This document shows positions 1 to 64,000 of a stretch of 64,000 nt of DNA, piece by piece. Location of the stretch: positions 1 to 64,000 of the forward strand of contig CAMVNQ010000001.1 in assembly GCA_947168885.1 (NCBI GenBank), written 5' to 3'. Position numbers and translations under genes: made by a program. Every line of letters starts with the position of its first letter. Within the stretch, counting starts at the first letter, position 1. The notes under the pieces are model-generated. The model made no database searches and was not told the origin of the DNA. It saw only the letters and a list, made by a program, of their open reading frames with translations. The stretch comes from an uncultured Clostridia bacterium. GTDB lineage: Bacteria > Bacillota > Clostridia > Oscillospirales > Ruminococcaceae.

Positions 1-50
1 CGGCACAATTATCTCATTTTCTCTTTTCAAAGCGGTTTTTAGAGGTGCCC
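1..50. mobile_element. 3' end of a MITE-like element (partial, cut by window edge)
   Basis: These 50 bases are identical to the last 50 bases (36473-36522) of the complete 157-bp element at 36366-36522, including the terminal inverted repeat half that ends in GAGGTGCCC. The rest lies outside the window. As at the other copy, a strong hairpin terminator follows within about 10 bases. Confidence 0.8.
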
Positions 51-60
51 TAAAATAATA

Positions 61-98
61 AAAAACAGCAGACCCGAAATAACGAGTCTGCTGTTTTT
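61..98. terminator. Bidirectional hairpin terminator (repeat family 1)
   Basis: AAAAACAGCAGAC (61-73) pairs with GTCTGCTGTTTTT (86-98). A T-run lies on either side, so it can stop the minus-strand nrdR-HIT transcript. The same stem sequence recurs at 2338-2365 and 25302-25338. Confidence 0.85.
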
Positions 99-318
99 AT
101 ATTTTGTGCTGAAATTATCTTGTTTGCCGCGAAGCAAATAAAGTCTTTTTGAAAGGGGTTTGGGGGAAACTTTTTGTCCACAAAAAGTTTCCCCCAATTC
201 TCTTCCAAAACGCGCCCACGGATCCAAGGCGGAGCCTTGGCGCGGGGGTTTGGGGGCGCGTAAGCCCCCGAGGGCTTGGGGAAAAGCCCCATCAGCGCGT
301 CGCAACGCGCATTACGGT
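99..318. repeat. Hairpin-rich noncoding repeat tract
   Basis: No gene is supported here. A 17-bp perfect stem with a 2-base loop (161-177 / 180-196, TGGGGGAAACTTTTTGT) is followed by G/C-rich inverted repeats (about 220-290) up to the HIT stop codon. Open frames crossing it on both strands are repeat artefacts. A diverged relative of the first hairpin lies at 2230-2268. Confidence 0.6.
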
Positions 319-657
319 TCAGCACATCTTCTCAGACAGCTTCACACCACCGAGGATGTGGAAATGAAGATGCTTGACGGTCTGACCGCCGTTCTCACCG
401 ATGTTTGTGATGATGCGATAGCCGTCTTTAAGACCCTGCTCGGCAGCGATCTTCTTTGCGACGAGCATAATATCACCGACGATTGGAGCGCTCTTTTCAT
501 CAAGAGCATCAACGCTGTCGAAATGCTCCTTCGGTATTATAAGGATATGCACTGGAGCCTGGGGGTTTATATCCTTGAACGCGAGAAGCTTGTCGTCCTC
601 ATATACCTTTGTAGACGGGATCTCACCCGCCGCTATTTTGCAGAATAAGCAATCCAT
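319..657 (-). CDS. HIT family nucleotide-binding hydrolase (HinT-like)
   Basis: This is a 112-residue histidine-triad protein. The defining HLHFHI motif is at residues 96-101, and the N-terminus carries Cys3 and Cys6 (CLFC), typical of the HinT branch. Members hydrolyse purine nucleotide phosphoramidates such as AMP-lysine in the cytoplasm; the exact substrate here is unknown. A strong AAGGAGG precedes the ATG. It starts 11 bases after nrdR ends, so the two are probably co-transcribed and stop at the terminator near 61-98. Length is normal for the family. The family call is secure; the physiological role is not. Confidence 0.93.
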   Translation of the reverse strand: MDCLFCKIAAGEIPSTKVYEDDKLLAFKDINPQAPVHILIIPKEHFDSVDALDEKSAPIVGDIMLVAKKIAAEQGLKDGYRIITNIGENGGQTVKHLHFHILGGVKLSEKMC

Positions 658-668
658 AATTATCCTCC

Positions 669-1109
669 TTATTCAAGCTCAGAGATCATGCTTATGAAAC
701 TCTGTGCATCGGTAAATTCTTTATATACGGACGCAAAGCGTATGTACGCAACAACGTCTGTGTTTTTGAGCTTTTCGAGAACCATGTCCCCGATTTGCGC
801 AGAGGAGACTTCCTTCTGAAGGTTGTTCTTGAGCTCGGCTTCGATTTCCTCAACCATAGTCTCTATTGTTTCAAAGCTTACGGGGCGCTTTATAGTAGCG
901 CGGCGGATACGCTCGGCGAGCTTCATCGAGTCGAACGGCTCGATGGAATGATCCTTCTTAACGACCATAAGCGGTATATTCTCGACTATCTCGTATGTAG
1001 TAAAGCGGCACTTGCAGGAAAGACATTCACGTCTTCTGCGTATCCTGCCGTCGGTCGGTCGGGAATCAATAACCTTGCTGTCTTCAAATCCACATTCAGG
1101 ACATCTCAT
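669..1109 (-). CDS. nrdR: Transcriptional repressor NrdR
   Basis: This 146-residue protein has the NrdR layout: an N-terminal zinc ribbon (CxxC at residues 3-6 and 29-32), a basic stretch, then an ATP-cone from about residue 46 to 136. NrdR represses ribonucleotide reductase operons in response to ATP/dATP. The ATG at 1109 is chosen over an upstream one because AAGGAG lies 7 bases before it and MRCPEC is the family N-terminus. A promoter lies at 1152-1180. It is followed closely by the HIT gene. No ribonucleotide reductase gene is in the window. Confidence 0.96.
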   Translation of the reverse strand: MRCPECGFEDSKVIDSRPTDGRIRRRRECLSCKCRFTTYEIVENIPLMVVKKDHSIEPFDSMKLAERIRRATIKRPVSFETIETMVEEIEAELKNNLQKEVSSAQIGDMVLEKLKNTDVVAYIRFASVYKEFTDAQSFISMISELE

Positions 1110-1151
1110 AAAATCGCTCCTTTTCCTATGGGGCACAAATCTCTTATTAAC

Positions 1152-1180
1152 ATTTTACCACAAAAAATTTACAAATGCAA
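1152..1180 (-). promoter_or_regulatory. Sigma-A promoter of nrdR
   Basis: On the minus strand TTGCAT (1175-1180) and TAAAAT (1152-1157) are separated by 17 bases and lie about 45 bases upstream of the nrdR start. Confidence 0.7.
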
Positions 1181-1214
1181 GAATATTTTACAAAATTGTT
1201 CATATATTTTGCTA

Positions 1215-1997
1215 TTAAGAAAATTCCTTTGAGATATTTTCGAGCAGTTTTACACTCTCTGTTAATTCAGACAACTCTTTGTATCCGTTATTGTACAATT
1301 CAAGGAGCATAGCGCCGTCAAAACCTTTCTTCCGAAGTTCGCTCACCAGCCCTCGGATGTTATAGGTCCCTTGACCTACGGGTATGCAGTCTGCGCCTTC
1401 CCGGTTGTCGCTGACATGAAGGTGGATTATATTCTCGCCGACTGCATCAACGATTTCGAGCGGGTCAAATCCTGCGCGTACAGCCTGCTTAATGTCGAGT
1501 ACGAACTTCGCGCCGCACTCGCGTTTAAGCATCTTAAGAAAATCTATGCTGCCGCTCTTGCAGTAATGCACGTTTTCCTGCGCGACGGTCACGCCGAACT
1601 TTGCGGCAATATCACAAAGCTTCATTAAGCGCTCGATATAGACCTCGTTCGTGCAGTGGGCGTCTTTTTTAGCCCCGTGAAGAACAAATATCTTAGCGCC
1701 GACAGACTGTGCGAATTCAAAATGCCGTGCGTATATATCCATTATAGTATTTACTCTGCGTTGATAATCGTAGAACAAAAAGGTTGTTTCAAGCACCGAA
1801 AGAAAAGGATGCACCGAAACAACGTTCATACCGTAGCCGGACAGGAACGACGCGATGTCCTGCCTTACAGTTCCGGACAGCTCAGAGGTGTCGTTTACGA
1901 ATATCTCTATGTTCTTCACGCCGAGCTCGCCGAGAGTTTTCACGGCCTTTTCCGTCTCCAGAGGGTATAATGTCGCGGTGGATATACCTGATGTCAT
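1215..1997 (-). CDS. Sugar phosphate isomerase/epimerase family (xylose isomerase-like TIM barrel)
   Basis: This 260-residue protein belongs to the AP endonuclease 2/xylose isomerase-like TIM-barrel family. It shows the expected pattern of strands ending in acidic or His residues that bind divalent metal (for example a QENVHY segment, VLDIKQA, HLHVSD and a late LLELY). Such proteins isomerise or epimerise sugars or cyclitols, but the substrate cannot be read from sequence. The ATG at 1997 has AAAGGAGA in front; the frame upstream of it runs into G/C-rich repeat sequence and is rejected. It ends 105 bases before nrdR, which has its own promoter. Confidence 0.82.
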   Translation of the reverse strand: MTSGISTATLYPLETEKAVKTLGELGVKNIEIFVNDTSELSGTVRQDIASFLSGYGMNVVSVHPFLSVLETTFLFYDYQRRVNTIMDIYARHFEFAQSVGAKIFVLHGAKKDAHCTNEVYIERLMKLCDIAAKFGVTVAQENVHYCKSGSIDFLKMLKRECGAKFVLDIKQAVRAGFDPLEIVDAVGENIIHLHVSDNREGADCIPVGQGTYNIRGLVSELRKKGFDGAMLLELYNNGYKELSELTESVKLLENISKEFS

Positions 1998-2337
1998 TGA
2001 AATGTCTCCTTTGCTGGATAATAGCAGTATGTGCGCAAAGCGCGTCTGCGGACGCGCGCTCGGGACGCCGTCCCGAACCCTGCCGGCCGCTCCGCGCCGG
2101 ACCAGGCCCGTAGCAGGAAGCAACGTAGTTGAACGTCAAAAGCGTACACGATGTACGCATTAATGCGTTCAACGAAAGGTATTCACCTTGGATCCGTTAT
2201 TGCACTTTTGGTCGCTTACGCTTGAGACTTGGGGGAACCCTTTTCGTGAACGAAAAGGCGTTCCCCCAGACCCCCTCCCAAAAGAACTTTGATCGCTTCG
2301 CGGTGCACGTTATAGCTTTCTGAGCCGGATACAAAAT
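1998..2337. repeat. Intergenic tract of G/C-rich hairpins
   Basis: No gene is seen. The tract holds several short inverted repeats (around 2035-2110) and a hairpin at 2230-2268 (TGGGGGAAC...GTTCCCCCA) related to the one at 161-196. The region separates two minus-strand transcription units. Confidence 0.55.
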
Positions 2338-2365
2338 CAGCAGACCCGAAAGAACGAGTCTGCTG
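2338..2365 (-). terminator. Terminator of secDF (repeat family 1)
   Basis: CAGCAGAC (2338-2345) pairs with GTCTGCTG (2358-2365); on the minus strand the stem is followed by ATTTTGT. The stem is shared with the terminators at 61-98 and 25302-25338. Confidence 0.7.
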
Positions 2366-2379
2366 TGTCGCTATTAAAC

Positions 2380-3312
2380 TTAAGCTTTTTTCTTGTCGGG
2401 GTGAGCGTTCTTCCATACTGTCCATGCAGGACCCGCGATGAATATTGACGAGTAGCAGCCTGCGAGCAGACCGATAAACATCGGGAATACGAAGCTTACT
2501 ATTGACTCAACGCCGCATACCATTGCAACTACACACATCGAGAGAACTGCGATAGCAGTCGTTATAGTCGTCTTTATCGAACGGGAAAGAGACTGATTGA
2601 TGCTTGTATTGACAAGTTCGTCTATTGTGAGCTTCTTGCCGTAAAGCTTGCGGTTCTCACGTACACGGTCGTAAAGTACGATAGTGTTGTTGATAGAGTA
2701 ACCGAGGATAGTAAGGATGACTGCCATGAAGTTCGCGTCGATGGACAATCTCATGAACACGAATGTAGCGAATACCATGAATACATCGTTTGCGAGAGCT
2801 ACGAGCGCGAAGGCTCCGGCAGACCAGCCGCCGATGTTCTTGAATCGGAGTGCGATATAGATTATGAGCAGTACAAACGAGAACATTACCGCAACAAAGC
2901 ACTTGAGGAAGAACGAGAAACCTGCACTCGGCTTAACGTCCTGGCTGTTTACAAGAGCAAGGTTGTTATCTGCGAATTCCGCCTGAAGGTCGTTGGTAAC
3001 GTTAGCCTGTACCTCTGCGGTAAGTCCCTCATCAGAAGCGAAGGAGACCTGTACGGTTTCAAGATCGGAGCCGAACGCCGAACCTGTCGTTACACCGACA
3101 GTACCAAGGTTCATAGACTCGACCTTTGTCTTTACCGCATTGACATCGATCGTGCCGGTATAGCTGTAAGTGAGCATCGTACCGCCCTTGAACTCGATAT
3201 CAACGGGAACTCCGATAATGAGTGCTGTTATTATCGTGATAACGGCTATCGCTATCGGAATAATAAAGAATATCTTTTTGTTTTTGAGGAAGTCAAATTT
3301 GTTATTAGCCAT
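2380..3312 (-). CDS. secF: Protein translocase subunit SecF
   Basis: This 310-residue RND-type membrane protein works with SecD in proton-driven late steps of Sec protein export. An N-terminal membrane segment (about residues 14-34) leads to the conserved FKGGTML motif, then a short extracytoplasmic domain and five clustered membrane segments. The conserved LTILGYSINNTIVLYDRVREN block lies in the second half. It overlaps the end of secD by 8 bases, so the two are translationally coupled. Length is standard for bacteria with separate SecD and SecF. Confidence 0.96.
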   Translation of the reverse strand: MANNKFDFLKNKKIFFIIPIAIAVITIITALIIGVPVDIEFKGGTMLTYSYTGTIDVNAVKTKVESMNLGTVGVTTGSAFGSDLETVQVSFASDEGLTAEVQANVTNDLQAEFADNNLALVNSQDVKPSAGFSFFLKCFVAVMFSFVLLIIYIALRFKNIGGWSAGAFALVALANDVFMVFATFVFMRLSIDANFMAVILTILGYSINNTIVLYDRVRENRKLYGKKLTIDELVNTSINQSLSRSIKTTITTAIAVLSMCVVAMVCGVESIVSFVFPMFIGLLAGCYSSIFIAGPAWTVWKNAHPDKKKA

Positions 3313-4723
3313 TTTTCTGAACCTCCCTCTTTTTGCCGCCGTAGAACGCGGGATTTCTGAATGCCTTGAATCTCGATATCGACATTGTCATGAGTCTTGT
3401 GGTGAGGATACCGAAGAGGAAGTTGAGCACAACGCCGACTGCAAGCGTATAACCGAATGCGTAGATCGAACCTGCTGTCGAAACGCCGAACCATGTGAAG
3501 ATAGGCGTGAGGATTATCGAAGCCCAGCTGTCGGGAGTTCCGAACGCGCCCATTAAGATGATCGCGATTATGAGCATCGTGATGTTTCCGTCGAAAATAG
3601 CGGAGAACGCACGCTTGAATCCGATATAGAGCGAGCCGTCTATGGTCTTGCCGGCTGCGAGCTCTTCCTTGATACGCTCGTTTGTGATAACGTTCGCGTC
3701 AACGCCCATACCTACCGCAAGTATGATACCCGCAATACCCGGTATAGTCAGCGTGAAGCTGTCGTTGAAGGCGAAGAAGCCTGTTATCGCGGCGAATGTG
3801 CCAGCGACCTGACCTGCGAGGGAAATGACCGCCATAACGCCGGGGAGACGATACATCGCTATTATGATCACAGCGATGAGCGCGAATGCGATAACACCGG
3901 CAATAGCCATAGCGTCACGTGCGCCTGTACCGAGTGTAGGCGAGATAGTGGAGAAGCTGTCAGTTACGAGCTTGAACGGGAGAGCACCGCCGTTTATCTT
4001 GTCCGCAAGGGATTTTGCTTCATCGGCATCTTTAAAGCTTCCCGAGATCTGTGCATGACCGTCTGCTATGACCGACTGAACTGTCGGAGCGGATATTTCA
4101 AGGTCGTCCATCCAGATAGAGATACGCTTGCCGTTGTCCTTTGCTTCTGCCGTAGCTTCTCTGAATGCGTCTGTGCCGCTCGGGTTGAGCTCAAGGGAGA
4201 CGATCCACTGGTGCTCCTGCTGGTCATAACCGGCTGCTGCTCTTGCAACATCGGTGCCCGTGAGCACAAGCGGGAGGTCTTCGTAAGTCTGACCTTCGGC
4301 AAGGTCGCCGCTGAAGCCTTTTCTGAATGTGAGGAGAGCTGTTTCGCCGAGCTCTTTAACTGCCTGCTCGGGATCGAAGCTGTCATCACCTGACTGCCAC
4401 GGGAAGCGGCAGATTATTCTCTTGCTGTTCTGGTCAACGTAAATCTCATAGTCTGTGATGTTTTTCGCGACCATACGCGTTTCTATCATAGAACGCGCGC
4501 CGTCAAGCTCATCGCTCGATACATCAGCAGCTTCTGCGGCGGGGGTAAAGGTGACGTCAACGCCTCCGCGTATATCTATACCCCAGCGGATATCCTTAAC
4601 GCCCCTGACGTGGACGGTCTCAATATCGCCGTAGAACGTGCTGAAGCCTGCTATCGCAAAATATGTGAATACTGCGATGAGTATGAACACGATAAAAAAC
4701 ACCGGTTTTTTAACTTGTTTCAA
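3305..4723 (-). CDS. secD: Protein translocase subunit SecD
   Basis: This 472-residue partner of SecF has an N-terminal membrane anchor and the signature GIDIRGGVDV just after it. A reduced extracytoplasmic domain follows (about residues 50-260), then membrane segments with the conserved GMGVDANVITNERIKEE block. The extracytoplasmic part is shorter than in proteobacteria, as usual for Firmicutes. The gene is first in a secD-secF operon driven from 4801-4829, with a hairpin in its leader. Confidence 0.96.
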   Translation of the reverse strand: MKQVKKPVFFIVFILIAVFTYFAIAGFSTFYGDIETVHVRGVKDIRWGIDIRGGVDVTFTPAAEAADVSSDELDGARSMIETRMVAKNITDYEIYVDQNSKRIICRFPWQSGDDSFDPEQAVKELGETALLTFRKGFSGDLAEGQTYEDLPLVLTGTDVARAAAGYDQQEHQWIVSLELNPSGTDAFREATAEAKDNGKRISIWMDDLEISAPTVQSVIADGHAQISGSFKDADEAKSLADKINGGALPFKLVTDSFSTISPTLGTGARDAMAIAGVIAFALIAVIIIAMYRLPGVMAVISLAGQVAGTFAAITGFFAFNDSFTLTIPGIAGIILAVGMGVDANVITNERIKEELAAGKTIDGSLYIGFKRAFSAIFDGNITMLIIAIILMGAFGTPDSWASIILTPIFTWFGVSTAGSIYAFGYTLAVGVVLNFLFGILTTRLMTMSISRFKAFRNPAFYGGKKREVQKNG

Positions 4724-4754
4724 TTTAGTTTTTCACTCCGTTTCTTTTTGGGAA

Positions 4755-4789
4755 TGCATTTATACAGCGTTACCGCTCTTATAAATGCA
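4755..4789 (-). promoter_or_regulatory. Hairpin in the secD leader
   Basis: GCATTTATA (about 4755-4763) and TATAAATGC (about 4781-4789) form a perfect 9-bp inverted repeat between promoter and start codon. It could affect message stability or translation; nothing more can be said. Confidence 0.4.
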
Positions 4790-4792
4790 GAT

Positions 4793-4829
4793 ACTATAAT
4801 ATTATAGTGCATTATAATAAATAAGTCAA
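4793..4829 (-). promoter_or_regulatory. secDF promoter with palindrome over the -10 box
   Basis: On the minus strand TTGACT (4824-4829) and TATAAT (4801-4806) are 17 bases apart. The perfect 16-base palindrome ACTATAATATTATAGT (4793-4808) covers the -10 box and the likely start site, as an operator would. Confidence 0.75.
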
Positions 4830-4930
4830 GCATTTTATTACAATAATTCTGTTATTTGTAAAATAAATCGTCAAAATGCACATTTCAGAGGTAATATACC
4901 GTTTTTATTACGACAAACAGATAATAAACA

Positions 4931-4967
4931 GCGCCATATACCCCATTGTGTGCGGGGCATATGGCGC
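4931..4967 (-). terminator. Terminator of purB
   Basis: GCGCCATATACCCC (4931-4944) pairs with GGGGCATATGGCGC (4954-4967). On the minus strand a moderately T-rich stretch follows. Confidence 0.65.
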
Positions 4968-4990
4968 CGGAAATGTCTGTGGTCGTTCTG

Positions 4991-6427
4991 TTATACCGAA
5001 AGCTCGGCTTTCTCGCCGAGAACGTCTTTGTTCGCGTCAAGAACGGGCTTCACGCATTCCGCGAGGAATTCTGTTACCTGTTCCGGAGCGCGTCCGGTGA
5101 AGTGTTCGGGTGTAAGCGTCGAAAGTATCTCTTCCTTGGTTATCTTGAAGATCGGATCGGCGGCTATGCGGTCAACGAGGTCATTGTCTCCGCCCTCCTC
5201 CTTGACTACCTTTGCGGCAGCCATGCTGTGCTGTCTTATCGCTTCGTGGAGCTGCTGACGGTCTCCGCCCTTCTTGACAGCCTGCATCATTATGTTCTCT
5301 GTCGCCATGAACGGGAGCTCCTTCATAACGCGCTGTCTTACGACCTTGTCATAAACGACGAGACCGCTCGTCACGTTGAGCATTATGTTGAGGATAGCGT
5401 CCGCAGCGAGGAAGGCTTCCGCAACGGCGATACGCTTGTTGGCGCTGTCGTCGAGGGTGCGCTCGAACCACTGGGTACCTGCGGTGAACGCGGGGTTGAG
5501 AACGTCTATCATAAGGTAGCGGGAGAGAGCCGTGATACGCTCCGAGCGCATGGGATTGCGCTTATATGCCATTGCCGAAGAGCCTATCTGGTTTTTCTCG
5601 AAGGGCTCTTCGATCTCTTTGAAGTTCTGGAGAAGTCTTATGTCGTAGCTGAACTTTGAGCAGCTCTCGGCAAGCCCCGCGAGGGCGGAGACTACCTGAT
5701 AATCGAGCTTGCGGGGATAGGTCTGACCGCTTACTGCGAAGCAGCTGTCAAATCCCATTTCCTCGGCGATCATCTGTTCGAGCTTCTTGATCTTTTCGCC
5801 GTCGCCGTCGAACAGCTCAACGAAGCTTGCCTGTGTACCTGTCGTGCCCTTCTGACCGAGGAGTTTCAGGTTCTTCATGCGGTACTCGATCTCTTCGAGA
5901 TCCATGAGCAGTTCCTGTGTCCAGAGGGTCGCTCTCTTGCCGACAGTCGTGAGCTGCGCCGGCTGGAGATGAGTGTATGCGAGGCAGGGCATATCCTTGT
6001 ACTTGTTCGCGAAATCCGCGAGGTTAGCTATGACGTTCACGAGTTTTCTGTGAACGATAGCAAGCGCGTCACGCATAACGATGACATCGGTGTTGTCGCC
6101 GACGTAGCACGATGTCGCGCCGAGATGGATTATACCCTTTGCCTTCGGGCAGACGAGACCGTATGCGTAAACATGGGACATTACGTCATGTCTGACCTTC
6201 TTTTCTTGTGCTTCGGCAGCAGCAAAATCTATGTTGTCGATATTGGCCTCGAGTTCAGCTACCTGTTCCTCGGTTATGTCAAGCCCGAGCTTCATTTCCG
6301 CCCGTGCGAGAGCAGTCCACAGTCTGCGGAACGTCGAGAATTTCTTCTGAGCGGAAAAAACGTACTGCATCTCCTCGCTTGCGTAGCGGGTACAGAACGG
6401 GCTTTCGTAGGTTTCGTACTTTGTCAT
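4991..6427 (-). CDS. purB: Adenylosuccinate lyase
   Basis: This 478-residue fumarase/aspartase-superfamily enzyme removes fumarate from adenylosuccinate and from SAICAR in purine synthesis. The family signature SSAMAYKRNPMRSE on the flexible catalytic loop is present at about residues 286-299, and a TH-containing catalytic segment (TGTQAS region) lies upstream. Length matches the long PurB form. GGAGG precedes the ATG and a promoter lies at 6474-6502, so it is a single-gene unit. No purine riboswitch is seen in the leader. Confidence 0.96.
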   Translation of the reverse strand: MTKYETYESPFCTRYASEEMQYVFSAQKKFSTFRRLWTALARAEMKLGLDITEEQVAELEANIDNIDFAAAEAQEKKVRHDVMSHVYAYGLVCPKAKGIIHLGATSCYVGDNTDVIVMRDALAIVHRKLVNVIANLADFANKYKDMPCLAYTHLQPAQLTTVGKRATLWTQELLMDLEEIEYRMKNLKLLGQKGTTGTQASFVELFDGDGEKIKKLEQMIAEEMGFDSCFAVSGQTYPRKLDYQVVSALAGLAESCSKFSYDIRLLQNFKEIEEPFEKNQIGSSAMAYKRNPMRSERITALSRYLMIDVLNPAFTAGTQWFERTLDDSANKRIAVAEAFLAADAILNIMLNVTSGLVVYDKVVRQRVMKELPFMATENIMMQAVKKGGDRQQLHEAIRQHSMAAAKVVKEEGGDNDLVDRIAADPIFKITKEEILSTLTPEHFTGRAPEQVTEFLAECVKPVLDANKDVLGEKAELSV

Positions 6428-6473
6428 TTTTATGTTCCTCCGTTGTGTGCGGTTTTGATTTCCGATACTGTAT

Positions 6474-6502
6474 ATTCTACCATAAAATCCGACGTTTTAC
6501 AA
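6474..6502 (-). promoter_or_regulatory. purB promoter
   Basis: On the minus strand TTGTAA (6497-6502) and TAGAAT (6474-6479) are separated by 17 bases. Confidence 0.65.
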
Positions 6503-6550
6503 CCATATTATAAAAAAAATGCTTTTTTTCTGAAATTTGCAAAAAAACAC

Positions 6551-6579
6551 TTGACAAATCCGTTACTATGTGTTAAAAT
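6551..6579 (+). promoter_or_regulatory. tRNA-Gln promoter
   Basis: TTGACA (6551-6556) and TAAAAT (6574-6579) are separated by 17 bases, 31 bases before the tRNA. Confidence 0.8.
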
Positions 6580-6609
6580 TGAAAAGCTGATATGACAGCA
6601 GTATTATAT

Positions 6610-6685
6610 TGCGGTGTAGCCAAGCGGTAAGGCACCTGACTCTGACTCAGGCATTTCCGGGGTTCAAATCCCTGCACCGCAACCA
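6610..6685 (+). tRNA. tRNA-Gln (anticodon CTG)
   Basis: A complete cloverleaf is present: acceptor TGCGGTG/CACCGCA, anticodon stem CCTGA/TCAGG around loop CTCTGAC (anticodon CTG), T-arm with GTTCAAAT, discriminator A and encoded CCA (6683-6685). The U1-A72 pair is typical of tRNA-Gln. A terminator repeat module is joined directly to the CCA. Confidence 0.95.
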
Positions 6686-6756
6686 GCCGCGTGCGCGCGG
6701 CGGCGAATCCGTCTCGGACTTTGTTCGGGACGGATTTTTTCTGTCTCGCAGCCGCA
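6686..6756 (+). repeat. tRNA-linked terminator module, copy A
   Basis: Directly after CCA comes a GCCGCG...CGCGGC hairpin, then a terminator (AATCCGTC... / ...GGACGGAT plus T6, 6706-6740), then the conserved tail CTGTCTCGCAGCCG. The homology to the module after tRNA-Ala (62750 onward) continues to about 6830. Confidence 0.8.
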
Positions 6757-6876
6757 AGTCGCTTCTATTTACAGCAGTTCACGCTATGGAATTTGTACAG
6801 GCTCCGTAAAGAGAACGCGAAGCGAATCGCCGCGGCGCGTCCGCCGTCCAAATTTACCACAATTTGTTGTTAAATT

Positions 6877-6904
6877 TTGTAAATGCTCCGCCGAGTAGTA
6901 TAAT
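6877..6904 (+). promoter_or_regulatory. Promoter of the XRE-comEC unit
   Basis: TTGTAA (6877-6882) and TATAAT (6899-6904) are separated by 16 bases, about 30 bases before the GTG start. Confidence 0.65.
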
Positions 6905-6933
6905 ATAAATATACCATTTTCGGAGCTGATAAC

Positions 6934-7173
6934 GTGGTTTATACAGACAATGCAATCTGCAACAGGATCCGTGACCTTAGAGAAGATAATGATGTCCGGC
7001 AGAAGGATATTGCCGGGCACCTTAACTGTTCACAGCAGGCATACAGTAATTACGAACTCGGATTAAGAGATATTCCGCCGGATATTCTTATAAAGCTTGC
7101 GGAATTTTACAAAACGAATGTTGATTACATTCTCGGTCTGACAAAGAACAAGACATACTACAAAGAACTTTGA
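6934..7173 (+). CDS. XRE-family helix-turn-helix regulator
   Basis: This 79-residue protein consists of a single Cro/C1-type HTH domain. The helices are IRDLREDNDVRQKDIAGHL and SQQAYSNYELGLRDIP, followed by the common LAEFYKTNVDYILGLT ending. It starts with GTG at 6934, preceded by GGAG 8-9 bases upstream. It is a DNA-binding protein of unknown target. It lies 47 bases upstream of comEC and may be co-transcribed with it. No phage genes are nearby. Confidence 0.88.
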   Translation: MVYTDNAICNRIRDLREDNDVRQKDIAGHLNCSQQAYSNYELGLRDIPPDILIKLAEFYKTNVDYILGLTKNKTYYKEL

Positions 7174-7220
7174 TACCGCAGAAATGCGGTATATTTCGGA
7201 ATATGAAAGGAGCCTGTCCT

Positions 7221-9278
7221 ATGACTCATCACAAGGTCGCTGTACTTGGTGTGGTCATATTCACGGGCTTTTATATTTCCTCTTATATAGGCGTGACCGC
7301 GTCGCTCGTTTGCTTTGCGGTCACAGGTATCGCCGCGCTCATCGCGGGCTTGTTATCTGGCAGAAAGAACGCTGTGCTCGTCCTTACGGGACTTGCTGCG
7401 GCGTTCCTTTTTTTCGGCGCGTATTCCGCTGTCCGCATCGACCCCGTAAAGTCGCTTTACGGAAAGACCTGTGAGGTAACGGCAACGGTGCGGTCGGTCA
7501 GTGCGCCGGAAAACGATACATCGTGCGTCACCGCCGAGGGTACAGCCGACGGCATTCCTGTGCGCTTTTCGTTTTACAGCGCCGACATAGGCATCGAAAC
7601 GGGCGATACGATAAAGGGCACGGTGAAATTCTCCGAACCTCTGATAAACGCGAATTATAACGGCAATTATGACTATTCCCGCGGGATATTCGTCCGCGGA
7701 GCCGCTAAAAGTATGACCGTATTCTCGAAAGGCACGGGATTCTCGATAGCCGGTGCGCTTGCCGGTTATTCGGAATATCTGCGCGGTCTGGTGAGGGAGG
7801 AGCTTCCGGGGGAGGAAGGCGGGCTTATGCTCGCTATGTGCTTCGGCGACAAGAGCTGTCTTGACTGCGACATCTCCGACGCAGTGACCAGAAGCGGACT
7901 TTCGCACATGACCGCGGTCTCGGGAATGCACATTTCGCTTATCGTTACCGCTGTGATAGCGTTTCTTGACGCGCTCGGTCTGAAAAAGCGCCGCATAGTG
8001 AAATTTGCGGCGGCAGCTTTGCTTTCGGTCGTGTTCATGCTGTTTTTCGGCTTCTCCGCATCTGTTTGCAGGAGCGCGATAATGCTTGTTATCTATTACG
8101 GTTCGCTTGTGTTTTCTCGAAAATCATCTCCGCTCGATTCCCTCGGCGCGGCAGTCCTCATTTTACTGCTTGTCGAGCCCTGCGCGTGCAGGGACGCCGG
8201 ACTTATGCTATCTGCGTGCGGAACGTTCGGGGCAGGGTACTGCGCACCGAAGCTGTCCGAATATCTGCGGGGGCGCTTCCGGCTTCCGAAGGCGGCGGAT
8301 TTCGTTCTTGTCTGCCTGTGTGCGTCGTATTGCACCCTGCCCATAAGCGCGGTCATTTTCGGGAAAGTCTCGCTCGTTTCGGTCATTTCCTCGGTCGCGG
8401 TATATCCGATGTTCTTCGGCGTTATGATAATCGCGCTTCTTACCGCGTTTTCGGGCGGTCTGCTCGCATCGCTCCTGCTTCTGCCGGCGGGGCTTCTGCT
8501 AAAGGCGATGATCGCCGTGATACGGTTTCTTGCGGGTTTCCGCTATAGCTGTATAAGCCTTGACGGAGACTGGCTCGTTCCGTTTTTCGCGGCTTCGGCG
8601 GTATTTATTGCGGTCTCGGTCTTCATTTCTTCAAAGCTGCGCAAAAGAGTGCAGCTGACCGCCGCCGCGGCAGTGATCTGTCTCTGCGCTCTTACGGGTA
8701 TGGTCACGGCACAGAAAGTCGCGGACATGGATATAACGAAGCTCAGTGTATTTTCCGACGGCAAGAATTTTCTTGTGTCCGTCGCGAACGATACCGGCAT
8801 TTCCGCCTATTCTTCCGAGATCAACAGCCGTCTGTCCACAGCGGCGTACAGGGTGCTCTCTGACCGCGGAGCGCAGAGATTCGACTTGCTCTGTGTGCTT
8901 GCCGAACAGAAGCACCGTTCGGTGTATTCCCGTTCATTCGACCGTCTGAGCGCGATAGAAAAGCATTTTCCCGATGATAAAGAGATCGTGTATGATGTCT
9001 GCGGGAGATATACCGCCGAAGTGTACGAGGACGCGGTAGTAATGGAGATATACGGACTTAAAGTGGTTCTTGCGGACGTTTCTTCGGCTTCGCTTTACAG
9101 AGATGCGGATATCGTGATATACAAGGGTTATAAAAAGTCCGCCGATTATACAGCGAACGGCGCGTCCGTGCTGTGTGACAAGCGGTACTCCGACGTGACG
9201 GACGCGTATAACGCCTATTACAGCGAGACCGAGATACATATCTCGCCGGACGGAAGGTATTACGTAAAAATCAAATGA
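7221..9278 (+). CDS. comEC: ComEC/Rec2-family DNA uptake channel protein
   Basis: This is a 685-residue polytopic membrane protein. An N-terminal soluble/OB-like region follows two membrane segments. The competence domain carries SHMTAVSGMHISLI (about residues 228-241), the family hallmark, and many membrane spans follow. ComEC forms the channel that brings single-stranded DNA into the cell in competence. The C-terminal region (about 500-685) sits where many ComEC proteins have a metallo-beta-lactamase domain, but no HxHxDH motif is visible. AAAGGAG before the ATG at 7221 decides the start. It ends in a bidirectional terminator. Confidence 0.85.
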   Translation: MTHHKVAVLGVVIFTGFYISSYIGVTASLVCFAVTGIAALIAGLLSGRKNAVLVLTGLAAAFLFFGAYSAVRIDPVKSLYGKTCEVTATVRSVSAPENDTSCVTAEGTADGIPVRFSFYSADIGIETGDTIKGTVKFSEPLINANYNGNYDYSRGIFVRGAAKSMTVFSKGTGFSIAGALAGYSEYLRGLVREELPGEEGGLMLAMCFGDKSCLDCDISDAVTRSGLSHMTAVSGMHISLIVTAVIAFLDALGLKKRRIVKFAAAALLSVVFMLFFGFSASVCRSAIMLVIYYGSLVFSRKSSPLDSLGAAVLILLLVEPCACRDAGLMLSACGTFGAGYCAPKLSEYLRGRFRLPKAADFVLVCLCASYCTLPISAVIFGKVSLVSVISSVAVYPMFFGVMIIALLTAFSGGLLASLLLLPAGLLLKAMIAVIRFLAGFRYSCISLDGDWLVPFFAASAVFIAVSVFISSKLRKRVQLTAAAAVICLCALTGMVTAQKVADMDITKLSVFSDGKNFLVSVANDTGISAYSSEINSRLSTAAYRVLSDRGAQRFDLLCVLAEQKHRSVYSRSFDRLSAIEKHFPDDKEIVYDVCGRYTAEVYEDAVVMEIYGLKVVLADVSSASLYRDADIVIYKGYKKSADYTANGASVLCDKRYSDVTDAYNAYYSETEIHISPDGRYYVKIK

Positions 9279-9308
9279 CCTTACGGCAAGTCGCCGTAAG
9301 GTCATTTT
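9273..9308. terminator. Bidirectional terminator after comEC
   Basis: AAATGACCTTACGGC (9273-9287) pairs with GCCGTAAGGTCATTTT (9293-9308). It serves comEC on the plus strand and the small gene at 9364-9585 on the minus strand. Confidence 0.85.
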
Positions 9309-9363
9309 CCTGTGCAGTGTAATCCGATGCTGTCTGTGATGACAGAACGTAAACGGTGATGAA

Positions 9364-9585
9364 TTACTTTTTGCCGCCGAAGAGTCCTCCGAGTGCACCG
9401 GCGATACCGTCAAAGCTTATCTTTGCCTTAACGCCGTCGATGATGTTGTTGATGATGTCGTCGGGGAGGTCAATGCCGAGGATACCCTCAACCGCCTGAA
9501 CAGGGTTGGACTGGAACTTCTCCATAAGAGAGGGGTCGCTCTGTACCTTGCTTACTACTTCGTCGATCTTTGCCTTGATGTCCAT
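9364..9585 (-). CDS. Small conserved-type protein, leader-like (unknown function)
   Basis: This 73-residue acidic, helical protein ends in a Gly-rich tail (GALGGLFGGKK). The pattern of DPSLMEKFQSNPVQAVEG followed by a GI-LPDD segment resembles the leader part of Nif11/NHLP-type peptide precursors. However, no modifying enzyme or peptidase-transporter is nearby, so this is only a resemblance. AAGGAGA precedes the ATG and a good promoter lies at 9666-9694, so the gene is expressed alone. Similar short proteins occur in other Clostridia without known function. Confidence 0.75.
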   Translation of the reverse strand: MDIKAKIDEVVSKVQSDPSLMEKFQSNPVQAVEGILGIDLPDDIINNIIDGVKAKISFDGIAGALGGLFGGKK

Positions 9586-9665
9586 AATGATCTTCTCCTT
9601 TTATTGCTTTATTATGTGTCTTGCTCCTGCGAAAGCGGAACAGGGCACATATTTCTCACACTGAT

Positions 9666-9694
9666 ATTATATCACACGCTTTGCATTAAATCAA
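9666..9694 (-). promoter_or_regulatory. Promoter of the 73-residue protein gene
   Basis: On the minus strand TTGATT (9689-9694) overlaps the malQ stop codon and TATAAT (9666-9671) lies 17 bases downstream. Confidence 0.7.
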
Positions 9695-11175
9695 GATTTT
9701 TTTGCGGTGCGGTAATATGTCTCCGCGAGGTCTTTCAGGAACGCTGCGTTCTTTTCGGTGAAATGTTTTTTCTGCGAGCGCCATTTCCAGTTCCCGCCGA
9801 GCGTCGAGGGGATATTCATTCTCGCGTTGTCGTCGAGCCCGATAACATCCTGCATCGGTACTATCGCAAGTCCGCAGGTGCTTTTGTAAAGCTCGCGTAT
9901 CATTGTCCGGTTGATCTTCTCAAAAAGGCGAGGTTTAAGATACTTTCGGCACATAGCCTGTGTAGCGCTGTCCGCCGCCTTGTACCAGCCGAGAGCTGTC
10001 GAGTTGTCGTGAGTTCCGGTATAGCATACGCTGTTGGCGGGGTAACGGTGGGGAAGGTGATCGTTATCCTCGGAATTCGGGTTGAATCCGAACTGCAATA
10101 CCCGCATACCCGGGAAGCCGGACGCTTTGAGTAGTTCTTTTACGCTGTCGAATATGTCGCCTAAGTCCTCGGCGATTATCGGTGCGGCACCGAGCTTGTC
10201 CTTGACTGCGTTCCAGAGATCCATACCCGGACCCTGTTCCCATTTTCCGTTTATAGCTGTAGGCTCGCCCGCGGGTATCGCCCAGTAGGTATCGAATGCA
10301 CGGAAGTGGTCTATGCGCACGATGTCATACAGCTTAGTGGCTTTCTCTATGCGCTTTATCCACCATTCGTATCCGTTTTTTTTCATCGCGTTCCAGTCAT
10401 AGAGCGGGTTGCCCCAGAGCTGACCGGTGGCAGAGAAGTAATCCGGCGGTACTCCTGCGACCCGTTTCGGGCGCTTGTCCGGGTCCACCTCGTAGTAATC
10501 CGTGTTTGCCCATATATCGGAGCTGTCGGGCGACACATATATCGGTATATCGCCGATGATCTTTATGCCGTTCTTGTTGGCATAGCCTTTCAGGCGCTCC
10601 CACTGTGTATAGAAGATGTACTGGACGAATTTCCAGAAGCCACTCTGTTTTTTGAGCCTTTCCTTTGCTTCCTCTATGGCGTCCGGTCTGCGAAGGCGAA
10701 GATCGTCATTCCATTCGAGCCATGATACGAGATCGTTTTCTTCCTTTATCGCCATAAAAAGCGCGTAGTCCTCAAGCCAGTCCGCTTCGTTCTGTACAAA
10801 CGCGAGGAAGCCGACGTTTTCCTCAAAGCTTTCATACGCCTGACGCAGAAGCGCCATTTTTGTGCGGTTGACCTTCTCAAAATCCACGAACGACGGGTCT
10901 GCGCCGTAGTCGGCTTCTTCACACGCCTGCTGTGTTATGAGCCCCGAGCGCACGAGGTCGTCGAGGTCGATGAGAAGAGGGTTGCCGGCAAAGGTCGAGA
11001 AGGACTGATACGGCGAGTCGCCGAAACCGGTGGGTCCTATCGGAAGCACCTGCCAGTACTCCTGACCGGCGGAAATGAGCCAGTCAACAAATTTTTCGGC
11101 CTGTTCGCCGAAGGTGCCGATACCGTAAGGCGACGGCAGGCTTGTTATATGCATAAGCACTCCGCAGCTACGCAT
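9691..11175 (-). CDS. malQ: 4-alpha-glucanotransferase (amylomaltase)
   Basis: This 494-residue GH77 enzyme transfers maltodextrin segments between glucan chains in maltose/starch or glycogen metabolism. The nucleophile motif DIVRIDHFRAF and the acid/base motif IIAEDLGDI are both present, as is the N-terminal GVLMHITSLPSPYGIGTFG block. The ATG at 11175 is chosen because AAGGAG lies 6 bases before it and the family begins near MRSCGVL; the 67 upstream codons are untranslated leader. A promoter lies at 11306-11334. Length is normal. Confidence 0.96.
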   Translation of the reverse strand: MRSCGVLMHITSLPSPYGIGTFGEQAEKFVDWLISAGQEYWQVLPIGPTGFGDSPYQSFSTFAGNPLLIDLDDLVRSGLITQQACEEADYGADPSFVDFEKVNRTKMALLRQAYESFEENVGFLAFVQNEADWLEDYALFMAIKEENDLVSWLEWNDDLRLRRPDAIEEAKERLKKQSGFWKFVQYIFYTQWERLKGYANKNGIKIIGDIPIYVSPDSSDIWANTDYYEVDPDKRPKRVAGVPPDYFSATGQLWGNPLYDWNAMKKNGYEWWIKRIEKATKLYDIVRIDHFRAFDTYWAIPAGEPTAINGKWEQGPGMDLWNAVKDKLGAAPIIAEDLGDIFDSVKELLKASGFPGMRVLQFGFNPNSEDNDHLPHRYPANSVCYTGTHDNSTALGWYKAADSATQAMCRKYLKPRLFEKINRTMIRELYKSTCGLAIVPMQDVIGLDDNARMNIPSTLGGNWKWRSQKKHFTEKNAAFLKDLAETYYRTAKKS

Positions 11176-11305
11176 GATGTTCTCCTTATCCGCGGTCAGA
11201 CTTTTGTTTTGCATCAACCGCACACAGAACTTATTTCGTACTTCCTGTACGCTATACAGGGTAAAAAAGCGGTAAAACGACCGCAGCATATCTCTTTGTA
11301 CAGCA

Positions 11306-11334
11306 ATTATACCATTTTTTGACATTTTTGTAAA
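11306..11334 (-). promoter_or_regulatory. malQ promoter
   Basis: On the minus strand TTTACA (11329-11334) and TATAAT (11306-11311) are separated by 17 bases, leaving a leader of about 125 bases. Confidence 0.7.
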
Positions 11335-11369
11335 GTGTTTTTTCTTACAGACCGTTCGCAAGCCGGTAC

Positions 11370-11399
11370 TTGACATTATACCCTTTCGGGATATATAAT
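11370..11399 (+). promoter_or_regulatory. Promoter of the MBL-fold hydrolase
   Basis: TTGACA (11370-11375) and TATAAT (11394-11399) are separated by 18 bases. It is divergent from malQ. Confidence 0.75.
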
Positions 11400-11443
11400 A
11401 TAGATGATATTATTTCTTAACACCAAAGCAGAAAGGAAACGCC

Positions 11444-12088
11444 ATGAATATTATACGACTGACATTGTCGCCGCTCGCGACAAATTGCTATATAGTACCC
11501 GTCGGAGGCGGGAATGCTGTTGTAATTGACCCAGCCGACGACGGCGAAAAAATACTCGATGCCGCAGAAAAAGCCGGTCTTTCTGTGAAAAAGATACTGC
11601 TTACCCACGGGCACTTCGACCACACCGGCGGCGCCGCATACATCAAGGAAAAGACGGGGGCACCCATATATATCCACAAAGCGGATAATGAGCTCCTTTC
11701 CGATGCTGTCAAAGCCCTTGCGTTCTTCTGTCCCGGAAAACCTTTCGTTACCTGCACGGCGGACGTGCTCTTCGATGACGGTGATGTCATTACCGAGGGA
11801 AGTGCGGAGTTCCGTGTAATGTGTACCCCGGGTCACACTGCGGGAAGTGTATGCTTCCTGTACTCCGATGCAGCAGGAGAAAACATTATGTTCGCGGGCG
11901 ATACGATATTCAAAGACAGTATAGGCAGGAGCGACGGATATTCCGGCGACCCTGAAGTGCAGCTCCGTTCGCTCGACAAGCTTAAGGAGCTTGAAACGGA
12001 CTATATCATTCTTCCCGGTCACGGCGAAAGCACCACGCTTTTCACCGAGAAGCGATATAATCCGTTCTTATCCGATATGATGTTCTGA
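11444..12088 (+). CDS. MBL-fold metallo-hydrolase (glyoxalase II-like)
   Basis: This 214-residue metallo-beta-lactamase-fold protein has the zinc motif THGHFDH (His55, His57, Asp59, His60). Later ligands lie in the CTPGHTAGS segment (about residues 127-135) and the GDTIF segment, with a final GHGESTT. Proteins of this size include hydroxyacylglutathione hydrolase-like enzymes, which act on thioesters in the cytoplasm; the substrate here is not known. AAAGGAAA precedes the ATG. It is a monocistronic gene with its own promoter and a terminator at 12173-12195. Confidence 0.88.
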   Translation: MNIIRLTLSPLATNCYIVPVGGGNAVVIDPADDGEKILDAAEKAGLSVKKILLTHGHFDHTGGAAYIKEKTGAPIYIHKADNELLSDAVKALAFFCPGKPFVTCTADVLFDDGDVITEGSAEFRVMCTPGHTAGSVCFLYSDAAGENIMFAGDTIFKDSIGRSDGYSGDPEVQLRSLDKLKELETDYIILPGHGESTTLFTEKRYNPFLSDMMF

Positions 12089-12172
12089 GGCGTGACGGCG
12101 CCACCGAATCCGTTCGTGACATTCATCGAGCGGCAAAATACTGCCTCGCAGCCGTTATACCCTGCAAACATT

Positions 12173-12204
12173 CAGCCCCCGTTCAACGGGGGCTGTCGTT
12201 GTTT
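12173..12204. terminator. Terminator between convergent genes
   Basis: CAGCCCCCGTT (12173-12183) pairs with AACGGGGGCTG (12185-12195), followed by TCGTTGTTT. The sequence just before it (12105-12150) contains a degenerate copy of the tRNA-linked module tail (CTGCCTCGCAGCCG). Confidence 0.8.
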
Positions 12205-13144
12205 ATGCATTATCGGCAAGCTTATCGTTTATCCAGGAGAGAATGTCGCTTATGACTTCGTCCCTGCATCGCTCGTTGAGAAGCTCATGACGGGCTTTCG
12301 GGTAAAGCTTTATATGAAGGTGCTTCATGCCTGCGTTTGCAAAAGCTTTATACGCGCGGCGCACTCCCTTTCCGTGCTCGCCTACCGGGTCGTCCCAGCC
12401 CGAAATGAACAGGACGGGTGTATCTTTATTCATCTTTTTCATATTCGCGGGGTCGGTGATGAACTTCACGCCGTTTGTAAGATCACGGAAAAGCCCTATC
12501 TTGGGTATAAATCCGCACAGCGGGTCTGCAATATACTTGTTGACTTCTTCGGGGTCGCTGTTGAGCCAGTCAAAATTTGTGCGCACGTTCTCATACGCGT
12601 CGTTGTACGAGCCGAAAGCTATGTTGTTGAGCATATCTCCTGCTCTGTGCGTACCGAACATTTTCACTGCTGCCGCTGCTGTGATGCAGCCCCCGTTCAC
12701 CTTTGCGCGGGTCATGTGCCCCGTGCCGCTCAGTATCACGAGGTCGGGCTTCGACGGGTGGCGTATCATATATGTTCGGGTGAGGAAGCTTCCCATGCTG
12801 TGACCAAAGAAGATATACGGAAGTCCGCGGTGGTCACGGGCAACAAGATCGTGGAGAATGTCCATGTCGTCAACAACACGGTCCCAGCCGTTGTTTTCCG
12901 CAAAAAAACCGAGATCGGACGGGTCGCTGAACGAATGCCCGTGACCGAGATGATCGTTTCCGACCGCTATAAACCCGTTTTGCGCGAGTATCTGCATAAA
13001 TCTCTCATATCTGCCGATGTGTTCGGCTATGCCGTGGGCTATCTGCACGATACCGTGGGGCTCGCACTCCGGCTCGGCGATCCGCGCGTATATTATGTTA
13101 TTTCCCGTACTTGACGGGAACGTGAGATCCTTTATCGCGATCAT
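12203..13144 (-). CDS. Alpha/beta hydrolase (monoacylglycerol lipase/lysophospholipase type)
   Basis: This is a 313-residue serine hydrolase. The oxyanion-side HGIAEH motif (37-42) and the nucleophile elbow GHSMG (Ser116) match the lysophospholipase/monoglyceride lipase subgroup. The Asp in FISGWDDPVG and the His in YPKARHELLNE complete a plausible triad. It has no signal peptide, so it acts in the cytoplasm or at the inner membrane face on lipid esters. AAAGGGAG precedes the ATG. It stands alone, convergent with the MBL hydrolase. Confidence 0.9.
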   Translation of the reverse strand: MIAIKDLTFPSSTGNNIIYARIAEPECEPHGIVQIAHGIAEHIGRYERFMQILAQNGFIAVGNDHLGHGHSFSDPSDLGFFAENNGWDRVVDDMDILHDLVARDHRGLPYIFFGHSMGSFLTRTYMIRHPSKPDLVILSGTGHMTRAKVNGGCITAAAAVKMFGTHRAGDMLNNIAFGSYNDAYENVRTNFDWLNSDPEEVNKYIADPLCGFIPKIGLFRDLTNGVKFITDPANMKKMNKDTPVLFISGWDDPVGEHGKGVRRAYKAFANAGMKHLHIKLYPKARHELLNERCRDEVISDILSWINDKLADNA

Positions 13145-13530
13145 GATGTATCTCCCTTTCAGTTATATCATTTATATTATTATCCGGCAGCTCCGGAATA
13201 TGCATATTATACCACTATGAAGCGGATATGTCAAATTGAAATAGGCAGCTTCCCGGCTTTTGTCGGGGAACCGCCCATCACTTCAAAAAGTATATGTCAA
13301 GATCTTATCGGATCGGAAGTGCCTGATCTTCTGTCAGGCTTATTAAACGCTTCTTCCTGAGCGGAATATCCGTTCAGAGCTTCTTCGGTATCTTTGCTCC
13401 TCCTTCTGTGATTATATAATAACATACATTTCTGCATAAATCAATAGTCAGATCCGGGGAGGAATGTAGCCAAAACTACACAGTTGAGGAGAGTGTAGCT
13501 TAACGTAACGTTTATGGCTGAAAGTGTATA
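13145..13530. other. Gene-poor region with an eroded minus-strand reading frame
   Basis: Part of an 850-base gap without an intact gene. On the minus strand a -10-like TATAAT and a strong AAGGAGGAG lead into about 32 open codons (13392 down to 13297) that lack a start codon, which suggests a decayed small gene. Nothing else is recognised up to the terminator at 13533. Confidence 0.4.
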
Positions 13531-13532
13531 TA

Positions 13533-13575
13533 AAACCGGCAGATTTATGGTCTCTGCCGGTTTATTCTTTATTTG
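13533..13575 (+). terminator. Plus-strand terminator without an obvious gene
   Basis: AAACCGGCAGA (13533-13543) pairs with TCTGCCGGTTT (13553-13563), followed by a T-rich run. No intact upstream gene is seen on the plus strand. Confidence 0.7.
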
Positions 13576-13580
13576 TAGCC

Positions 13581-13680
13581 TGTCATATTCCGACAGCTTG
13601 TTTCATATCCTGTACAAAAAGATATGAAAGGAATGCGCATCATGGCAGGAAAAAATACTCAAAAACAAGATACCGTTTAG
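13581..13680 (+). pseudogene. Decayed duplicate of the amidase gene start and leader
   Basis: Positions 13581-13677 match 22946-23044, the leader, ribosome site and first codons of the amidase gene, with six substitutions and a 2-base deletion. The deletion shifts frame, so only 12 codons (13642-13680) remain before a stop. The leader hairpin stem (TTTCATATC/GATATGAAA) is kept. The amidase promoter itself is not part of the copy. Confidence 0.85.
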
Positions 13681-13774
13681 TATATATCTATAGTATATCA
13701 TAAATTCAATGTTTGTTCAATATTTTCACTAAAGAAATCAACAGACCTGACGTATATTCGACATAGGCCGTGAC

Positions 13775-13888
13775 ATGGGTGAGATATTGTCGATCGCTCC
13801 GAGAATCTCACCGATGATGAACTTAGGGATGAATTTGTGTGATCCTTACGATCTTGTACCTGATATACTTTCCGGCAAGGCTCAGTAA
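13775..13888 (+). pseudogene. Orphan 37-codon reading frame, probably a gene remnant
   Basis: An open frame from ATG 13775 to TAA 13888 runs into a perfect terminator, as the end of a real gene would. There is no ribosome binding site, and an in-frame stop lies about 25 bases upstream. The peptide begins MGEILSIAPRIS and ends in PDILSGKAQ; its family is not recognised. It is probably the surviving C-terminus of a lost gene. Confidence 0.4.
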
Positions 13889-13906
13889 GCCTTGCCGGTT
13901 TATTTT
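13872..13906 (+). terminator. Strong terminator
   Basis: CCGGCAAGGCT (13872-13882) pairs with AGCCTTGCCGG (13888-13898), followed by TTTATTTTT. It overlaps the end of the orphan frame. Confidence 0.85.
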
Positions 13907-13995
13907 TATACAGACGCAGGATTATTGAGCGGATACTACTTTATAAACAAAAGCGGCAGTCGTTTTCTGACTGCCGCAGTATTCATTCAGTTTAC

Positions 13996-15258
13996 TCAAT
14001 ATATATAATATGTGTTGCTGTTTTCATCTTCGGGATCGCCGTACATCAGCGAATAGTTTACCACAATGTCCTTTGCAATAGTTATTTTGCTGTTCGGGAA
14101 GTTACCGAAAGCGAAATTGCTGAATCCGGGATCCGCTTCTGAGTATTTCCTGCGTATCGTCGCATCTTTTTCTGGAGTCTCATATCTTGCATAAGTTGTT
14201 ATATCGGCTTCTATCCACCTGCCGTTTATCATCACGAGATTCCAGACATGGTTCTGGCTTTCACAGCCGACTGTTGTGCAAGGTATGCCCTGAGCTCTGC
14301 ACATTATAGCGTAGATATTGGAAAAATCCCAGCAGACGCCTGTCTTTAAGTTCCATGCCGAGTATTTTCCCGACCAGTCTTCAGCCTCATAGCTCCTTGC
14401 CTCTCTGTCTTCGATATATACATCATAGGCTATGTTGTTTCTTAACCAATTCAGCATTACATAAGCCTTGTACTCATCAGACCAGCTGTCCTTTACCAGT
14501 TCATTGGATTTGTCTATCCACCTTTGAGTATCGCATCTGTATTTTGTCGGATTGCCGAATGTAGCGTTCGGGAAATAGAATTGGTCAAGAGCAAGCGACT
14601 TTGAACCGTCTTTTGCGAATCCCCCGCTGTCTTTTTTCTTAGCAGCTGTATTCTCGGCTTTTTTAAGAGCCTTTCGCCTGTTGTATACATCTTCGTAAGA
14701 CACTTCTTCATATACACAAGGGCAAGCGGCGGTTTTGTTGACATAGAAATATGTATCGATCGATTTTTTATTGGAGAATACTGTCGTAATCTTGTATAAG
14801 CCAACTTTAAGATTCTTGGTGTCTATCTTTGTCTTCTTGTTCATTTTAATTGTGAGCTTTTTGTCAGCGAGCGCTGAAGCTGCCTTTGTAACGCCTGACA
14901 GCGACGCAGATTTTACAGTCAGCTTCTTGCCGGTATGATCGTAGGCGTTCGCATATATCAACATCTTGTCGGCTGTCAGCGTGACGCCGTAATCCGCTTC
15001 AATGTGCATTACGCTTGATGTTTCCGTGCAGTATCCTTCCGAATGTCTTTGTGTAAAGCTGTAAAGCGTATAGCTTCCCATTTTTACAATATTGTCCGAG
15101 GTCAGCTTTACCTCCGTTCCGCCTTTTATTCCGTTGCAATGCGATGCTACGACCGGAGTCTGCTCCGGTATCTGTTCGGCGGCCGATGCAGCTGACAGCG
15201 GTGTGACCGCCATTACCAAAGCTGCTGCGACAGCTAAAACCTTTTTGAAAATTCCCAT
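13996..15258 (-). CDS. Secreted transglutaminase-like superfamily protein
   Basis: This is a 420-residue exported protein. A signal peptide covers about residues 1-27 (basic start, hydrophobic core, cleavage near ASAAEQ). The middle is Ig-like or linker sequence. The C-terminal half has the transglutaminase/protease triad: Cys in GVCWDFS, His in QNHVWNL and Asp in WIEADIT. Such proteins act outside the cell as proteases or crosslinkers; the target is unknown. GAGGAG before the ATG at 15258 and the signal peptide fix the start. It is convergent with the gene-poor region. Confidence 0.88.
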   Translation of the reverse strand: MGIFKKVLAVAAALVMAVTPLSAASAAEQIPEQTPVVASHCNGIKGGTEVKLTSDNIVKMGSYTLYSFTQRHSEGYCTETSSVMHIEADYGVTLTADKMLIYANAYDHTGKKLTVKSASLSGVTKAASALADKKLTIKMNKKTKIDTKNLKVGLYKITTVFSNKKSIDTYFYVNKTAACPCVYEEVSYEDVYNRRKALKKAENTAAKKKDSGGFAKDGSKSLALDQFYFPNATFGNPTKYRCDTQRWIDKSNELVKDSWSDEYKAYVMLNWLRNNIAYDVYIEDREARSYEAEDWSGKYSAWNLKTGVCWDFSNIYAIMCRAQGIPCTTVGCESQNHVWNLVMINGRWIEADITTYARYETPEKDATIRRKYSEADPGFSNFAFGNFPNSKITIAKDIVVNYSLMYGDPEDENSNTYYIY

Positions 15259-15499
15259 GATACTCTCCTCGTATAATAAATAGTAGTAGTCTTTAGAGTT
15301 CCTCTCCAAGAACTATTGTGATATAATATTGTTTAGATGCTGTGGATTGGTTTGGTTCTCCTACCGCAAGACGGGTTACGAAAGGCTCCGACCACAGTCT
15401 CATTGTGAAGTGTTGATCAGTCAGATACCGCACGACGGTTTATTTAGCACGAGGTTACATACGCATTGCGTCCCTGTGGATCTAAACAGCATCGAAATT

Positions 15500-15556
15500 A
15501 TTATTGGGGGTATCATTATGATCATTGTTGGTATTGATGTGGCAAAGGACAACATT
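15500..15556 (+). mobile_element. IS110-type transposase start fragment
   Basis: At 15518 an ATG after GGGGGT begins MIIVGIDVAKDN, the highly conserved N-terminus of IS110-family transposases, with the first catalytic Asp. Homology ends after about 12 codons, where the sequence joins an antisense glycosyltransferase fragment. The element's left flank may extend back toward about 15330, but its end cannot be placed. Confidence 0.65.
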
Positions 15557-15745
15557 AACAGAAGTTTGCAATATCTGATCGGCCGTTTCTTCGCCGAATT
15601 TATTGATCAATACTATTCTGTCAAGTCTGAATAGAACTAATGCATCTATCGCTTTAGACAGCATGTTCTCACGATTATATGTAAGCATCAATACTGAGAT
15701 CAAATTAATCACCACCGAATCATTTGCCGTGCAGAGCAGATGCAA
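15557..15745 (-). pseudogene. Truncated family 2 glycosyltransferase
   Basis: On the minus strand this frame begins with the GT2 start pattern (ISVLMLTYNRENMLSKAID) and runs about 45 more residues before hitting the IS110-type sequence. It overlaps the end of the upstream glycosyltransferase pseudogene, as in an operon. The nucleotide-binding Asp motifs that should follow are missing, so the gene is broken. Confidence 0.6.
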
Positions 15746-16870
15746 GCTCTATTATTTCCACGTCGTTAGGATTTATATTCCGATACTCGCTGAGCATCTT
15801 CTTCGCGTCCGCGAAATTTCCTGCCGCAATCATAGCTTTTATATTATTTTTCACTGCAAGAGCCAGCCTGTCCATTTCAGATATCTTAGACTTTTCTTCA
15901 AGCTCTTTTATGATGCACTTGCTATATTCCGAGATAAGAGATGCGGCCGGTTCATAGATTCTGACGACATTTTTCAATCCGGAAATACATTCCTTTATAC
16001 GACCGCTTTTTTTCATTTCAATACAATCATTCAATGTAACCGCTGCATTTATCAGATCAGGATAATCTGTGTTATTTAAAGGATACATCGCCCCTATTGA
16101 AGCAATATTCTCCGCGCATCGAACCGCATCGATCATAAAACTTTTCCACAGTCATGCTGCATAACTGTCATTTTTTAACCTACACTTTTCAATGCCAATT
16201 TCAAGGTACTTCATTGCACTCTCAAATTCGTAAACAGACCCATAACCGTCGAAAAGCTGTGAGTAGATTTTCGGGTGAGGGTCTTCTTCAGTTTCAAGAG
16301 TTTTCAGCATAAGCTCGGAGTTGCGTCTGAATTTAGCTTGCGTTTCCTCAAATGTTGTATAGACATAGCCATAATGCAGTGCAACGTCATATAAATTCTT
16401 AGATGGCATATATATCGGGGAAAGATATTCATGTATTATCCCGACAAATCTTGTATCCGGGTATTTTCTTGCCAGACGGCGCGGATAGAAATCAATATAA
16501 TCATCACCGCTGTAAAGATTTCTGATAGCGAATGATGCCGACTTGTATTTTTTTGGTATTCTCCCGAATTGAAGAAATCAATTATGCCATCACAGCTTTC
16601 AAAAATTTCATCGGCATCAAGGAACATGAACCACTCACCGGACGCGACAGCAAACGCAGTGTTTCTCGCTGCGGAAAAATCCTTTATCCAGTCAAAATGC
16701 AGGATTTTGTCGGTAAACTTTTCCGCGATCTCAACAGTTCTGTCAGTAGAGCCTGTATCCGTGATTATAAGTTCGGAATCGACATTATCAAGAATAGGCT
16801 TTATCGCAGAGAGGCACCTGTCAAGCCATTTTTCTTCATTTTTCACTATCATTCCGATCGTAAGTTTCAT
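15720..16870 (-). pseudogene. Family 2 glycosyltransferase with C-terminal TPR-like region, frameshifted
   Basis: The N-terminal 110 residues are a clear GT2 domain (MKLTIGMIVKNEEKWLDRCL; ITDTGSTDRT; LDADE). The frame is then lost at an A7 run on the coding strand (T7 at 16548-16554); adding one A restores a continuous frame through the rest of the domain. A second lesion, an in-frame TGA at 16152-16154, interrupts the helical repeat region that ends at 15720. Repaired, the product would be about 380 residues. It lies 9 bases behind the flagellin methylase gene, so it was probably a flagellin or surface-protein glycosyltransferase. The A7 run could also be a slippage site. Confidence 0.8.
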
Positions 16871-16879
16871 CTTATTATC

Positions 16880-18124
16880 CTACTTTATTATCAGCGCGAG
16901 GTGCGCGGGGGTGGTGAGACCGAGTTCTTTCATTTTTTCCAGAACCTTATCGGCACGTTCTTTATTGTGCGACATACCACGGTTCAGCATTGCCGTTATT
17001 TTGATGAACTTCTTCTCAACGTCGTCGCTCTCATACCCTATAGCACACGCAAACACCTGTAAAACAGCAACGAACGCAGTAAACACAGAATATGTCTCGA
17101 AGAAAGAACCTTGTGTCATATTTAGCTGTACAAAAATGTCAAGGAACATATTTATAGCAACATTACGAAGAGCGTACTCTCTCCCCTCGAAAGCCTTTGC
17201 AAACTTCGCCTTTCCTTCGAGGTATCGTTCGGGGATAAGCTGTTCGCCGTCGTGAAGCATCGAAATGTCGATATAATCTTTTCTTGTACCAAAATACTGA
17301 TATACAAGATTATTAATTATAAGGAACTTAAGTTTATAATTCGATTCAATGCCCTTGATCGAATCAAGTATCGAATCGGCAGAGAATTGTTTTTTGTAGC
17401 TGTTAAGTATCGACGGTATATTGTCTGCATCATTAATTGTTTTAACTGTATCTGTGATCTTCTTCGCCGCGAGAGCTCCGAGAACTATTGAATCCTCAAT
17501 GTTATCGAACTTGTTGAACAGCTCGGTGTAAAAATCTATTATTTCGAGACGTTTTTTGATGTATGGCGACTTCTCGACCGCTTCAACGGTGTCACGTACG
17601 GTCGATTTGCCCGAAAGCTTCTGCACATCACGGGCAATGACAGTCTCCATTTCCGCTGCGTCCTTGTTTTTAAGCAGTATGTCCACAACCGCAGGACAGG
17701 ATGTTGAGCAGGAACGAATGTAGATCTGATCTCTGTTGTAGTATCTTCTCGGGTACTGCGTGCAGACCGAGCCGAGGTACTTTTCGCCGTAGTTCTTTTG
17801 TATCAGACAAAGCCCCGTTTCGTTGTCATGAAACGGGCATTTTCCCTCGGCGAGGGCTCTCTCATCAAGCACCAGTTCGCCGTTCTGTGCATAGAACTCA
17901 TTAACGAGATTTACGACATAATTGTCACTTCCGGGCTTGGTATTCTTTGAGAAAGACCTTTCTATGAGATCCCGGAACTCTTCGGGACAATCAATAGTAT
18001 TAAGACGGTCAAGCTCCTCCTGTGTCCATGTTATCGTCCAACCGTCGCAGCATGATTCGGTACACTCGCCGCCTATGCATCTGAATTTACTGAAATATCT
18101 TGGTTGTTTGTAATAATAATCCAT
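16880..18124 (-). CDS. fliB: Flagellin lysine-N-methylase (FliB family)
   Basis: This 414-residue protein has the FliB N-terminal cysteine pattern (CIGGECTESCCDGW), then CPFH and CLIQ, and a CTQYPR/CSTSCP block. These cysteines are thought to bind an iron-sulfur cluster. The family methylates lysines of flagellin. GGAGG lies 6 bases before the ATG at 18124; upstream codons are rejected. It follows the flagellin gene on the same strand after a terminator and precedes the glycosyltransferase pseudogene by 9 bases, a flagellin-modification group. Confidence 0.9.
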   Translation of the reverse strand: MDYYYKQPRYFSKFRCIGGECTESCCDGWTITWTQEELDRLNTIDCPEEFRDLIERSFSKNTKPGSDNYVVNLVNEFYAQNGELVLDERALAEGKCPFHDNETGLCLIQKNYGEKYLGSVCTQYPRRYYNRDQIYIRSCSTSCPAVVDILLKNKDAAEMETVIARDVQKLSGKSTVRDTVEAVEKSPYIKKRLEIIDFYTELFNKFDNIEDSIVLGALAAKKITDTVKTINDADNIPSILNSYKKQFSADSILDSIKGIESNYKLKFLIINNLVYQYFGTRKDYIDISMLHDGEQLIPERYLEGKAKFAKAFEGREYALRNVAINMFLDIFVQLNMTQGSFFETYSVFTAFVAVLQVFACAIGYESDDVEKKFIKITAMLNRGMSHNKERADKVLEKMKELGLTTPAHLALIIK

Positions 18125-18202
18125 TTTAAACCTCCGATGCATCAAAGCACGTATTTTGTTTATTATAACATAAAACCGGTACATTTGTAAAGGTTTTTGG
18201 GT

Positions 18203-18241
18203 AAAAAAACCAAAACCCCTTCGGGAAAGATCCCGAAGGGG
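18203..18241 (-). terminator. Flagellin terminator
   Basis: On the minus strand CCCCTTCGGGA (18231-18241) pairs with TCCCGAAGGGG (18217-18227), followed by TTTTGG and a T7 run. Confidence 0.9.
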
Positions 18242-18313
18242 CCAATTGTGGTTTAGTTAGTGCTTACGCAATATATCTAACCAAATTCTCAAGCTGCTTT
18301 GACTGATCTAAGA

Positions 18314-19942
18314 TTAGCCGAGTAACTGGAGAACGCCCTGAGGCTGCTGGTTAGCCTGTGCGAGCATCGACTGAGAAGCCTGCTGAAGTATGTTGGACTT
18401 CGTGTACTTGATCATCTCAGCAGCCATATCTGTATCTCTGATCTGAGACTCAGAAGCTGTGAGGTTCTCGTTAGCAGTGTTCAGCGAGTTAACAGTGTGT
18501 TCAAGTCTGTTCTGAACCGCACCGAGCTTAGCTCTCTGTGTAGAAACCTTCTGGATAGCGTCGTCTATCTTGTTGATAGATGTGTTAGCGTCGTCCTGCT
18601 TAGCAACGCTTATGCCGCTGATACCGAGTGCATCTGCGCCCATATCATCAACATTAACGGTAAGTCTCTGATCCTCAACGCCGTTAGCGCCGATCTGGAA
18701 TGTGAGACCCTTGCCGGTAGCTGTAGAAACGTTCTTGCCAACGCCTGCGCCGTCTGTAAGAGTAGCTGCAACACCTGCTGTGCTCTTAACGTTGAAGTAG
18801 ATAGAGGTGTCGTCTCCTCCGGGGGACTTAGCGTCTTCGATGTTTACATCATAATCGAAGCCAGCCTTAGCGAAGAGCTGCTTGATGTCGTTCTCGCTGT
18901 ACTCAACGCCTGTAGCGAGGTGGAGCTCTAACTTTTCACCGGCAGTGCCCTGGTTACGAGCTGTACCAACCTTAACTTCTTCCTTGCCTGCTGCTACGTC
19001 TGTGAACACCTTGATCTCCTTAGCAACACCCTCGGTTAACTTTTCAGAACCATAAGTGTTAGCTGTGAAGGTGATTTTATCACCAGAACCGAGTCCGCCG
19101 TTTGTACCGTCAGCAACGAGAGTAGAAAGGTCAGCGACCTGAGTCGAACGCTCGCCAGCTACAGTAGTCTTTGTAGAACCAGCTGTGTTCATGGTCATGA
19201 TGCCGTTCTGGAGCTTGATGCTAACCTCAGCGGGGTTACCTGTCTGACCTCCGTCCTTGTTAACTGTTGCGTTAGCAATAAGGTCATCGATATCCTTCTG
19301 AGTGTAGGTCTTGCCGGATACGAGGTTGAGCTTTAACTCAGTACCGCCAGCTGCCCAAATAGCGTTCTCACCGCCGTCGCCGGAAGCGTTAGCGGTAGTT
19401 GTGATCTTAACGCCTGCCATGTTGGATGTGATAGCAGCGCCCTTAAGATCTGCGAGAGTATCTTCTACGACACCGTATTTCGGACCATACTCGCCGTTGT
19501 TTCCGCCTGCGCCTGCAAGGGAACCGTCGAGGAGCTTCATCTCGTTGAACTCAGTGGACTGAGCTATTCTGTCAACTTCAGACTTGAGAGCGTCAACTTC
19601 GTACTGGATCTGCTGACGGTCTTCGTCTGTGTAAGTACCGTTAGCGGACTGTACTGCGAGCTCACGCATTCTCTGCATGATGTCTTCAGTTTCCTGAAGG
19701 CCGCCTTCTGCTGTCTGGATAAGAGAGATAGCATCGTTAGCGTTTGCGGAAGCCTGTGTAAGGCCACGGATCTGGGATCTCATTTTTTCGGAGATCGCGA
19801 GACCTGCTGCGTTATCAGCTGCACGGTTGATGTTGTAACCTGTGGAGAGCTTTTCAGTCTGCTTCTTGAGGCCGCTTACGTTCTTACGCATAGCCTCGTT
19901 TGCGTTCATTGCGCTAATGTTGTGCTGTACTACCATTCCCAT
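18314..19942 (-). CDS. fliC: Flagellin
   Basis: This 542-residue filament protein has conserved N-terminal D0/D1 helices (VVQHNISAMNANEAMRKN through about residue 165) and a C-terminal D1/D0 region (about 455-542, ending QQPQGVLQLLG). Between them lies a roughly 290-residue Ser/Thr/Gly-rich variable domain, larger than in B. subtilis Hag and a likely surface for glycosylation. AAGGAGG precedes the ATG. It is driven by a sigma-28 promoter (20141-20167) through a leader of about 190 bases. Methylase and glycosyltransferase genes follow. Confidence 0.97.
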   Translation of the reverse strand: MGMVVQHNISAMNANEAMRKNVSGLKKQTEKLSTGYNINRAADNAAGLAISEKMRSQIRGLTQASANANDAISLIQTAEGGLQETEDIMQRMRELAVQSANGTYTDEDRQQIQYEVDALKSEVDRIAQSTEFNEMKLLDGSLAGAGGNNGEYGPKYGVVEDTLADLKGAAITSNMAGVKITTTANASGDGGENAIWAAGGTELKLNLVSGKTYTQKDIDDLIANATVNKDGGQTGNPAEVSIKLQNGIMTMNTAGSTKTTVAGERSTQVADLSTLVADGTNGGLGSGDKITFTANTYGSEKLTEGVAKEIKVFTDVAAGKEEVKVGTARNQGTAGEKLELHLATGVEYSENDIKQLFAKAGFDYDVNIEDAKSPGGDDTSIYFNVKSTAGVAATLTDGAGVGKNVSTATGKGLTFQIGANGVEDQRLTVNVDDMGADALGISGISVAKQDDANTSINKIDDAIQKVSTQRAKLGAVQNRLEHTVNSLNTANENLTASESQIRDTDMAAEMIKYTKSNILQQASQSMLAQANQQPQGVLQLLG

Positions 19943-20134
19943 AATTGTTCCTCCTTGATTTTCCGAACTTAGCTCTTGGGGGAGTTAAGCTCTACCGGTG
20001 GAGTTCCTTTACCGCCGGTCCTGTGGTTTTTAGCCGTGCCCTCTTGGCATCGGCCTGATAATGATCTGTGATTTGTGTTTTGGTGTTATGGCCATGTTCC
20101 GATCGCTGCAGCCGACCTTCACTTGACCCTTACA
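19943..20134 (-). promoter_or_regulatory. Structured flagellin leader
   Basis: The transcribed leader has several stems and three ANGGA motifs on the minus strand (ACAGGA, AAAGGA and the AAGGAGG ribosome site). This is the layout of a CsrA-controlled flagellin leader. No csrA is in the window, so this is a hypothesis. A c-di-GMP-I riboswitch was looked for and its conserved core is not found. Confidence 0.35.
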
Positions 20135-20140
20135 AACGTT

Positions 20141-20167
20141 ATATCGACAGGAGTCCGAAAAACTTTA
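20141..20167 (-). promoter_or_regulatory. Sigma-28 (SigD) promoter of flagellin
   Basis: On the minus strand TAAA (20164-20167), 15 bases, then GTCGATAT (20141-20148). This matches the TAAA-N15-GCCGATAT consensus in all but one base. Confidence 0.88.
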
Positions 20168-20379
20168 GCCACAAATGTAACTTTTTGGTCATTTTATTAT
20201 ATTTTGTTTAGTTTTCATAACAGCATCTTGCTCAAACTGTGCACATTGCCTATAAATTGGATTATACTATTGTATATAGTCATACATCACTCTTGATATT
20301 TTGTCGGATCACGACAACCTCAGCCCGGAAAGCAGTTTGACCGATTATGACTTAAAATCGACCATGTAATCAAAAGTTG

Positions 20380-20421
20380 TTGAAATAAAAACTTCACTGT
20401 GTTATAATGCAATCAGTGAAG
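20380..20421 (+). promoter_or_regulatory. LytTR gene promoter flanked by an inverted repeat
   Basis: TTGAAA (20380-20385) and TATAAT (20403-20408) are 17 bases apart. CTTCACTG (20392-20399) and CAGTGAAG (20414-20421) bracket the -10 box, a plausible autoregulatory operator for the LytTR protein encoded just downstream. Confidence 0.7.
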
Positions 20422-20439
20422 GAGAGGTGATGTAAGACC

Positions 20440-20880
20440 ATGGACATAGAGATAAAGCTTGATGACAGCGTTACTGTTCCGAAGGTCATCATCATAACGA
20501 ATAAAGTCGATAAAGAGATCGAGGAGCTCGTCGAGAAGATCTCAAAATACAAGCCCACTGTTATATGCGGATTCAGAGACGGAATAATGCGGATCCTTGA
20601 ACCTTCCGAAATCCTAAGAATATACTCTGAGGGAAGAAAGATCTCGGCGGTCACTGACGACGGCGAATACATTATCAGAAAACGACTATTTGAAATAGAG
20701 GAAACACTGGAACTTTCAAGGTTTGCGCGAATATCCAATTCCGAAATAATCAATCTCAGAAAAGTACAGCACTTTGACCTCAGTCTCAGAGGAACTATAT
20801 GTGTAAAAATGAACGACGGCTCGGTAACTTATGTATCAAGGCGTTATGTTTCAAAAATCAAATCAGTTTTAGGAGTGTGA
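20440..20880 (+). CDS. LytTR DNA-binding domain protein
   Basis: This 146-residue protein has a LytTR domain in its C-terminal 100 residues (FARISNSEIINLRKV, then LSLRGTICVKMNDGS and YVSRRYVSKIK). It has no receiver domain. Such stand-alone LytTR regulators are commonly paired with a DUF3021 membrane protein, which overlaps this gene's end here. The pair is thought to act as a membrane-coupled transcription switch. The ATG is spaced 10 bases after GGAGAGG. The promoter carries an inverted repeat that could be the autoregulation site. Confidence 0.88.
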   Translation: MDIEIKLDDSVTVPKVIIITNKVDKEIEELVEKISKYKPTVICGFRDGIMRILEPSEILRIYSEGRKISAVTDDGEYIIRKRLFEIEETLELSRFARISNSEIINLRKVQHFDLSLRGTICVKMNDGSVTYVSRRYVSKIKSVLGV

Positions 20881-20885
20881 TCACT

Positions 20886-21332
20886 ATGAAAAAAATCATT
20901 CAAAGAGGTATAGTAGGTATTTTTGTGGGTTTGGCAATAGGTCAGATAATAACCATTATCATTTCCCTGTCTTTGGGAACAGGCGAGTATGTCGCATGTG
21001 CACCGGAGTTTATCGAGTTGGTCGGCAATGAAGCCGTGGCAGTGGCAGTACAGACGATTCTGTGCGGGATAATGGGATTCGGTTTCGGCGGCGCATCGGC
21101 GATATGGGAAATGGATAACCTCAGTATAGCTGCGCAGACAGGTATATGCTTCCTCATCTACTCGATATTTATGTTCCCGATAGCATACTTCACCTACTGG
21201 ATGGAACATTCTGTTGCAGGTTTCCTGAAATACTTCGGCATATTTGCCGGGATATTCGCAACTATATGGGCTGTGCAATATTTTATATGGAAGAAGAGAA
21301 TCAAGGAGATCAATGACGGTCTGAAGCAATAA
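20886..21332 (+). CDS. DUF3021 membrane protein, partner of LytTR
   Basis: This 148-residue integral membrane protein has four predicted spans (about residues 8-28, 55-78, 90-110, 120-138) and a basic C-terminal tail. DUF3021 proteins occur almost always beside LytTR regulators and probably antagonise or sense for them. Its ATG lies 6 bases after the LytTR stop, with AGGAG inside the end of that gene, so the two are translationally linked. The function assignment rests on context. Confidence 0.82.
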   Translation: MKKIIQRGIVGIFVGLAIGQIITIIISLSLGTGEYVACAPEFIELVGNEAVAVAVQTILCGIMGFGFGGASAIWEMDNLSIAAQTGICFLIYSIFMFPIAYFTYWMEHSVAGFLKYFGIFAGIFATIWAVQYFIWKKRIKEINDGLKQ

Positions 21333-21645
21333 ACTATGACCCCGTTTCTTTAGCTGTCGCCGCCCGCATAAAATGTCATCAGAAAGTGAACGTAGCGCTT
21401 TATCTTATACGGGGCTCCCCGCATCGACAACGGCGGTCAGAGCCCACTCAAACCTGTATGGATAAGCTAAATACGGAATCTGCGTATTAAGATATATCGA
21501 GTGTGATGAGCAGGATTTTTATTGAGAAAACAGTTATTCTTGATTATTAGATTTTTCTGCTATGCCATATATAGTATATCAAGTATTAGTCGTGCTGTCA
21601 TTATGCATATTTATCGTCGTCGGGATTTGGACAGATTTGCTGTAA
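21333..21645. other. Intergenic region with a possible structured RNA
   Basis: No gene is seen. At 21397-21467 an extended imperfect hairpin forms: GCTTTATC/GATAAGC with one bulge, TATACGG/CCTGTATG, GGCTC/GAGCC and an inner CCGC/GCGG. It is followed by a smaller AATACG/CGTATT hairpin. It could be an untranslated end of the LytTR unit or a small RNA; no known family is recognised. Confidence 0.35.
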
Positions 21646-21674
21646 TTGACAGTCCAACAGGATTATGATATACT
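21646..21674 (+). promoter_or_regulatory. Glycerate kinase promoter
   Basis: TTGACA (21646-21651) and TATACT (21669-21674) are separated by 17 bases. Confidence 0.75.
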
Positions 21675-21727
21675 CGAATAAATGAAACTTCCCCGCAATG
21701 ACCGGGGTAAACATTCAGGGTGATGTT

Positions 21728-22906
21728 ATGAAAGTTGTTATCGCAATAGATTCGTTCAAGGGCAGTCTGTCTTCCATGCAGGCGGGAAACGCCGCGGCAG
21801 AGGGAGTCCGGCGGGTCTTCTCCGATGCGGATATAGTAGTCTGTCCGCTTGCCGACGGCGGCGAGGGAACGGTTGAAGCACTCGTTTCCGGAATGGACGG
21901 AGATTTTCGCGAAGTAAAGGTCACCGACCCCTGCGGCAGACCCGTGACCGCGAGATACGGCATTATTTCCGGTACAAACACCGCCGTTATGGAGATGTCG
22001 GCGGCTGCGGGAATAACTCTTGTTCCGCGCGGCGAGCTCGACCCGATGACCAAGACCACATACGGCGTGGGCGAGATGATACGCGACGCAGCAGCTCACG
22101 GCTGCCGCGATTTCATCATCGGAATCGGCGGCAGCGCCACAAACGACGGCGGCGCGGGTATGCTGCAGGCACTCGGGTTCGGGCTGCTGAACGAGCGCAG
22201 CGAGCAGATACCGTTCGGTGCTGCCGGACTGTCGGAACTTGTGCGGATAACCGATGAAAACGCTCTGCCTGAGCTGTCGGAATGCCGGTTTCGCATCGCC
22301 TGTGATGTGACAAATCCGCTGTGCGGCGGGAATGGGTGCAGTGCTGTGTTCGCCCCGCAGAAAGGCGCAAAGCCGGAGGATATTCCGCGAATGGACAGCT
22401 GGCTCGCGGGATTCGCTGAGCTTACAAAAGCGGTGCGTCCGGATGCCGACCCGAATTATCCCGGTGCGGGAGCCGCGGGCGGACTTGGATTCGCGTTTCT
22501 GTCCTACACGAACGCGGTATTGCAGTCAGGTGTAGATCTGATACTGCGTGAAACGCGGCTTGAAGAGCATATTGCAGCCGCCGATATTGTCATCACCGGC
22601 GAGGGGCGGCTCGACGCCCAGACCGCTATGGGCAAGGCACCCGCAGGTGTAGCTAAGCTTGCAAAGAAATACGGAAAACCCGTTATCGCGTTTGCGGGAA
22701 GCGTAACGAAAGATGCCGCAGTCCTGCACGACCACGGAATTGACGCGTATTTCCCGATAGCCCGTGGAGCCTGCACCCTCGAAGACGCGATGAAGCCGGA
22801 GATCGCAAGCGAAAATCTTTCTGACACGGTCGAGCAGGTTTTCAGAGCGACGAATGCAGTTCGACAAATTTTCCCCGATGCACGCGCAGCGGGTTTTTCT
22901 TCTTGA
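21728..22906 (+). CDS. Glycerate 2-kinase family protein
   Basis: This 392-residue enzyme of the GlxK/GarK family phosphorylates glycerate with ATP. It shows the family N-terminus MKVVIAIDSFKGSLSS, PLADGGEGTVEAL (about residues 42-54), GIGGSATNDGGAGM (about 135-148) and a C-terminal TGEGRLDAQT block. The ATG at 21728 follows AGGGTGAT. It has its own promoter and sits alone upstream of the amidase-radA pair, whose promoter overlaps its last codons. The link to any glycerate pathway is not visible locally. Confidence 0.93.
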   Translation: MKVVIAIDSFKGSLSSMQAGNAAAEGVRRVFSDADIVVCPLADGGEGTVEALVSGMDGDFREVKVTDPCGRPVTARYGIISGTNTAVMEMSAAAGITLVPRGELDPMTKTTYGVGEMIRDAAAHGCRDFIIGIGGSATNDGGAGMLQALGFGLLNERSEQIPFGAAGLSELVRITDENALPELSECRFRIACDVTNPLCGGNGCSAVFAPQKGAKPEDIPRMDSWLAGFAELTKAVRPDADPNYPGAGAAGGLGFAFLSYTNAVLQSGVDLILRETRLEEHIAAADIVITGEGRLDAQTAMGKAPAGVAKLAKKYGKPVIAFAGSVTKDAAVLHDHGIDAYFPIARGACTLEDAMKPEIASENLSDTVEQVFRATNAVRQIFPDARAAGFSS

Positions 22907-22931
22907 CCCCTAACACGAAATATGCTATAAT
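22903..22931 (+). promoter_or_regulatory. Amidase-radA promoter
   Basis: TTGACC (22903-22908) and TATAAT (22926-22931) are separated by 17 bases. The -35 box overlaps the glycerate kinase stop region. Confidence 0.85.
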
Positions 22932-22965
22932 GTATCAGCGGTGCTTGTCATATTCCGACAGCTTG

Positions 22966-22997
22966 TTTCATATCTTTTACAAAAAGATATGAAAGGA
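22966..22997 (+). promoter_or_regulatory. Leader hairpin overlapping the amidase ribosome binding site
   Basis: TTTCATATCTTTT (22966-22978) and AAAAGATATGAAA (22982-22994) form a perfect 13-bp stem with a 3-base loop. The Shine-Dalgarno AAAGGA (22992-22997) lies partly inside the stem, so the hairpin could limit translation. Confidence 0.6.
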
Positions 22998-23006
22998 AAG
23001 CTTATC

Positions 23007-23792
23007 ATGGCAGGAATAAAAATACTGAAAAACAAGATACCGTTCATAATCACGCTGGTCTGCTGCGTTACCGTAGCGGCACTCGCCGCGAGCGTAAGAG
23101 CAGGGCAGAGCATGAAAACCGCCGAAGCTTCCGCACAGGCACGAGAGAAGCAGGTCGTTGTGCTTGATGCTGGTCATGGCGGCCTCGATTCAGGCTGTGT
23201 CGGCGTGAACGGCACTTATGAGAAGGACGTGAACCTCGATATCGTCAAAGACCTCGGCGCTATGCTAACTTTTGCGGGGTATGAGGTCGTATATACACGC
23301 ACCGACGATGTGTCGATACACGATGACGGCGTTGAGGGCATACGCAATCAGAAGATCTCGGATATGGAGAACAGACTGAACATCGTGCAGAAATATCCCG
23401 ACTGCGTTTTTATCTCCGTTCATCAGAATCGGTTCACCGATCCGGCGTACTTCGGCGGTCAGATGTTTTATACGACCAATAACAGCGCGAATTTCAGGCT
23501 CGCGAGGATAATGCAGGGACTTTTCTCGGAGCTTCAGCCCGGGAACGACCGTGAAGTAAAGCTCATCGACAACGGGCTTTATCTTTTCAAGAACACCGAG
23601 CAGCCCGCGCTGCTGATCGAGTGCGGATTTCTCTCAAACCCGAACGACGCGGCGAATTTAAGCACACCGGACTATCGAAGAAAGGTCGCATTCACGATAT
23701 ACACGGGTCTTGCGCGCTTTTTCGGTGAGGAAGTAAAAAACAAGGAGAATACGGAAATTGGCGAAACAGAAAGTTTCTTATATATGCAGTGA
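23007..23792 (+). CDS. N-acetylmuramoyl-L-alanine amidase (Amidase_3)
   Basis: This 261-residue zinc amidase cuts the bond between MurNAc and the peptide stem of peptidoglycan. A membrane anchor or signal segment covers about residues 10-32. The catalytic domain has DAGHGG (first zinc His), a Glu in NGTYEKDVNLDIV, SVHQNRF (second zinc His) and LLIECGFLSN with the catalytic Glu. The ATG at 23007 is chosen from AAAGGA; upstream codons are leader. It overlaps radA by 35 bases. A decayed copy of its start is at 13581-13680. It resembles the sporulation-type CwlD group in size, but that is not proven. Confidence 0.92.
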   Translation: MAGIKILKNKIPFIITLVCCVTVAALAASVRAGQSMKTAEASAQAREKQVVVLDAGHGGLDSGCVGVNGTYEKDVNLDIVKDLGAMLTFAGYEVVYTRTDDVSIHDDGVEGIRNQKISDMENRLNIVQKYPDCVFISVHQNRFTDPAYFGGQMFYTTNNSANFRLARIMQGLFSELQPGNDREVKLIDNGLYLFKNTEQPALLIECGFLSNPNDAANLSTPDYRRKVAFTIYTGLARFFGEEVKNKENTEIGETESFLYMQ

Positions 23793-25116
23793 GTGCGGTC
23801 ACGTTTACCCGAAATGGATAGGCAGATGCACCGAATGCGGCGAGTGGAACACCATAACCGAGCAGGTCGAGCTTCCGCGCGCAGCGGTCAAGAGCGGCAG
23901 AACGCTCAAACCGAAGGCTATCGGTGATGTCTCGGCAACCGACGACCCGCGTCTTAAGACCGGTTCGTCCGAGCTTGACAGGGTACTCGGCGGCGGTATA
24001 GTCGCAGGTTCGCTCGTTCTGCTGAGCGGCGACCCCGGCATCGGAAAATCGACACTCCTGCTCCAGATATGCAATAATTTCGATAAAACCAGCAAAGTGC
24101 TCTATGTTTCCGGCGAGGAAAGCGAGCGACAGATAAAGCTACGCGCGGACAGACTCGGTGTAAGCGGCGACAACCTATATCTGCTGTCCGATAACGACTG
24201 CGAGGCAATAAATGCCGCGATAATCGAGGAAAAGCCCGATGTGGTGATGATAGACTCGATACAGACCATGCAGATAACAGAGATCTCCTCCGCACAGGGC
24301 AGTATCACGCAGGTGCGCGAATGTACGACTGTATTTATGCAGACTGCGAAGCGCTATAACATCCCGATGATAATAGTCGGCCATGTCAATAAGGACGGCG
24401 GTATTGCAGGACCGAAAGTTCTTGAACATATCGTCGATACTGTCCTCACGTTCGAGGGCGATAAACAGCTTTCGTACCGCATACTCCGTGCCGTCAAGAA
24501 CCGTTTCGGCTCGACAAACGAGATAGGCGTTTTCAGAATGGCGGAGAAGGGGCTAGAAGAAGTCCCTAACCCGTCCGAGATGTTACTGTCCGGCCGTCCG
24601 TCGGGGATAAGCGGCATAAGTGTGCTCTGTACGCTCGAAGGCTCGCGGCCGCTGCTTTCCGAGGTCCAGTCTCTCGTCACAAAGACAGGATTCGGAAATC
24701 CCCGCCGCTCGGCCGACGGATTTGACTACAACAGACTTTGTCTTATACTCGCTGTGCTTGAAAAGCGCACGGGCTATCTTTTCGGTCAGTTCGACGTTTA
24801 TGTGAACATAACCGGCGGAATGCGGCTTACAGAGCCTGCTGCCGACGCGGCGGTCGCGCTCTCGCTCTTTTCGGGACTGTGTGACCGTGTGCTTCCCGAA
24901 GACCTTGCGGTATTCGGCGAAATAGGTCTTGGCGGCGAGCTCCGTGCGGTATCCCGCGCCTCAGAACGTGTACGCGAGTGCGCTCGGCTCGGCTTCAAGA
25001 CCTGTATCGTCCCGAAAGCCTCGCTCTCGTCGCTTGATAAGCGCGACTGCTCGGGCATACGGGTAATCGGAGCCTCGAACCTGTCGCAGCTCTTCAAAGC
25101 CGCAGAGTCTCTGTGA
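23758..25116 (+). CDS. radA: DNA repair protein RadA
   Basis: This 452-residue RecA-like ATPase promotes branch migration in recombinational repair and transformation. An N-terminal zinc finger ([21 protein letters not shown]) leads to Walker A [9 protein letters not shown] (about residues 91-99). The RadA-specific [13 protein letters not shown] motif follows, then a C-terminal Lon-protease-like domain. It begins with TTG at 23758, preceded by AAGGAG, inside the amidase gene. This matches the family N-terminus ([13 protein letters not shown]). Confidence 0.96.
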   Translation: [452 protein letters not shown]

Positions 25117-25301
25117 GGCGCGCTTTCGCGCGTGTCCTTCCGGACGGGACCAGCCTACGCCGTTTGGCACACTAATGCGCGCATCGTGCGCGCTTTGGAT
25201 GCCATTGTCAACGCATCCTGCGTTGAGGCTGGATCGCGCCAGCGTGACGCTGGACCCAATAGCTGTCGCGCTGAACCTGACAGTTTCAGCACATAATACA
25301 G
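25117..25301. repeat. G/C-rich hairpin tract
   Basis: No gene is seen. Several short inverted repeats rich in GCGC (for example around 25117-25132, 25163-25190 and 25225-25250) precede the terminator between the convergent radA and comFB genes. Confidence 0.5.
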
Positions 25302-25338
25302 AAACAGCAGACCCGAATGTGACGAGCCTGCTGTTTTT
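25302..25338. terminator. Bidirectional terminator (repeat family 1)
   Basis: AAACAGCAG (25302-25310) pairs with CTGCTGTTT (25328-25336), with T-runs on both strands. It serves radA and the minus-strand comFB. It has the same stem sequence as 61-98. Confidence 0.85.
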
Positions 25339-25347
25339 ATTTTTCTT

Positions 25348-25746
25348 TCAGTGTCTTGGATTAGATTTCACGAACATGACTGCTTTCGTGATTATGCGTA
25401 TAGCTTCGCTTCGTTCGTCGGCAGCCGCCTTATCAACTGTCTTTGCGTCCGCTTTGCGCTTTACGCGCACTATTGTTGTCGGGAGCTGTTTCAGCGATTC
25501 TTCCGTTACTGCCGCGACGCACTTGTCGCAGGTGCAGCAGTTGAACCGCTCCATAATGCCGCCGAGTTGCTCGTTGAGCAGCAGGAACGCAATATTTACG
25601 AACTGTGTTCCGTTTTCGGATTTCAGAAAAACCGCAGGCACCGCTTCTTTTTCCGGCGGTTTTATTGCCGGATTCATAGCGGCGGGAGCGGCTTCCGTGC
25701 CCCCGAAAAGGTTTAGTATTTTTTCTGTTTTGGCGGTGTGTGCCAT
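25348..25746 (-). CDS. ComFB family protein
   Basis: This 132-residue protein matches the late-competence ComFB family: NIAFLLLNEQL helix, the CTCDKC cysteine pair, LKQLPTTIV, and the closing AVMFVKSNPRH. The N-terminal 45 residues are Ala/Pro-rich and variable. Recent work describes ComFB proteins as cyclic-dinucleotide receptors in other bacteria. That would fit the diguanylate cyclase and PilZ genes upstream on the same strand, but binding here is inferred only. AAGGAG precedes the ATG, and the gap to parA is 9 bases. Confidence 0.85.
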   Translation of the reverse strand: MAHTAKTEKILNLFGGTEAAPAAMNPAIKPPEKEAVPAVFLKSENGTQFVNIAFLLLNEQLGGIMERFNCCTCDKCVAAVTEESLKQLPTTIVRVKRKADAKTVDKAAADERSEAIRIITKAVMFVKSNPRH

Positions 25747-25755
25747 TGCTTCTCC

Positions 25756-26580
25756 TTAGTACTGTACCGGTCTGTTTTTTGGCGGACGGCCGCGTCCGAG
25801 CTTCTGAACCGTGCGCTTTGGCTTCTCTATCCCGAGTATCTCATAAGTCAGATCCATATATTCGTGCGCCGATTTCGACCGGGGCGCATACTCGATTATC
25901 GTCTTTGCGTGGGCGGGAGCCTCCGCTATAATAACGCTTCCGCTTATCTTCTGTTCAAAAACGTCTGTATCGAGCTGCTCGGCGATGATGTTCGCGAGCT
26001 CTTCGACTTCTTTCGTGAGCACAAGGCGCGGAGAATACTTGTTGAGCAATATGCCGCGTATTTCGAGCGACTGGTTGTAGTACTTCTTTACCGCGAATAT
26101 GGTCTCTTTCAGCTGTGCTATGCCCTGAAGCGAAAGTATTTCCGGCACCATGGGTATCACAAGCTGATCCGATGCCGCATACGCGTTTATCGTAAGGATC
26201 GAAAGTGCCGGCGGTGTATCGACGAGCACATAATCGTACTCATCTGAAATGGTCGATAAATGCTCGCGGAGTATGTATTCTCTGCCCACCGAAGTAAGCT
26301 CAAGCTCAACGCCGGAAAGCAGGATATTCGCCGGTATAACGTCACAGCAGCTGCAGTGCTGGACAGTGTCGTAAATGTCCGCTCTGCTCTTGAAAACATC
26401 GTATATCGTGTATGACGAATCGGTCTCGGCTCCGAGGCTGAAGCTTAAGTTTCCCTGCGGGTCGAGGTCGAGCGCAAGCACCTTTTTCCCGAGCTTCGAC
26501 AGACAGCCGCAGAGCCCCGCGCAGGTAGTTGTCTTACCGACGCCGCCCTTCTGGTTTGTAAAAGAAATGACTTTTGCCAT
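25756..26580 (-). CDS. ParA/Soj-type ATPase with AT-hook-like tail
   Basis: This 274-residue deviant-Walker ATPase has NQKGGVGKTTT (about residues 9-19) with the signature Lys, a LDLDPQGNLS Walker A' region and VLVDTPPALS. ParA proteins bind nonspecific DNA as ATP dimers and position chromosomes, plasmids or protein assemblies. No parB is near, so the cargo is unknown. The C-terminus adds GRGRPPKNRP, resembling an AT-hook minor-groove DNA-binding motif, unusual for Soj. The ribosome site is weak (GGTGA). It sits between a diguanylate cyclase gene and comFB. Confidence 0.9.
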   Translation of the reverse strand: MAKVISFTNQKGGVGKTTTCAGLCGCLSKLGKKVLALDLDPQGNLSFSLGAETDSSYTIYDVFKSRADIYDTVQHCSCCDVIPANILLSGVELELTSVGREYILREHLSTISDEYDYVLVDTPPALSILTINAYAASDQLVIPMVPEILSLQGIAQLKETIFAVKKYYNQSLEIRGILLNKYSPRLVLTKEVEELANIIAEQLDTDVFEQKISGSVIIAEAPAHAKTIIEYAPRSKSAHEYMDLTYEILGIEKPKRTVQKLGRGRPPKNRPVQY

Positions 26581-26670
26581 ATTATCACCGTTTTAAAACA
26601 CAAGCGGCTGCGCAGCACCAGCCGTTACGCCGGGTGCAGTACACGAGCCGCAAATGTGTTGAAATTGTTA

Positions 26671-28641
26671 TTAAAGCGAGTAGGAGTGGTTGCCCTCAAG
26701 CTGGTTGTCCTCGGGAACGAAGATGTGGTAGTTCGCTTTACCGTTCTTCTTAACGAAGTACATAGCCGCGTCTGCGCAGCCGACAAGTTCCTTGCCGTCG
26801 GTGCTGTGGTCGGGGTAGATAGCGATACCGATAGATGCCTTGATGTTGAGGGTGGTATCAACGGACTGTGAATAATATCCTGCATAGAGGTCGTCTATGA
26901 TGTCCATGGAGAGAACTTCGACATTCTCCACGAGCTTGGGGTCGGAGATGCAGAGAACGAACTCATCACCGCCGAAACGTCCCGCGAAGCCGGTCTCGCC
27001 GGTCTTGCTCTTGATAACGTCTGCAACGAATCTGATGACCTCATCACCGACAGCGTGACTGTAACGGTCGTTGATGAACTTGAAGTCATCGACGTCTATG
27101 AACAGAGCCGCGACCTTCTTGCCGACGCTTCTTTCAAGCTCGGACGCGAACTCTCTTTCGAATGTGTTTCTGTTGTAGAGCTGTGACAGGAAGTCGAAGC
27201 TTGCACGCTCAGCGAGTTTAAGTGTAGCGTTCTTCTCGCTTGTTATATCGGTAAGGACGCCGATAACGCGGAGAACTTCACCGAGACGGTCGGTAACGCA
27301 GCGGGCTCTCATAGATACCCACATTTCCTGACCGTTTGCGTTCTTGATCTTGTACTCGCCGCCGACATCACCCTTATCCTTGAAGAGTGTGTTCATATCG
27401 CGCTTGTACTTTTCGGAATCATCCTCGTCCATAAGCGAGTCGAGGAATTTGCCGTTGTTGAGCGTTGCGCCGCTGAGGTTGAGACCGATCTTTTCTTTGA
27501 AGTTGTCGGAAACGAACATGCTTTCCTTCGAGAAATCCCATTCAAAGAGCATATTGTCGGAAATATCGGAGATCGTCTTGTGGAGTTCCTCGCTCATGAG
27601 CGATTCGTCCATCATCTCGTTGAATACTTCGGACATTCCGGCGAACTCTTTGCCCATACCCTGGGTGTTGATACGCTCTGAACGGTTTCCGGAGTTTATC
27701 TCTTTCATTGTGGCAAGCATATGGAGCATCGGGTCCATAACTTTTCTTGTCGTGAAGATCATTACAAGCACGCATACAAGCATAAGCGCGAGGATAGCCA
27801 CGCCGCATATTATGAATATCATCATTACCGAGCCCGTTGCGTCTGAAGCGGGATAAAGCGAGATCCATACCCAGTTGGTGCCCTTTATGTTGCCGTATGA
27901 GCCGATGTATCTGCCTTCGGTGTACTTTTCGCCGCCTTCTTCGACCGTGGTCGAGAGCATGGTCGATATATCGGGGTTGAGAGAACCGCTGAGTTCGGAG
28001 TTGGAGGATATCGGAAGACCGTTGTAGTTAAGTACGTTGTCCGAGTCGGATACTACAAGGCTGCCGCTTCCGAGGAAGCCTGTCTTGAGGAGCGGTTCGG
28101 ATATCTTGAGAGTATCAATAACGAAAGATACATAGCCTTTTCCGTTGCCGGAAAGAGGTGCCGTTACAGCAAAGACGTTGGCACCGTAAGCAGATTCGTT
28201 GGTGAAGAACTTTGATGTGAAAGCAGAGGTCTTCGAACTTGAATTGTCATCGAGAGCGAAGAAATGTGTGCCTACCTGAATGCCTTTTGAGCTGTAGATA
28301 ACGCCGCCCTCCGAGTCGCAGACAACGAGGTCGAGTATCGAGCCGCTCTTCTTAAGAGCGTTTGCCGTAACATCGAGATCGTCCTTGACCTTGTTGAGGT
28401 CGGTCACAGCGTGCTTAATGCTGTCCATTTCAGCGAAAGCGTTAACGTCGCAGACATAGCTGTTCACTATGTTCGAAACGATAGCGCTCTGTGCCGCGCC
28501 TGCTTTTGAGGCTTCATCACCGATCATCGCCTTTGAGAAGCCGAAGATCTGAAGCGTCGCGACAATTGCGACAACGATGAGCGGGAGCACCGTAGCACCG
28601 ATAAGTATTACCCTGAGGCTTGTTTTTACCTTGATATTCAT
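26671..28641 (-). CDS. Membrane diguanylate cyclase (dCache-HAMP-PAS-GGDEF)
   Basis: This is a 656-residue signalling protein. A membrane span at about 11-33, an extracytoplasmic sensor (about 40-265, Cache-like) and a second span at about 272-292 lead to a HAMP-like linker, a PAS domain (about 355-470) and a GGDEF domain (about 485-640). The active-site motif GGDEF is intact, so it should make c-di-GMP from GTP. The RxxD inhibitory site usually five residues before GGDEF is absent, suggesting no product inhibition. It follows the PilZ gene by about 60 bases on the same strand. Confidence 0.93.
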   Translation of the reverse strand: MNIKVKTSLRVILIGATVLPLIVVAIVATLQIFGFSKAMIGDEASKAGAAQSAIVSNIVNSYVCDVNAFAEMDSIKHAVTDLNKVKDDLDVTANALKKSGSILDLVVCDSEGGVIYSSKGIQVGTHFFALDDNSSSKTSAFTSKFFTNESAYGANVFAVTAPLSGNGKGYVSFVIDTLKISEPLLKTGFLGSGSLVVSDSDNVLNYNGLPISSNSELSGSLNPDISTMLSTTVEEGGEKYTEGRYIGSYGNIKGTNWVWISLYPASDATGSVMMIFIICGVAILALMLVCVLVMIFTTRKVMDPMLHMLATMKEINSGNRSERINTQGMGKEFAGMSEVFNEMMDESLMSEELHKTISDISDNMLFEWDFSKESMFVSDNFKEKIGLNLSGATLNNGKFLDSLMDEDDSEKYKRDMNTLFKDKGDVGGEYKIKNANGQEMWVSMRARCVTDRLGEVLRVIGVLTDITSEKNATLKLAERASFDFLSQLYNRNTFEREFASELERSVGKKVAALFIDVDDFKFINDRYSHAVGDEVIRFVADVIKSKTGETGFAGRFGGDEFVLCISDPKLVENVEVLSMDIIDDLYAGYYSQSVDTTLNIKASIGIAIYPDHSTDGKELVGCADAAMYFVKKNGKANYHIFVPEDNQLEGNHSYSL

Positions 28642-28703
28642 AACTGTACCATTCCTGTCATTACTGATTATTTAACGGTCTTTCGACCGCAGAAAGCTTT
28701 GTG

Positions 28704-29420
28704 CTATGCATCGAAACCCTTGACACGTTTCCGTGCTTCCTCTTTCTTGAGGGCTTTTTCGATCTTTTCCTGTCTTTGCTGGAGCTGGAGATTATAAACG
28801 AGCTTCGCAAGGACACCTTCCATTCTCTTATCGACGTTGACGAACTCACAGCCGTAGCCTTCGAGCTTTCCGTCGTGGAAGAGCTGGAGCCGGAGCACCT
28901 TTACGACTGCGCCGACGACTTCATTCTCGACCTTGAAGTTAAGGAGAAGTACATCATCCTTCCTGAACGGCGGGTCGGTGCCTTCAATGAAAACGCCGCC
29001 TATGCTTACGTTCTTGATAGTAGTCAGCATGGGAGAGTCGAACTCATAGACGGTATCGTCACGTTCATAGCCGCTGATGACGCATTTGAGGGAAGAGCGC
29101 ACCTTGAAATACCTCCGCCGTTCTTCCATGACCGTTCCGTACTCGTCGCGGATCTGGATATTAAGCTGGTTTTCAAGGGAGAGCTTTACGCGCCCCATGT
29201 ACTTCACGCGGTCGCCGTTCTTCATATATGCTATTACATATACTCCGCTGTCCGCGTCAAATTCGGGGAGATCGTTCTTCTTTATCATTATGATGTTGTC
29301 AACGGGCATATTATGCACGAAGACTCTCGGAAAAGAGAAATGTTCGCTGTCCGTTTCGAGCAGCAGTCTTCCGTCGAGCGTGGTGACGCGCACATTTACA
29401 ATACCGCTTCTGTCAACCAT
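28704..29420 (-). CDS. PilZ domain c-di-GMP effector (YcgR/MotI-like)
   Basis: This 238-residue protein has an N-terminal YcgR-like domain (about 1-100) and a PilZ domain (about 105-215). The c-di-GMP motifs are RRRYFKVR (RxxxR) and NVSIGG (D/NxSxxG), so binding is expected. YcgR-type proteins brake the flagellar motor when c-di-GMP rises. A charged coiled-coil tail ends the protein. AAAGGAG before the ATG at 29420 decides the start. It is first in the PilZ-DGC-ParA-ComFB series, beside the divergent flagellar operon. Confidence 0.92.
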   Translation of the reverse strand: MVDRSGIVNVRVTTLDGRLLLETDSEHFSFPRVFVHNMPVDNIIMIKKNDLPEFDADSGVYVIAYMKNGDRVKYMGRVKLSLENQLNIQIRDEYGTVMEERRRYFKVRSSLKCVISGYERDDTVYEFDSPMLTTIKNVSIGGVFIEGTDPPFRKDDVLLLNFKVENEVVGAVVKVLRLQLFHDGKLEGYGCEFVNVDKRMEGVLAKLVYNLQLQQRQEKIEKALKKEEARKRVKGFDA

Positions 29421-29778
29421 ACGACCACTCCTTTCCACGCACATGACAGCAGAACGCCCGGACGGCATCCGGACACAATCGCTTATTATTAATTATACAT
29501 TAAAATGCACAAAAAAGTCAATAGCGACACGCAACTTTTTTCTTTAAAAACATAAAACCGTCATATCGTACATGATTTTTGTCATTATGCACAAACGAAG
29601 CCTGCCAATTGCGTTGATTTAAAGGCGATAATTTGTTCAATCCGACAAAAGAAAACAAAATTTTGAGAAAACGCTGTACAAATGAAAAAAAATATCGTAT
29701 AATATGTATTATATATAGGTATATCCAGAAGCTGCCGAATAAAAGCTTTTCGTCAATATTCCGGAACGGAGGTCGGGT
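29421..29778. promoter_or_regulatory. Divergent promoter region, c-di-GMP genes versus flagellar operon
   Basis: For PilZ, on the minus strand TTGACT (29516-29521) and TATAAT (29492-29497) are 18 bases apart. For the plus strand TGTACA (29675-29680) and TATAAT (29698-29703) are 17 bases apart. The remainder is A/T-rich with no gene. Confidence 0.65.
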
Positions 29779-30522
29779 ATGCGTTCATATTATCATTGCT
29801 CGACCGCGAAGTTCCGAAGGCGCAGGTCGGTCGTTATCACGCTTGTCGGCTGTGTTTCGGCTGAGGCGGCGGTCATAGCGTTCATTGTTCTGTTTCTGAG
29901 TACGCTCGGACCGGACGGTGCGGCTGTCGGAGAGCTGACACGGACTATGCTGCTCACGGTGGGTCTTTTTGTGGTAATCGGGCTTGCCGTGTGCTTTCTT
30001 GCGGCATCTTCCGCCGACAAGAAGTCCGAGCGCCACAGCAGATACACGTTCCTCGATATTCAGCTGAAGGCGGCGGTAATAAGCGTTTACTCGGGCGAGA
30101 TGAAGATACTTGGTCAGAACGCGGTATTCCGGGAGCTTTACCTCATACCGTTCAAGGACTTTGAAGGGGCTGTGCCTTACGGGAACGGCAGGAAGTTCGC
30201 TGTCCGCGGCAAGGTGCAGTGGTACGGTATGGAAAGCGAGTTTCTCGGCTATCACGTCCGCGGAGGTGACATCGAGTTCGACCGTATGTGGCTCAACGTC
30301 GGCGGATTTACAGAGAAGCACACTGTTGTGATACCCGCTTATTTCGGGGACCCTGCGAAGCTTTGCGCGGCACTTGACGAGGCAAAGAAGCGTTTCGACG
30401 AAATACCCGATCCGCGAAAGCGCAGGGAAAATGCCGCAAAAGTCCTCCCTAAGCGCTCTGTGAGTCGTCCGATAAAGCGGTCTCTGCCTGACAATCCCGA
30501 TTTCAGCAGGACATGGAAATAA
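29779..30522 (+). CDS. Uncharacterised membrane protein upstream of flgB
   Basis: This 247-residue protein of unknown family has two predicted membrane spans (about residues 19-42 and 56-78). A basic N-terminus (FRRRRS) suggests the N-terminus is inside, so the 165-residue C-terminal domain would also be cytoplasmic. That domain mixes beta-strand-like segments and ends in a Lys/Arg-rich tail with PRKRRENAAKVLPKRS. CGGAGG precedes the ATG. It lies 143 bases before flgB, which has its own promoter, so it may or may not belong to the flagellar regulon. No function is assigned. Confidence 0.75.
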   Translation: MRSYYHCSTAKFRRRRSVVITLVGCVSAEAAVIAFIVLFLSTLGPDGAAVGELTRTMLLTVGLFVVIGLAVCFLAASSADKKSERHSRYTFLDIQLKAAVISVYSGEMKILGQNAVFRELYLIPFKDFEGAVPYGNGRKFAVRGKVQWYGMESEFLGYHVRGGDIEFDRMWLNVGGFTEKHTVVIPAYFGDPAKLCAALDEAKKRFDEIPDPRKRRENAAKVLPKRSVSRPIKRSLPDNPDFSRTWK

Positions 30523-30560
30523 TTTCTGCAAAAAAAATTAAAAAAAGTAACAAAAAAATG

Positions 30561-30589
30561 TTGAAAAATATTACGATATGTAGTATAAT
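30561..30589 (+). promoter_or_regulatory. Promoter of the flgB operon
   Basis: TTGAAA (30561-30566) and TATAAT (30584-30589) are separated by 17 bases, about 75 bases before flgB. This is a sigma-A-type promoter. Confidence 0.8.
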
Positions 30590-30665
30590 GAAAATATATG
30601 TAATACAACAGGCTGTGGCAAAGTGCGCTTTGTTCACTTTTTCTGCTGTATGAACGGAGGTCTTT

Positions 30666-31139
30666 ATGGCACTGTTTGACACCACATCGTTCCGTGTCGC
30701 GGCACAGGGACTTGAGCTGCTTACAAAGCAGCAGGCGATAATCGCGCAGAATATCGCCAATCAGGACACGCCCGATTACAAATGCAAGTACCTGTACTTC
30801 TCCGCTGTCCTGCGGGACAAGCTCGAAGAGTCCGCGAAAGCTGTGAAGAGCAACAAGGGTAAGAATACCCAGCCGTTCAGCACCGGATTTGTGGGTTTCG
30901 AGCGTGAGGCGGATGAAAAGCCGTATGAGATCGCGCCCCCGACAATAGACGGCAAGCGCCTTGAGCTTGCGTCTGTCATTCATGTAGATGAGACCACCGC
31001 GGATCAGCCCGACGGAAACAACGTTGATGCCGACACACAGGAAGCTCTTTTTGCGAAGAACGCGCTCCAGTACGAGGCTCTCATAAATCAGATAAACTCC
31101 GAATTCACGATGATGCGTACGGCTATGAGAAAGTCGTAA
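30666..31139 (+). CDS. flgB: Flagellar basal-body rod protein FlgB
   Basis: This 157-residue proximal rod component has the rod-protein signature near its N-terminus: IIAQNIANQDTPDYKCK at about residues 22-38, with an amphipathic N-terminal helix and a C-terminal helix that pack in the rod. It is exported by the flagellar type III system and has no cleaved signal. CGGAGG lies 5 bases before the ATG. It heads the flgB-flgC-fliE-fliF operon, the standard Firmicutes order. Confidence 0.95.
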   Translation: MALFDTTSFRVAAQGLELLTKQQAIIAQNIANQDTPDYKCKYLYFSAVLRDKLEESAKAVKSNKGKNTQPFSTGFVGFEREADEKPYEIAPPTIDGKRLELASVIHVDETTADQPDGNNVDADTQEALFAKNALQYEALINQINSEFTMMRTAMRKS

Positions 31140-31156
31140 CGGGAAAGGAGCGTTAA

Positions 31157-31660
31157 ATGGCATTTTTAAGCAATCTTGATATATCCGTATCCGGTATGAT
31201 CGCAGAACGTGCGCGCATGGACATAATCGCGCAGAACGTTGCGAACGCCGATACGACAAGGACTGCGCAGGGCGGTCCCTATGTAAGACAGAACGTGGTC
31301 TTCACCGAAAACAGAACATACCGCCGCTCGCCCGACCTGAGCCTCAGCGCGGTACAGTTCAGGACGGTTCTCGGCAAGCACCTTGAGGAGCTTCGCGGTC
31401 TCGCCGGACGCGGAAGAACGCAGACAATGGAGGGCGTTGTTATGACGCAGGTAGTCGAGGATCAGACCCCGCCGACCCCCGTTTATGACCCGACCCACCC
31501 CGACGCGGACGAGGACGGCTACTATTACCGCCCGAATGTAGATGTTGCGGAAGAAGAGATAGATATGCTCGCTGCGACACAGTCGTATTCCGCGAACTTT
31601 ACGATATTCAACAGCCTCAAGTCCATAGCGAACAAGGCGCTTACGATAGGAAAGCAGTAA
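31157..31660 (+). CDS. flgC: Flagellar basal-body rod protein FlgC
   Basis: This 167-residue proximal rod protein has the conserved MDIIAQNVANADTTRT motif (about residues 22-37) and the C-terminal heptad helix (NVDVAEEEIDMLAATQSYSA). Like FlgB it is a type III export substrate assembled around the MS-ring. AAAGGAG precedes the ATG, and the gap to flgB is 17 bases. Length is slightly above the family average because of an insertion around residues 80-105. Confidence 0.95.
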   Translation: MAFLSNLDISVSGMIAERARMDIIAQNVANADTTRTAQGGPYVRQNVVFTENRTYRRSPDLSLSAVQFRTVLGKHLEELRGLAGRGRTQTMEGVVMTQVVEDQTPPTPVYDPTHPDADEDGYYYRPNVDVAEEEIDMLAATQSYSANFTIFNSLKSIANKALTIGKQ

Positions 31661-31692
31661 TGCTCCGATAGCAGGGAAAGGACAGTAAAGCA

Positions 31693-32028
31693 ATGCAGAT
31701 AATACCTATGTCGCCGACAATACATACAATAGCGGCTGCCGACAAGCTTTTCGGAAAGACTCATGCCGCTGAAGCTGCGGACGGCGCTTCCGAGGGAAGC
31801 TTAAAGACCGGCACATTCCTCGACGCGCTCACAGGGCTCTGGGATCAGGCTTACGAAGCACAGGCGCAGAAGAGCGAGGATATGATGAAGATAATGCTCG
31901 GCGACACCGACAACCTCGAAGAGATACAGATGAACATAGCAAAAGCAGAGATCTCGACCGAGCTGCTTGTGAATATAAAGAACGCAGTCGTTGACGCTTA
32001 CAACGAGATAATGAGAATGAGCATATAA
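31693..32028 (+). CDS. fliE: Flagellar hook-basal body protein FliE
   Basis: This 111-residue MS-ring/rod junction protein links FliF to the rod and is the first export substrate. The family pattern is in the C-terminal half: a FLDALTGLW helix, then MLGDTDNLEEIQMNIAKAEIS and a final helix with VDAYNEIMRM. AAAGGACA precedes the ATG. It lies between flgC and fliF in the usual order. Confidence 0.93.
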   Translation: MQIIPMSPTIHTIAAADKLFGKTHAAEAADGASEGSLKTGTFLDALTGLWDQAYEAQAQKSEDMMKIMLGDTDNLEEIQMNIAKAEISTELLVNIKNAVVDAYNEIMRMSI

Positions 32029-32050
32029 TGTGTACAAACCGTCCGGAATG

Positions 32051-32083
32051 AAGGAGTGACGTCCCAAACGGGACAAAGTAAGT
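32051..32083 (+). promoter_or_regulatory. fliF ribosome binding site separated by a hairpin
   Basis: The only good Shine-Dalgarno, AAGGAG (32051-32056), is 27 bases from the ATG. Between them GTCCC (32061-32065) and GGGAC (32070-32074) form a hairpin, which if folded shortens the effective spacing to about 13 bases. Confidence 0.45.
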
Positions 32084-33748
32084 ATGGATAAAGTTAAAGA
32101 CGTGTTCGTGAAGATAACCACTACGGTAAAAACGAAGTGGTCGTCTCTCGATAAAAAGATAAAGATTGCGATAATATCCGTTCTTTCGGTCGTGATAGTA
32201 TCGCTTATAGTCCTTATCATCATAAATTCCGTAACGCGGTATGCCGTTCTTTACAGCAATGCGACCACGGATGAGGCGACAGAGATCGTCACGGTGCTCC
32301 AGGGCGAGCTCGGAGAACAGGAAGTACGCTACATAGGCGGCGATATAATGGTACCCGCCGACAGAGTAGATACCCTTCGTGCACAACTCGCAGTGAAGGG
32401 CTATCCGAAGAACGCGTTCAACTACAATATCTGGGACAACAGCATTGGTATGTTCTCCACGGAGACAGACAAGCGCGTAAAACAGATACAACAGCTTCAG
32501 GAGAACCTTCGCGCGACACTTGCCACATTCGACGGGGTAAGTTCGGCACTCGTAATACTCAATATTCCGGAAAACGACAACTATGTTATCTCCACCACCC
32601 GCGACGAACCGGGTGCGTCGGTAGTGCTTAATCTTAGCCACCCGCTCAGCGTAAGCACTATCGAGGGCATATATAACCTTGTAAGAACGGCTGTTCCGAG
32701 ATTAAAGCAGGAAAACATCACCGTTACCGACACCACCGGTCAGCTCCTTACAACAGATACCGTCGCGAACGCTCTCGACAGCGCTGACGAGGTGGAGCTC
32801 TATTACAGACGCCTTGAGTTCCAGAACGAGATCTCCGGCATACTCGACAGCAAGCTCGGCGAACTGCTCAAGAAAGTATTCCCCGATTACCGTATCGGAG
32901 TTGACGTAAGACTCAACTATGACGCGGAAGTAGCACAGATTAAGGAATATACCCCGTCGGTAGATGAAGAAGGCAACCGCGGCGGTATGGTACAGGACGA
33001 GACGACCGTTTCCGCAGGCGGCGGCACCGCTGACGAGGGCGGACTTGTCGGCACGACGGTAAACTCGGATATATCGCCCGATTATCCGACCCTTCGTATC
33101 GGCGAGGGCGACGAGTTCTACTACGAAACACAGCATGAGATACATTACCTTGTAAACGAGGCTATAAAGCAGGTCGAAAAGGACGGCTACAGCTATGACA
33201 ACATTTCCGCTTCTGTCATAGTTGACGGTGACCCCGAGAACTTCACGCAGGCGAACATCGACGACTGGGAGAAGCTTATTGCGGACTGCATAGGCACTAC
33301 CACCGATAAGGTGTCGTTCATTCCGACCAACTTCACGCTCGACAGAACGGGCGACGGCGCAGGCGACGGCGGCGTAGTCGTACAGGGCGGCAGAAATACC
33401 CTTGTATTCATCATCATCGCACTCGGTCTGCTGCTTATTATCCTTCTCGTTACCGCACTTGTTGCGGCTGGTTCGAGCAAGAAGCGCATCAAGGCGAAGC
33501 GCGCGGCTGCGCTTGCGGCTTCGTCCGGTGCAAACCCCGCAGCTGCTAACATAACCTACGACGAGGAAGAGATGAGAAGACGCGCGGAGAGCGAATCGGA
33601 TTACGATTTCGAGATCCAGAGCCTTTCCGGCGACGAAAACGAAGCGTCGAGAGACGCGCTCCTCAAGAAGGAGATCCGCGACTTCTCGACCTCCAACCCC
33701 GAGATCGTGGCGCAGCTCATACGTACATGGATGAAGGGCGACGAATGA
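32084..33748 (+). CDS. fliF: Flagellar MS-ring protein FliF
   Basis: This 554-residue protein forms the membrane ring that anchors the flagellum. Membrane spans are at about residues 23-46 and 443-466. The periplasmic-side YscJ-like ring-building motifs lie between (for example VPADRVDTLRAQLAVKGYP and PGASVVLNLSHPLS). The cytoplasmic tail ends in a FliG-binding peptide (KKEIRDFSTSNPEIVAQL). That tail is duplicated as a free small protein immediately downstream (33788-33970). Length is standard. Confidence 0.96.
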   Translation: MDKVKDVFVKITTTVKTKWSSLDKKIKIAIISVLSVVIVSLIVLIIINSVTRYAVLYSNATTDEATEIVTVLQGELGEQEVRYIGGDIMVPADRVDTLRAQLAVKGYPKNAFNYNIWDNSIGMFSTETDKRVKQIQQLQENLRATLATFDGVSSALVILNIPENDNYVISTTRDEPGASVVLNLSHPLSVSTIEGIYNLVRTAVPRLKQENITVTDTTGQLLTTDTVANALDSADEVELYYRRLEFQNEISGILDSKLGELLKKVFPDYRIGVDVRLNYDAEVAQIKEYTPSVDEEGNRGGMVQDETTVSAGGGTADEGGLVGTTVNSDISPDYPTLRIGEGDEFYYETQHEIHYLVNEAIKQVEKDGYSYDNISASVIVDGDPENFTQANIDDWEKLIADCIGTTTDKVSFIPTNFTLDRTGDGAGDGGVVVQGGRNTLVFIIIALGLLLIILLVTALVAAGSSKKRIKAKRAAALAASSGANPAAANITYDEEEMRRRAESESDYDFEIQSLSGDENEASRDALLKKEIRDFSTSNPEIVAQLIRTWMKGDE

Positions 33749-33787
33749 TGCCCAGTCCGCGGCGATATATGACAGAGTGAGGCATAT

Positions 33788-33970
33788 ATGGACAGAAGAC
33801 CGCAGTATGGCAAGGACGAAGGCTTTGATATAAAAAGCCTTTCGGACGCCAGAAATGATAACACAAAAGACAGTGCTCTCAAAAAAGAGATAAGCGATTA
33901 CTCTAATATGAAGCCCGAAGTCGTTGCACAGCTCATACGTTCGTGGATGAACGGCGACGACAACAAGTGA
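33788..33970 (+). CDS. Free-standing copy of the FliF C-terminal (FliG-binding) tail
   Basis: This 60-residue protein lies between fliF and fliG. Its last 51 residues align without gaps to the last 49 of FliF, with 27 identities; the strongest block is LKKEI-D-S---PE-VAQLIR-WM-GD. In FliF this segment binds the N-terminal domain of FliG. With no membrane span or ring domain, the protein could occupy FliG away from, or in competition with, the MS-ring. The ribosome site is modest (GAGTGAGG). It arose by partial duplication of fliF; conservation of the key residues argues for selection. Confidence 0.85.
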   Translation: MDRRPQYGKDEGFDIKSLSDARNDNTKDSALKKEISDYSNMKPEVVAQLIRSWMNGDDNK

Positions 33971-34041
33971 TGTCGGGCGCGGCAGCGATCCCGCCGCGGA
34001 AAAGTGTATAAAGCGGATCTGATCGAAAGGGGATATTTGCT

Positions 34042-35073
34042 ATGGCTGAGCAGCAGCAGGCACCGCAGAGCGCCAATGATATAAATATGATGCAGAAGGC
34101 GGCTATGGTCATATCCGCTATTGGCTCGGAAAATGCATCGCGTGTGTTCAAGTTCTTCTCGGACGAGGAGATCGAAAAGCTCACGCTTGAAGTCGCGAAA
34201 ATGGACTACTGGCCCGTTGAAGTCGTGACCGATGTTCTCAACGACTTCTATGAGGTCTGCCTTACACAGAAGGTCATTTCAGAAGGCGGTGTGGAATACG
34301 CGCGTGAGATACTCGAAAAGGCATTCGGTCCGCAGGCGGCATCGTCGCTTTTCGACAAGATAACAAAACAGTTAAAATCCAAATCCTTTGCGTTTGTACG
34401 CAAGGCAGACTATAAAAACCTTCTCGCTATCGTACAGAACGAGCACCCGCAGACTATCGCGCTCATTCTTTCCTATGCGCGAAGCGATCAGGCTTCGGCG
34501 ATACTTGCCGAGCTGCCGAAAGAGATGCGTATAGAGGTCGTTGAGCGTATTGCGAAAATGGAGTCCGCATCTCCGGACGTAGTAAAGAGCCTTGAATCCA
34601 CCCTTGAAAAGAAGTTCGCGAATATCGTCACCACCGAGAATATGGAAGTCGGCGGTATCAACTACATAGCCGATGTACTCAACAAAGTCGATCGTTCGAC
34701 CGAAAAGTACATCTTCGACGAGCTCAATCTCCGCGACCCGAAGCTCGCGGACGACATCCGTTCCCGAATGTTCGTATTCGAGGACATCGTCAACCTCGAC
34801 TCCATGTCCATTCAGGCATTCATCACCGAAGTCGATCCGAAGGACCTTGCGGTCGCTATCAAGGGTTCGACCCCAGAAGTCGCGGAAGTCATCTATGCGA
34901 ATATGTCTTCGAGAAACAAAGAATCCACCCAGACCGATGTCGAGTACCTGCATAATGTCCGTATGCGTGATGTCGAAGAGGCACAGCAGCGTATCGTCGC
35001 TATCATACGCCGCCTCGAAGACGAGGGCAAGCTCACGATCTCCAAGGGCGGAGAGGACGAGATCATCGCGTAA
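34042..35073 (+). CDS. fliG: Flagellar motor switch protein FliG
   Basis: This 343-residue rotor protein links FliF to the C-ring and carries the charged torque helix. The N-terminal domain (about 1-110) should bind FliF. The middle domain has EHPQTIALILSY, the classic FliG motif, and the C-terminal motor domain includes LRDPKLADDIRSRMFVFEDI with the charged residues. AAAGGGG precedes the ATG. It is directly downstream of the mini-FliF tail gene. Confidence 0.96.
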   Translation: MAEQQQAPQSANDINMMQKAAMVISAIGSENASRVFKFFSDEEIEKLTLEVAKMDYWPVEVVTDVLNDFYEVCLTQKVISEGGVEYAREILEKAFGPQAASSLFDKITKQLKSKSFAFVRKADYKNLLAIVQNEHPQTIALILSYARSDQASAILAELPKEMRIEVVERIAKMESASPDVVKSLESTLEKKFANIVTTENMEVGGINYIADVLNKVDRSTEKYIFDELNLRDPKLADDIRSRMFVFEDIVNLDSMSIQAFITEVDPKDLAVAIKGSTPEVAEVIYANMSSRNKESTQTDVEYLHNVRMRDVEEAQQRIVAIIRRLEDEGKLTISKGGEDEIIA

Positions 35074-35160
35074 TATTACAGTTTACAGCTTCCCCACTTT
35101 CTGTGCGGGAAGCTGTAAGATACAAGTCACAACTTTCAGGCAAGGGAGGGATAATGTCGA

Positions 35161-36366
35161 ATGGCAGGCAGTGTCATCAAGGGCGGTATCGGCACAGGTT
35201 ATGTATATGTCAACAGCTTTGATACCGATGAACCTGTAATGAAGACCATTTACGGCAAAAGTCCCAATGCCGATAAACTTCAGGAAATATTCTACCGCAA
35301 CGACCGTAACTCGAAAGCGTCTGCGGCAGTTGAAAAGCTTCTCGCGGACAAAAACTCGTCCGGAGGAAGTGCGGAAGGCGGCGAGCCGGAGGAAGGCGAA
35401 TCCGTTTCCGCAGAAGAAGCCCGCATAGAGCGTGAAAAGCTTATTGCGGAATATGAGTCGATAAGAAACAAGTATGAGCGCGAGTCCGAGGAATTCGTTC
35501 TTCGCGCAAGATCGAAAGCTACCGAGATATACGAAAAAACCAAGGAGCTGGCGCAGCAGACCATTCTCGACGCGAGAAGCGAAGCCGAGCAGATACTGAA
35601 CAGCGCCAAGTCCGAAGCCGAGAAGCTGAAAGAGAGCGAAAAGCGTGCCGGACGCGAAGAGGGCGAAAAGCAGGGTTTTGACGAGGGCTATGTCAAGGCG
35701 CTGAAAAAATGCAAGGAAACGCTTGTTGAGCTGAAATCTCTTGCCGAACAGGTCACAGCCGATAAAAACGAACTTATGATGCAGTACGAGCGCCAGCTTT
35801 TCGATACGATCTTCGATATCTGCCAGCGTGTGACCATGGGAGCTCTTGCGCAGAAGGAAAAAGGCATCATCACCCGCATGATACACGAGGCGGGACGAAA
35901 GTACAAGACCAGCAAGAACGTCAAGATAATCCTTTCAAAGCTTGATGTCAGCGAAGAAGCCGAGATCGACGAGCAGCTCCTGAAGGACGTTTTCCGGAAC
36001 TGTGACAACGTTGAGATCGAAATACAGGAAGATGCACCGTCGGGTACTCTTATGATAGACGACGGATCCGAGATAACCGACGCGAGCGTCATGACGCAGT
36101 TGAAAATGGTAGAACAGCTCGGAAAGGGCAAATACCGCGACAAGAACCTGACCGATCTGCTTCAGGAGTCGCAGAACAAGCCCAAGCGCGGCGGCAGACG
36201 CAAAGCGGCGTCAAAGGACGGCAGCGAGGAGCCGTCAGCAAACGCGCTGTCGGATGATGACGACGATACCGTTATACCGGATGTTGTATATGAGACGAAA
36301 AATCCTGCGAGTCTTGATACCGACGAGTCAGAGGACGACATAGAAAAGCAGATGGAAAGAGTATAG
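35161..36366 (+). CDS. fliH: Flagellar assembly protein FliH, extended
   Basis: This 401-residue protein regulates the FliI ATPase and docks it to the export apparatus. A Glu/Lys-rich coiled coil covers about residues 75-185, followed by the FliH/V-ATPase E-like domain (about 190-325). It is much longer than typical FliH (about 230-270) because of an N-terminal extension and a C-terminal tail with a basic patch (KPKRGGRRKAASK) and acidic runs (DDDDD). The stop TAG at 36364-36366 shares its last base with the inserted MITE. The Shine-Dalgarno GGGAGGG is 11-12 bases from the ATG; a closer out-of-frame ATG (35154) is not used. Confidence 0.88.
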   Translation: MAGSVIKGGIGTGYVYVNSFDTDEPVMKTIYGKSPNADKLQEIFYRNDRNSKASAAVEKLLADKNSSGGSAEGGEPEEGESVSAEEARIEREKLIAEYESIRNKYERESEEFVLRARSKATEIYEKTKELAQQTILDARSEAEQILNSAKSEAEKLKESEKRAGREEGEKQGFDEGYVKALKKCKETLVELKSLAEQVTADKNELMMQYERQLFDTIFDICQRVTMGALAQKEKGIITRMIHEAGRKYKTSKNVKIILSKLDVSEEAEIDEQLLKDVFRNCDNVEIEIQEDAPSGTLMIDDGSEITDASVMTQLKMVEQLGKGKYRDKNLTDLLQESQNKPKRGGRRKAASKDGSEEPSANALSDDDDDTVIPDVVYETKNPASLDTDESEDDIEKQMERV

Positions 36367-36522
36367 GGAACCTCTAAAAACTTATTTGAGAGAAAAAGAG
36401 CTACTTGCACCGATAGCTGCGTCAAGCCTCCTCAACGTGCGCCAGCACGCTTTCGGAGTCTCTCCATGCTCTCGGCACAATTATCTCATTTTCTCTTTTC
36501 AAAGCGGTTTTTAGAGGTGCCC
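36366..36522. mobile_element. MITE-like element on the fliH stop codon
   Basis: This 157-bp element has terminal inverted repeats (GGGAACCTCTAAAAAC at the left, GTTTTTAGAGGTGCCC at the right) and flanking TATA duplications at 36362-36365 and 36523-36526. It has no coding capacity. Its first base completes the fliH TAG stop. Its last 50 bases are identical to 1-50 of the window. Confidence 0.88.
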
Positions 36523-36528
36523 TATAAT

Positions 36529-36563
36529 AAAACATATCGCCGCAAACTGCGGCGATATGTTTT
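36529..36563. terminator. Perfect 16-bp hairpin inside the flagellar operon
   Basis: AAAACATATCGCCGCA (36529-36544) and TGCGGCGATATGTTTT (36548-36563) pair perfectly around a 3-base loop, with T-runs on both strands. By form it is a bidirectional terminator, placed between fliH and fliI. Confidence 0.7.
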
Positions 36564-36619
36564 AAATTAAGAATAAACGCGTTCGGATCGCGGTAAAGCC
36601 GTACCGCAATTCATAATTC

Positions 36620-36672
36620 TTAAGGCAATACCGCACAAATAGACGCACGCTCTTTGTGCGGTATTGCCTTAA
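36620..36672. repeat. 20-bp inverted repeat just upstream of fliI
   Basis: The arms at 36620-36639 and 36653-36672 are perfectly complementary (core GGCAATACCGCACAAA) around a 13-base loop. It ends about 20 bases before the fliI start and could be a further small repeat element or a leader structure. Confidence 0.65.
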
Positions 36673-36693
36673 TTCGGGAAAAGGGAGTGTATT

Positions 36694-37998
36694 ATGGACC
36701 TTCGGGGATTCCGTTCAGAGATCAGCGGGTTCGATATGTACCGGTATATGGGTAAGATCGAGAAGATAGTCGGAATGACTATCGAATCGTCCGGACCGGA
36801 ATGTAATATCGGAGACATCTGCCGCATATATTCCAAAGATATGCAGGACTTTATTTACGCAGAGGTCGTAGGATTCCAGTCCGAAAAGGTCCTGCTCATG
36901 CCATATACCGACATTGAGGGTATAGGCCCGGGAAGCATCGTGGACAATACCGGCGATAAGCTCATGGTAAAGACGGGCGACGCTATGATAGGGAGAATAA
37001 TCAACGCTATTGGTGAGCCTATCGACGGCAAGGGCGAGATTAACTATACCGGAAGCATCTCTATCTCCGGTGTTCCGGTAAATCCGCTCACAAGACCGAA
37101 GATCGCGGAGCCCATCGAGCTCGGAGTAAAGGCGATAGACGGCATCCTGACGCTTGGAAAGGGTCAGCGTATAGGTATCTTTGCAGGCTCCGGCGTCGGT
37201 AAATCGACTCTTATGGGTATGATCGCGCGAAAAGTAAAAGCCGACATCAACGTTATCGCGCTGGTCGGCGAGCGTGGCAGAGAAGTCCGTGAGTTCATCG
37301 AGAACGACCTCGGTGATGAGGGAATGGCGCGTTCGGTGGTAGTCGTAGCTACTTCCGACCAGCCGGCTATGATGAGATACAAATGTCCTATGACCGCGAC
37401 GGCTGTCGCCGAATATTTTATGTCACAGGGAAAAGACGTGCTGCTTATGATGGATAACCTGACGCGTTTCGCAATGGCGAACCGAGAGGTCGGGCTTTCT
37501 ATCGGCGAACCGCCTATTGCCCGCGGCTACACCCCGTCGATATATGCACAGATGCCGAAGCTGCTTGAACGTGCGGGCTGCTTTGAAAAGGGCAGTATAA
37601 CCGGCATTTACGCCGTTCTTGTCGAGGGTGATGATACGAACGAACCTATCGCCGATACCGTCCGCGGTATCATCGACGGTCATATCGTTCTTTCAAGAAA
37701 GATAGCCGCCCAGAACCATTATCCCGCTATCGACATTTCCGTCAGTGTTTCACGACTTATGTCTATAATCTGTGACGAGGATCATAAAGCCGCTGCAAGT
37801 AAGCTTCGTAATCTTCAGGCTCTTTATAACTCGAATATCGACCTTATCTCCATAGGTGCGTATAAGGCAGGCACCAACCCGCGCCTTGACGAAGCGATAA
37901 GCAAGATCGACAAGATAAACGGCTTCCTCTGTCAGCGCACAGACGAAAGCTTCTCACTTGAAGAAACTATACGTCTCCTGAAAGAAGCCGTCAATTAA
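36694..37998 (+). CDS. fliI: Flagellum-specific ATPase FliI
   Basis: This 434-residue F1-beta-like ATPase energises flagellar type III export. Walker A is GIFAGSGVGKST (about residues 163-174), Walker B is in VLLMMDNLTRFA (about 249-260), and the family block SIGEPPIARGYTPSIYAQMPKLLERAG follows. AAAAGGGAG precedes the ATG. It is separated from fliH by a 330-base block of mobile and hairpin sequence, so it may be transcribed by read-through or from an unrecognised promoter. Confidence 0.96.
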   Translation: MDLRGFRSEISGFDMYRYMGKIEKIVGMTIESSGPECNIGDICRIYSKDMQDFIYAEVVGFQSEKVLLMPYTDIEGIGPGSIVDNTGDKLMVKTGDAMIGRIINAIGEPIDGKGEINYTGSISISGVPVNPLTRPKIAEPIELGVKAIDGILTLGKGQRIGIFAGSGVGKSTLMGMIARKVKADINVIALVGERGREVREFIENDLGDEGMARSVVVVATSDQPAMMRYKCPMTATAVAEYFMSQGKDVLLMMDNLTRFAMANREVGLSIGEPPIARGYTPSIYAQMPKLLERAGCFEKGSITGIYAVLVEGDDTNEPIADTVRGIIDGHIVLSRKIAAQNHYPAIDISVSVSRLMSIICDEDHKAAASKLRNLQALYNSNIDLISIGAYKAGTNPRLDEAISKIDKINGFLCQRTDESFSLEETIRLLKEAVN

Positions 37999-38284
37999 GC
38001 CGCCTTGGCGCACCTGATGCACAATCCCGGTACTGCTTCGCAATTTATCCGAATCCTTGCGACAGCCAAACACTCGATCTCCGACTATCGAGCCTGTACA
38101 ACGGCAGCAAAGCCGCAGTGCCTGTATATCGCAGAGTTGTGCGGAGAGTGCAGCCGCCGCAGCAGAGATTATAAGTCTGTACAAACTCCGGGCGGCTACT
38201 GCTCGCGGGCGCTCGCCCGCCGCCCGCCGCGCAGGCGAAAAAATCTAAGCGCGGAGCGCTCTTCTCTCAGAAAGGAGGGTCTTT
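37999..38284. repeat. G/C-rich noncoding insert between fliI and fliJ
   Basis: No gene is seen in about 285 bases. G/C-rich hairpins cluster at 38190-38240 (GGGCG/CGCCC type). AGCGCGGAGCGCT (38248-38260) is found again at 56291-56303, in each case shortly before a strong ribosome site. The two inserts look like members of one repeat family. Confidence 0.55.
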
Positions 38285-38740
38285 ATGAAGAAGTTTGTAT
38301 TTACGCTTCAGCGACTGAAAGAATACAGAGAAACGGCTCTCGACACAGAGAAGGGTACGTTGGCGGAGCTGCGCGCGGAGCTTCAGGAAATGGAAGCCGA
38401 GCTTGAGAAGATACTTGAGGACATAGTGCGGCTCAACCGCGAGCTTATGGAGCTGTACCGGAACGGCACTACCGCGAACGATATTGCCGTGCATAAGCGC
38501 TACATCAACAACAAGCAGCAGGAGCTTCACATGAAGCGCCACCAGATACTCATGCAGAACCGTAAGATCGAGCAGCAGCTTGAAGTAGTCATAGAAGCGA
38601 CCAAGGAGGTCTCGAAGCTCGAAAAGCTTGAGGAGCACCAGCTTGACGACTACAAGGCAGCCGAGCAGAAAGAAACCGAGATGTTCATAGAGGAGTTCGT
38701 TTCTAATGCCGACTGGCGGAAATCACATTCGGGTCAATGA
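38285..38740 (+). CDS. fliJ: Flagellar export chaperone FliJ
   Basis: This 151-residue, almost entirely alpha-helical coiled-coil protein resembles the gamma subunit stalk of F1 and works with FliI/FliH and FlhA in export. It starts with the typical MKKFVFTLQRLKEYRETAL and keeps long Glu/Lys/Gln-rich heptads. AAAGGAGG lies 6 bases upstream. It ends in a terminator, so it closes this flagellar block; later genes of the usual operon (fliK, flgD) are not here. Confidence 0.92.
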   Translation: MKKFVFTLQRLKEYRETALDTEKGTLAELRAELQEMEAELEKILEDIVRLNRELMELYRNGTTANDIAVHKRYINNKQQELHMKRHQILMQNRKIEQQLEVVIEATKEVSKLEKLEEHQLDDYKAAEQKETEMFIEEFVSNADWRKSHSGQ

Positions 38741-38769
38741 CCTCTCTTGCCGGAGCAGGAGAGGTTTTT
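38739..38769 (+). terminator. Terminator of the flagellar operon
   Basis: ACCTCTC (about 38740-38746) pairs with GAGAGGT (38759-38765), followed by TTTTT. Confidence 0.8.
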
Positions 38770-38780
38770 CGCTTATATAG

Positions 38781-38810
38781 CAGCACCCCCGTCTTTTGAC
38801 GGGGGTGCTG
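38781..38810. repeat. 13-bp perfect hairpin
   Basis: CAGCACCCCCGTC (38781-38793) and GACGGGGGTGCTG (38798-38810) pair around a T4 loop. No T-run follows on either strand, so it is not a clear terminator. Confidence 0.55.
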
Positions 38811-38823
38811 CGTCTGGAAGAAA

Positions 38824-38864
38824 ATTTTTGCAAAAATCTCCCCTGCCGGAATGGAAGGGGAGAT
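38824..38864 (-). terminator. Terminator of the phosphoribosyltransferase-like gene
   Basis: On the minus strand ATCTCCCCT (38856-38864) pairs with AGGGGAGAT (38836-38844), followed by TTTTTGC. Confidence 0.8.
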
Positions 38865-38877
38865 AGGTCGGGAAATA

Positions 38878-39516
38878 TCAGAGCTTTGAATAGCCGAACG
38901 CATTTACAAGTGCGTCGATCTTCTGTTTTGCTTTGCACATCGGGCAGTCGGCAGCGAGATAGGTGCTGTAATCCGGAATATCTTTAGGAGTAAATAGCGC
39001 CTCTACCTTGATACCGATAACATCGTCGATAGCGCTGAACAGAGCGCACGCACCTACAAGCTTACCGCTGTAGTAATCGAGGCAGCGCGCGAAACGCTCG
39101 ATCGACCAGCCTGTGGAAGCGGACGAAATGAGCAGGAGAACGGGCTTGTTCCAGATCTTCTTCTGCGCGTCGTCACGGAAGATTATCTGACCGTTGGAGT
39201 TTATCTCGGGCGTGAGGATGTCGATATCCTTGCCTGCGTTCATCGAAGCAACGCCGGAATCGGCAAGCTCCTGCGCAAGGAACGCGCCGAGAGTCTCAGT
39301 GCCTTCAAGACAGATTATCGTGTCGATCTGCACCGCCGCGTATCTTTCCGCGATCATCTTTGCGGTTTCACGGGACATTCTGAAGCTCGTTTTTATTGAG
39401 TTAAGGTCAACATAGTAGTTTATATGAGAGTGGTTGGTCGCAAAATGACCGGGAATAATACCCATGTGGACCTTTTTGTTGCCTTTTAAGTTGATGAGCT
39501 GTTTTCTGCTTTCCAT
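38878..39516 (-). CDS. Phosphoribosyltransferase-fold protein (orotate PRTase-like, altered PRPP loop)
   Basis: This 212-residue protein has the layout of type I phosphoribosyltransferases: a CLEGTETLGAFLA segment after the second strand, and a hydrophobic strand VLLLI followed by SSASTGWS. Type I enzymes have two acidic residues and a TG loop here (as in VDDVxTTG), so the PRPP-binding Asp pair is missing. A C-terminal CPMCKAKQKI matches a motif of PyrE-like proteins. It may be a binding or regulatory protein, not an enzyme. GGAGG precedes the ATG. No pyrimidine genes are nearby. Confidence 0.72.
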   Translation of the reverse strand: MESRKQLINLKGNKKVHMGIIPGHFATNHSHINYYVDLNSIKTSFRMSRETAKMIAERYAAVQIDTIICLEGTETLGAFLAQELADSGVASMNAGKDIDILTPEINSNGQIIFRDDAQKKIWNKPVLLLISSASTGWSIERFARCLDYYSGKLVGACALFSAIDDVIGIKVEALFTPKDIPDYSTYLAADCPMCKAKQKIDALVNAFGYSKL

Positions 39517-39726
39517 ATATTACCTCCGTTTTCTGTGGAACGTGTGGGTTAATGTGAAATGCGAAATACGATAATTCGTACTTTTACTTCACATTTTAGT
39601 ATAGCATATCAATAAAGATTTTTCAATATCGGGATAATAAAAATATCGTGGGGAAATTTGTAAACATTTTACAAAATAATCGCCGGAAGATGCGCTATTT
39701 TGTGGATTTAAGGAGAAAAAGGGGAC

Positions 39727-39751
39727 AAAAGGCGCGGAGGTCGTCCGCGCC
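39727..39751 (-). terminator. Terminator of the FN3 protein gene
   Basis: GGCGCGGA (39731-39738) pairs with TCCGCGCC (39744-39751); on the minus strand TTTTGTCCCC follows. Confidence 0.75.
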
Positions 39752-39757
39752 TTAATC

Positions 39758-40852
39758 TTATTTAACCGTTACTGCCTTTGACCATTCGCTGTAATACTTC
39801 TTTCCGTCAACCGTCTTGTATGAGCGTATGCGGAATGTGTATGACTTACCTGTGTCGAGCTTCAATGAAGTGCTTGTCTTTTTTGCGGATACTGTCCCCG
39901 CGCTTTTGAATGTCTTACCGCCGTCGGTAGAATACTGTATCTGGTATTTGGTTATGTCGCCCTTTACAGCTTTCCACGAAAGTGTGTACTTACTGCCGGA
40001 TTTTTTTGCGGTAAGAGTTGTTTTAGCAGGAACTATCTTGAATTCGATCTCTTTTTCACCGGTGTAAAATTCATTATCATCGAAAAATGTTATTTTTGCC
40101 GTTCCGATATCTTCGTTATCATCATACATAACTCCATAATCAGTACCTTTAGTCAGGACCTTGTCGCCGTCCTTTACGGTTACAGAAGGCTTTATCTCTT
40201 TGCCAGTATATGTTTGGTTGGAGATTTTGGAGAAGGAGAGCGAGGAGATGTCCTTGGGTGAGGAGACGGTGTAATCATTAAATGTTATAAAATTATGAAA
40301 ACTTGTGGAATCGCTACCATAGTATGTTTTAGAATTACTGAGCGAAAATAAGGCGTATCGATAAGAAATAGGAATCAGCGTTCCTTGAGACGCTCTGTCC
40401 AATATTGCTTTTCCAACGGTTGAAGTATTTTTGAACCAAAAATAATATGACATATATATTGGTGCATCTTCGGATTCTTGTATCCGATGGCGTTCAACCT
40501 TGTAATCTTTTAAAGGCAGATTACTATTTGTTGTTGTATTTGTAACCCCATATTCCGTACTCGTTCCGTTGCGCTCAGCAATATAAAATTTATAGTCACC
40601 TATAACCAGTTCAATGGGTAAAACAACATCACTTGTTTTACTGTCTTTTTTTAATTCCTTAAAATAATCGAAAACAGCATCATCGTAGCTTATAACAACA
40701 CCTACATAATAATTTTCGGCTAGAAATACTTTAAATACCGGATCGGCGAATTTTTTATCTTCTGCCCCCGTCACAACCGTTCCGCAAAACAGCGATGTTA
40801 TCGCTATCACCCCGATGAGCAGGAGTGACAATGCCTTTTTAAGTTTTCTCAT
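39758..40852 (-). CDS. Secreted protein with C-terminal fibronectin type III domain
   Basis: This is a 364-residue exported protein. A signal peptide spans about residues 1-30 (basic start, LLLIGVIAITSLFCGTVV). An uncharacterised N-terminal domain (about 35-190) is followed by an Ig-like/MBG-type repeat with ISNQTYTGKEIKPSVTVKDG (about 195-275). A final FN3 domain contains YTLSWKAVKGDITKYQIQYS and TFRIRSY. It probably acts at the cell surface in glycan or protein binding; no catalytic motif is seen. AAAGGAAA precedes the ATG at 40852. Its leader contains several hairpins. Confidence 0.85.
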   Translation of the reverse strand: MRKLKKALSLLLIGVIAITSLFCGTVVTGAEDKKFADPVFKVFLAENYYVGVVISYDDAVFDYFKELKKDSKTSDVVLPIELVIGDYKFYIAERNGTSTEYGVTNTTTNSNLPLKDYKVERHRIQESEDAPIYMSYYFWFKNTSTVGKAILDRASQGTLIPISYRYALFSLSNSKTYYGSDSTSFHNFITFNDYTVSSPKDISSLSFSKISNQTYTGKEIKPSVTVKDGDKVLTKGTDYGVMYDDNEDIGTAKITFFDDNEFYTGEKEIEFKIVPAKTTLTAKKSGSKYTLSWKAVKGDITKYQIQYSTDGGKTFKSAGTVSAKKTSTSLKLDTGKSYTFRIRSYKTVDGKKYYSEWSKAVTVK

Positions 40853-40899
40853 ATCAATTTCCTTTCCACGGTGCGTCCATATTTTTACGCAAACAAAAA

Positions 40900-40923
40900 G
40901 TGCGCAGCAATACAAGCTGCGCA
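40900..40923. repeat. 9-bp hairpin in the FN3 gene leader
   Basis: GTGCGCAGC (40900-40908) pairs with GCTGCGCAC (40915-40923) around a 7-base loop. Confidence 0.5.
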
Positions 40924-40950
40924 CCGTAAAAATGCAAGAGCTTGTAATTG

Positions 40951-41085
40951 CTGCGACACAACACATTTTTCGTCCTTATATAGTGCATACGAAAAAGCCT
41001 GCATCTTTACCAAAGTAAAGATACACTATATAAGGCAAAATATGTCTGCCATATTTTGCTGATATTCAAATGTGTTATGTCGCAG
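40951..41085. repeat. 135-bp nested palindrome with two inner arms
   Basis: The outer arms 40951-40968 and 41068-41085 match in 17 of 18 positions. Inside, CCTTATATAGTG (40974-40985) pairs with CACTATATAAGG (41024-41035) and encloses ATCTTTAC/GTAAAGAT (41003-41010 / 41015-41022). A separate perfect hairpin GCAAAATATG/CATATTTTGC lies at 41035-41044 / 41050-41059. It could be a miniature mobile element or a folded leader RNA of the minus-strand gene. Confidence 0.75.
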
Positions 41086-41172
41086 TTTAAGTATATCATA
41101 TCCTGTTGCCTTTGCCAACCGTCACCCTGCACAAAAATTGCACAAAACAATTGTAGCACTTGTAAAATTTTT

Positions 41173-41186
41173 TGGAAACGTTTACA
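41173..41186 (+). promoter_or_regulatory. cre-like operator upstream of cellobiose phosphorylase
   Basis: TGGAAACGTTTACA matches the catabolite-response consensus TGWAARCGYTWNCA in 13 of 14 positions. It is also a good LacI-family operator. It ends 4 bases before the -35 box. Confidence 0.7.
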
Positions 41187-41190
41187 ATTA

Positions 41191-41219
41191 TTGATATTTT
41201 TTATGAAATAATATATAAT
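41191..41219 (+). promoter_or_regulatory. Promoter of the cellobiose phosphorylase gene
   Basis: TTGATA (41191-41196) and TATAAT (41214-41219) are separated by 17 bases. The roughly 85-base leader holds a hairpin around 41243-41291. Confidence 0.85.
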
Positions 41220-41312
41220 TGTAATATCATGTATAGGAATGCCCTGTCCGTCAGAACAGCGGTCTGCTGATACGCAGCAGGGGCTTTCCAAAGAAAGGAC
41301 TGGTAAAAACCA

Positions 41313-43814
41313 ATGAAATTCGGTTATTTCGACGACGCCAATAAGGAATACGTCATCACCTCGCCCAAGACCCCGTATCCGTGGATCAACTACCTCGGAA
41401 CACAGGGCTTCTTCTCTCTTATTTCCAATACAGCAGGCGGTTACAGCTTCTATAAGGACGCAAGACTGCGCCGTATAACACGTTATCGCTACAACAACGT
41501 CCCCGTGGATATGGGCGGACGCTATTTCTACATCAATGACGACGGTCATGTATGGAATCCCGGCTGGTCTCCCGTAAAGGCAGACCTTGACAGCTATGAG
41601 TGCCGTCACGGTATGGGTTATACTATTATAAAAGGCGAGTCGAAAGGCATCGAAGCAAAGGTGACTTTCTTCGTTCCCCAGAACTTCAACGGTGAGATAC
41701 AGAAAGTAACGATCACAAACAAGACCGGTGCTTTCAAGCATATCAAGCTCTTCAGCTTCCTTGAATGGTGCCTTTGGGACGCACAGGACGATTCCACGAA
41801 CTTCCAGCGCAACTTCAATACCGGCGAAGTTGAGATAGAAGGCAGCACGATCTATCACAAGACTGAATACAAGGAAAGACGCGACCACTTTGCGTTCTAT
41901 TCCGTAAACGCAAAGATAAGCGGTTTCGATACCGACCGCGAGAGCTTCCTCGGACTTTACAACGGCTTCGGTGAGCCGCAGACAGTAACCAAGGGCTCGC
42001 CCAACAACTCTGTTGCAGACGGCTGGTCGCCTATTGCTTCTCACTATATCGATGTGAGCCTCGAAGCAGGCGAGAGCAAGGATTATGTTTTCGTACTCGG
42101 CTATGTTGAGATGCCTGTTGCGGAGAAGTTCGCTCCCGACCTCACACCCGACGATAAGATCATAACCACAGCTAACTCCAAGAAGAATATCATCAACAAG
42201 ACAAAGGCTCATGAGATGATCGCTATGTGCGATACCGCAGAGAAAGCAGATAAGCTCTTCGCAGAGCTCAAGGCTTACTGGGATACTCTTCTCTGCCAGT
42301 ATCACGTTGACTCTCCCGATGAGAAGGTCAACAGAATGGTCAACATCTGGAACCAGTATCAGTGTATGGTCACATTCAATATGTCGCGTTCCGCTTCTTA
42401 CTTCGAGAGCGGCATCGGCAGAGGAATGGGCTTCCGTGACTCCAATCAGGACTTACTCGGTTTCGTTCATCAGATACCCGAGCGCGCAAGAGAGCGTGTT
42501 CTCGACCTCGCGGCAACAATGCTCGAAGACGGCGGCGCTTACCACCAGTACCAGCCGCTCACCAAGAAGGGCAACCACGAGCTTGGCTCTAACTTCAACG
42601 ACGACCCGCTGTGGATGATACTCGCAGTTGCGGCATATATCAAGGAGACCGGCGACCAGTCTATACTCGACGAAGTGGTTCCTTATGAGAACGACGACAG
42701 CAAGGCAGCTTCCATGCTCGACCACATGAAGCGTGCATTCAACCACGTTGTAAAGAAGGTCGGACCTCACGGCCTGCCGCTTAGCGGACGTGCGGACTGG
42801 AACGATTGTCTCAACCTGTCCTGCTTCTCGGACAAGCCCGGCGAGTCCTTCCAGACCTACAACAACAAGGAAATGTTCAAGGATCCGCCGTTCTACAGCC
42901 AGATCGCGGAATCCGTAATGATCGCGGGTATGTTCTGCTTCATAGGACCGGAATACGCGGCTATGTGCAGACTCAAGGGCGATGAGGAAGAAGCAAAGCG
43001 TGCCGACGCGGAAGTAGCTAAGATGAAGGAAGCTACGATGAAGTACGGCTTCGACGGCGAATGGTTCCTTCGCGCTTATGACCATAACGGCAATAAAGTC
43101 GGCTCTCACGAGTGCGAGGAAGGCAAGATCTTCATCGAACCGCAGGGCTTCTGCGTGCTCGCAGGTCTCGGCAAGGATACAGGCGATGACATCAAGACCC
43201 TCAACAGTGTTGACAAGTATCTCAACTCCGATCATGGTCTTGTGCTCAACAATCCCGCGTTCACACACTACTATATCCAGTACGGTGAGATCTCCACTTA
43301 TCCGGGCGGCTACAAGGAAAACGCAGGTATCTTCTGCCACAACAATGCATGGATCATGTGCGCTGAGGCAGCGGTAGGACGTGGAGACAAGGCGTTCGAG
43401 TACTATTCAAAGATTGCTCCGGCGTTCAGAGAAGAGCACTCCGACCTCCACAGAACAGAACCGTATGTATATGCACAGATGATCGCAGGTAAGGATGCTC
43501 CGAGACACGGCGAGGCAAAGAACAGCTGGCTCACGGGTACGGCTGCGTGGAACTTTGTTGCTATCTCCCAGTATATCCTCGGTGTTAAGCCGAAGTACGA
43601 CGGACTTGAAATAAGCCCCTCGATTCCGAAGGCATGGGACGGCTTCAGGATCTCAAGACTTTTCAGAGGCGCTACCTACAATATCACTGTCAAGAACCCC
43701 GATCACGTTTCGAGCGGCGTAAAGTCCATGACAGTTGACGGAAAGGCTGTTGACGGCTGCCTTATCCCCGCTATGGCGAACGGCGTTCACGAAGTTGAGG
43801 TAATACTCGGTTAA
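41313..43814 (+). CDS. cbpA: Cellobiose phosphorylase (GH94)
   Basis: This 833-residue GH94 enzyme splits cellobiose with phosphate into glucose 1-phosphate and glucose in the cytoplasm. The N-terminus [19 protein letters not shown] and YPWINYLG match cellobiose phosphorylases closely. The (alpha/alpha)6 catalytic barrel holds the general acid Asp in [10 protein letters not shown] (about residue 490). Length matches the family (about 810-830). A strong promoter and a cre-like operator precede it, pointing to carbon control. It stands alone, with no transporter next to it. Cellobiose is favoured over other GH94 substrates but not proven. Confidence 0.93.
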
Positions 43815-44247
43815 AAAACGGTAAATATATTAGTTGTTCCCCGTAAGGCGGGAAGGATTATATCTTCAACTTACGGCTTCGAGCGCTGATAATTCTTGAA
43901 GTAATGCCAATCGAATAATTAAAAGCTCCGCTATCCGGTTTTTCGGGTAGCGGAGTCTCGTTTGGAAGCACTACATTCTTATAAAACGGTATATTGCCGT
44001 GCCGGAATCCGCGGTGCTGTCATAGTTGCCGTCAACGGCTTCTGTCAATGAAATCTCTGTATCGTTACAGTTTCAGTATGATAAATCCGATTGAAATACG
44101 TATTAACAAATCAGGTGCAACAGCGATTTCGCTGTCGAGAGTCTACAAATATATGTCACAGGGAATATTGATACAGTCGGTCTTTGTGTTTGCTGCGCAA
44201 TGCGCTGATAATAACTGTAAATTTTAAAGTAAAAAAACAAAAACGTA
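43815..44247. other. Intergenic region with terminator and a gene remnant
   Basis: The terminator of the phosphorylase gene is at about 43921-43961 (CTCCGCTA/TAGCGGAG). On the minus strand, 43971-44070 reads as about 32 coding-like codons ending in TAG (the peptide ends DSGTAIYRFIRM) without a start. It is probably the C-terminal scrap of a lost gene. Confidence 0.45.
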
Positions 44248-44276
44248 TTGACTTTCAGCGCTTTTTTTGGTAGAAT
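44248..44276 (+). promoter_or_regulatory. Promoter of the ten-gene acyl-carrier operon
   Basis: TTGACT (44248-44253) and TAGAAT (44271-44276) are separated by 17 bases, 52 bases before the first gene. Confidence 0.75.
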
Positions 44277-44327
44277 TATATATAATTCATGGCGTATTAT
44301 TATCAGATAGAGTAAGGGAACCCAATA

Positions 44328-45104
44328 ATGGAAACAGCGGATATCATAAATCGGGCGGCGATGCGGACAGACTTTACAAACTGTATGATACGTCCCGCTG
44401 AGCTTCTTGACGGCATAAAAAACGGGCGTTTCAGCATACTGGACGAAGAAACACTCCTTATTACGGAAAAACGCACTGGATATATTCGCCTTTATTATTT
44501 CCTTACCCCCGGCTGTGTACTTCGCAGAATATCTTTGGAAAGCGAACTGCCTGTATATGCCGATATAACCCTCAGAGGCGAAATAGGCAGCAAAGACGAT
44601 ATATTCAGACAATTAGGATTGATTCCATTCCGAACATATATACGTTTCGGTATGATAAACCGTGCCGAATGTCCGAAACCTGTACACGCCGCAGTCGAAG
44701 CGGATACAGGCGATATTGACGATATATTGGAATTATTATATGGTATGTTCGATCTTATGGCGGATACTCTTCCGGACAGAAACGAGCTTGTCAGAATGAT
44801 AGCAGACGGCAATGTTTATAAGGTTGTGATATTGGGTTGCCTTGCGGGAGTGCTGCTTTATGAGGACACCGGAGTTAAATCGTATCTCCGTGCGCTTGCT
44901 GTTTCGCCGGAATATCGCGGTAAATCTGTTGGGAGTTCGCTTATGTCGCACTATCTGTCTATGCATACGCCTGACAAAACAAAGCGCTTCGAGCTGTGGA
45001 TGGATCAGGAAAATGCGAAGGCATCAGCTCTTTACAGGAAACTCGGGTATACTCCGGATGGGCTGAAGAACTATATATATAGGCGTGGAGGACAGCGGAT
45101 GTGA
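44328..45104 (+). CDS. GNAT family N-acyltransferase
   Basis: This is a 258-residue protein. The C-terminal half is a GNAT acyltransferase: LRALAVSPEYRGKSVGSSL is the acyl-CoA pyrophosphate-binding motif A (about residues 188-206), and NAKASALYRKLGYTPDG is motif B. The N-terminal half (about 1-125) is a second, diverged alpha/beta domain. The donor may be acyl-CoA or an acyl carrier protein, given the carriers in this operon. First gene of the cluster, about 50 bases from the promoter. Its end overlaps the next start (ATGTGA arrangement). The substrate is unknown. Confidence 0.82.
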   Translation: METADIINRAAMRTDFTNCMIRPAELLDGIKNGRFSILDEETLLITEKRTGYIRLYYFLTPGCVLRRISLESELPVYADITLRGEIGSKDDIFRQLGLIPFRTYIRFGMINRAECPKPVHAAVEADTGDIDDILELLYGMFDLMADTLPDRNELVRMIADGNVYKVVILGCLAGVLLYEDTGVKSYLRALAVSPEYRGKSVGSSLMSHYLSMHTPDKTKRFELWMDQENAKASALYRKLGYTPDGLKNYIYRRGGQRM

Positions 45105-45829
45105 AAATAATTGAAGCTGTATGGGAAAAGCGAAACCTCGGTGTTACCTGTGCTGAGATAGAGGTGGAGGGGAACGATTCTCCTGAAGATCTGATGCCTT
45201 TGCTCAGAATGCGCAGCGAACAATATCTTGTGGTGAAAGTTTCGTCTGAAAATTATGCGGCTGTCACGGCTTTGCAAAGAGAGGGGTTTATGTTCATAGA
45301 AAGCCTTATTCAGATAGAAGCTGATCTCAGTAAAGGCGCTATTATTCCGAAACGGTGCCAGCGGCTTTTAAAGAATATGGGGTGGCATAACTCGTCAGAT
45401 GAAGAGACACGGAAGACACTTGAAGTCATACGCGCGGGAAGCATCTTTGCGACAGACAGAATATCCATTGATCCATACTTTTCGCGTGAGCTCGCAGGGC
45501 AAAGATATGCGTACTGGACAGAGGATATTCTTGCTTCGGACAATTCGGAAATGCTGATAACAGAGTATCTTGGAGAGAATGTGGGTTTCGTAGTGATGCA
45601 ACACAGGGAAACGTACAGCTCGCCTGTACTCAACGGGGTCTATCCTGAGTATCTTGGAAGCGGCATGGGTGTTGTAAATTCGTGTTGCACTCAGCTATAT
45701 TTGTTTCAGCGTGGCGTCAAGCGCTCGGTATCGCATATATCTACTAACAACGGCAATATGCTGAATATGGCAGCGCTGTTCCAGAACAGCTTTGGTGATG
45801 TAAAGCATATTCTAATAAAGCATCAATAG
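45101..45829 (+). CDS. GNAT-like acyltransferase (RffC/WecD-like)
   Basis: This 242-residue protein begins with GTG at 45101, overlapping the previous gene by 4 bases. The C-terminal domain resembles GNAT enzymes that acylate nucleotide-linked 4-amino sugars: VGFVVMQ, then LNGVYPEYLGSGMGVVN, then the ISTNNGNMLNMAALF ending. The CoA-binding loop is degenerate compared with Q/RxxGxG/A, reading YLGSGMG. An amino-sugar substrate is an inference that fits the glycosyltransferase at the end of the operon. It could also be a pseudo-enzyme. Confidence 0.65.
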   Translation: MKIIEAVWEKRNLGVTCAEIEVEGNDSPEDLMPLLRMRSEQYLVVKVSSENYAAVTALQREGFMFIESLIQIEADLSKGAIIPKRCQRLLKNMGWHNSSDEETRKTLEVIRAGSIFATDRISIDPYFSRELAGQRYAYWTEDILASDNSEMLITEYLGENVGFVVMQHRETYSSPVLNGVYPEYLGSGMGVVNSCCTQLYLFQRGVKRSVSHISTNNGNMLNMAALFQNSFGDVKHILIKHQ

Positions 45830-45847
45830 CAAACGGAGGTAATCACA

Positions 45848-46066
45848 ATGACAAACGAAAAGAAAATGGAACTTTTGGCAGACATATTTGATGTTGAGGT
45901 GGATGAACTCACATCCGAAACAGAACTCGGTTCTCTTGATATGGATTCAGTCACCGTACTGTCGTTTATTGCGATGATGGATGAGGAATTCGGTAAGGAA
46001 ATCAAGGGCTCCGAAGTCAGAAGTCTTAAAACTATACAGGATATGCTGGATATTATGAAGGAGTAA
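45848..46066 (+). CDS. Acyl carrier protein (first)
   Basis: This 72-residue four-helix carrier has the phosphopantetheine attachment Ser34 in LDMDSVTVL. Strong acidity and the EFGKEI helix are typical. CGGAGGTAA precedes the ATG. It is not the housekeeping AcpP, which carries the DSLDxVE motif. It stands directly before a KAS III gene, so it probably carries the acyl chain made or extended by that enzyme. Confidence 0.9.
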   Translation: MTNEKKMELLADIFDVEVDELTSETELGSLDMDSVTVLSFIAMMDEEFGKEIKGSEVRSLKTIQDMLDIMKE

Positions 46067-46074
46067 TAGGCACC

Positions 46075-47130
46075 ATGCTCAGCAAAAGATTTGAGGGTGT
46101 ACGGATAAGCGGGCTTGCATGCGCTGTTCCAGATAACAAGTTGGTAGCGGACAGCTACAGAGAACGCTTCGGCAATGCTGCTGTCGATAAATTTGTCAGT
46201 GTGACAGGCATAAAACAAAGGTATTCCGCAAAGGAAGGTCAGACCGCTTCTGACCTTTGCTTTGTTGCTGCTGATGCACTTATGAAAAAGAAGGGTCTTA
46301 ACGGAGATGATATAGACGCGCTTATCTTTCTCACGCAGACTCCTGATTATTGCCAGCCTTCAACCGCATTCGTCCTTCATAAAAGGCTTAAAATAAAACA
46401 GGACTGCCTGGTATTTGATATGAATATCGGTTGTTCGGCTTTTATTGTTGGCGTATATACAGCAGCGGGTCTTGTTGAAAGCAAAACTGCCGAGCGCATC
46501 CTTGTCCTTGTCGGAGATGCGGGAACGCTCAGAGATGCTCCGCCTGATGATATTTCCTATAATATGATGTTTGGTGACGGTGGTACGGCAGTTCTTGTCG
46601 AACGCGGAGAAGGTACTATCGATGGGATGGTGCGTTCTGACGGCGAAGGGTTCAATGTTCTCATAGCTCCTGTTCCTGGCTACAGATTTCCGCTTTATGC
46701 CGCAAATGGAGATGACAAGCTCCAGAAAAAGATGGCGGGAGATGACGTGTTTCTTTTCACATTAACTAAAGTACCGAGACTTTTCAAGGAATTTTACAGT
46801 ACTTTTGGCTGTTCGTCCGAGAAGTTCGATTACTATATGCTGCACCAGGCTAATCAGATGATAATCGACCATATTGCTAGGAAACTTAAGCTTCCGAAAG
46901 AAAAGGTACATGTTTCTATTGATAAATACGGTAATACCGACGGTAGCTCTATACCAATTGGTATAGTTGATCTTTGCGAAAGCTTAATGGAGCCGAGAAA
47001 ACTGAAACTTGTTACATCTGGCTTTGGTATAGGTCTGTCATGGGGAGTCATGTCTTTTGAACTTGATAGCGTAGATGTTTTGCCTATGATATTTACTAAC
47101 GACATTTATGAAGAGGGAAGAAATATCTGA
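46075..47130 (+). CDS. Ketoacyl-ACP synthase III-like enzyme (first)
   Basis: This 351-residue thiolase-fold condensing enzyme retains the full KAS III triad: Cys120 (NIGCSAF), His257 (LHQAN) and Asn287 (GNTDGSS). FabH-type enzymes condense a short acyl-CoA with malonyl-ACP, while relatives transfer acyl groups to O or N acceptors. It starts 8 bases after the ACP gene. The cluster context suggests a dedicated short acyl chain, not general fatty-acid synthesis. A stand-alone FabH role is less likely because no fab genes are around. Confidence 0.88.
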   Translation: MLSKRFEGVRISGLACAVPDNKLVADSYRERFGNAAVDKFVSVTGIKQRYSAKEGQTASDLCFVAADALMKKKGLNGDDIDALIFLTQTPDYCQPSTAFVLHKRLKIKQDCLVFDMNIGCSAFIVGVYTAAGLVESKTAERILVLVGDAGTLRDAPPDDISYNMMFGDGGTAVLVERGEGTIDGMVRSDGEGFNVLIAPVPGYRFPLYAANGDDKLQKKMAGDDVFLFTLTKVPRLFKEFYSTFGCSSEKFDYYMLHQANQMIIDHIARKLKLPKEKVHVSIDKYGNTDGSSIPIGIVDLCESLMEPRKLKLVTSGFGIGLSWGVMSFELDSVDVLPMIFTNDIYEEGRNI

Positions 47131-47144
47131 CTGAGGTGATATAT

Positions 47145-47924
47145 ATGTGGAATCCATATGACTTTACTGGCAGAAAAATAGTTGTGACAGGCGCAACGTC
47201 AGGAATAGGCAGAACAACAGCTGTAAAGCTATCAGAACAGGGTGCTAGTATCATGATGATCGGTAGAAATAAGGAAAGTCTTGACGAAACACTGTCAATG
47301 CTCAAAGGTAATGGACATCGTTGTTTTATCAAGGATTTTTCTGAGCCCGGCGGGTACAGGGAGATATTCGATGACATAGTGTCTGACGGTAAGAAAGTGA
47401 ACGGATTTGTTCACAGCGCCGGAATAGCAAAGATACTTCCGATAAATAGCTTAAACTACAGGATAATGAATGAGAGTATGACTATTAATTTCTACTCATT
47501 TGTGGAAATGGTCGGAATTCTTTCAAAGAAAAAATATCATGATAAGACCAGCATTGTCGGGATATCGTCAATAGCAGCAAAGCATCCGGATCAGTGCCAG
47601 AGTCTTTACGCCGCGACCAAATCCGCTATGAATGTATTTGTTACTTCGAGCGCCATTGAGTTGACCAACAAGCAAATAAGAATTAACACCGTTATGCCAG
47701 GCATGACTCGCACACGTATGACAAGCAATTCCAGCGAGCTTTTCCCGGCGGATGATCTCAGGAGGATTATCGGTACTCAGCTTCTTGGAATGAGTGAGCC
47801 GGAAGAAATAGCGGATGTCATAATGTTCCTGCTGTCAGATGCATCACGAGTCATAACCGGCAGAGAAATATACGCTGATGCAGGGACTATACATCATAGC
47901 TCGTGGAAAGGTCGAGAATTATGA
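47145..47924 (+). CDS. Short-chain dehydrogenase/reductase
   Basis: This 259-residue SDR has the NAD(P) motif TGATSGIG (about residues 15-22), SSIAAKHPDQCQSLYAATKS with the catalytic Ser, Tyr and Lys (YxxxK), and PGMTRT. It closely resembles FabG-type 3-oxoacyl-ACP reductases, so it probably reduces the product of the neighbouring condensing enzyme to a 3-hydroxyacyl form. The ATG at 47145 is preferred over the GTG 9 bases upstream because GAGGTGAT is correctly spaced. Its end overlaps the next gene (ATGA). Confidence 0.9.
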   Translation: MWNPYDFTGRKIVVTGATSGIGRTTAVKLSEQGASIMMIGRNKESLDETLSMLKGNGHRCFIKDFSEPGGYREIFDDIVSDGKKVNGFVHSAGIAKILPINSLNYRIMNESMTINFYSFVEMVGILSKKKYHDKTSIVGISSIAAKHPDQCQSLYAATKSAMNVFVTSSAIELTNKQIRINTVMPGMTRTRMTSNSSELFPADDLRRIIGTQLLGMSEPEEIADVIMFLLSDASRVITGREIYADAGTIHHSSWKGREL

Positions 47925-48775
47925 GCGTAGTTTTCAGAGACAGCGATAGGAACAACTTCGGCTTGTTCGAAATAAAATCGGCTCTTTACGATGTCGGAGC
48001 ACATGACTGTGACATTCTTTTTATTCATTCCGATATAATGTTCGGTCAGCCTGTTGGTGCTTTCAAAAAGCGTGAGTACCTTGATGAGCTTTACAATGTG
48101 ATCGAGGAGCTTGGCGTGAAAATTATAGTTCCTACATTTACATTTAGCTTCTGCAATCACGAGGACTATGATATACAAAACAGCCGCACCTCAATGGGTG
48201 CTTTCAACGATTATGTCAGAAAGCTTGAGGGGAGATACCGCACAGAAGATCCACTTCTTTCGGTATCTGTTCCTGCCAGTCTTGAAGAGAAGTATACATG
48301 CTGCGGCGATAATTCACTTGGATATAACAGTGCTCTCGATGTATTGCACCGCACTGACGGAGTGAAATTCCTTTTTATGGGAGCCGAAATGGCAGACTGT
48401 TTCACTTACGTACATTACGTCGAAAAATCTTTGGATGTACCGTATCGATTTGATATGCCATTCGAAGGAAATATCATTTATCAGGACGGAAGAAAAGTTC
48501 ACAAGACGCAGTATATACATACCCAATGCTCGGGCGTAAAATTACTGCCAAAATATTTACATTTTGAAAAGGAAATGGAGGAAAAGGGGTATCTCCGAAA
48601 AAAGCGTGTCGGAGATAAATACGTTTCCTGCATTTCTGAAAAATACGCTTACAATGAAATAAAAAAGCATTTAGAGGAAAACATATTCTATTTTCTTGCC
48701 GAGCCATATAAGGATACCGATCTTGTTCACCGCTACACATACAGCACGGATAACGGCAGGATAACACATTGTTAA
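47921..48775 (+). CDS. AAC(3)-fold acyltransferase
   Basis: This 284-residue protein is related to aminoglycoside 3-N-acetyltransferases. It shows the D-LFIHSDI start, IIVPTFTFSF, the SRTSMGAFNDYVRKLEGRYRTEDPLLSVS block and a FMGAEMADCFTYVHYVE region with the catalytic His. Members in sugar-modification clusters acylate amino groups on sugars rather than drugs. Here the acyl donor could be an acyl-ACP from the same operon. It overlaps the SDR stop by 4 bases. Antibiotic resistance is not implied by this context. Confidence 0.82.
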   Translation: MSVVFRDSDRNNFGLFEIKSALYDVGAHDCDILFIHSDIMFGQPVGAFKKREYLDELYNVIEELGVKIIVPTFTFSFCNHEDYDIQNSRTSMGAFNDYVRKLEGRYRTEDPLLSVSVPASLEEKYTCCGDNSLGYNSALDVLHRTDGVKFLFMGAEMADCFTYVHYVEKSLDVPYRFDMPFEGNIIYQDGRKVHKTQYIHTQCSGVKLLPKYLHFEKEMEEKGYLRKKRVGDKYVSCISEKYAYNEIKKHLEENIFYFLAEPYKDTDLVHRYTYSTDNGRITHC

Positions 48776-48788
48776 GGAGATTGATCGA

Positions 48789-50315
48789 ATGAGGATCACG
48801 TTTCTTGACTATTTTGAAAAAACAGTATTGGAAAAGACTTCTCTTTGCGCAGTCATACATAATGATAAAGCCATTACATTCGGAGAGCTTCGTGAAAGAG
48901 CCCTTTGGTTCGCTATGCGCGTTGCCGAGACTGTCAACAGTGCGGTCAACAGTCCAATAGCGGTCTTTCTTCCTAAAGAGATAGACACTGTTGCGGCGGA
49001 CATCGGCATAATGTATGCAGCCGCACCTTTTATGAATCTTGATGTTAAGACACCGAAAGAACGCATAAGCAACATATTGGAAAGGGTTCGTCCTGCTGCG
49101 GTCATAACGAGCAGAAAATTTGCTGAAGTGTTTGGCAGTGTTGAGATACCTGTTATTTTTACCGATGACGATAATACTGAGATTGCACCTGATACTCAAA
49201 TGCTTGAGCGTCGCCGAAGCAAACTGATAGATACCGACCCTTTCTGTATCATCAACACGTCAGGTTCGACAGGTACTCCGAAAGGTGTAGTGCTTAATCA
49301 CAGGAGCTTCTTTGACTTTGTCGATGTATCGGACGAAATATTCGGTTTTGATGGTTCGGAGATAATTGGCTCACTGTCGCCGGTCGTATTTGATATTTTC
49401 GATTTTGAGCTTTGTATGCTGATGAAGCACGGTTCAAGACTAATTATCCTTGATGCGATGCTCGGAGCCTTTCCGGCGAGACTCCTCGAAAATCTCGTGA
49501 AAACAAACGTTAGTTTTATTTTTTGGGTGCCGTCAATAATGGTGAATATTGCGAACATGGGACTTCTAGACAAGATAAAGCTTCCCGATCTTAAGCTTGT
49601 ATGGTTCGCCGGGGAGGTGTTCCCGACAAAGCAGTTCCTTATATGGTATGACAGTCTTTCACATACGAAATTCGCAAACCTTTATGGCCCTATAGAAATA
49701 ACTCTTGACTGCACATATTACATTATTGATCGGAGACCGTCGGAAACAGAGACATTGCCTATAGGTGTCCCTTATCGAAACACCGATATATTGATACTCA
49801 ACGAAAACAACGAACGCTGCAAGGTCGGCGAAGATGGTGAGCTGTGTGTACGCGGCACATCACTTGCTATGGGTTATTATAATCTTCCTGAGAAGACTTC
49901 CACCGCGTTTGTTCAGAATCCACTTAACAGTGCTTATCCCGAAATGATATACCGCACAGGAGATGTTGTGTATATGCGCGATGACGGCGTAATAATGTTC
50001 AAAGGGCGCAAGGACACTCTGATAAAACACATGGGCTACCGCATCGAACTTGGAGAGATAGAGCATATCATTGAAAATGATCTTAGAATCATAAAGTACT
50101 GTTGCGCGGTATATGACCGTGGAAAGAAAGAGATTGTTCTGTTCTACGAGAATGACCGAGAAATCTCAGTACAGGAATTCAGAAAGGCGATAAGCAGTCG
50201 ACTGCCATCGTATATGATACCGGCAGTATTCATAAAAGTGGAAGAGATGCCGCGCAATACCAACGGAAAAATAGACAGACTTCTGCTGAGTAGCAGGGTT
50301 AACGGAGAAAAATGA
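48789..50315 (+). CDS. Amino acid adenylation enzyme (DltA-like)
   Basis: This 508-residue stand-alone adenylate-forming enzyme shows core motifs TSGSTGTPKG (157-166), an FDIFDF A4 motif with the Asp that usually contacts an amino group, NLYGPIEITLDC, ELCVRGTSLAMGYY, YRTGD, GYRIELGEIE and the C-terminal NGKIDR Lys. The size and absence of fused domains match DltA, which loads D-alanine on a carrier. The carrier here is probably the 77-residue ACP overlapping its end by 4 bases. The amino acid is not predictable. AAGGAG precedes the ATG. Confidence 0.9.
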   Translation: MRITFLDYFEKTVLEKTSLCAVIHNDKAITFGELRERALWFAMRVAETVNSAVNSPIAVFLPKEIDTVAADIGIMYAAAPFMNLDVKTPKERISNILERVRPAAVITSRKFAEVFGSVEIPVIFTDDDNTEIAPDTQMLERRRSKLIDTDPFCIINTSGSTGTPKGVVLNHRSFFDFVDVSDEIFGFDGSEIIGSLSPVVFDIFDFELCMLMKHGSRLIILDAMLGAFPARLLENLVKTNVSFIFWVPSIMVNIANMGLLDKIKLPDLKLVWFAGEVFPTKQFLIWYDSLSHTKFANLYGPIEITLDCTYYIIDRRPSETETLPIGVPYRNTDILILNENNERCKVGEDGELCVRGTSLAMGYYNLPEKTSTAFVQNPLNSAYPEMIYRTGDVVYMRDDGVIMFKGRKDTLIKHMGYRIELGEIEHIIENDLRIIKYCCAVYDRGKKEIVLFYENDREISVQEFRKAISSRLPSYMIPAVFIKVEEMPRNTNGKIDRLLLSSRVNGEK

Positions 50316-50545
50316 TGAACGAACAGATATTGGATATGCTGAAAGAGCTACGACCCGAATATGATTTTGAAACGAGTGTTGATTTTGTTATGGATGGGCT
50401 TCTCGATTCCTTTGATATCGTATCTATCTGTGGGATGCTTGAAGAAACGTATGGTATAAAGATAGACGGTCTTGATATAGTTCCCGAAAACTTCTCTTCG
50501 GTAGCGGCTATAAGATCTCTGGTTGAAAAAAGTCTCGGAAAGTAA
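50312..50545 (+). CDS. Acyl/peptidyl carrier protein (second)
   Basis: This 77-residue carrier has the attachment Ser33 in DGLLDSFDIV, the motif style of DltC and peptidyl carriers. It overlaps the adenylation gene (ATGATG with the TGA stop), the usual arrangement for an A-enzyme and its carrier, and it is followed by the second KAS III gene. GGAGAAAA precedes the start. It probably carries the aminoacyl group. Confidence 0.9.
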   Translation: MMNEQILDMLKELRPEYDFETSVDFVMDGLLDSFDIVSICGMLEETYGIKIDGLDIVPENFSSVAAIRSLVEKSLGK

Positions 50546-50555
50546 GGACAGTCTT

Positions 50556-51620
50556 ATGATAACGGAATTCAAAGGAAAAAAAATAACCTCTATGCTCGGC
50601 ATCTTGCCAGAGAATACCGTGCTCTTCGACGACGAGGTATCAAACTATTCTTTTCCTCCGAATCAGACCATGAGGTTAAAAAAACTCATGGGTTATGACC
50701 GCCATCGGCTGACTAAAGAAACTACCACCGTTTCAGATCTCGCAGTATATGGCATGAAGTATATTCTGGATAATGGCTGGATATCTGCTGATGATATCGG
50801 TGTTATTATCACTGTAACGCTTTGTCCCGACCATTTCGTTCCTCACATCGGAAATATCGTGCAGGCGAAATGTGGTCTTGGATGTGATGTTATAAGTCTT
50901 GATATAGCACAGGGTTGCTGCGGATTTCTTGTCGGACTTGCGCAGGCGTTCATGATGCTTGAGCACACCGACAAAAAAGTGGTTCTCATCAATGGTGATG
51001 TGCTGAGTCATAAGGTCTCAAAGCGTGACAGGAACGACTTTCCGCTTATAGGAGACGGCGCGGCAATAACAATAATCGAGAATGCTGAAAGCAAAAACAT
51101 ATATTATGAGATGCACAACGACGGTTTACGTGGCGATGTACTGAAAATACCGGCAGGCGGTTTCCGTATGCCGTCAACACCCGAAACAGCTAAAATGACA
51201 GATCAGGGTGATGGTAATTTTCGCTCGCTTGACCAGATGCACATGAATGGCAGTGATGTTTTTACTTTTGTACAGACTGAAGTGCCGTCGATGATAGCAG
51301 AAGCGTTTATCCGAGAGCACAAAAACATTGATGATTTCGACCGCTTTCTGTTTCACCAGCCTAACAGGTTCATGCTCCAGAAGCTCGCGGATAAGGTCGG
51401 CATTCCATATGACAAAATGCCTATGGATCTCGTCGAGAAATGTGGAAATCCCAGCGGAGCATCCATACCGCTCACGGCAATACTTAATTGTCGTGATGAA
51501 TTGCTTTCGCGCGAACTGAAATGTTGTTTATCGGCATTTGGCTCGGGCCTTGCGTGGGGGCTGATGTTTATTGATATAGGCGCTCTCGAAAATTGTGAAA
51601 TGATAGAGGCGCCGCTGTAA
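50556..51620 (+). CDS. Ketoacyl-ACP synthase III-like enzyme (second)
   Basis: This 354-residue KAS III homologue, clearly diverged from the first, keeps Cys121 (AQGCCGF), His267 (FHQPN) and Asn298 (GNPSGAS). The N-terminal 45 residues differ from FabH and contain a FPPNQTMRLKKLMGYD segment. The ATG at 50556 follows AAGGACA; the longer frame from 50523 is rejected. It could join the aminoacyl group on the second carrier with a malonyl or acyl unit, or act as an acyltransferase. Two complete KAS III enzymes in one operon is unusual. Confidence 0.87.
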   Translation: MITEFKGKKITSMLGILPENTVLFDDEVSNYSFPPNQTMRLKKLMGYDRHRLTKETTTVSDLAVYGMKYILDNGWISADDIGVIITVTLCPDHFVPHIGNIVQAKCGLGCDVISLDIAQGCCGFLVGLAQAFMMLEHTDKKVVLINGDVLSHKVSKRDRNDFPLIGDGAAITIIENAESKNIYYEMHNDGLRGDVLKIPAGGFRMPSTPETAKMTDQGDGNFRSLDQMHMNGSDVFTFVQTEVPSMIAEAFIREHKNIDDFDRFLFHQPNRFMLQKLADKVGIPYDKMPMDLVEKCGNPSGASIPLTAILNCRDELLSRELKCCLSAFGSGLAWGLMFIDIGALENCEMIEAPL

Positions 51621-51648
51621 TAAATACTTTTCTTAGTAGGCAGAAAAA

Positions 51649-52620
51649 ATGAAAGATAAAAAGCTTATTTCATTTGTGATACCATGTTACCGCTCAGAAC
51701 TGACTATCGCAAACGTAATAGATGAAATAATCGAAACTGTTGAGCAGGACGGCAGATACGACTATGAGATAATCTGCGTAAACGACGCATCGCCTGACGG
51801 TACGCTCTCTGTGCTGAATGATATTGCCGACAAAAACAAAAACGTCGTGGTTATCGACCTTATGAGAAATTTTGGGCAACATTCCGCAATCATGGCAGGA
51901 TTCAACTATGTGTCGGGGGACATAGTCGTACATCTTGACGACGATGGACAAACACCGCCAAAAGAGATGTTCAGACTTATAGACAAGCTGAATGAGGGCT
52001 ATGACCTTGTGGGTGCAAGATATCCCAAAAAGAAAGAATCTCTTTTCAGGCTGTTCGGTTCGTGGACCGCACGTGTAGTTGGGCGCATCCTTATTAATCC
52101 GCCCAAAAATGTTCAGCTCAACAGCTACTGTGCGGCTACTCGGGCGGTTATAGATGAGATAGTAAAATATAAGAACGCCTATCCGTATATTCAGGGTCTC
52201 GAACTTCGTGTGACGCGGAATGTTACGGATGTTGAGGTTAACCACAAAGCCCGTGAGATAGGAAAATCAGGCTATAGCTTTGCAAAGCTGTTTTCTCTGT
52301 GGATGAACCAGTTCACGGGGTTTTCGGAAAAGCCTTTACGGCTGTCGGCATATATAGGGCTCATATCGGCGCTTGTTGGATTTGTGTTCGGCGTGATAGT
52401 TGTCATACGGCGACTGCTCAATCCCGACATGCCAATGGGTTACAGTTCGATAATGGCGGTTATGCTGTTTATGTTCGGTGTTGTGTTCCTTATGCTTGGG
52501 CTGCTCGGGGAATATATCGGAAAGATATATATGTGTATTAACAATTCCCCGCAGTTCGCGATAAGATCGATCAAAAACAAGGATAAGAAGAAAGAAAGCA
52601 TCGACAGAGATGTTGTATAA
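51649..52620 (+). CDS. Polyprenyl-phosphate glycosyltransferase (GT2, GtrB/DPM1-like)
   Basis: This 323-residue enzyme has a cytoplasmic GT2 domain with VNDASPDGT (about residues 44-52) and the metal motif HLDDDGQTPP (about 93-102). Two C-terminal membrane spans follow (about 235-257 and 270-292). This architecture makes polyprenyl-phosphate-linked sugars for surface glycan decoration outside the membrane. As last gene of the operon it suggests the acylated product is a sugar passed to a lipid carrier. No flippase or acceptor transferase is in the window. Confidence 0.9.
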   Translation: MKDKKLISFVIPCYRSELTIANVIDEIIETVEQDGRYDYEIICVNDASPDGTLSVLNDIADKNKNVVVIDLMRNFGQHSAIMAGFNYVSGDIVVHLDDDGQTPPKEMFRLIDKLNEGYDLVGARYPKKKESLFRLFGSWTARVVGRILINPPKNVQLNSYCAATRAVIDEIVKYKNAYPYIQGLELRVTRNVTDVEVNHKAREIGKSGYSFAKLFSLWMNQFTGFSEKPLRLSAYIGLISALVGFVFGVIVVIRRLLNPDMPMGYSSIMAVMLFMFGVVFLMLGLLGEYIGKIYMCINNSPQFAIRSIKNKDKKKESIDRDVV

Positions 52621-52695
52621 TATAGCTTGGCACATCATAAATGAACAAAGTACAATAATATAAATATATCAGATCTGAAACGTATATCCAATTCA

Positions 52696-52731
52696 AATCG
52701 CACAAGCTTAAAGGCTTGTGCGATTATTTAG
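52696..52731 (+). terminator. Terminator of the ten-gene operon
   Basis: AATCGCACAAGC (52696-52707) pairs perfectly with GCTTGTGCGATT (52714-52725), followed by ATTTAGT. Confidence 0.8.
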
Positions 52732-52836
52732 TCTCCCCTCATCAACTCCAAACGTCTTGTCTATAGTCAAAAGATTGGAAATGTGACTATAATAGCATGG
52801 AAAACAAGAAAAGCTTGCACTTTTATGGATAGCGCT

Positions 52837-52980
52837 ATGTACAAAAAGAAGCATCAGATATTATTCACAGATTTCCATCAGCCGCTTTGCATGAATATGA
52901 ATCCGGATAATCGGTGGAGCAAAACAATTACTCAGGGTGCAATTGAGAGAAAAAGCGAAACAGTTTTTGAGCAATTCTGA
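52837..52980 (+). pseudogene. Transposase N-terminal remnant (IS1182/IS5-like)
   Basis: The frame contains MYKKKHQILFTDFHQP followed by LCMNMNPDNRW, the typical start of IS1182/IS5-type transposases. The catalytic DDE region never follows, and the frame ends at 52980. It is a decayed fragment lying just behind the ten-gene operon. Confidence 0.55.
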
Positions 52981-53303
52981 CAAGAAAATTGAATATAAGG
53001 ACAATATGGATTGCATAGATGTTGTGCGAAATTCAGTCTCGCCAAGCGAAATTTCGGGATCGAGCTTTTGCACACAGACCTGAAGATACAACAAAGTAAT
53101 CAATCCTGATGATTGTTATTGCCATAAATATTGACAAGGTGGCACGCTTGTTCATGTTTTGGCTGGGACGGTGTGTTGAGGAGAGACAAAATATCCCGCA
53201 AACTGCGGGGGAATAATGTTTGTAAAAAACAAACGATTTGTTGACAAAGCAAATAATAAACAAAAAGTATAAAAACTATTGGCTTCGGTTTGTGCATTTC
53301 CTC
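52981..53303. other. A/T-rich intergenic region
   Basis: No gene or clear structure is seen between the transposase remnant and the next promoter. Part of it may be further eroded insertion-sequence DNA. Confidence 0.5.
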
Positions 53304-53332
53304 TTGACAATTCATAGATATGTTGTTATAAT
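53304..53332 (+). promoter_or_regulatory. Consensus promoter of the YegP-like gene
   Basis: TTGACA (53304-53309) and TATAAT (53327-53332) are separated by 17 bases, a full consensus match. Confidence 0.85.
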
Positions 53333-53442
53333 AATTATATCAACTATTAATAAACAGGTGCGGCTTCAAAAAGAAAATGCCGTAACCGCGTTTGTTTACC
53401 AAATCTTTGCATATCTATCGGTATGAGAAAGGACGATCTCCC

Positions 53443-53823
53443 ATGGGAAAATTTATTATCAACCAGACGAAGACCGGATATACCTTTGGACTTAAAGCCG
53501 CAAACGGAGAGTTTATAGCTACCGGCGGAGAGGTGTATTCAAGCCTCGACTCGGTACGGAACGGCGTTAAAAGCGTCGAGACAAATGCACCCGATGCTGC
53601 GGTTGAGGATCATACGGTAGAAGGATACCGGACCGAAAAGAATCCTAAATTTGAGATATACAGCGATAAGGCCGGCGAATTCCGCTTCCGCCTTAAAGCG
53701 AAGAACGGTCAGGTCATCGCGGTAAGCGAGGGTTACACATCAAAAGCGAACTGCAAAAACGGTATTGAGAGTGTCAAGAAAAATTCCGTAAATGCACCCG
53801 TTATCGAACCTGATGTCAAGTAA
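53443..53823 (+). CDS. YegP/DUF1508 family protein
   Basis: This 126-residue protein is made of two copies of the DUF1508 unit (about residues 1-50 and 63-115). Each unit has the pattern F-F-LKA-NG--IA-(G/S)E-Y-S---C-NGI-SV. The fold is a small beta-rich repeat of unknown biochemical role, sometimes linked to stress. The ATG at 53443 follows AAAGGA. A consensus promoter suggests high expression. A weak hairpin terminator (53830-53862) separates it from the SDR gene. Confidence 0.9.
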   Translation: MGKFIINQTKTGYTFGLKAANGEFIATGGEVYSSLDSVRNGVKSVETNAPDAAVEDHTVEGYRTEKNPKFEIYSDKAGEFRFRLKAKNGQVIAVSEGYTSKANCKNGIESVKKNSVNAPVIEPDVK

Positions 53824-53886
53824 ATAAGCGATGCCATTCCGTAAGGAGTGGCATTTGTTATATAGTGCAGCCAGAAAGGAGAAAAC

Positions 53887-54648
53887 ATGGAAATAAACCT
53901 TAAAGGAAAGAAAGCACTTGTGACCGGCGGAAGCGGCGGTCTCGGAAGAACGATAGTCCGTACTCTTGCAGAGTGCGGTGCCGATGTAGCTGTACACTAC
54001 AACTCGGACGAGAAGAGCGCTTCGGCAGTCGTCGGTGAGCTTAAAGCGCTCGGTCGGCAAGCCGCGGCATTCCGTTGTGACATAACCGACTTCGACAGCG
54101 TGAAGAAAATGCGTGACGATGTCGGAAAAAGCTTTGGTATGCCCGATATTCTTATTGTCAACGCCGTGATACAGTACGAATGGAAGCCGCTTCTCGAACA
54201 GGACATAAAGGACTATTACAGCCAGTTCGAGAGCTGTGTTATGCAGATGGTCTATATGTCGAAGATGTTCATTCCGTATATGAGAGAGCGGCACTATGGA
54301 CGTATTGTCGTTATGAATACTGAGTGCGCAGCTATGGCAGAGCCAAACTGCTCTGCTTATACATCGGCCAAACGCGGGCTCGACGGTATCGTCCGCGTCC
54401 TTGCAAAGGAGGTCGGCGCGGACAACATCACGGTGAACCAGATAGCGCCGGGCTGGACGATAACGGATAAGGAGCGTGCTTCCGGTGTAAATCCCGCGCC
54501 CGGATATGTTGCGACGGTACCGCTCGCAAGGCGCGGAACCGACAAGGACATTGCCAATATGGCGGCGTTTCTATCGTCCGACCTCGCGTCATTCACAACG
54601 GGCGCTTATATCCCCGTTTCCGGCGGACGAGTAATGCCCGCAATATAG
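53887..54648 (+). CDS. SDR family oxidoreductase (FabG-like)
   Basis: This 253-residue SDR has TGGSGGLGR (about residues 13-21), NAVIQYEW in place of the usual NNAG, and SAYTSAKRGLDG with the catalytic Tyr and Lys. Its C-terminus is typical of 3-oxoacyl-reductase-like enzymes, but the NAG motif is altered (IVNAVI), so its substrate may differ. AAAGGAG precedes the ATG. It may be co-transcribed with the YegP-like gene despite the small hairpin between them. Confidence 0.88.
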   Translation: MEINLKGKKALVTGGSGGLGRTIVRTLAECGADVAVHYNSDEKSASAVVGELKALGRQAAAFRCDITDFDSVKKMRDDVGKSFGMPDILIVNAVIQYEWKPLLEQDIKDYYSQFESCVMQMVYMSKMFIPYMRERHYGRIVVMNTECAAMAEPNCSAYTSAKRGLDGIVRVLAKEVGADNITVNQIAPGWTITDKERASGVNPAPGYVATVPLARRGTDKDIANMAAFLSSDLASFTTGAYIPVSGGRVMPAI

Positions 54649-54719
54649 ACGATTATAAGCTTTTGGGATGTCCATTCCCTGTCTTCGGGCAGCGGAGCGG
54701 ACATTTTCTTTCGTTTATC

Positions 54720-54748
54720 TTTACATTTTTACGGATTTGTGGTATAAT
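54720..54748 (+). promoter_or_regulatory. Promoter of the darA-holB-ricT unit
   Basis: TTTACA (54720-54725) and TATAAT (54743-54748) are separated by 17 bases. Confidence 0.75.
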
Positions 54749-54794
54749 ATATTTTGTAACAAAAAGACAACTTCCGGCAGTGGAGAATGATGAT

Positions 54795-55121
54795 ATGAAG
54801 CTTATATTTGCGATAGTAAACAACGATGATGCGCACACAGTATCGACTGCGCTGACCAAGGGCGGCTTTTCCGCGACAAAGCTTGCTTCCACAGGCGGGT
54901 TTCTTATGGCAGGAAACACCACCTTCATGGTGTGCTGTGAGACCGCGGCGGTGGACGGCGTTATCGCCATAATTGCCCAGAACTCGCGCAAGCGCAAGCA
55001 GTTCGTGCCTTCCGCGTCTTCGATAAGCGCAGAGAATGCGCCGGTAAGCTACCCCGTTGAGGTAAGCGTCGGCGGCGCAACGGTGTTCGTCACCGATATA
55101 GAAAGATTTGAGAAGCTCTGA
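54795..55121 (+). CDS. darA: Cyclic-di-AMP receptor, PII-like (DarA/PstA)
   Basis: This 108-residue protein has the DUF970 PII-like fold: MKLIFAIVNNDDA, LTKGGFSATKLASTGGFLMAGNTTF, and a closing VGGATVFV. DarA/PstA trimers bind c-di-AMP. In Bacillus the gene (yaaQ) sits just upstream of holB and yaaT, the same order as here, which supports the call. GGAGAATG precedes the ATG at 54795. Its stop overlaps the holB start (TGATG). Confidence 0.92.
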   Translation: MKLIFAIVNNDDAHTVSTALTKGGFSATKLASTGGFLMAGNTTFMVCCETAAVDGVIAIIAQNSRKRKQFVPSASSISAENAPVSYPVEVSVGGATVFVTDIERFEKL

Positions 55122-56110
55122 TGAGGATATACGGAAAAAAACGTGCTCTCGCGAAACTGAATGATTTCAGGCGGTCGGGGAGATTTCCGCACGCACTGCT
55201 GTTCCTCGGAGCAAAGGGGATCGGCAAGCATGTCATCGCTGATCACACAGCTATGATGTATATGTGTGAGAGCGGCGGAGATGTGCCGTGTATGCGGTGT
55301 AACGGCTGCCGGCGTGTTGCGGAGCATATCCACCCCGATGTAGTCTATCCCGTACCGGTAATAGAGGAAATATTCCGTAAGCCGTCCAACAGCAAATCCA
55401 TGGTCGAGCTTGTCCGCGACTTTATTGCGAGCTGTTACATCAGACCGAACGACGGTGATGTGCGCGTGATAGTGTTTGAGAAGCTCGACGAGCTTTCGGT
55501 GCAGATACAGAACACCCTGCTCAAATTCATAGAGGAACCGCTCGACTTTAACCGCTATATTTTCATAGCCGAGAACCGCACACCGATATTGCAGACCGTT
55601 CTTTCCCGCGTGACGGCGGTGGATGTTGACCCCGCGGACGAAGCGGATTTTTCGGAAGCAATGGCGGAGAACGGTATCGATGCGGCGCGTGCGCATGAGC
55701 TTTTTGAGATGTTCGCAGGAAATATCGGCGCAGCAGCGGAGTTCGATAAGAACGGCGATGAGCTTATATATCTCAAAGGCGCGCTGGCGATCTGTGACGC
55801 GATAGCGGACGGAAAGGAATTTGAGTGCCTGCAGGCGTTCATGACGCTTAAAACGAGAGACGACATATTTGCGGCGCTAGGTATAATTACTGATATTTTC
55901 GCTCAGGCAGCGGCTCTGAAATCCGGAGTGAGCGCGTCTGGCGCATATAAAAAGCAGTCCGGACATCTTTCATCGAGCCACAGTTTAGCGGCTATAACGC
56001 GGCTTCATGATGAAGCGGTACGGTTGTACGGAATGTCGTTCACAAACCCGAACGTAAAACTTTTCGCGGCAGAGTGCTGCGGGTCGCTGTTCAATGCGGC
56101 GGAGAAGTGA
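55121..56110 (+). CDS. holB: DNA polymerase III delta' subunit
   Basis: This 329-residue clamp-loader subunit has HALLFLGAKGIGKHVIAD, a Walker A-like loop, the zinc cysteines in CMRCNGCRRVAEHIHPDV, and IQNTLLKFIEEP with the sensor region SRVTAVDV. Delta' is the stator that opens the sliding clamp with delta and tau/gamma. Length is normal. It overlaps darA by 1 base and is followed by a 215-base gap before ricT. Confidence 0.92.
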   Translation: MRIYGKKRALAKLNDFRRSGRFPHALLFLGAKGIGKHVIADHTAMMYMCESGGDVPCMRCNGCRRVAEHIHPDVVYPVPVIEEIFRKPSNSKSMVELVRDFIASCYIRPNDGDVRVIVFEKLDELSVQIQNTLLKFIEEPLDFNRYIFIAENRTPILQTVLSRVTAVDVDPADEADFSEAMAENGIDAARAHELFEMFAGNIGAAAEFDKNGDELIYLKGALAICDAIADGKEFECLQAFMTLKTRDDIFAALGIITDIFAQAAALKSGVSASGAYKKQSGHLSSSHSLAAITRLHDEAVRLYGMSFTNPNVKLFAAECCGSLFNAAEK

Positions 56111-56325
56111 AGAAAGACCTGCTCTCTGTAACTCTATTTGCATATCTGCCAATGAAGCAGTGAGCATGATCTGCTGTACGCTTGCCGAATAAGCAGCCGC
56201 CGTTGCTGAAACTTGTCCGGCGAATTGCACTTCGGGCAGCTGTCCGGAGGTACCGCGGCGCCCGCCCTGACGGCATAAGGAAAAAAACTGAGCGCGGAGC
56301 GCTGATTCTCAATACGGAGGAAAAA
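56111..56325. repeat. Noncoding insert between holB and ricT
   Basis: No gene is seen. G/C-rich inverted repeats (around 56200-56280) are followed by AGCGCGGAGCGCT (56291-56303), also present between fliI and fliJ at 38248-38260. Confidence 0.5.
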
Positions 56326-57192
56326 ATGACGGAGATAATAGGTATAAGATTCAAAGAGGTCGGCAAGGTATATTACTTTGCGCCTGCTAAAAATAAAGTG
56401 ACAGTCGGCCAGAAGGTCATCGTTGAAACATCGCGCGGCGTTGAATGCGGCGAGGTCGTTATCCCGAACCGCGAGGTCGATGACAACGATGTCGTCGCAC
56501 CGCTCAAACCCATTATAAGGATCGCGACAAAGGACGACGAAAAGCGTATCCGCGACAATGCGGCAAAAGAAGACGAGATAATGAAGACCTTCACAAGGAA
56601 GATCGCCGAACATAAGCTCAACATGAAGCCTATCGACGTTGAATATACATTCGACGGAAGCAAGATACTTTTCTACTTCTCCGCCGAGAACAGGGTCGAT
56701 TTCCGCGAGCTCGTAAAAGACCTTGCGAGTGTTTACAGAACGCGTATCGAGCTTCGCCAGATCGGTGTCCGCGACGAGGCAAAGATGCTGGGCGGTCTTG
56801 GTATCTGCGGCAGACCGTTCTGCTGCGCGAGCTTTCTCGGCGAGTTTCAGCCAGTTTCCATAAAAATGGCGAAGGAGCAGTCTCTTTCTCTCAACCCGAC
56901 AAAGATCTCGGGAACCTGCGGCAGGCTCATGTGCTGCCTGAAATACGAGCAGGACAGCTATGATGCGCTTCTTAAGATAACCCCGAAGGTCGGCGCGATA
57001 GTCGAGACTCCCGACGGTACCGGTCAGGTAGAAGAAGCGAACCTTCTTACCGGTATGCTGAAAGTAAAGCTGAAGAAGAACCCCGACGCTCCCGCCGCAC
57101 CGTACAAGCGTGAGGACGTAAAGCTTCTCAAGGACTCGAAAATAAAAGTGAACCGCGATGAACTCGCGGCTCTCAAAGGCCTTGAAGACTGA
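56326..57192 (+). CDS. ricT: PSP1 domain protein RicT (YaaT)
   Basis: This 288-residue PSP1-domain protein belongs to the RicT/YaaT family. It has the Cys-rich block GLGICGRPFCCASFLGEF and TCGRLMCCLKYE (about residues 158-208), which with RicA and RicF binds iron-sulfur clusters in Bacillus and supports mRNA processing. CGGAGG before the ATG at 56326 fixes the start. Position after holB is conserved in Firmicutes. RicA/RicF partners are not in the window. Confidence 0.93.
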   Translation: MTEIIGIRFKEVGKVYYFAPAKNKVTVGQKVIVETSRGVECGEVVIPNREVDDNDVVAPLKPIIRIATKDDEKRIRDNAAKEDEIMKTFTRKIAEHKLNMKPIDVEYTFDGSKILFYFSAENRVDFRELVKDLASVYRTRIELRQIGVRDEAKMLGGLGICGRPFCCASFLGEFQPVSIKMAKEQSLSLNPTKISGTCGRLMCCLKYEQDSYDALLKITPKVGAIVETPDGTGQVEEANLLTGMLKVKLKKNPDAPAAPYKREDVKLLKDSKIKVNRDELAALKGLED

Positions 57193-57199
57193 CAAAAAT

Positions 57200-57230
57200 A
57201 CCCGCTGCCCGGGTCTTCCGGACAGCGGGT
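57200..57230. terminator. Bidirectional terminator between ricT and the permease
   Basis: ACCCGCTG (57200-57207) pairs with CAGCGGGT (57223-57230), with an inner CCGG pair; TCTCTTGTT follows on the plus strand. Confidence 0.75.
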
Positions 57231-57236
57231 CTCTTG

Positions 57237-58403
57237 TTATCTGAATATAAGCAGCTGTGCAGCGAGAAGTACAGCGAGCATTCCGAAGTTAACTGCGGAG
57301 AACACCGCGATATACTTGCCGGACTGTGCGTTTTCAGAGCTCCGGTAGAACTGAAGCGAGATAAGACTCGCCATTGACGCGATAGGAGTTCCGAGCCCGC
57401 CGAGATTCACACCTACGAGCAGCGCTGTGCCGTTGCCTGTGAATCCCGAAAGCATCACCGCGGCGGGGACATTGCTTATGACCTGCGATAAAAGCGCGGA
57501 AACAACCACCTCGCGCCCTTCAAGAACGCCCGAGAAGAACGTGCTTACCTCACCTATGCGCGAGATGTTGCCGACAAAGACGAAGAAGCATACGAATGTC
57601 AGGAGAAGCGCATAATCCGCTTTGAGCAGCAGTTTTCTGTCTGTGAACAGGGCGGCGATTACTGCTGCCGCGGCGCAGACCGGATAGGGCAGCACCTTGA
57701 ATACCGTCAGCAGACACAGAGCGAACAGCGCCGCATATACCACGGTAAGACAAGCGGACAGCTTCTTCGGCTCTTTTTTGTCTGCCGCGCAGACTTTTTT
57801 CGGGACAAGGAACGACAGTGCGAGAATAAGCACGAGACTGATGATACCTGCGGGGAGCATTGTTGTAACGAACTGCATGGCGTTCAGCCCGAACTCGTCG
57901 TAGATGTAAAGGTTCTGCGGGTTGCCGACTGGAGTCATCATGCTTCCGAGGTTCGCCGCGACGGTTTCGAGAACGATCGTGATTATGCGGCTTTTCTCAT
58001 CGTTTATTCCCGAGAACGCGAGGAGCGTAAGCGGCACGAACGTGATGAGCGCAACGTCGTTGGTCACGAGCATCGACGAGAAGAAGCACAAAAGCACGAA
58101 TATCTGTGAGAGCCGTCTTACGCTTCCCGCTTTTCCAAGCAGGAACGCCGTAAGCTTCTCGAACAGCCCCACGCTGCGGAGCCCCGCTACCGCGATCATG
58201 AGCGCGAAAAGTTCCGCGAGAACGGCGAAATTGCAGTATCCGATGTACTGTGCATCCGGCGGTACGAAGAACATCGTCGTCACCGCGAGCAAAAATGCCG
58301 CGATCAGCACGGGCTGGGCTTTTATGAATGCGAGTATCTTTCTCAGTATGTTGCTGTGGGAATGACCCGCTCTGCGCGGATCGGCAGTGATCGAATGTGC
58401 CAT
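57237..58403 (-). CDS. Ion transporter-superfamily permease (ArsB/NhaD/SLC13-like)
   Basis: This 388-residue polytopic membrane protein has about eleven predicted spans. It carries NDVALITFVPLT and the re-entrant-loop motif MMTPVGNPQNLYIYD in its first half, then a second repeat with SNVPAAVMLSGF and NLGGLGTPIASMASL. These are hallmarks of the ion transporter superfamily, which includes arsenite, sodium/proton and dicarboxylate transporters. The ion is not predictable from sequence alone, and no ars genes are adjacent. It is monocistronic and convergent with ricT. Confidence 0.87.
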   Translation of the reverse strand: MAHSITADPRRAGHSHSNILRKILAFIKAQPVLIAAFLLAVTTMFFVPPDAQYIGYCNFAVLAELFALMIAVAGLRSVGLFEKLTAFLLGKAGSVRRLSQIFVLLCFFSSMLVTNDVALITFVPLTLLAFSGINDEKSRIITIVLETVAANLGSMMTPVGNPQNLYIYDEFGLNAMQFVTTMLPAGIISLVLILALSFLVPKKVCAADKKEPKKLSACLTVVYAALFALCLLTVFKVLPYPVCAAAAVIAALFTDRKLLLKADYALLLTFVCFFVFVGNISRIGEVSTFFSGVLEGREVVVSALLSQVISNVPAAVMLSGFTGNGTALLVGVNLGGLGTPIASMASLISLQFYRSSENAQSGKYIAVFSAVNFGMLAVLLAAQLLIFR

Positions 58404-58544
58404 TACAGTCCTCTTTTTTGTTCTGTTTCTTGTTGTAAGTTGAAAAATTCCTTATATTCCGGTAAATCAGTGTATCACAAGACCGAAAAAAAGTCAATAT
58501 CCGCGGGTAATTTAAGGATAATTCTACAAATTTACAAAATTTTG

Positions 58545-58573
58545 TTGACAAACCGGATTTGTTGCTGTATAAT
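58545..58573 (+). promoter_or_regulatory. tRNA-Ser(CGA) promoter
   Basis: TTGACA (58545-58550) and TATAAT (58568-58573) are separated by 17 bases. Confidence 0.85.
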
Positions 58574-58592
58574 ATACAAGTAATAATTTTTT

Positions 58593-58681
58593 GGAAGCGT
58601 ATCGAAGTGGTCATAACGGGCCTGACTCGAAATCAGGTAGCCTTCACGGGCTCGTGGGTTCGAATCCCACCGCTTCCGCCA
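58593..58681 (+). tRNA. tRNA-Ser (anticodon CGA)
   Basis: Class II tRNA with acceptor GGAAGCG/CGCTTCC, anticodon stem CCTGA/TCAGG around CTCGAAA (anticodon CGA), a long variable arm, GTTCGAAT T-loop, discriminator G and encoded CCA (58679-58681). Confidence 0.95.
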
Positions 58682-58960
58682 GCCGCGGACGCGCGGCGGC
58701 GAATCCGTCTCGGACGTTCAGTTCGGGACGGGTTATCTGCCTCGCAGCCGTCAGTCTTTATGAATATAACATTTAGGCAGCAAAGCCGCGGGCACACTGC
58801 GGTGAATCTTTCTCGGACGAACAGCTCGGGACGGGTAATCTGCCTCGCAGTCGTCAGTCTTTATAAATATAACATTTAGGCAGCAAAGCCGCGGACACAC
58901 TGCGGTGAATCCTTCTCGGACGTTCAACTCGGGACGGGTCATCTGCCTCGCAGTTCAGTG
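58682..58960 (+). repeat. Three tandem copies of a 103-bp tRNA-linked module
   Basis: Units start at 58682, 58785 and 58888, each with GCCGCGG; the first two are exactly 103 bases and the third is cut short. Each carries the weak terminator hairpin (TCTCGGAC... / ...CGGGACGG) and CTGCCTCGCAG. The first unit is closest to the modules after tRNA-Gln and tRNA-Ala. There are no unique spacers, so it is not CRISPR. Confidence 0.88.
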
Positions 58961-59110
58961 AAACATGATTCAGATTGAGCGGCACTTATGCGGCTCGCAA
59001 AAAGCTAATAATTAAACTGTCTCCCCCGCAGAAAAGCGGGGGAGATAATAAAATAGCCCATATATAGACAGAAAGGGCTTTCGGTTGTAAAAAAGAAAGG
59101 AGATAATCAA

Positions 59111-59278
59111 ATGGAATTTATGCTTGCGGCACTTAACCCCGCAACGGGAACATCCCTCCCCATACCGCTTTTCATCATTTCCGGAGTGGTGCTTGTGGGT
59201 ATAATCGTGTTTACGATAGTAATGAACGTCCTCAAAAAGAAAAAGGGCGGAAACGGCAAGGGCAGAAGAAGAAAATAA
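59111..59278 (+). CDS. 55-residue protein consisting of a sortase-type sorting signal
   Basis: A strong AAAGGAGATAATCAA ribosome site leads to an ATG at 59111 and a 55-codon frame. It encodes about eight residues, NPATG (residues 9-13), a hydrophobic span (about 17-38), and a very basic end (KKKKGG...GRRRK). NPxTG plus a hydrophobic and a positive tail is the layout of a sortase cell-wall sorting signal, but there is no secreted domain before it and no signal peptide. It may simply be a small membrane protein. A good terminator follows (59286-59330). Confidence 0.75.
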   Translation: MEFMLAALNPATGTSLPIPLFIISGVVLVGIIVFTIVMNVLKKKKGGNGKGRRRK

Positions 59279-59285
59279 AACTTAA

Positions 59286-59330
59286 GACCACGCATTATGA
59301 ATGTTTCATTTATGCGTGGCCTTTTATTTT
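59286..59330 (+). terminator. Terminator of the 55-residue protein gene
   Basis: CCACGCAT (59288-59295) pairs with ATGCGTGG (59312-59319), followed by a T-rich run. Confidence 0.8.
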
Positions 59331-59340
59331 GCCTTCTGAC

Positions 59341-59378
59341 GCAACAAAACTAAATTCCTCCGTCTTTCGGCGGAGGAA
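59341..59378 (-). terminator. hisS terminator
   Basis: TTCCTCCG (59355-59362) pairs with CGGAGGAA (59371-59378); on the minus strand TTTAGTTTTG follows. Confidence 0.75.
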
Positions 59379-59388
59379 CAGTTATATA

Positions 59389-60612
59389 TCAGTACATCTT
59401 TATTATTTCATCAAATCCCGCGTTCTTTGTACGGGTGTAGATCTTGTCCGCCTTTTTGGGGTTGGGGACAAGAACGAGGGTAACATCCGCGCTTTCTTCA
59501 AGCTCCGCGGATCTCGCTATTGCATCGAGTATATCTTCTTCCTTGTACAGTATAGCGGTCTTTTTTCGAGAGCCTGCAAGACTTATATTATTCTCGGTGA
59601 CTATCGAGAATATGCGCTCAAATCCGATAGAGAAGCCTACTGCGGGAACATTCTCTCCTGTGAAGCGACCGATAAGTCCGTCATAGCGTCCGCCGCCGGC
59701 TACCGTTCCGCCGAAATTCTCGCTTGCGACTTCAAAGACAGTACCCGTGTAGTATCCCTGTCCGCGGACAAGAGACGGGTCGTATATGACGCTGTAGCTG
59801 CCGGACAGCTTGTCGGAAGTCTCGATTATCGTGCGAAGTGACGCAATTATCGGCTTTGCGTCCTCTGAACAGTACCCCTCCATAGCGTCGAGAGTTATCG
59901 TGCCGGCTTTGAGAAGCTCGCCGAGCTTTTCTATTGCAGTTTCGGGCATCTGCTTTTCGCGGAGCTCCTCCGCGACGCCGTCCGCGCCTATCTTGTCGAG
60001 CTTGTCGAATGTAACGGATACAGTATCAAGTGTGTCCTCCGGAAATCCCATTGTTTTCAGCGAGTCACGCAGGATCCGTCTGTCGTTGACACGCACCGTG
60101 AACGCGCCTATACCGATCTTTCCGAGAGCCTTAGCGGTAACGGAGATAAGCTCTATCTCCGAGCAGATCGAATCGGAGCCGAGAATGTCGATGTCACACT
60201 GCACAAACTCGCGGAGTCTGCCTCTCTGCGGGCGCTCGGCGCGGTAAACCTTGTCTATCTGGATGCATTTGAACGGGTTCGGAAGGCTGTTGCGGTTATT
60301 CGCGTAGTATCTCGACAGCGGAAGCGTAAGATCATAGCGAAGTCCGAGGTCGCAGAGCTCCTTCTCGTCAACAGGAGTTTTTGCGAGTGCTGCTTCAAGC
60401 TTTTCACCGCGCTTGAGTATTTTGAAGATAAGGTTGAGGTTGTCGCCGCCGTCGCTTTTGTCAAGGTTCTCGGCGCTCTCTACTGCGGGGGTGTAGATGC
60501 GGGTAAAGCCGCATCTTGTGTAGGTCTCAAGTATAAGCGACATGAGTCTGTCACGCTGTGCCGCCGCATCCGGAAGGTATTCCTGCATACCTTTCTGTGG
60601 TTTTATGTTCAT
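59389..60612 (-). CDS. hisS: Histidine-tRNA ligase
   Basis: This 407-residue class II aminoacyl-tRNA synthetase has YDLTLPLSRY, motif 2 with KVYRAERPQRGRLREFVQCDID, the HisRS-specific SLVRGQGYYTGTVFEV (canonical form RGLDYYTG) and motif 3 AGGGRYDGL...FSIGFERI. The RGQGYYTG variant and a shortened C-terminal anticodon-binding domain (about 65 residues) set it apart from textbook HisRS, but the catalytic parts are complete. A HisZ-type regulatory subunit is a less likely reading, as no his operon is near. It lies 36 bases behind a diguanylate cyclase gene. Confidence 0.9.
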   Translation of the reverse strand: MNIKPQKGMQEYLPDAAAQRDRLMSLILETYTRCGFTRIYTPAVESAENLDKSDGGDNLNLIFKILKRGEKLEAALAKTPVDEKELCDLGLRYDLTLPLSRYYANNRNSLPNPFKCIQIDKVYRAERPQRGRLREFVQCDIDILGSDSICSEIELISVTAKALGKIGIGAFTVRVNDRRILRDSLKTMGFPEDTLDTVSVTFDKLDKIGADGVAEELREKQMPETAIEKLGELLKAGTITLDAMEGYCSEDAKPIIASLRTIIETSDKLSGSYSVIYDPSLVRGQGYYTGTVFEVASENFGGTVAGGGRYDGLIGRFTGENVPAVGFSIGFERIFSIVTENNISLAGSRKKTAILYKEEDILDAIARSAELEESADVTLVLVPNPKKADKIYTRTKNAGFDEIIKMY

Positions 60613-60648
60613 TTTCTGTCTGCCTTTCTTTTTTATTTTAAACTGTAC

Positions 60649-62193
60649 TTATTCATAGTCCTCGTCGTGATGGCGCTTCTTTACTTCGTACATCTTCTCA
60701 TCGCCCTTTAGCATAAGTTCGTCCACGGTGCAGCTCCCTGCTTCATAGGTGACCACGCCTGTGCTCATGGTGACGGGAAGTCCGTCGGCTGTGAAAATAC
60801 GCTGTATGGTATGTTCAAGGTTCGTGGAATAGTCCTTTATGGTCTCTTCGTCAAGAATTCCTTCAACGACGAGCGCGAACTCGTCTCCGCCTATTCTCGC
60901 GGAAACTGCTTTCGGGAAGCGGGTCTTTATTACGTGCGAAGTGCTTATAAGTACCTCGTCGCCCTTTGCGTGGCCGTAATGGTCGTTGACGTACTTGAAT
61001 CTGTCGAGATCCATATAGAACAGCGTCATCGACTTTCCCGCGTTGTCGCTGAGGTAGTTGTAGAAATATCTGCGGTTGTACATACCCGTGAGCATATCGG
61101 TGTTTGCGGCTTTGAACATGGACTCCTCGAATGCTCGTTGGTATGTTACGTCATTCATCAGCAGGAAGTATCCGGAAATATTCCCGAAAAAGTCGCGTAT
61201 CTCCTGCATTCTCACTATGAAGGACTGCTCGCCTTCGTTGTTGTAGTATATCTTGCATTCTTGCGAGGTGTAGTGCTTTTCTTCGTTAATTTCGCTGTCG
61301 CTTACCGGAACAAGTGTCTGTATCTTCCAGCCCTCATAGTTGAAGTCCGCAACATCGTCCGCGGACAGCTCTGCAACTTTCATGAAAGCATCGTTCATCT
61401 CAACGACTTTCATGTCCGAGGTGAATATTATCATCGGAAAGGGAATATTCTCAACAAGTATCGAGAGCTCTATGCCGAGGTTAGAGAAGTTCGTCACATC
61501 GTGTCCTATGCCGACCGTCCCGAAAACGTTCCCGAACATATCGTAAACCGGCGTTTTGTAGGTTATGAGCTGTTTCATGCCTTCGCGGGTCATTACCGGC
61601 TCATTGCAGACGTACATTTTTCCGGAATTTATAGCGTTCTCTTCCGATTCAGCGCAGGCGAACGCATTGCCCTCTGTGGGTCTCGGAGCGTCCCATATAT
61701 AGAAATGGTCGCGTCCGATTATATCCTCGCGGTTCTTGTGAACGACCTTTGTGAATGCGGTGTTCACCATTGTATGTATGCCGTCGAGCCGTTTGAACCA
61801 AAGCATATCCGGCACCGTATCTATCGTTGTGTACAGCGTGCGCTCGTAAAAATCGGCGAAAAACGCGTCAGAAATGCTTTTTATCAGCTTTTCTGTGCGT
61901 ATCTTTATTTCGGCGGGGTCGCTTGTGTCCCACACATCGTCAAGTTTGCCGCCGAGCTTTCCTTTTCCGGCGAAAACGATGTGCAGCCCTTTCAGACCTG
62001 CGTCAGCGAGTGTGTTTGCTCTGTCGTAGTCATCGGTTATCACGATGCAGGCGCTGTCATTTGGAAAATCAGTGATATTTCCGCCGTCAGAGAAGGTGAG
62101 ATAGACGTTATGAGGCGGTACTGCGCTACTGACAGCGTCCTTGAGCAGTTTGTCATTAAGCTCTATATAAACGGTAATGTTCAGCGTCGTCAT
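60649..62193 (-). CDS. Cytoplasmic diguanylate cyclase (PAS-PAS-GGDEF)
   Basis: This is a 514-residue signalling protein without membrane spans. An N-terminal receiver-like or unclassified region (about 1-105) is followed by two PAS domains (about 115-230 and 235-345) and a GGDEF domain (about 355-505) with intact ARIGGDEFALVVEG. It should make c-di-GMP. The RxxD inhibitory site is not present before GGDEF. Ligands of the PAS domains are unknown. It has its own promoter (62245-62273) and is followed by hisS. Confidence 0.92.
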   Translation of the reverse strand: MTTLNITVYIELNDKLLKDAVSSAVPPHNVYLTFSDGGNITDFPNDSACIVITDDYDRANTLADAGLKGLHIVFAGKGKLGGKLDDVWDTSDPAEIKIRTEKLIKSISDAFFADFYERTLYTTIDTVPDMLWFKRLDGIHTMVNTAFTKVVHKNREDIIGRDHFYIWDAPRPTEGNAFACAESEENAINSGKMYVCNEPVMTREGMKQLITYKTPVYDMFGNVFGTVGIGHDVTNFSNLGIELSILVENIPFPMIIFTSDMKVVEMNDAFMKVAELSADDVADFNYEGWKIQTLVPVSDSEINEEKHYTSQECKIYYNNEGEQSFIVRMQEIRDFFGNISGYFLLMNDVTYQRAFEESMFKAANTDMLTGMYNRRYFYNYLSDNAGKSMTLFYMDLDRFKYVNDHYGHAKGDEVLISTSHVIKTRFPKAVSARIGGDEFALVVEGILDEETIKDYSTNLEHTIQRIFTADGLPVTMSTGVVTYEAGSCTVDELMLKGDEKMYEVKKRHHDEDYE

Positions 62194-62244
62194 TTTTCCC
62201 CTCCGTCTCTGAAAGCCATTGTTTGCAGTGTCGCATACACATTA

Positions 62245-62273
62245 ATTATAGCACCTTGCTCCGGTTTCGTCAA
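62245..62273 (-). promoter_or_regulatory. Promoter of the diguanylate cyclase-hisS unit
   Basis: On the minus strand TTGACG (62268-62273) and TATAAT (62245-62250) are separated by 17 bases. Confidence 0.75.
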
Positions 62274-62311
62274 TCTTTTTAAGATTTTTGATAAATATTT
62301 TTTCAAAACTA

Positions 62312-62340
62312 TTGACAAATGCGTCCGGATATGATAAAAT
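62312..62340 (+). promoter_or_regulatory. tRNA-Ser(GGA) promoter
   Basis: TTGACA (62312-62317) and TAAAAT (62335-62340) are separated by 17 bases. Confidence 0.85.
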
Positions 62341-62361
62341 ATCGTATTGTAAACCCGTTAT

Positions 62362-62453
62362 GGAGAAGTCGCGTAGCTGGTCGAGCGCGCGCGATTGGAA
62401 ATCGCGTAACCGTCAAAAGCGGTTCGAGGGTTCGAATCCCTCCTTCTCCGCCA
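62362..62453 (+). tRNA. tRNA-Ser (anticodon GGA)
   Basis: Class II tRNA with acceptor GGAGAAG/CTTCTCC, anticodon stem CGCGA/TCGCG around TTGGAAA (anticodon GGA), a long variable arm, discriminator G and encoded CCA (62451-62453). Confidence 0.95.
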
Positions 62454-62470
62454 CGGCATACGCCGTTTCG

Positions 62471-62510
62471 CCGTATGTTACTCTGGTAGCATACGGTATT
62501 ATTCTGCCCC
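62471..62510 (+). terminator. tRNA-linked terminator module, copy D1
   Basis: CCGTATG (62471-62477) pairs with CATACGG (62490-62496), followed by TATTATT and the family tail CTGCCCCGCTG. Confidence 0.75.
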
Positions 62511-62574
62511 GCTGTCCAAAGCTCAGATATACTTTCTGTAACGCAATCTCATCCGCGAATGCACGGCGGTGATT

Positions 62575-62620
62575 CCGTGGGGCAGTTTACTGCTCCACGG
62601 TATTTTTCTTCCTCGCTGCT
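62575..62620 (+). terminator. tRNA-linked terminator module, copy D2
   Basis: CCGTGGGGCAG (62575-62585) pairs with CTGCTCCACGG (62590-62600), followed by TATTTTT and CTTCCTCGCTG. The upstream ACGGCGGTGATTCCGT resembles the start of the other modules. Confidence 0.75.
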
Positions 62621-62673
62621 GTTATTATCATCTTCCTGACAGCCGTTCCGGTTAGCTTTTATGTATATTTCAT

Positions 62674-62749
62674 GGGGTATTAGCGCAGTTGGGAGCGCAC
62701 AACACTGGCAGTGTTGGGGTCAGGGGTTCGAATCCCCTATACTCCACCA
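62674..62749 (+). tRNA. tRNA-Ala (anticodon GGC)
   Basis: Acceptor GGGGTAT/ATACTCC contains the G3-U70 wobble pair that identifies tRNA-Ala. Anticodon stem CAACA/TGTTG encloses CTGGCAG (anticodon GGC). Discriminator A and CCA (62747-62749) are encoded. No clear promoter of its own is seen. Confidence 0.95.
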
Positions 62750-62895
62750 GCCGCGTACGCGCGGCGGCGATCCCGTCTCAGGTGTACCTGAGGCGGGATA
62801 TTTTTCTGCCTCGCTGTTGTCAGAGCCTTCTGTTTACAACAGTTCACATTACGGACTTTGTACAGACTAAGGTCAGAGAGCGTGAAGCGATATGC
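62750..62895 (+). repeat. tRNA-linked terminator module, copy B
   Basis: Joined directly to the tRNA-Ala CCA. It has a GCCGCG/CGCGGC hairpin, then a terminator (ATCCCG 62770-62775 with CGGGAT 62794-62799, TCAGGT with ACCTGA), T-run and CTGCCTCGCTG. Homology to copy A runs on through TTTACA-CAGTTCAC to about 62890. Confidence 0.8.
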
Positions 62896-62929
62896 TGCCC
62901 GCGCTTCTGATACTTTCATAACCGATCCG

Positions 62930-62966
62930 GCACGTTACTTTGCGGTAACGTGCTGTTGTTTTTATT
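62930..62966 (+). terminator. Additional terminator
   Basis: GCACGTTAC (62930-62938) pairs with GTAACGTGC (62945-62953), followed by TGTTGTTTTTATT. Confidence 0.8.
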
Positions 62967-63067
62967 CAGTTCGGGGAAAGTCTCCGCTTTTTTGAAACAA
63001 TGTGCTGTCAAACTGCACAAAAACGATGTTGATTTTGCATTAAAACAATGAAAATCAGCAAAAATAC

Positions 63068-63096
63068 TTGAATGTTTGTTACAATTCATATATAAT
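63068..63096 (+). promoter_or_regulatory. Promoter of the DUF5662 gene
   Basis: TTGAAT (63068-63073) and TATAAT (63091-63096) are separated by 17 bases. Confidence 0.75.
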
Positions 63097-63167
63097 ATAA
63101 AGTGAGCTTTTATAAAATACAGAAAGTTTATCGAGACTTTACTACAACAATACGGGAGGTGTGCGGC

Positions 63168-63737
63168 ATGAACAGTAATGATCAGTATATGCAGTTGTCC
63201 GATTACGCGCATAACGCATACCGACACTTTAAAACCATAACCCGCCACAAGAGCCTTGTAATGCATTATTGCTTCAAGGCGGGACTCATAAAGCAGGGAC
63301 TGCTGCATGACCTGTCGAAATATTCGCCTGCCGAGTTCATGGTCGGCGTTAAGTATTTCAACGGAAAGCGAAGCCCGAACACCGTCGAGCGTGAGATCCT
63401 CGGCTACAGTGCTGCATGGCTTCACCACAAAGGCAGAAACAAGCATCATTTCGAATACTGGATAGACAACAAGCCTGACGGCGACAGGAACATGGCAGGT
63501 GTGAAGATGCCGGTGAAGTACGTTGTCGAGATGTTCTGCGACCGTATCGCCGCGTGCAGGGTCTATCTCGGAGAAGATTATACCGACGCGTCGCCCTATG
63601 AATACTATGCGCGCTCACATTCGCACTATATGATACATCCCGAAACGGACAGGCTTCTGCGCCGTCTGCTGATAATACTGCGCGACTATGGCGAGGAAAA
63701 GGTTTTTGCATACATACGCCGCCGCGTACTTAAATAA
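63168..63737 (+). CDS. DUF5662 family protein
   Basis: This 189-residue protein of unknown function is typical of Clostridia. It is rich in conserved His/Asp pairs: HKSLVMHYCF, GLLHDLSKYSPAEF (HD-like) and WLHHKGRNKHHFEYW. This suggests a metal-binding, HD-domain-like helical fold, possibly a phosphohydrolase, though that is inference. The ATG at 63168 follows GGGAGG. It is followed after two bases by a membrane protein gene, probably in one operon. Confidence 0.82.
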   Translation: MNSNDQYMQLSDYAHNAYRHFKTITRHKSLVMHYCFKAGLIKQGLLHDLSKYSPAEFMVGVKYFNGKRSPNTVEREILGYSAAWLHHKGRNKHHFEYWIDNKPDGDRNMAGVKMPVKYVVEMFCDRIAACRVYLGEDYTDASPYEYYARSHSHYMIHPETDRLLRRLLIILRDYGEEKVFAYIRRRVLK

Positions 63738-63739
63738 CT

Positions 63740-64000
63740 ATGGAATTTATTCTCGGCCTTTCGATCATCATAATCCTGCTTCTTATACTCGGGTTCGGGT
63801 TAGATGTGATAATAATGGGCATTATCGGGCTTATCGGTCTTGCGGCTGCCGCGACCGAGCTCATGTTTCTGTTCTTCTCGGTAAGACTCCTGCTCTCGAA
63901 GCGCGCGGAGGCGGTTTTTTCACGTATCGGGCGCACCGAAAAGGGCAGATACGATGTCGCGTTCTATAATACGGATCTTGGCGAGCTCCCGAACGTGTTT
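63740..64000 (+). CDS. Membrane protein, truncated by the window edge
   Basis: The frame opens with ATG at 63740, two bases after the DUF5662 stop, and is still open at the end of the window (87 codons). Two membrane spans are visible (about residues 3-22 and 25-52). A basic stretch (LLSKRAEAVFSRIGRTEKGRYD) and a soluble region follow. The family is not recognised from this part. Confidence 0.7.
   Translation, partial: MEFILGLSIIIILLLILGFGLDVIIMGIIGLIGLAAAATELMFLFFSVRLLLSKRAEAVFSRIGRTEKGRYDVAFYNTDLGELPNVF

Follow-up and report, generated by a model that had tools for sequence, protein, structure and literature searches.

An operon of ten genes in a Clostridia genome of gut type is part of a widespread, exchangeable cassette that appears to supply surface amino sugars with amino-acid-derived side groups

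We found that the operon studied here, ten genes long and from a gut-type Clostridia genome, is one instance of a widespread, exchangeable gene cassette. Its enzymes appear to assemble a side group derived from an amino acid while that group sits on carrier proteins, and to pass it to an amino sugar destined for the cell surface. In the reading that we favour, with a probability of roughly 45%, an aminoacyl group on the second carrier (ACP2) would be capped on its nitrogen, extended by the ketosynthase KAS III-2 with malonyl, reduced, moved to the 4-amine of dTDP-Fuc4N (dTDP-4-amino-4,6-dideoxygalactose), transferred to polyprenyl phosphate and, finally, flipped to the outside. The interpretation given in a preliminary description of this DNA was partly supported.

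Gene content and layout of the operon

The ten ORFs of the preliminary description were all present, with none interrupted, in the window (the whole analysed stretch of 64,000 nucleotides), and Pfam and NCBIfam gave the order GNAT, WecD-like, carrier, KAS III, SDR, AAC(3)-fold, adenylation, carrier, KAS III and GT2 (Table 1). For SDR, AAC(3) and KAS III-2, the likely starts are listed, which differ by small shifts from the longest ORFs. The tight spacing, the Cys-His-Asn triad of both KAS III enzymes and the two membrane spans of the GT2, all claimed before, were confirmed: 7 of the 9 junctions overlap or span 15 bases or fewer (gaps of -4, 18, 8, 14, -4, 13, -4, 10 and 28), both triads are intact, and two hydrophobic spans were found. 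As for the one promoter claimed, a putative site was detected; however, such sites are as frequent in shuffled sequence (27 matches in the window versus 22.6, sd 5.0), so that a single promoter for the operon is plausible only. The terminator scan total was also near chance (9 versus 7.5, sd 2.3), and an Rfam scan of the window yielded four tRNAs.

Table 1. Features of the operon and its flanks in window coordinates
Feature	Description	Position	Strand	Evidence
Promoter site	sigma-70-like, TTGACT-17-TAGAAT	44248..44276	+	consensus scan, 10/12 matches
GNATa	tandem GNAT, would cap the aminoacyl carrier with an N-acyl group	44328..45104	+	
WecD-type	N-acyltransferase, proposed final transfer to sugar 4-amine	45101..45829	+	
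ACP1	acyl carrier protein	45848..46066	+	PF00550 5.7e-9; DS serine kept
KAS III-1	ketosynthase	46075..47130	+	PF08545/PF08541; Cys-His-Asn kept
SDR	FabG-like reductase	47145..47924	+	PF13561 5.7e-43
AAC(3)	AAC(3)-fold acyltransferase	47921..48775	+	PF02522 8.1e-20
AMP	stand-alone adenylation enzyme for amino acids, pocket code DIFFWALLDK	48789..50315	+	PF00501 1.9e-52; TIGR01733 5.3e-91
ACP2	carrier paired with adenylation enzyme	50312..50545	+	PF00550 0.0011, DltC/AmcB-like
KAS III-2	group-defining ketosynthase	50556..51620	+	PF08541 1.7e-17; Cys-His-Asn kept
GT2	ArnC/PgfS-like, putative synthase of a polyprenyl-phosphate sugar, with two C-terminal membrane spans	51649..52620	+	PRK10714 6.1e-60, below cut-off
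Terminator-like	hairpin, 13 pairs	52696..52725	+	consensus scan

The adenylation enzyme (AMP) had been called DltA-like, which did not hold, as it fell far under the cut-offs of both DltA models (249 of 476 bits for PRK04813 and 238 of 560 bits for TIGR01734), and so did its relative in locus L060; DltA-type D-alanylation was rejected on these scores. With TIGR01733, AMP reached 305.5 bits, just under the cut-off of 317.4, and the L060 relative 343.3 bits. Its pocket code was derived from the alignment, and we know of no specificity that matches it. The A-domain Asp235 is retained in the window AMP and in 78 of 88 aligned rows (hits above 300 bits, window included). Each carrier has the serine of the DS motif, and ACP2 matched its Pfam family with 19.7 bits, slightly short of the gathering score (20.8).

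Among the transferases, the GT2 scored 202.9 of the 529 bits of the ArnC equivalog. The WecD-type protein has the WecD fold by the fold test, and scored 38 bits against the cut-off of 219 of the WecD equivalog (an NCBIfam match only); both models, GNATa included, were judged from VIA-align lists alone, and families absent from those lists may also apply. Single-sequence search at E 0.001 returned no solved relatives of the AAC(3) and WecD-like proteins.

Both ketosynthases scored below the cut-off of the housekeeping FabH model TIGR00747 (136.2 bits for KAS III-2 and 171.8 for KAS III-1, against 292.1), and the top NCBIfam model for KAS III-2 was PRK12880, which we take to be Campylobacter FabH. 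The FabH residues Trp32, Arg36 and Arg249, whose functional roles are known, are changed, and Arg151 is kept in KAS III-2. Among KAS III-2 relatives (hits above 200 bits), Cys-His-Asn is retained in 84/84, the Trp32 and Arg249 positions are altered in the same 84, and the Arg151 position is Arg in 79. For the control loci, 17 of 28 supplied a frame for the residue count. Since this Arg is kept, and since KAS III-1 likewise lacks Trp32 (0/23), the FabH-residue argument on KAS III-2 is partial.

Co-inheritance of the module and the matching sugar locus

The analysis covered 80 loci, the best among 167 confirmed relatives. KAS III-2 served to choose them, and they also supplied the sequences for the family profiles, with odd-length members excluded. 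A contig scan that used the window KAS III-2 as its only query gave no relative, whereas an eight-sequence alignment did find relatives. AMP and ACP2 occur together with KAS III-2 in 74 of the 80 loci (six ACP2 genes were recovered only by a stop-to-stop rescan), which bears out the earlier remark that the adenylation enzyme comes with a carrier of its own next to a KAS III; the homologues are thus co-inherited rather than scattered. AMP was missing from L092, L122 and L133, the last also without ACP2, where short contigs hide genes, while L103, L112 and L119 have a diverged ligase only and no ACP2. Because the same gene neighbourhoods recur in other genomes, a chance origin of the operon is untenable, and a one-off cluster was rejected.

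The rest of the module varies. SDR was found in 58/80 loci, and AAC(3) comes after it in 22 of the 24 loci that bear AAC(3). A recognised sugar N-acyltransferase is present in 52 loci and absent from 28, 8 of which have AAC(3); 15 of the 80 have no recognised cap enzyme. WecE/DegT-type aminotransferases were found in 31/80 loci, the WecE and PglD profiles picking up distant kin as well, and WbaP-like bacterial sugar transferases in 17/80, one of which was checked (L035:10503-11135, PF02397). Flanks reached up to 10 kb for module loci and 1.5 kb for control loci. ATP-grasp relatives, searched with three queries only, occur in 5/80 loci; such ligases adjoin the module in L107, L120 and L125 and lie near it in L076. 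In L114 and L115 the three queries found no relative, and AccD/AccA lie 4.6 kb and 6.3 kb upstream of AMP, respectively; a ninth AccD match, in L085 (30% over 179 residues), was left uncounted. The module is also exchanged. Plasmid searches gave one close relative, from Paenibacillus cellulosilyticus, the others being at most 31.9% identical among the matches listed, and relatives of the module in Helicobacter labetoulli (L077) showed 60% KAS III-2 identity.

A matching sugar locus is present in the genome. Its WecE gene (C1:272178, outside the window) scored 576.3 bits, above the equivalog cut-off of 375, and the sugar-nucleotide, flippase and YfhO genes are located elsewhere in the genome, out of reach of the preliminary description. 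Among 40 congeners, KAS III-2 was found in 1 and WecE in 7; in G1064 and G1076 WecE is present but no close ArnC, and in G1051 the situation is the opposite. Identity is only 46-47% for three of the 7 WecE copies. One copy, in G1058, adjoins an NDP-hexose 2,3-dehydratase and so probably serves another sugar.

A flagellin gene (18314-19942) and FliB lie in the window, and flagellin had been suggested as the target. Two of the six module-carrying genomes (G044 and G943) gave no flagellin match in the same search; flagellin as an obligate target was therefore rejected, and as a target it is possible, if unproven.

Proposed pathway and its alternatives

Whereas the gene set, its joint inheritance and exchange, the catalytic residues and the sugar locus are observed, we infer the chemistry throughout, the sequence of the reactions, the amino acid used and the final acceptor. 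AMP would activate a small alpha-amino acid and load it on ACP2, and GNATa would acetylate its amine. In a putative C-C bond step, KAS III-2 would then join the capped aminoacyl-ACP2 with malonyl-ACP1 to give a gamma-amino-beta-ketoacyl-ACP1. SDR would reduce this product, which KAS III-1 might elongate or tailor, as might the AAC(3)-fold enzyme. The WecD-type enzyme would place the acyl group on dTDP-Fuc4N (from RmlA, RmlB and WecE), the ArnC-like GT2 would transfer the sugar to polyprenyl phosphate, an ArnE/ArnF-like pair would flip it, and a YfhO-type enzyme would link it to a surface polymer or protein. Several of the results weigh against this reading: the choice of loci via KAS III-2, the retained Arg151 of KAS III-2 and the loss of Trp32 in KAS III-1 too, the ATP-grasp ligases, the distance of AccD/AccA from AMP in L114 and L115, the AMP score and its unmatched code, the loci with no recognised cap enzyme or sugar N-acyltransferase, the uneven occurrence of KAS III-2, WecE and ArnC among congeners, and the known amide-coupled N-acyl groups. 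The earlier proposal, in which an acyl or aminoacyl group bound to a carrier is meant for a lipid-linked amino sugar, is supported. On a broader scale, and with the odds somewhat against it, such free-standing peptide/polyketide hybrid cassettes may span phyla, with a KAS III primed by an aminoacyl-carrier to yield statine-like gamma-amino-beta-hydroxyacyl groups on surface-glycan amino sugars, and with several pocket codes and exchangeable caps and transferases.

An unlikely alternative is that an amide is formed, which the ATP-grasp ligases beside or near some modules could make. Here the KAS III enzymes, ACP1 and SDR would produce 3-hydroxybutyryl-ACP1 from acetyl-CoA and malonyl, and GNATa, AAC(3) or, in some loci, the ATP-grasp enzyme would join the acyl to the amino-acid amine, so that an N-(3-hydroxyacyl)-aminoacyl group reaches the sugar; where SDR is lacking, an N-acetoacetyl-aminoacyl group could cyclise to a 5-oxoprolyl group. 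Such amide-coupled products are known, as passages of PMC10609480 include 5-oxoprolyl derivatives and, for E. coli O123, N-[(S)-3-hydroxybutyryl]-D-alanyl, with no gamma-amino-beta-hydroxyacyl group among the N-acyl groups in those passages, and for Proteus vulgaris O4 a 4-amino sugar that bears N-[(R)-3-hydroxybutyryl]-L-alanyl is reported (a title cited in PMC8074265). The frequency of SDR and the retained Arg151 of KAS III-2 also fit an amide; on the other hand, Trp32 and Arg249 are lost throughout KAS III-2, and L114 and L115 lack ATP-grasp relatives by the three queries.

It is quite improbable that KAS III-2 merely hands the ACP2-bound aminoacyl group over to ACP1, from which an N-acyltransferase would take it to the sugar. 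CloN2/CouN2 of aminocoumarin biosynthesis, thought to shuttle pyrrolyl groups between carriers, are the model for this, and the smallest modules show the same series of parts, from ligase and carrier through KAS III to a second carrier and a sugar acyltransferase. However, the invariant triad, and AccD/AccA or FabD in clusters where no other ketosynthase was found, fit decarboxylative condensation, and the SDRs of those 58 loci would be left without a clear substrate. It is very improbable that the operon yields a small molecule, secreted or kept inside the cell, of the short nonribosomal peptide/polyketide kind and with no tie to surface sugars: AMP has its best solved relative in an NRPS domain of linear gramicidin synthase, but the operon contains WecD-type and ArnC-like genes, and the module loci carry the N-acyltransferases, aminotransferases and WbaP-like transferases counted above.

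If the pathway that extends a capped aminoacyl group is correct, many gut, rumen, soil and marine bacteria would decorate their surface sugars with amino-acid-derived side groups by a modular route. The small adenylation/carrier/KAS set would offer a simple model for peptide-polyketide joining, and the variation in pocket codes, caps and transferases, readable from genomes, would make the chemistry of unseen glycan groups predictable and testable.

Comparison with known systems

Among the papers listed in our search of the open-licence literature, none dealt with an adenylation/carrier/KAS triad for surface sugars, which is weak evidence of absence. The Campylobacter jejuni flagellin region Cj1298-Cj1308 encodes carriers, FabH2 and an N-acetyltransferase together with an "amino acid activating enzyme", a parts list like that of the operon. 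The CloN4-N5-N2-N1-N7 set of clorobiocin and coumermycin comprises a ligase, a carrier, a KAS III, a second carrier and acyl transfer to a deoxysugar; it serves antibiotic tailoring and its CloN2 is thought to be a transferase, whereas KAS III-2 has the full condensing triad. ArnC/ArnE/ArnF/ArnT (aminoarabinose) and WecD/WecE (enterobacterial common antigen) provide a 4-amino sugar, its N-acylation, a polyprenyl-phosphate sugar and a small flippase pair; in contrast, our operon would use a dTDP-Fuc4N route, YfhO in place of ArnT and a carrier-built acyl group.

The viosamine island of Pseudomonas syringae joins sugar and acyl genes in one island for modified viosamine on flagellin, and the start of its abstract mentions no adenylation arm (PMC3927599). 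The operon had been described as unlike any cluster that could be named; related clusters do exist, and the closest characterised cassette, by the relevant passages of PMC6519341, is wfpC-wfpG of the Flavobacterium psychrophilum O-antigen R1 genes. These encode two 3-ketoacyl-ACP synthases, an ACP, a ketoacyl reductase and a PglD-type acyltransferase, which are predicted to place a 3,5-dihydroxyhexanoyl group, itself established by NMR, on the 4-amine of Qui2NAc4N. Our operon differs in its adenylation enzyme, second carrier, cap acyltransferase and ArnC-like GT2, none of which is named in those passages (PMC6519341). Compared by composition only, KAS, ACP, reductase and sugar N-acyltransferase are all present in the operon, as in a cassette of the wfpC-G type.

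Operon layout and a co-inherited gene set

All ten genes of the operon share one orientation, in the order tandem GNAT (GNATa), WecD-type enzyme (a proposed sugar N-acyltransferase), carrier ACP1, KAS III-1, SDR, AAC(3)-fold acyltransferase, free-standing amino-acid adenylation enzyme (AMP), its paired carrier ACP2, KAS III-2 and an ArnC/PgfS-like GT2 (a proposed polyprenyl-phosphate sugar synthase). Seven of the nine junctions overlap or are ≤15 bases apart, in agreement with the tight operon of the preliminary description, and the two membrane spans it had assigned to the GT2 are present as hydrophobic spans. The operon has a GC content of 43.6%, versus 49.0% for the remaining window, and is followed by a terminator-like hairpin of 13 pairs; overall, the totals of the promoter and terminator scans were near chance. 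It is likely, with a probability of about 0.8, that the operon serves to acylate a surface sugar and includes an arm that handles an amino acid.

Strong relatives of KAS III-2 were rare in the whole-genome samples, being found only in the own genome among 40 of the genus, in the own and two others among 297 of the family (E < 1e-100), and, own genome included, in 2 of 394 genomes of the order and 5 of 398 of the phylum. A search with an eight-sequence KAS III-2 alignment recovered 167 relatives in named genomes, many of them metagenome bins, and the best 80 of the 167, which were studied here, belong to Bacillota, Bacteroidota, Acidobacteriota, Pseudomonadota, Verrucomicrobiota, Spirochaetota, Fibrobacterota, Synergistota, Campylobacterota, Actinomycetota and Myxococcota. 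The operon is thus a member of a family and not a one-off. KAS III-2 is set apart from KAS III-1 and FabH by a 100/100 branch; since the spread is patchy and the GC content low, horizontal gain of the cassette is suggested, of which the tree by itself is no proof.

With profiles built from the 80 loci themselves, AMP was detected in 77 and ACP2 in 70 (76 after a stop-to-stop rescan). The preliminary description had considered that homologues might be scattered and not co-inherited; AMP, ACP2 and KAS III-2 were found all together in 74 of the 80 loci. Of 27 FabH-type control loci with short flanks, 21 had FabD and 16 an SDR, and neither AMP nor ACP2 was detected in any of them.

The pocket code of the window AMP, DIFFWALLDK, is shared by 18 of 88 rows, while other classes read DNLFLALVDK (20), DILFFALVDK (8) and DIQYMGVVNK (5), and Asp235 is present in 78. 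Judged from sequence, these discrete classes suggest discrete substrates. As its pocket residues are bulky, a small amino acid is suggested for the window enzyme by general pocket-reading rules. Three adjacent adenylation enzymes in Helicobacter labetoulli each have a different code, and the adenylation gene of another genome (G737) is broken by a DDE transposase gene.

Among accessory enzymes, an AAC(3)-fold gene is present in 24 loci and follows an SDR in 22 of them; where two SDRs are adjacent, as in 22 loci, no more than 5 have it. An MBL-fold protein, perhaps a thioesterase, accompanies the KAS III-2 gene set (the module) in 26 of the 80 loci (e.g. L089, L094 and L095); the top NCBIfam match of the L089 protein, below cut-off, is hydroxyacylglutathione hydrolase.

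Locations of the operon and associated features (window positions unless a locus or contig is named)
Feature	Location	Strand	Remark
Ten-gene operon	44328-52620
FliB flagellin lysine-N-methylase / flagellin pair	16880-18184 and 18314-19942	(-)	FliB 135 bits vs cut-off 85
GT2 adjoining flagellin and FliB	15482-16870	(-)	frames 16436-16870 (the only one covered by the family check), 16152-16409, 15720-16136, 15482-15745
Flagellar basal body/export operon	30666-38740	(+)	rod proteins, FliF, FliG, FliI-type ATPase, FliJ, FliH-like (just under Pfam cut-off)
Sugar locus (L054)	G000:C1:270571-276310
ATP-grasp ligase	L107:5719-6747		adjoins PglD
ATP-grasp ligase	L120:11952-13283		adjoins PglD
ATP-grasp ligase	L125:11984-13282		adjoins PglD
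ATP-grasp ligase	L076:412-1374		upstream
Three adenylation enzymes, H. labetoulli	L077:12887-17928	(-)
Broken adenylation gene, G737	L050:394-3669
FliB-like reading beside a flagellin match, contig C4	L053:6140-7327		no Pfam match

A probable sugar route at a separate locus

No sugar-nucleotide genes were found inside the operon. The same contig has a sugar locus (L054) with RmlA (over its cut-off), an ArnE-like small membrane protein (below the ArnE cut-off), an EamA/ArnF-like one (over the Pfam EamA cut-off only), the sugar 4-aminotransferase type WecE (576 bits vs cut-off 375) and YfhO; RmlB lies on a different contig, and the genome has three YfhO genes. Eight module loci (L058, L059, L066, L073, L074, L075, L079 and L137), all with ArnC, ArnE and ArnF by profile, carry a WecE that is 60-63% identical to that of L054, above the 23-49% seen in the other loci with a WecE match.

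Among 40 congeners, 7 have WecE, 6 have a close relative of ArnC (partial in one case) and 5 have both (p 1.8e-4; 8.7e-4 without the own genome, and 8.2e-3 without the partial ArnC too), the two genes being adjacent in two congeners. Three of these congener WecE copies reach an identity of just 46-47%, and in G1058 one is accompanied by an NDP-hexose 2,3-dehydratase, so the sugar may be a different one there. Another congener, G1052, shows the same split, with RmlA-ArnE-ArnF-WecE-YfhO at one site and ArnC with a WecD-like gene at another (L147), beside LuxE, LuxC, SDR and thiamine-diphosphate (TPP) enzyme genes; no KAS III-2 match was found in this genome, and L147 seems to supply the same sugar route with another kind of acyl cassette. 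Given this split and the co-occurrence, the WecD and ArnC genes seem to move together with WecE, and the acyl genes to be exchanged.

Carbon-carbon or amide bond

Cys-His-Asn is kept in all 84 KAS III-2 copies, and all 84 have lost both Trp32 and Arg249 of FabH, which contact CoA and ACP; 13 of 17 control rows have both, and the remaining four are without the active-site Cys. However, Arg151 is retained in 79 of the 84 and KAS III-1 is also without Trp32, which speaks against KAS III-2 having simply lost CoA binding.

AccD/AccA pairs or fusions were found in 8 of the 80 loci and FabD in 7, KAS III-1 being also present in none and one of these, respectively. The order in Trichococcus (L120 and L125) is AccD, AccA, AMP, ACP2, KAS III-2, ACP1, PglD, and AccD/AccA lie upstream of AMP by 4.6 kb in L114 and 6.3 kb in L115. 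Mainly because no ketosynthase other than KAS III-2 was found in these four loci, we prefer a condensation with malonyl. The chance that KAS III-2 performs an aminoacyl-primed C-C condensation is about even. These loci do not fix its primer, since ATP-grasp ligases beside or near the module in L107, L120, L125 and L076 could instead couple 3-hydroxybutyryl to the amino acid as an amide; two of three checked have a PylC-like N-terminal domain, and the ATP-grasp queries found no relatives in L114 and L115. This alternative is kept alive by known groups, as N-(3-hydroxybutyryl)-D-alanyl and 5-oxoprolyl are among the N-acyl groups given in PMC10609480, and a reference title in PMC8074265 names N-(3-hydroxybutyryl)-L-alanyl for Proteus vulgaris O4.

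Possible acceptors and known systems

The window also holds flagellin, FliB and a flagellar operon, and six flagellin matches lie on the contig of the G928 module. Flagellin, suggested earlier, is a possible target but not an obligate one, since G044 and G943 carry the module with no flagellin match. Downstream of the module in G044 stand a bacterial sugar transferase (PF02397) and, by our reading, glycosyltransferases. YfhO proteins have been associated with teichoic acid and with protein glycosylation. The GT2 beside flagellin and FliB is split over several frames, so that it looks decayed, and is possibly a former flagellin glycosyltransferase; contig C4 has two additional flagellin matches.

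We take the Campylobacter Cj1298-1308 region as a comparison for the cassette, and CloN2/CouN2 as one for its KAS III. The preliminary description had found the operon unlike any cluster it could name, but related clusters exist, with wfpC-G of F. psychrophilum (PMC6519341) as the nearest characterised idea: the predicted role of its two ketoacyl synthases, ACP, reductase and PglD-type transferase is to attach 3,5-dihydroxyhexanoyl to a 4-amino sugar.
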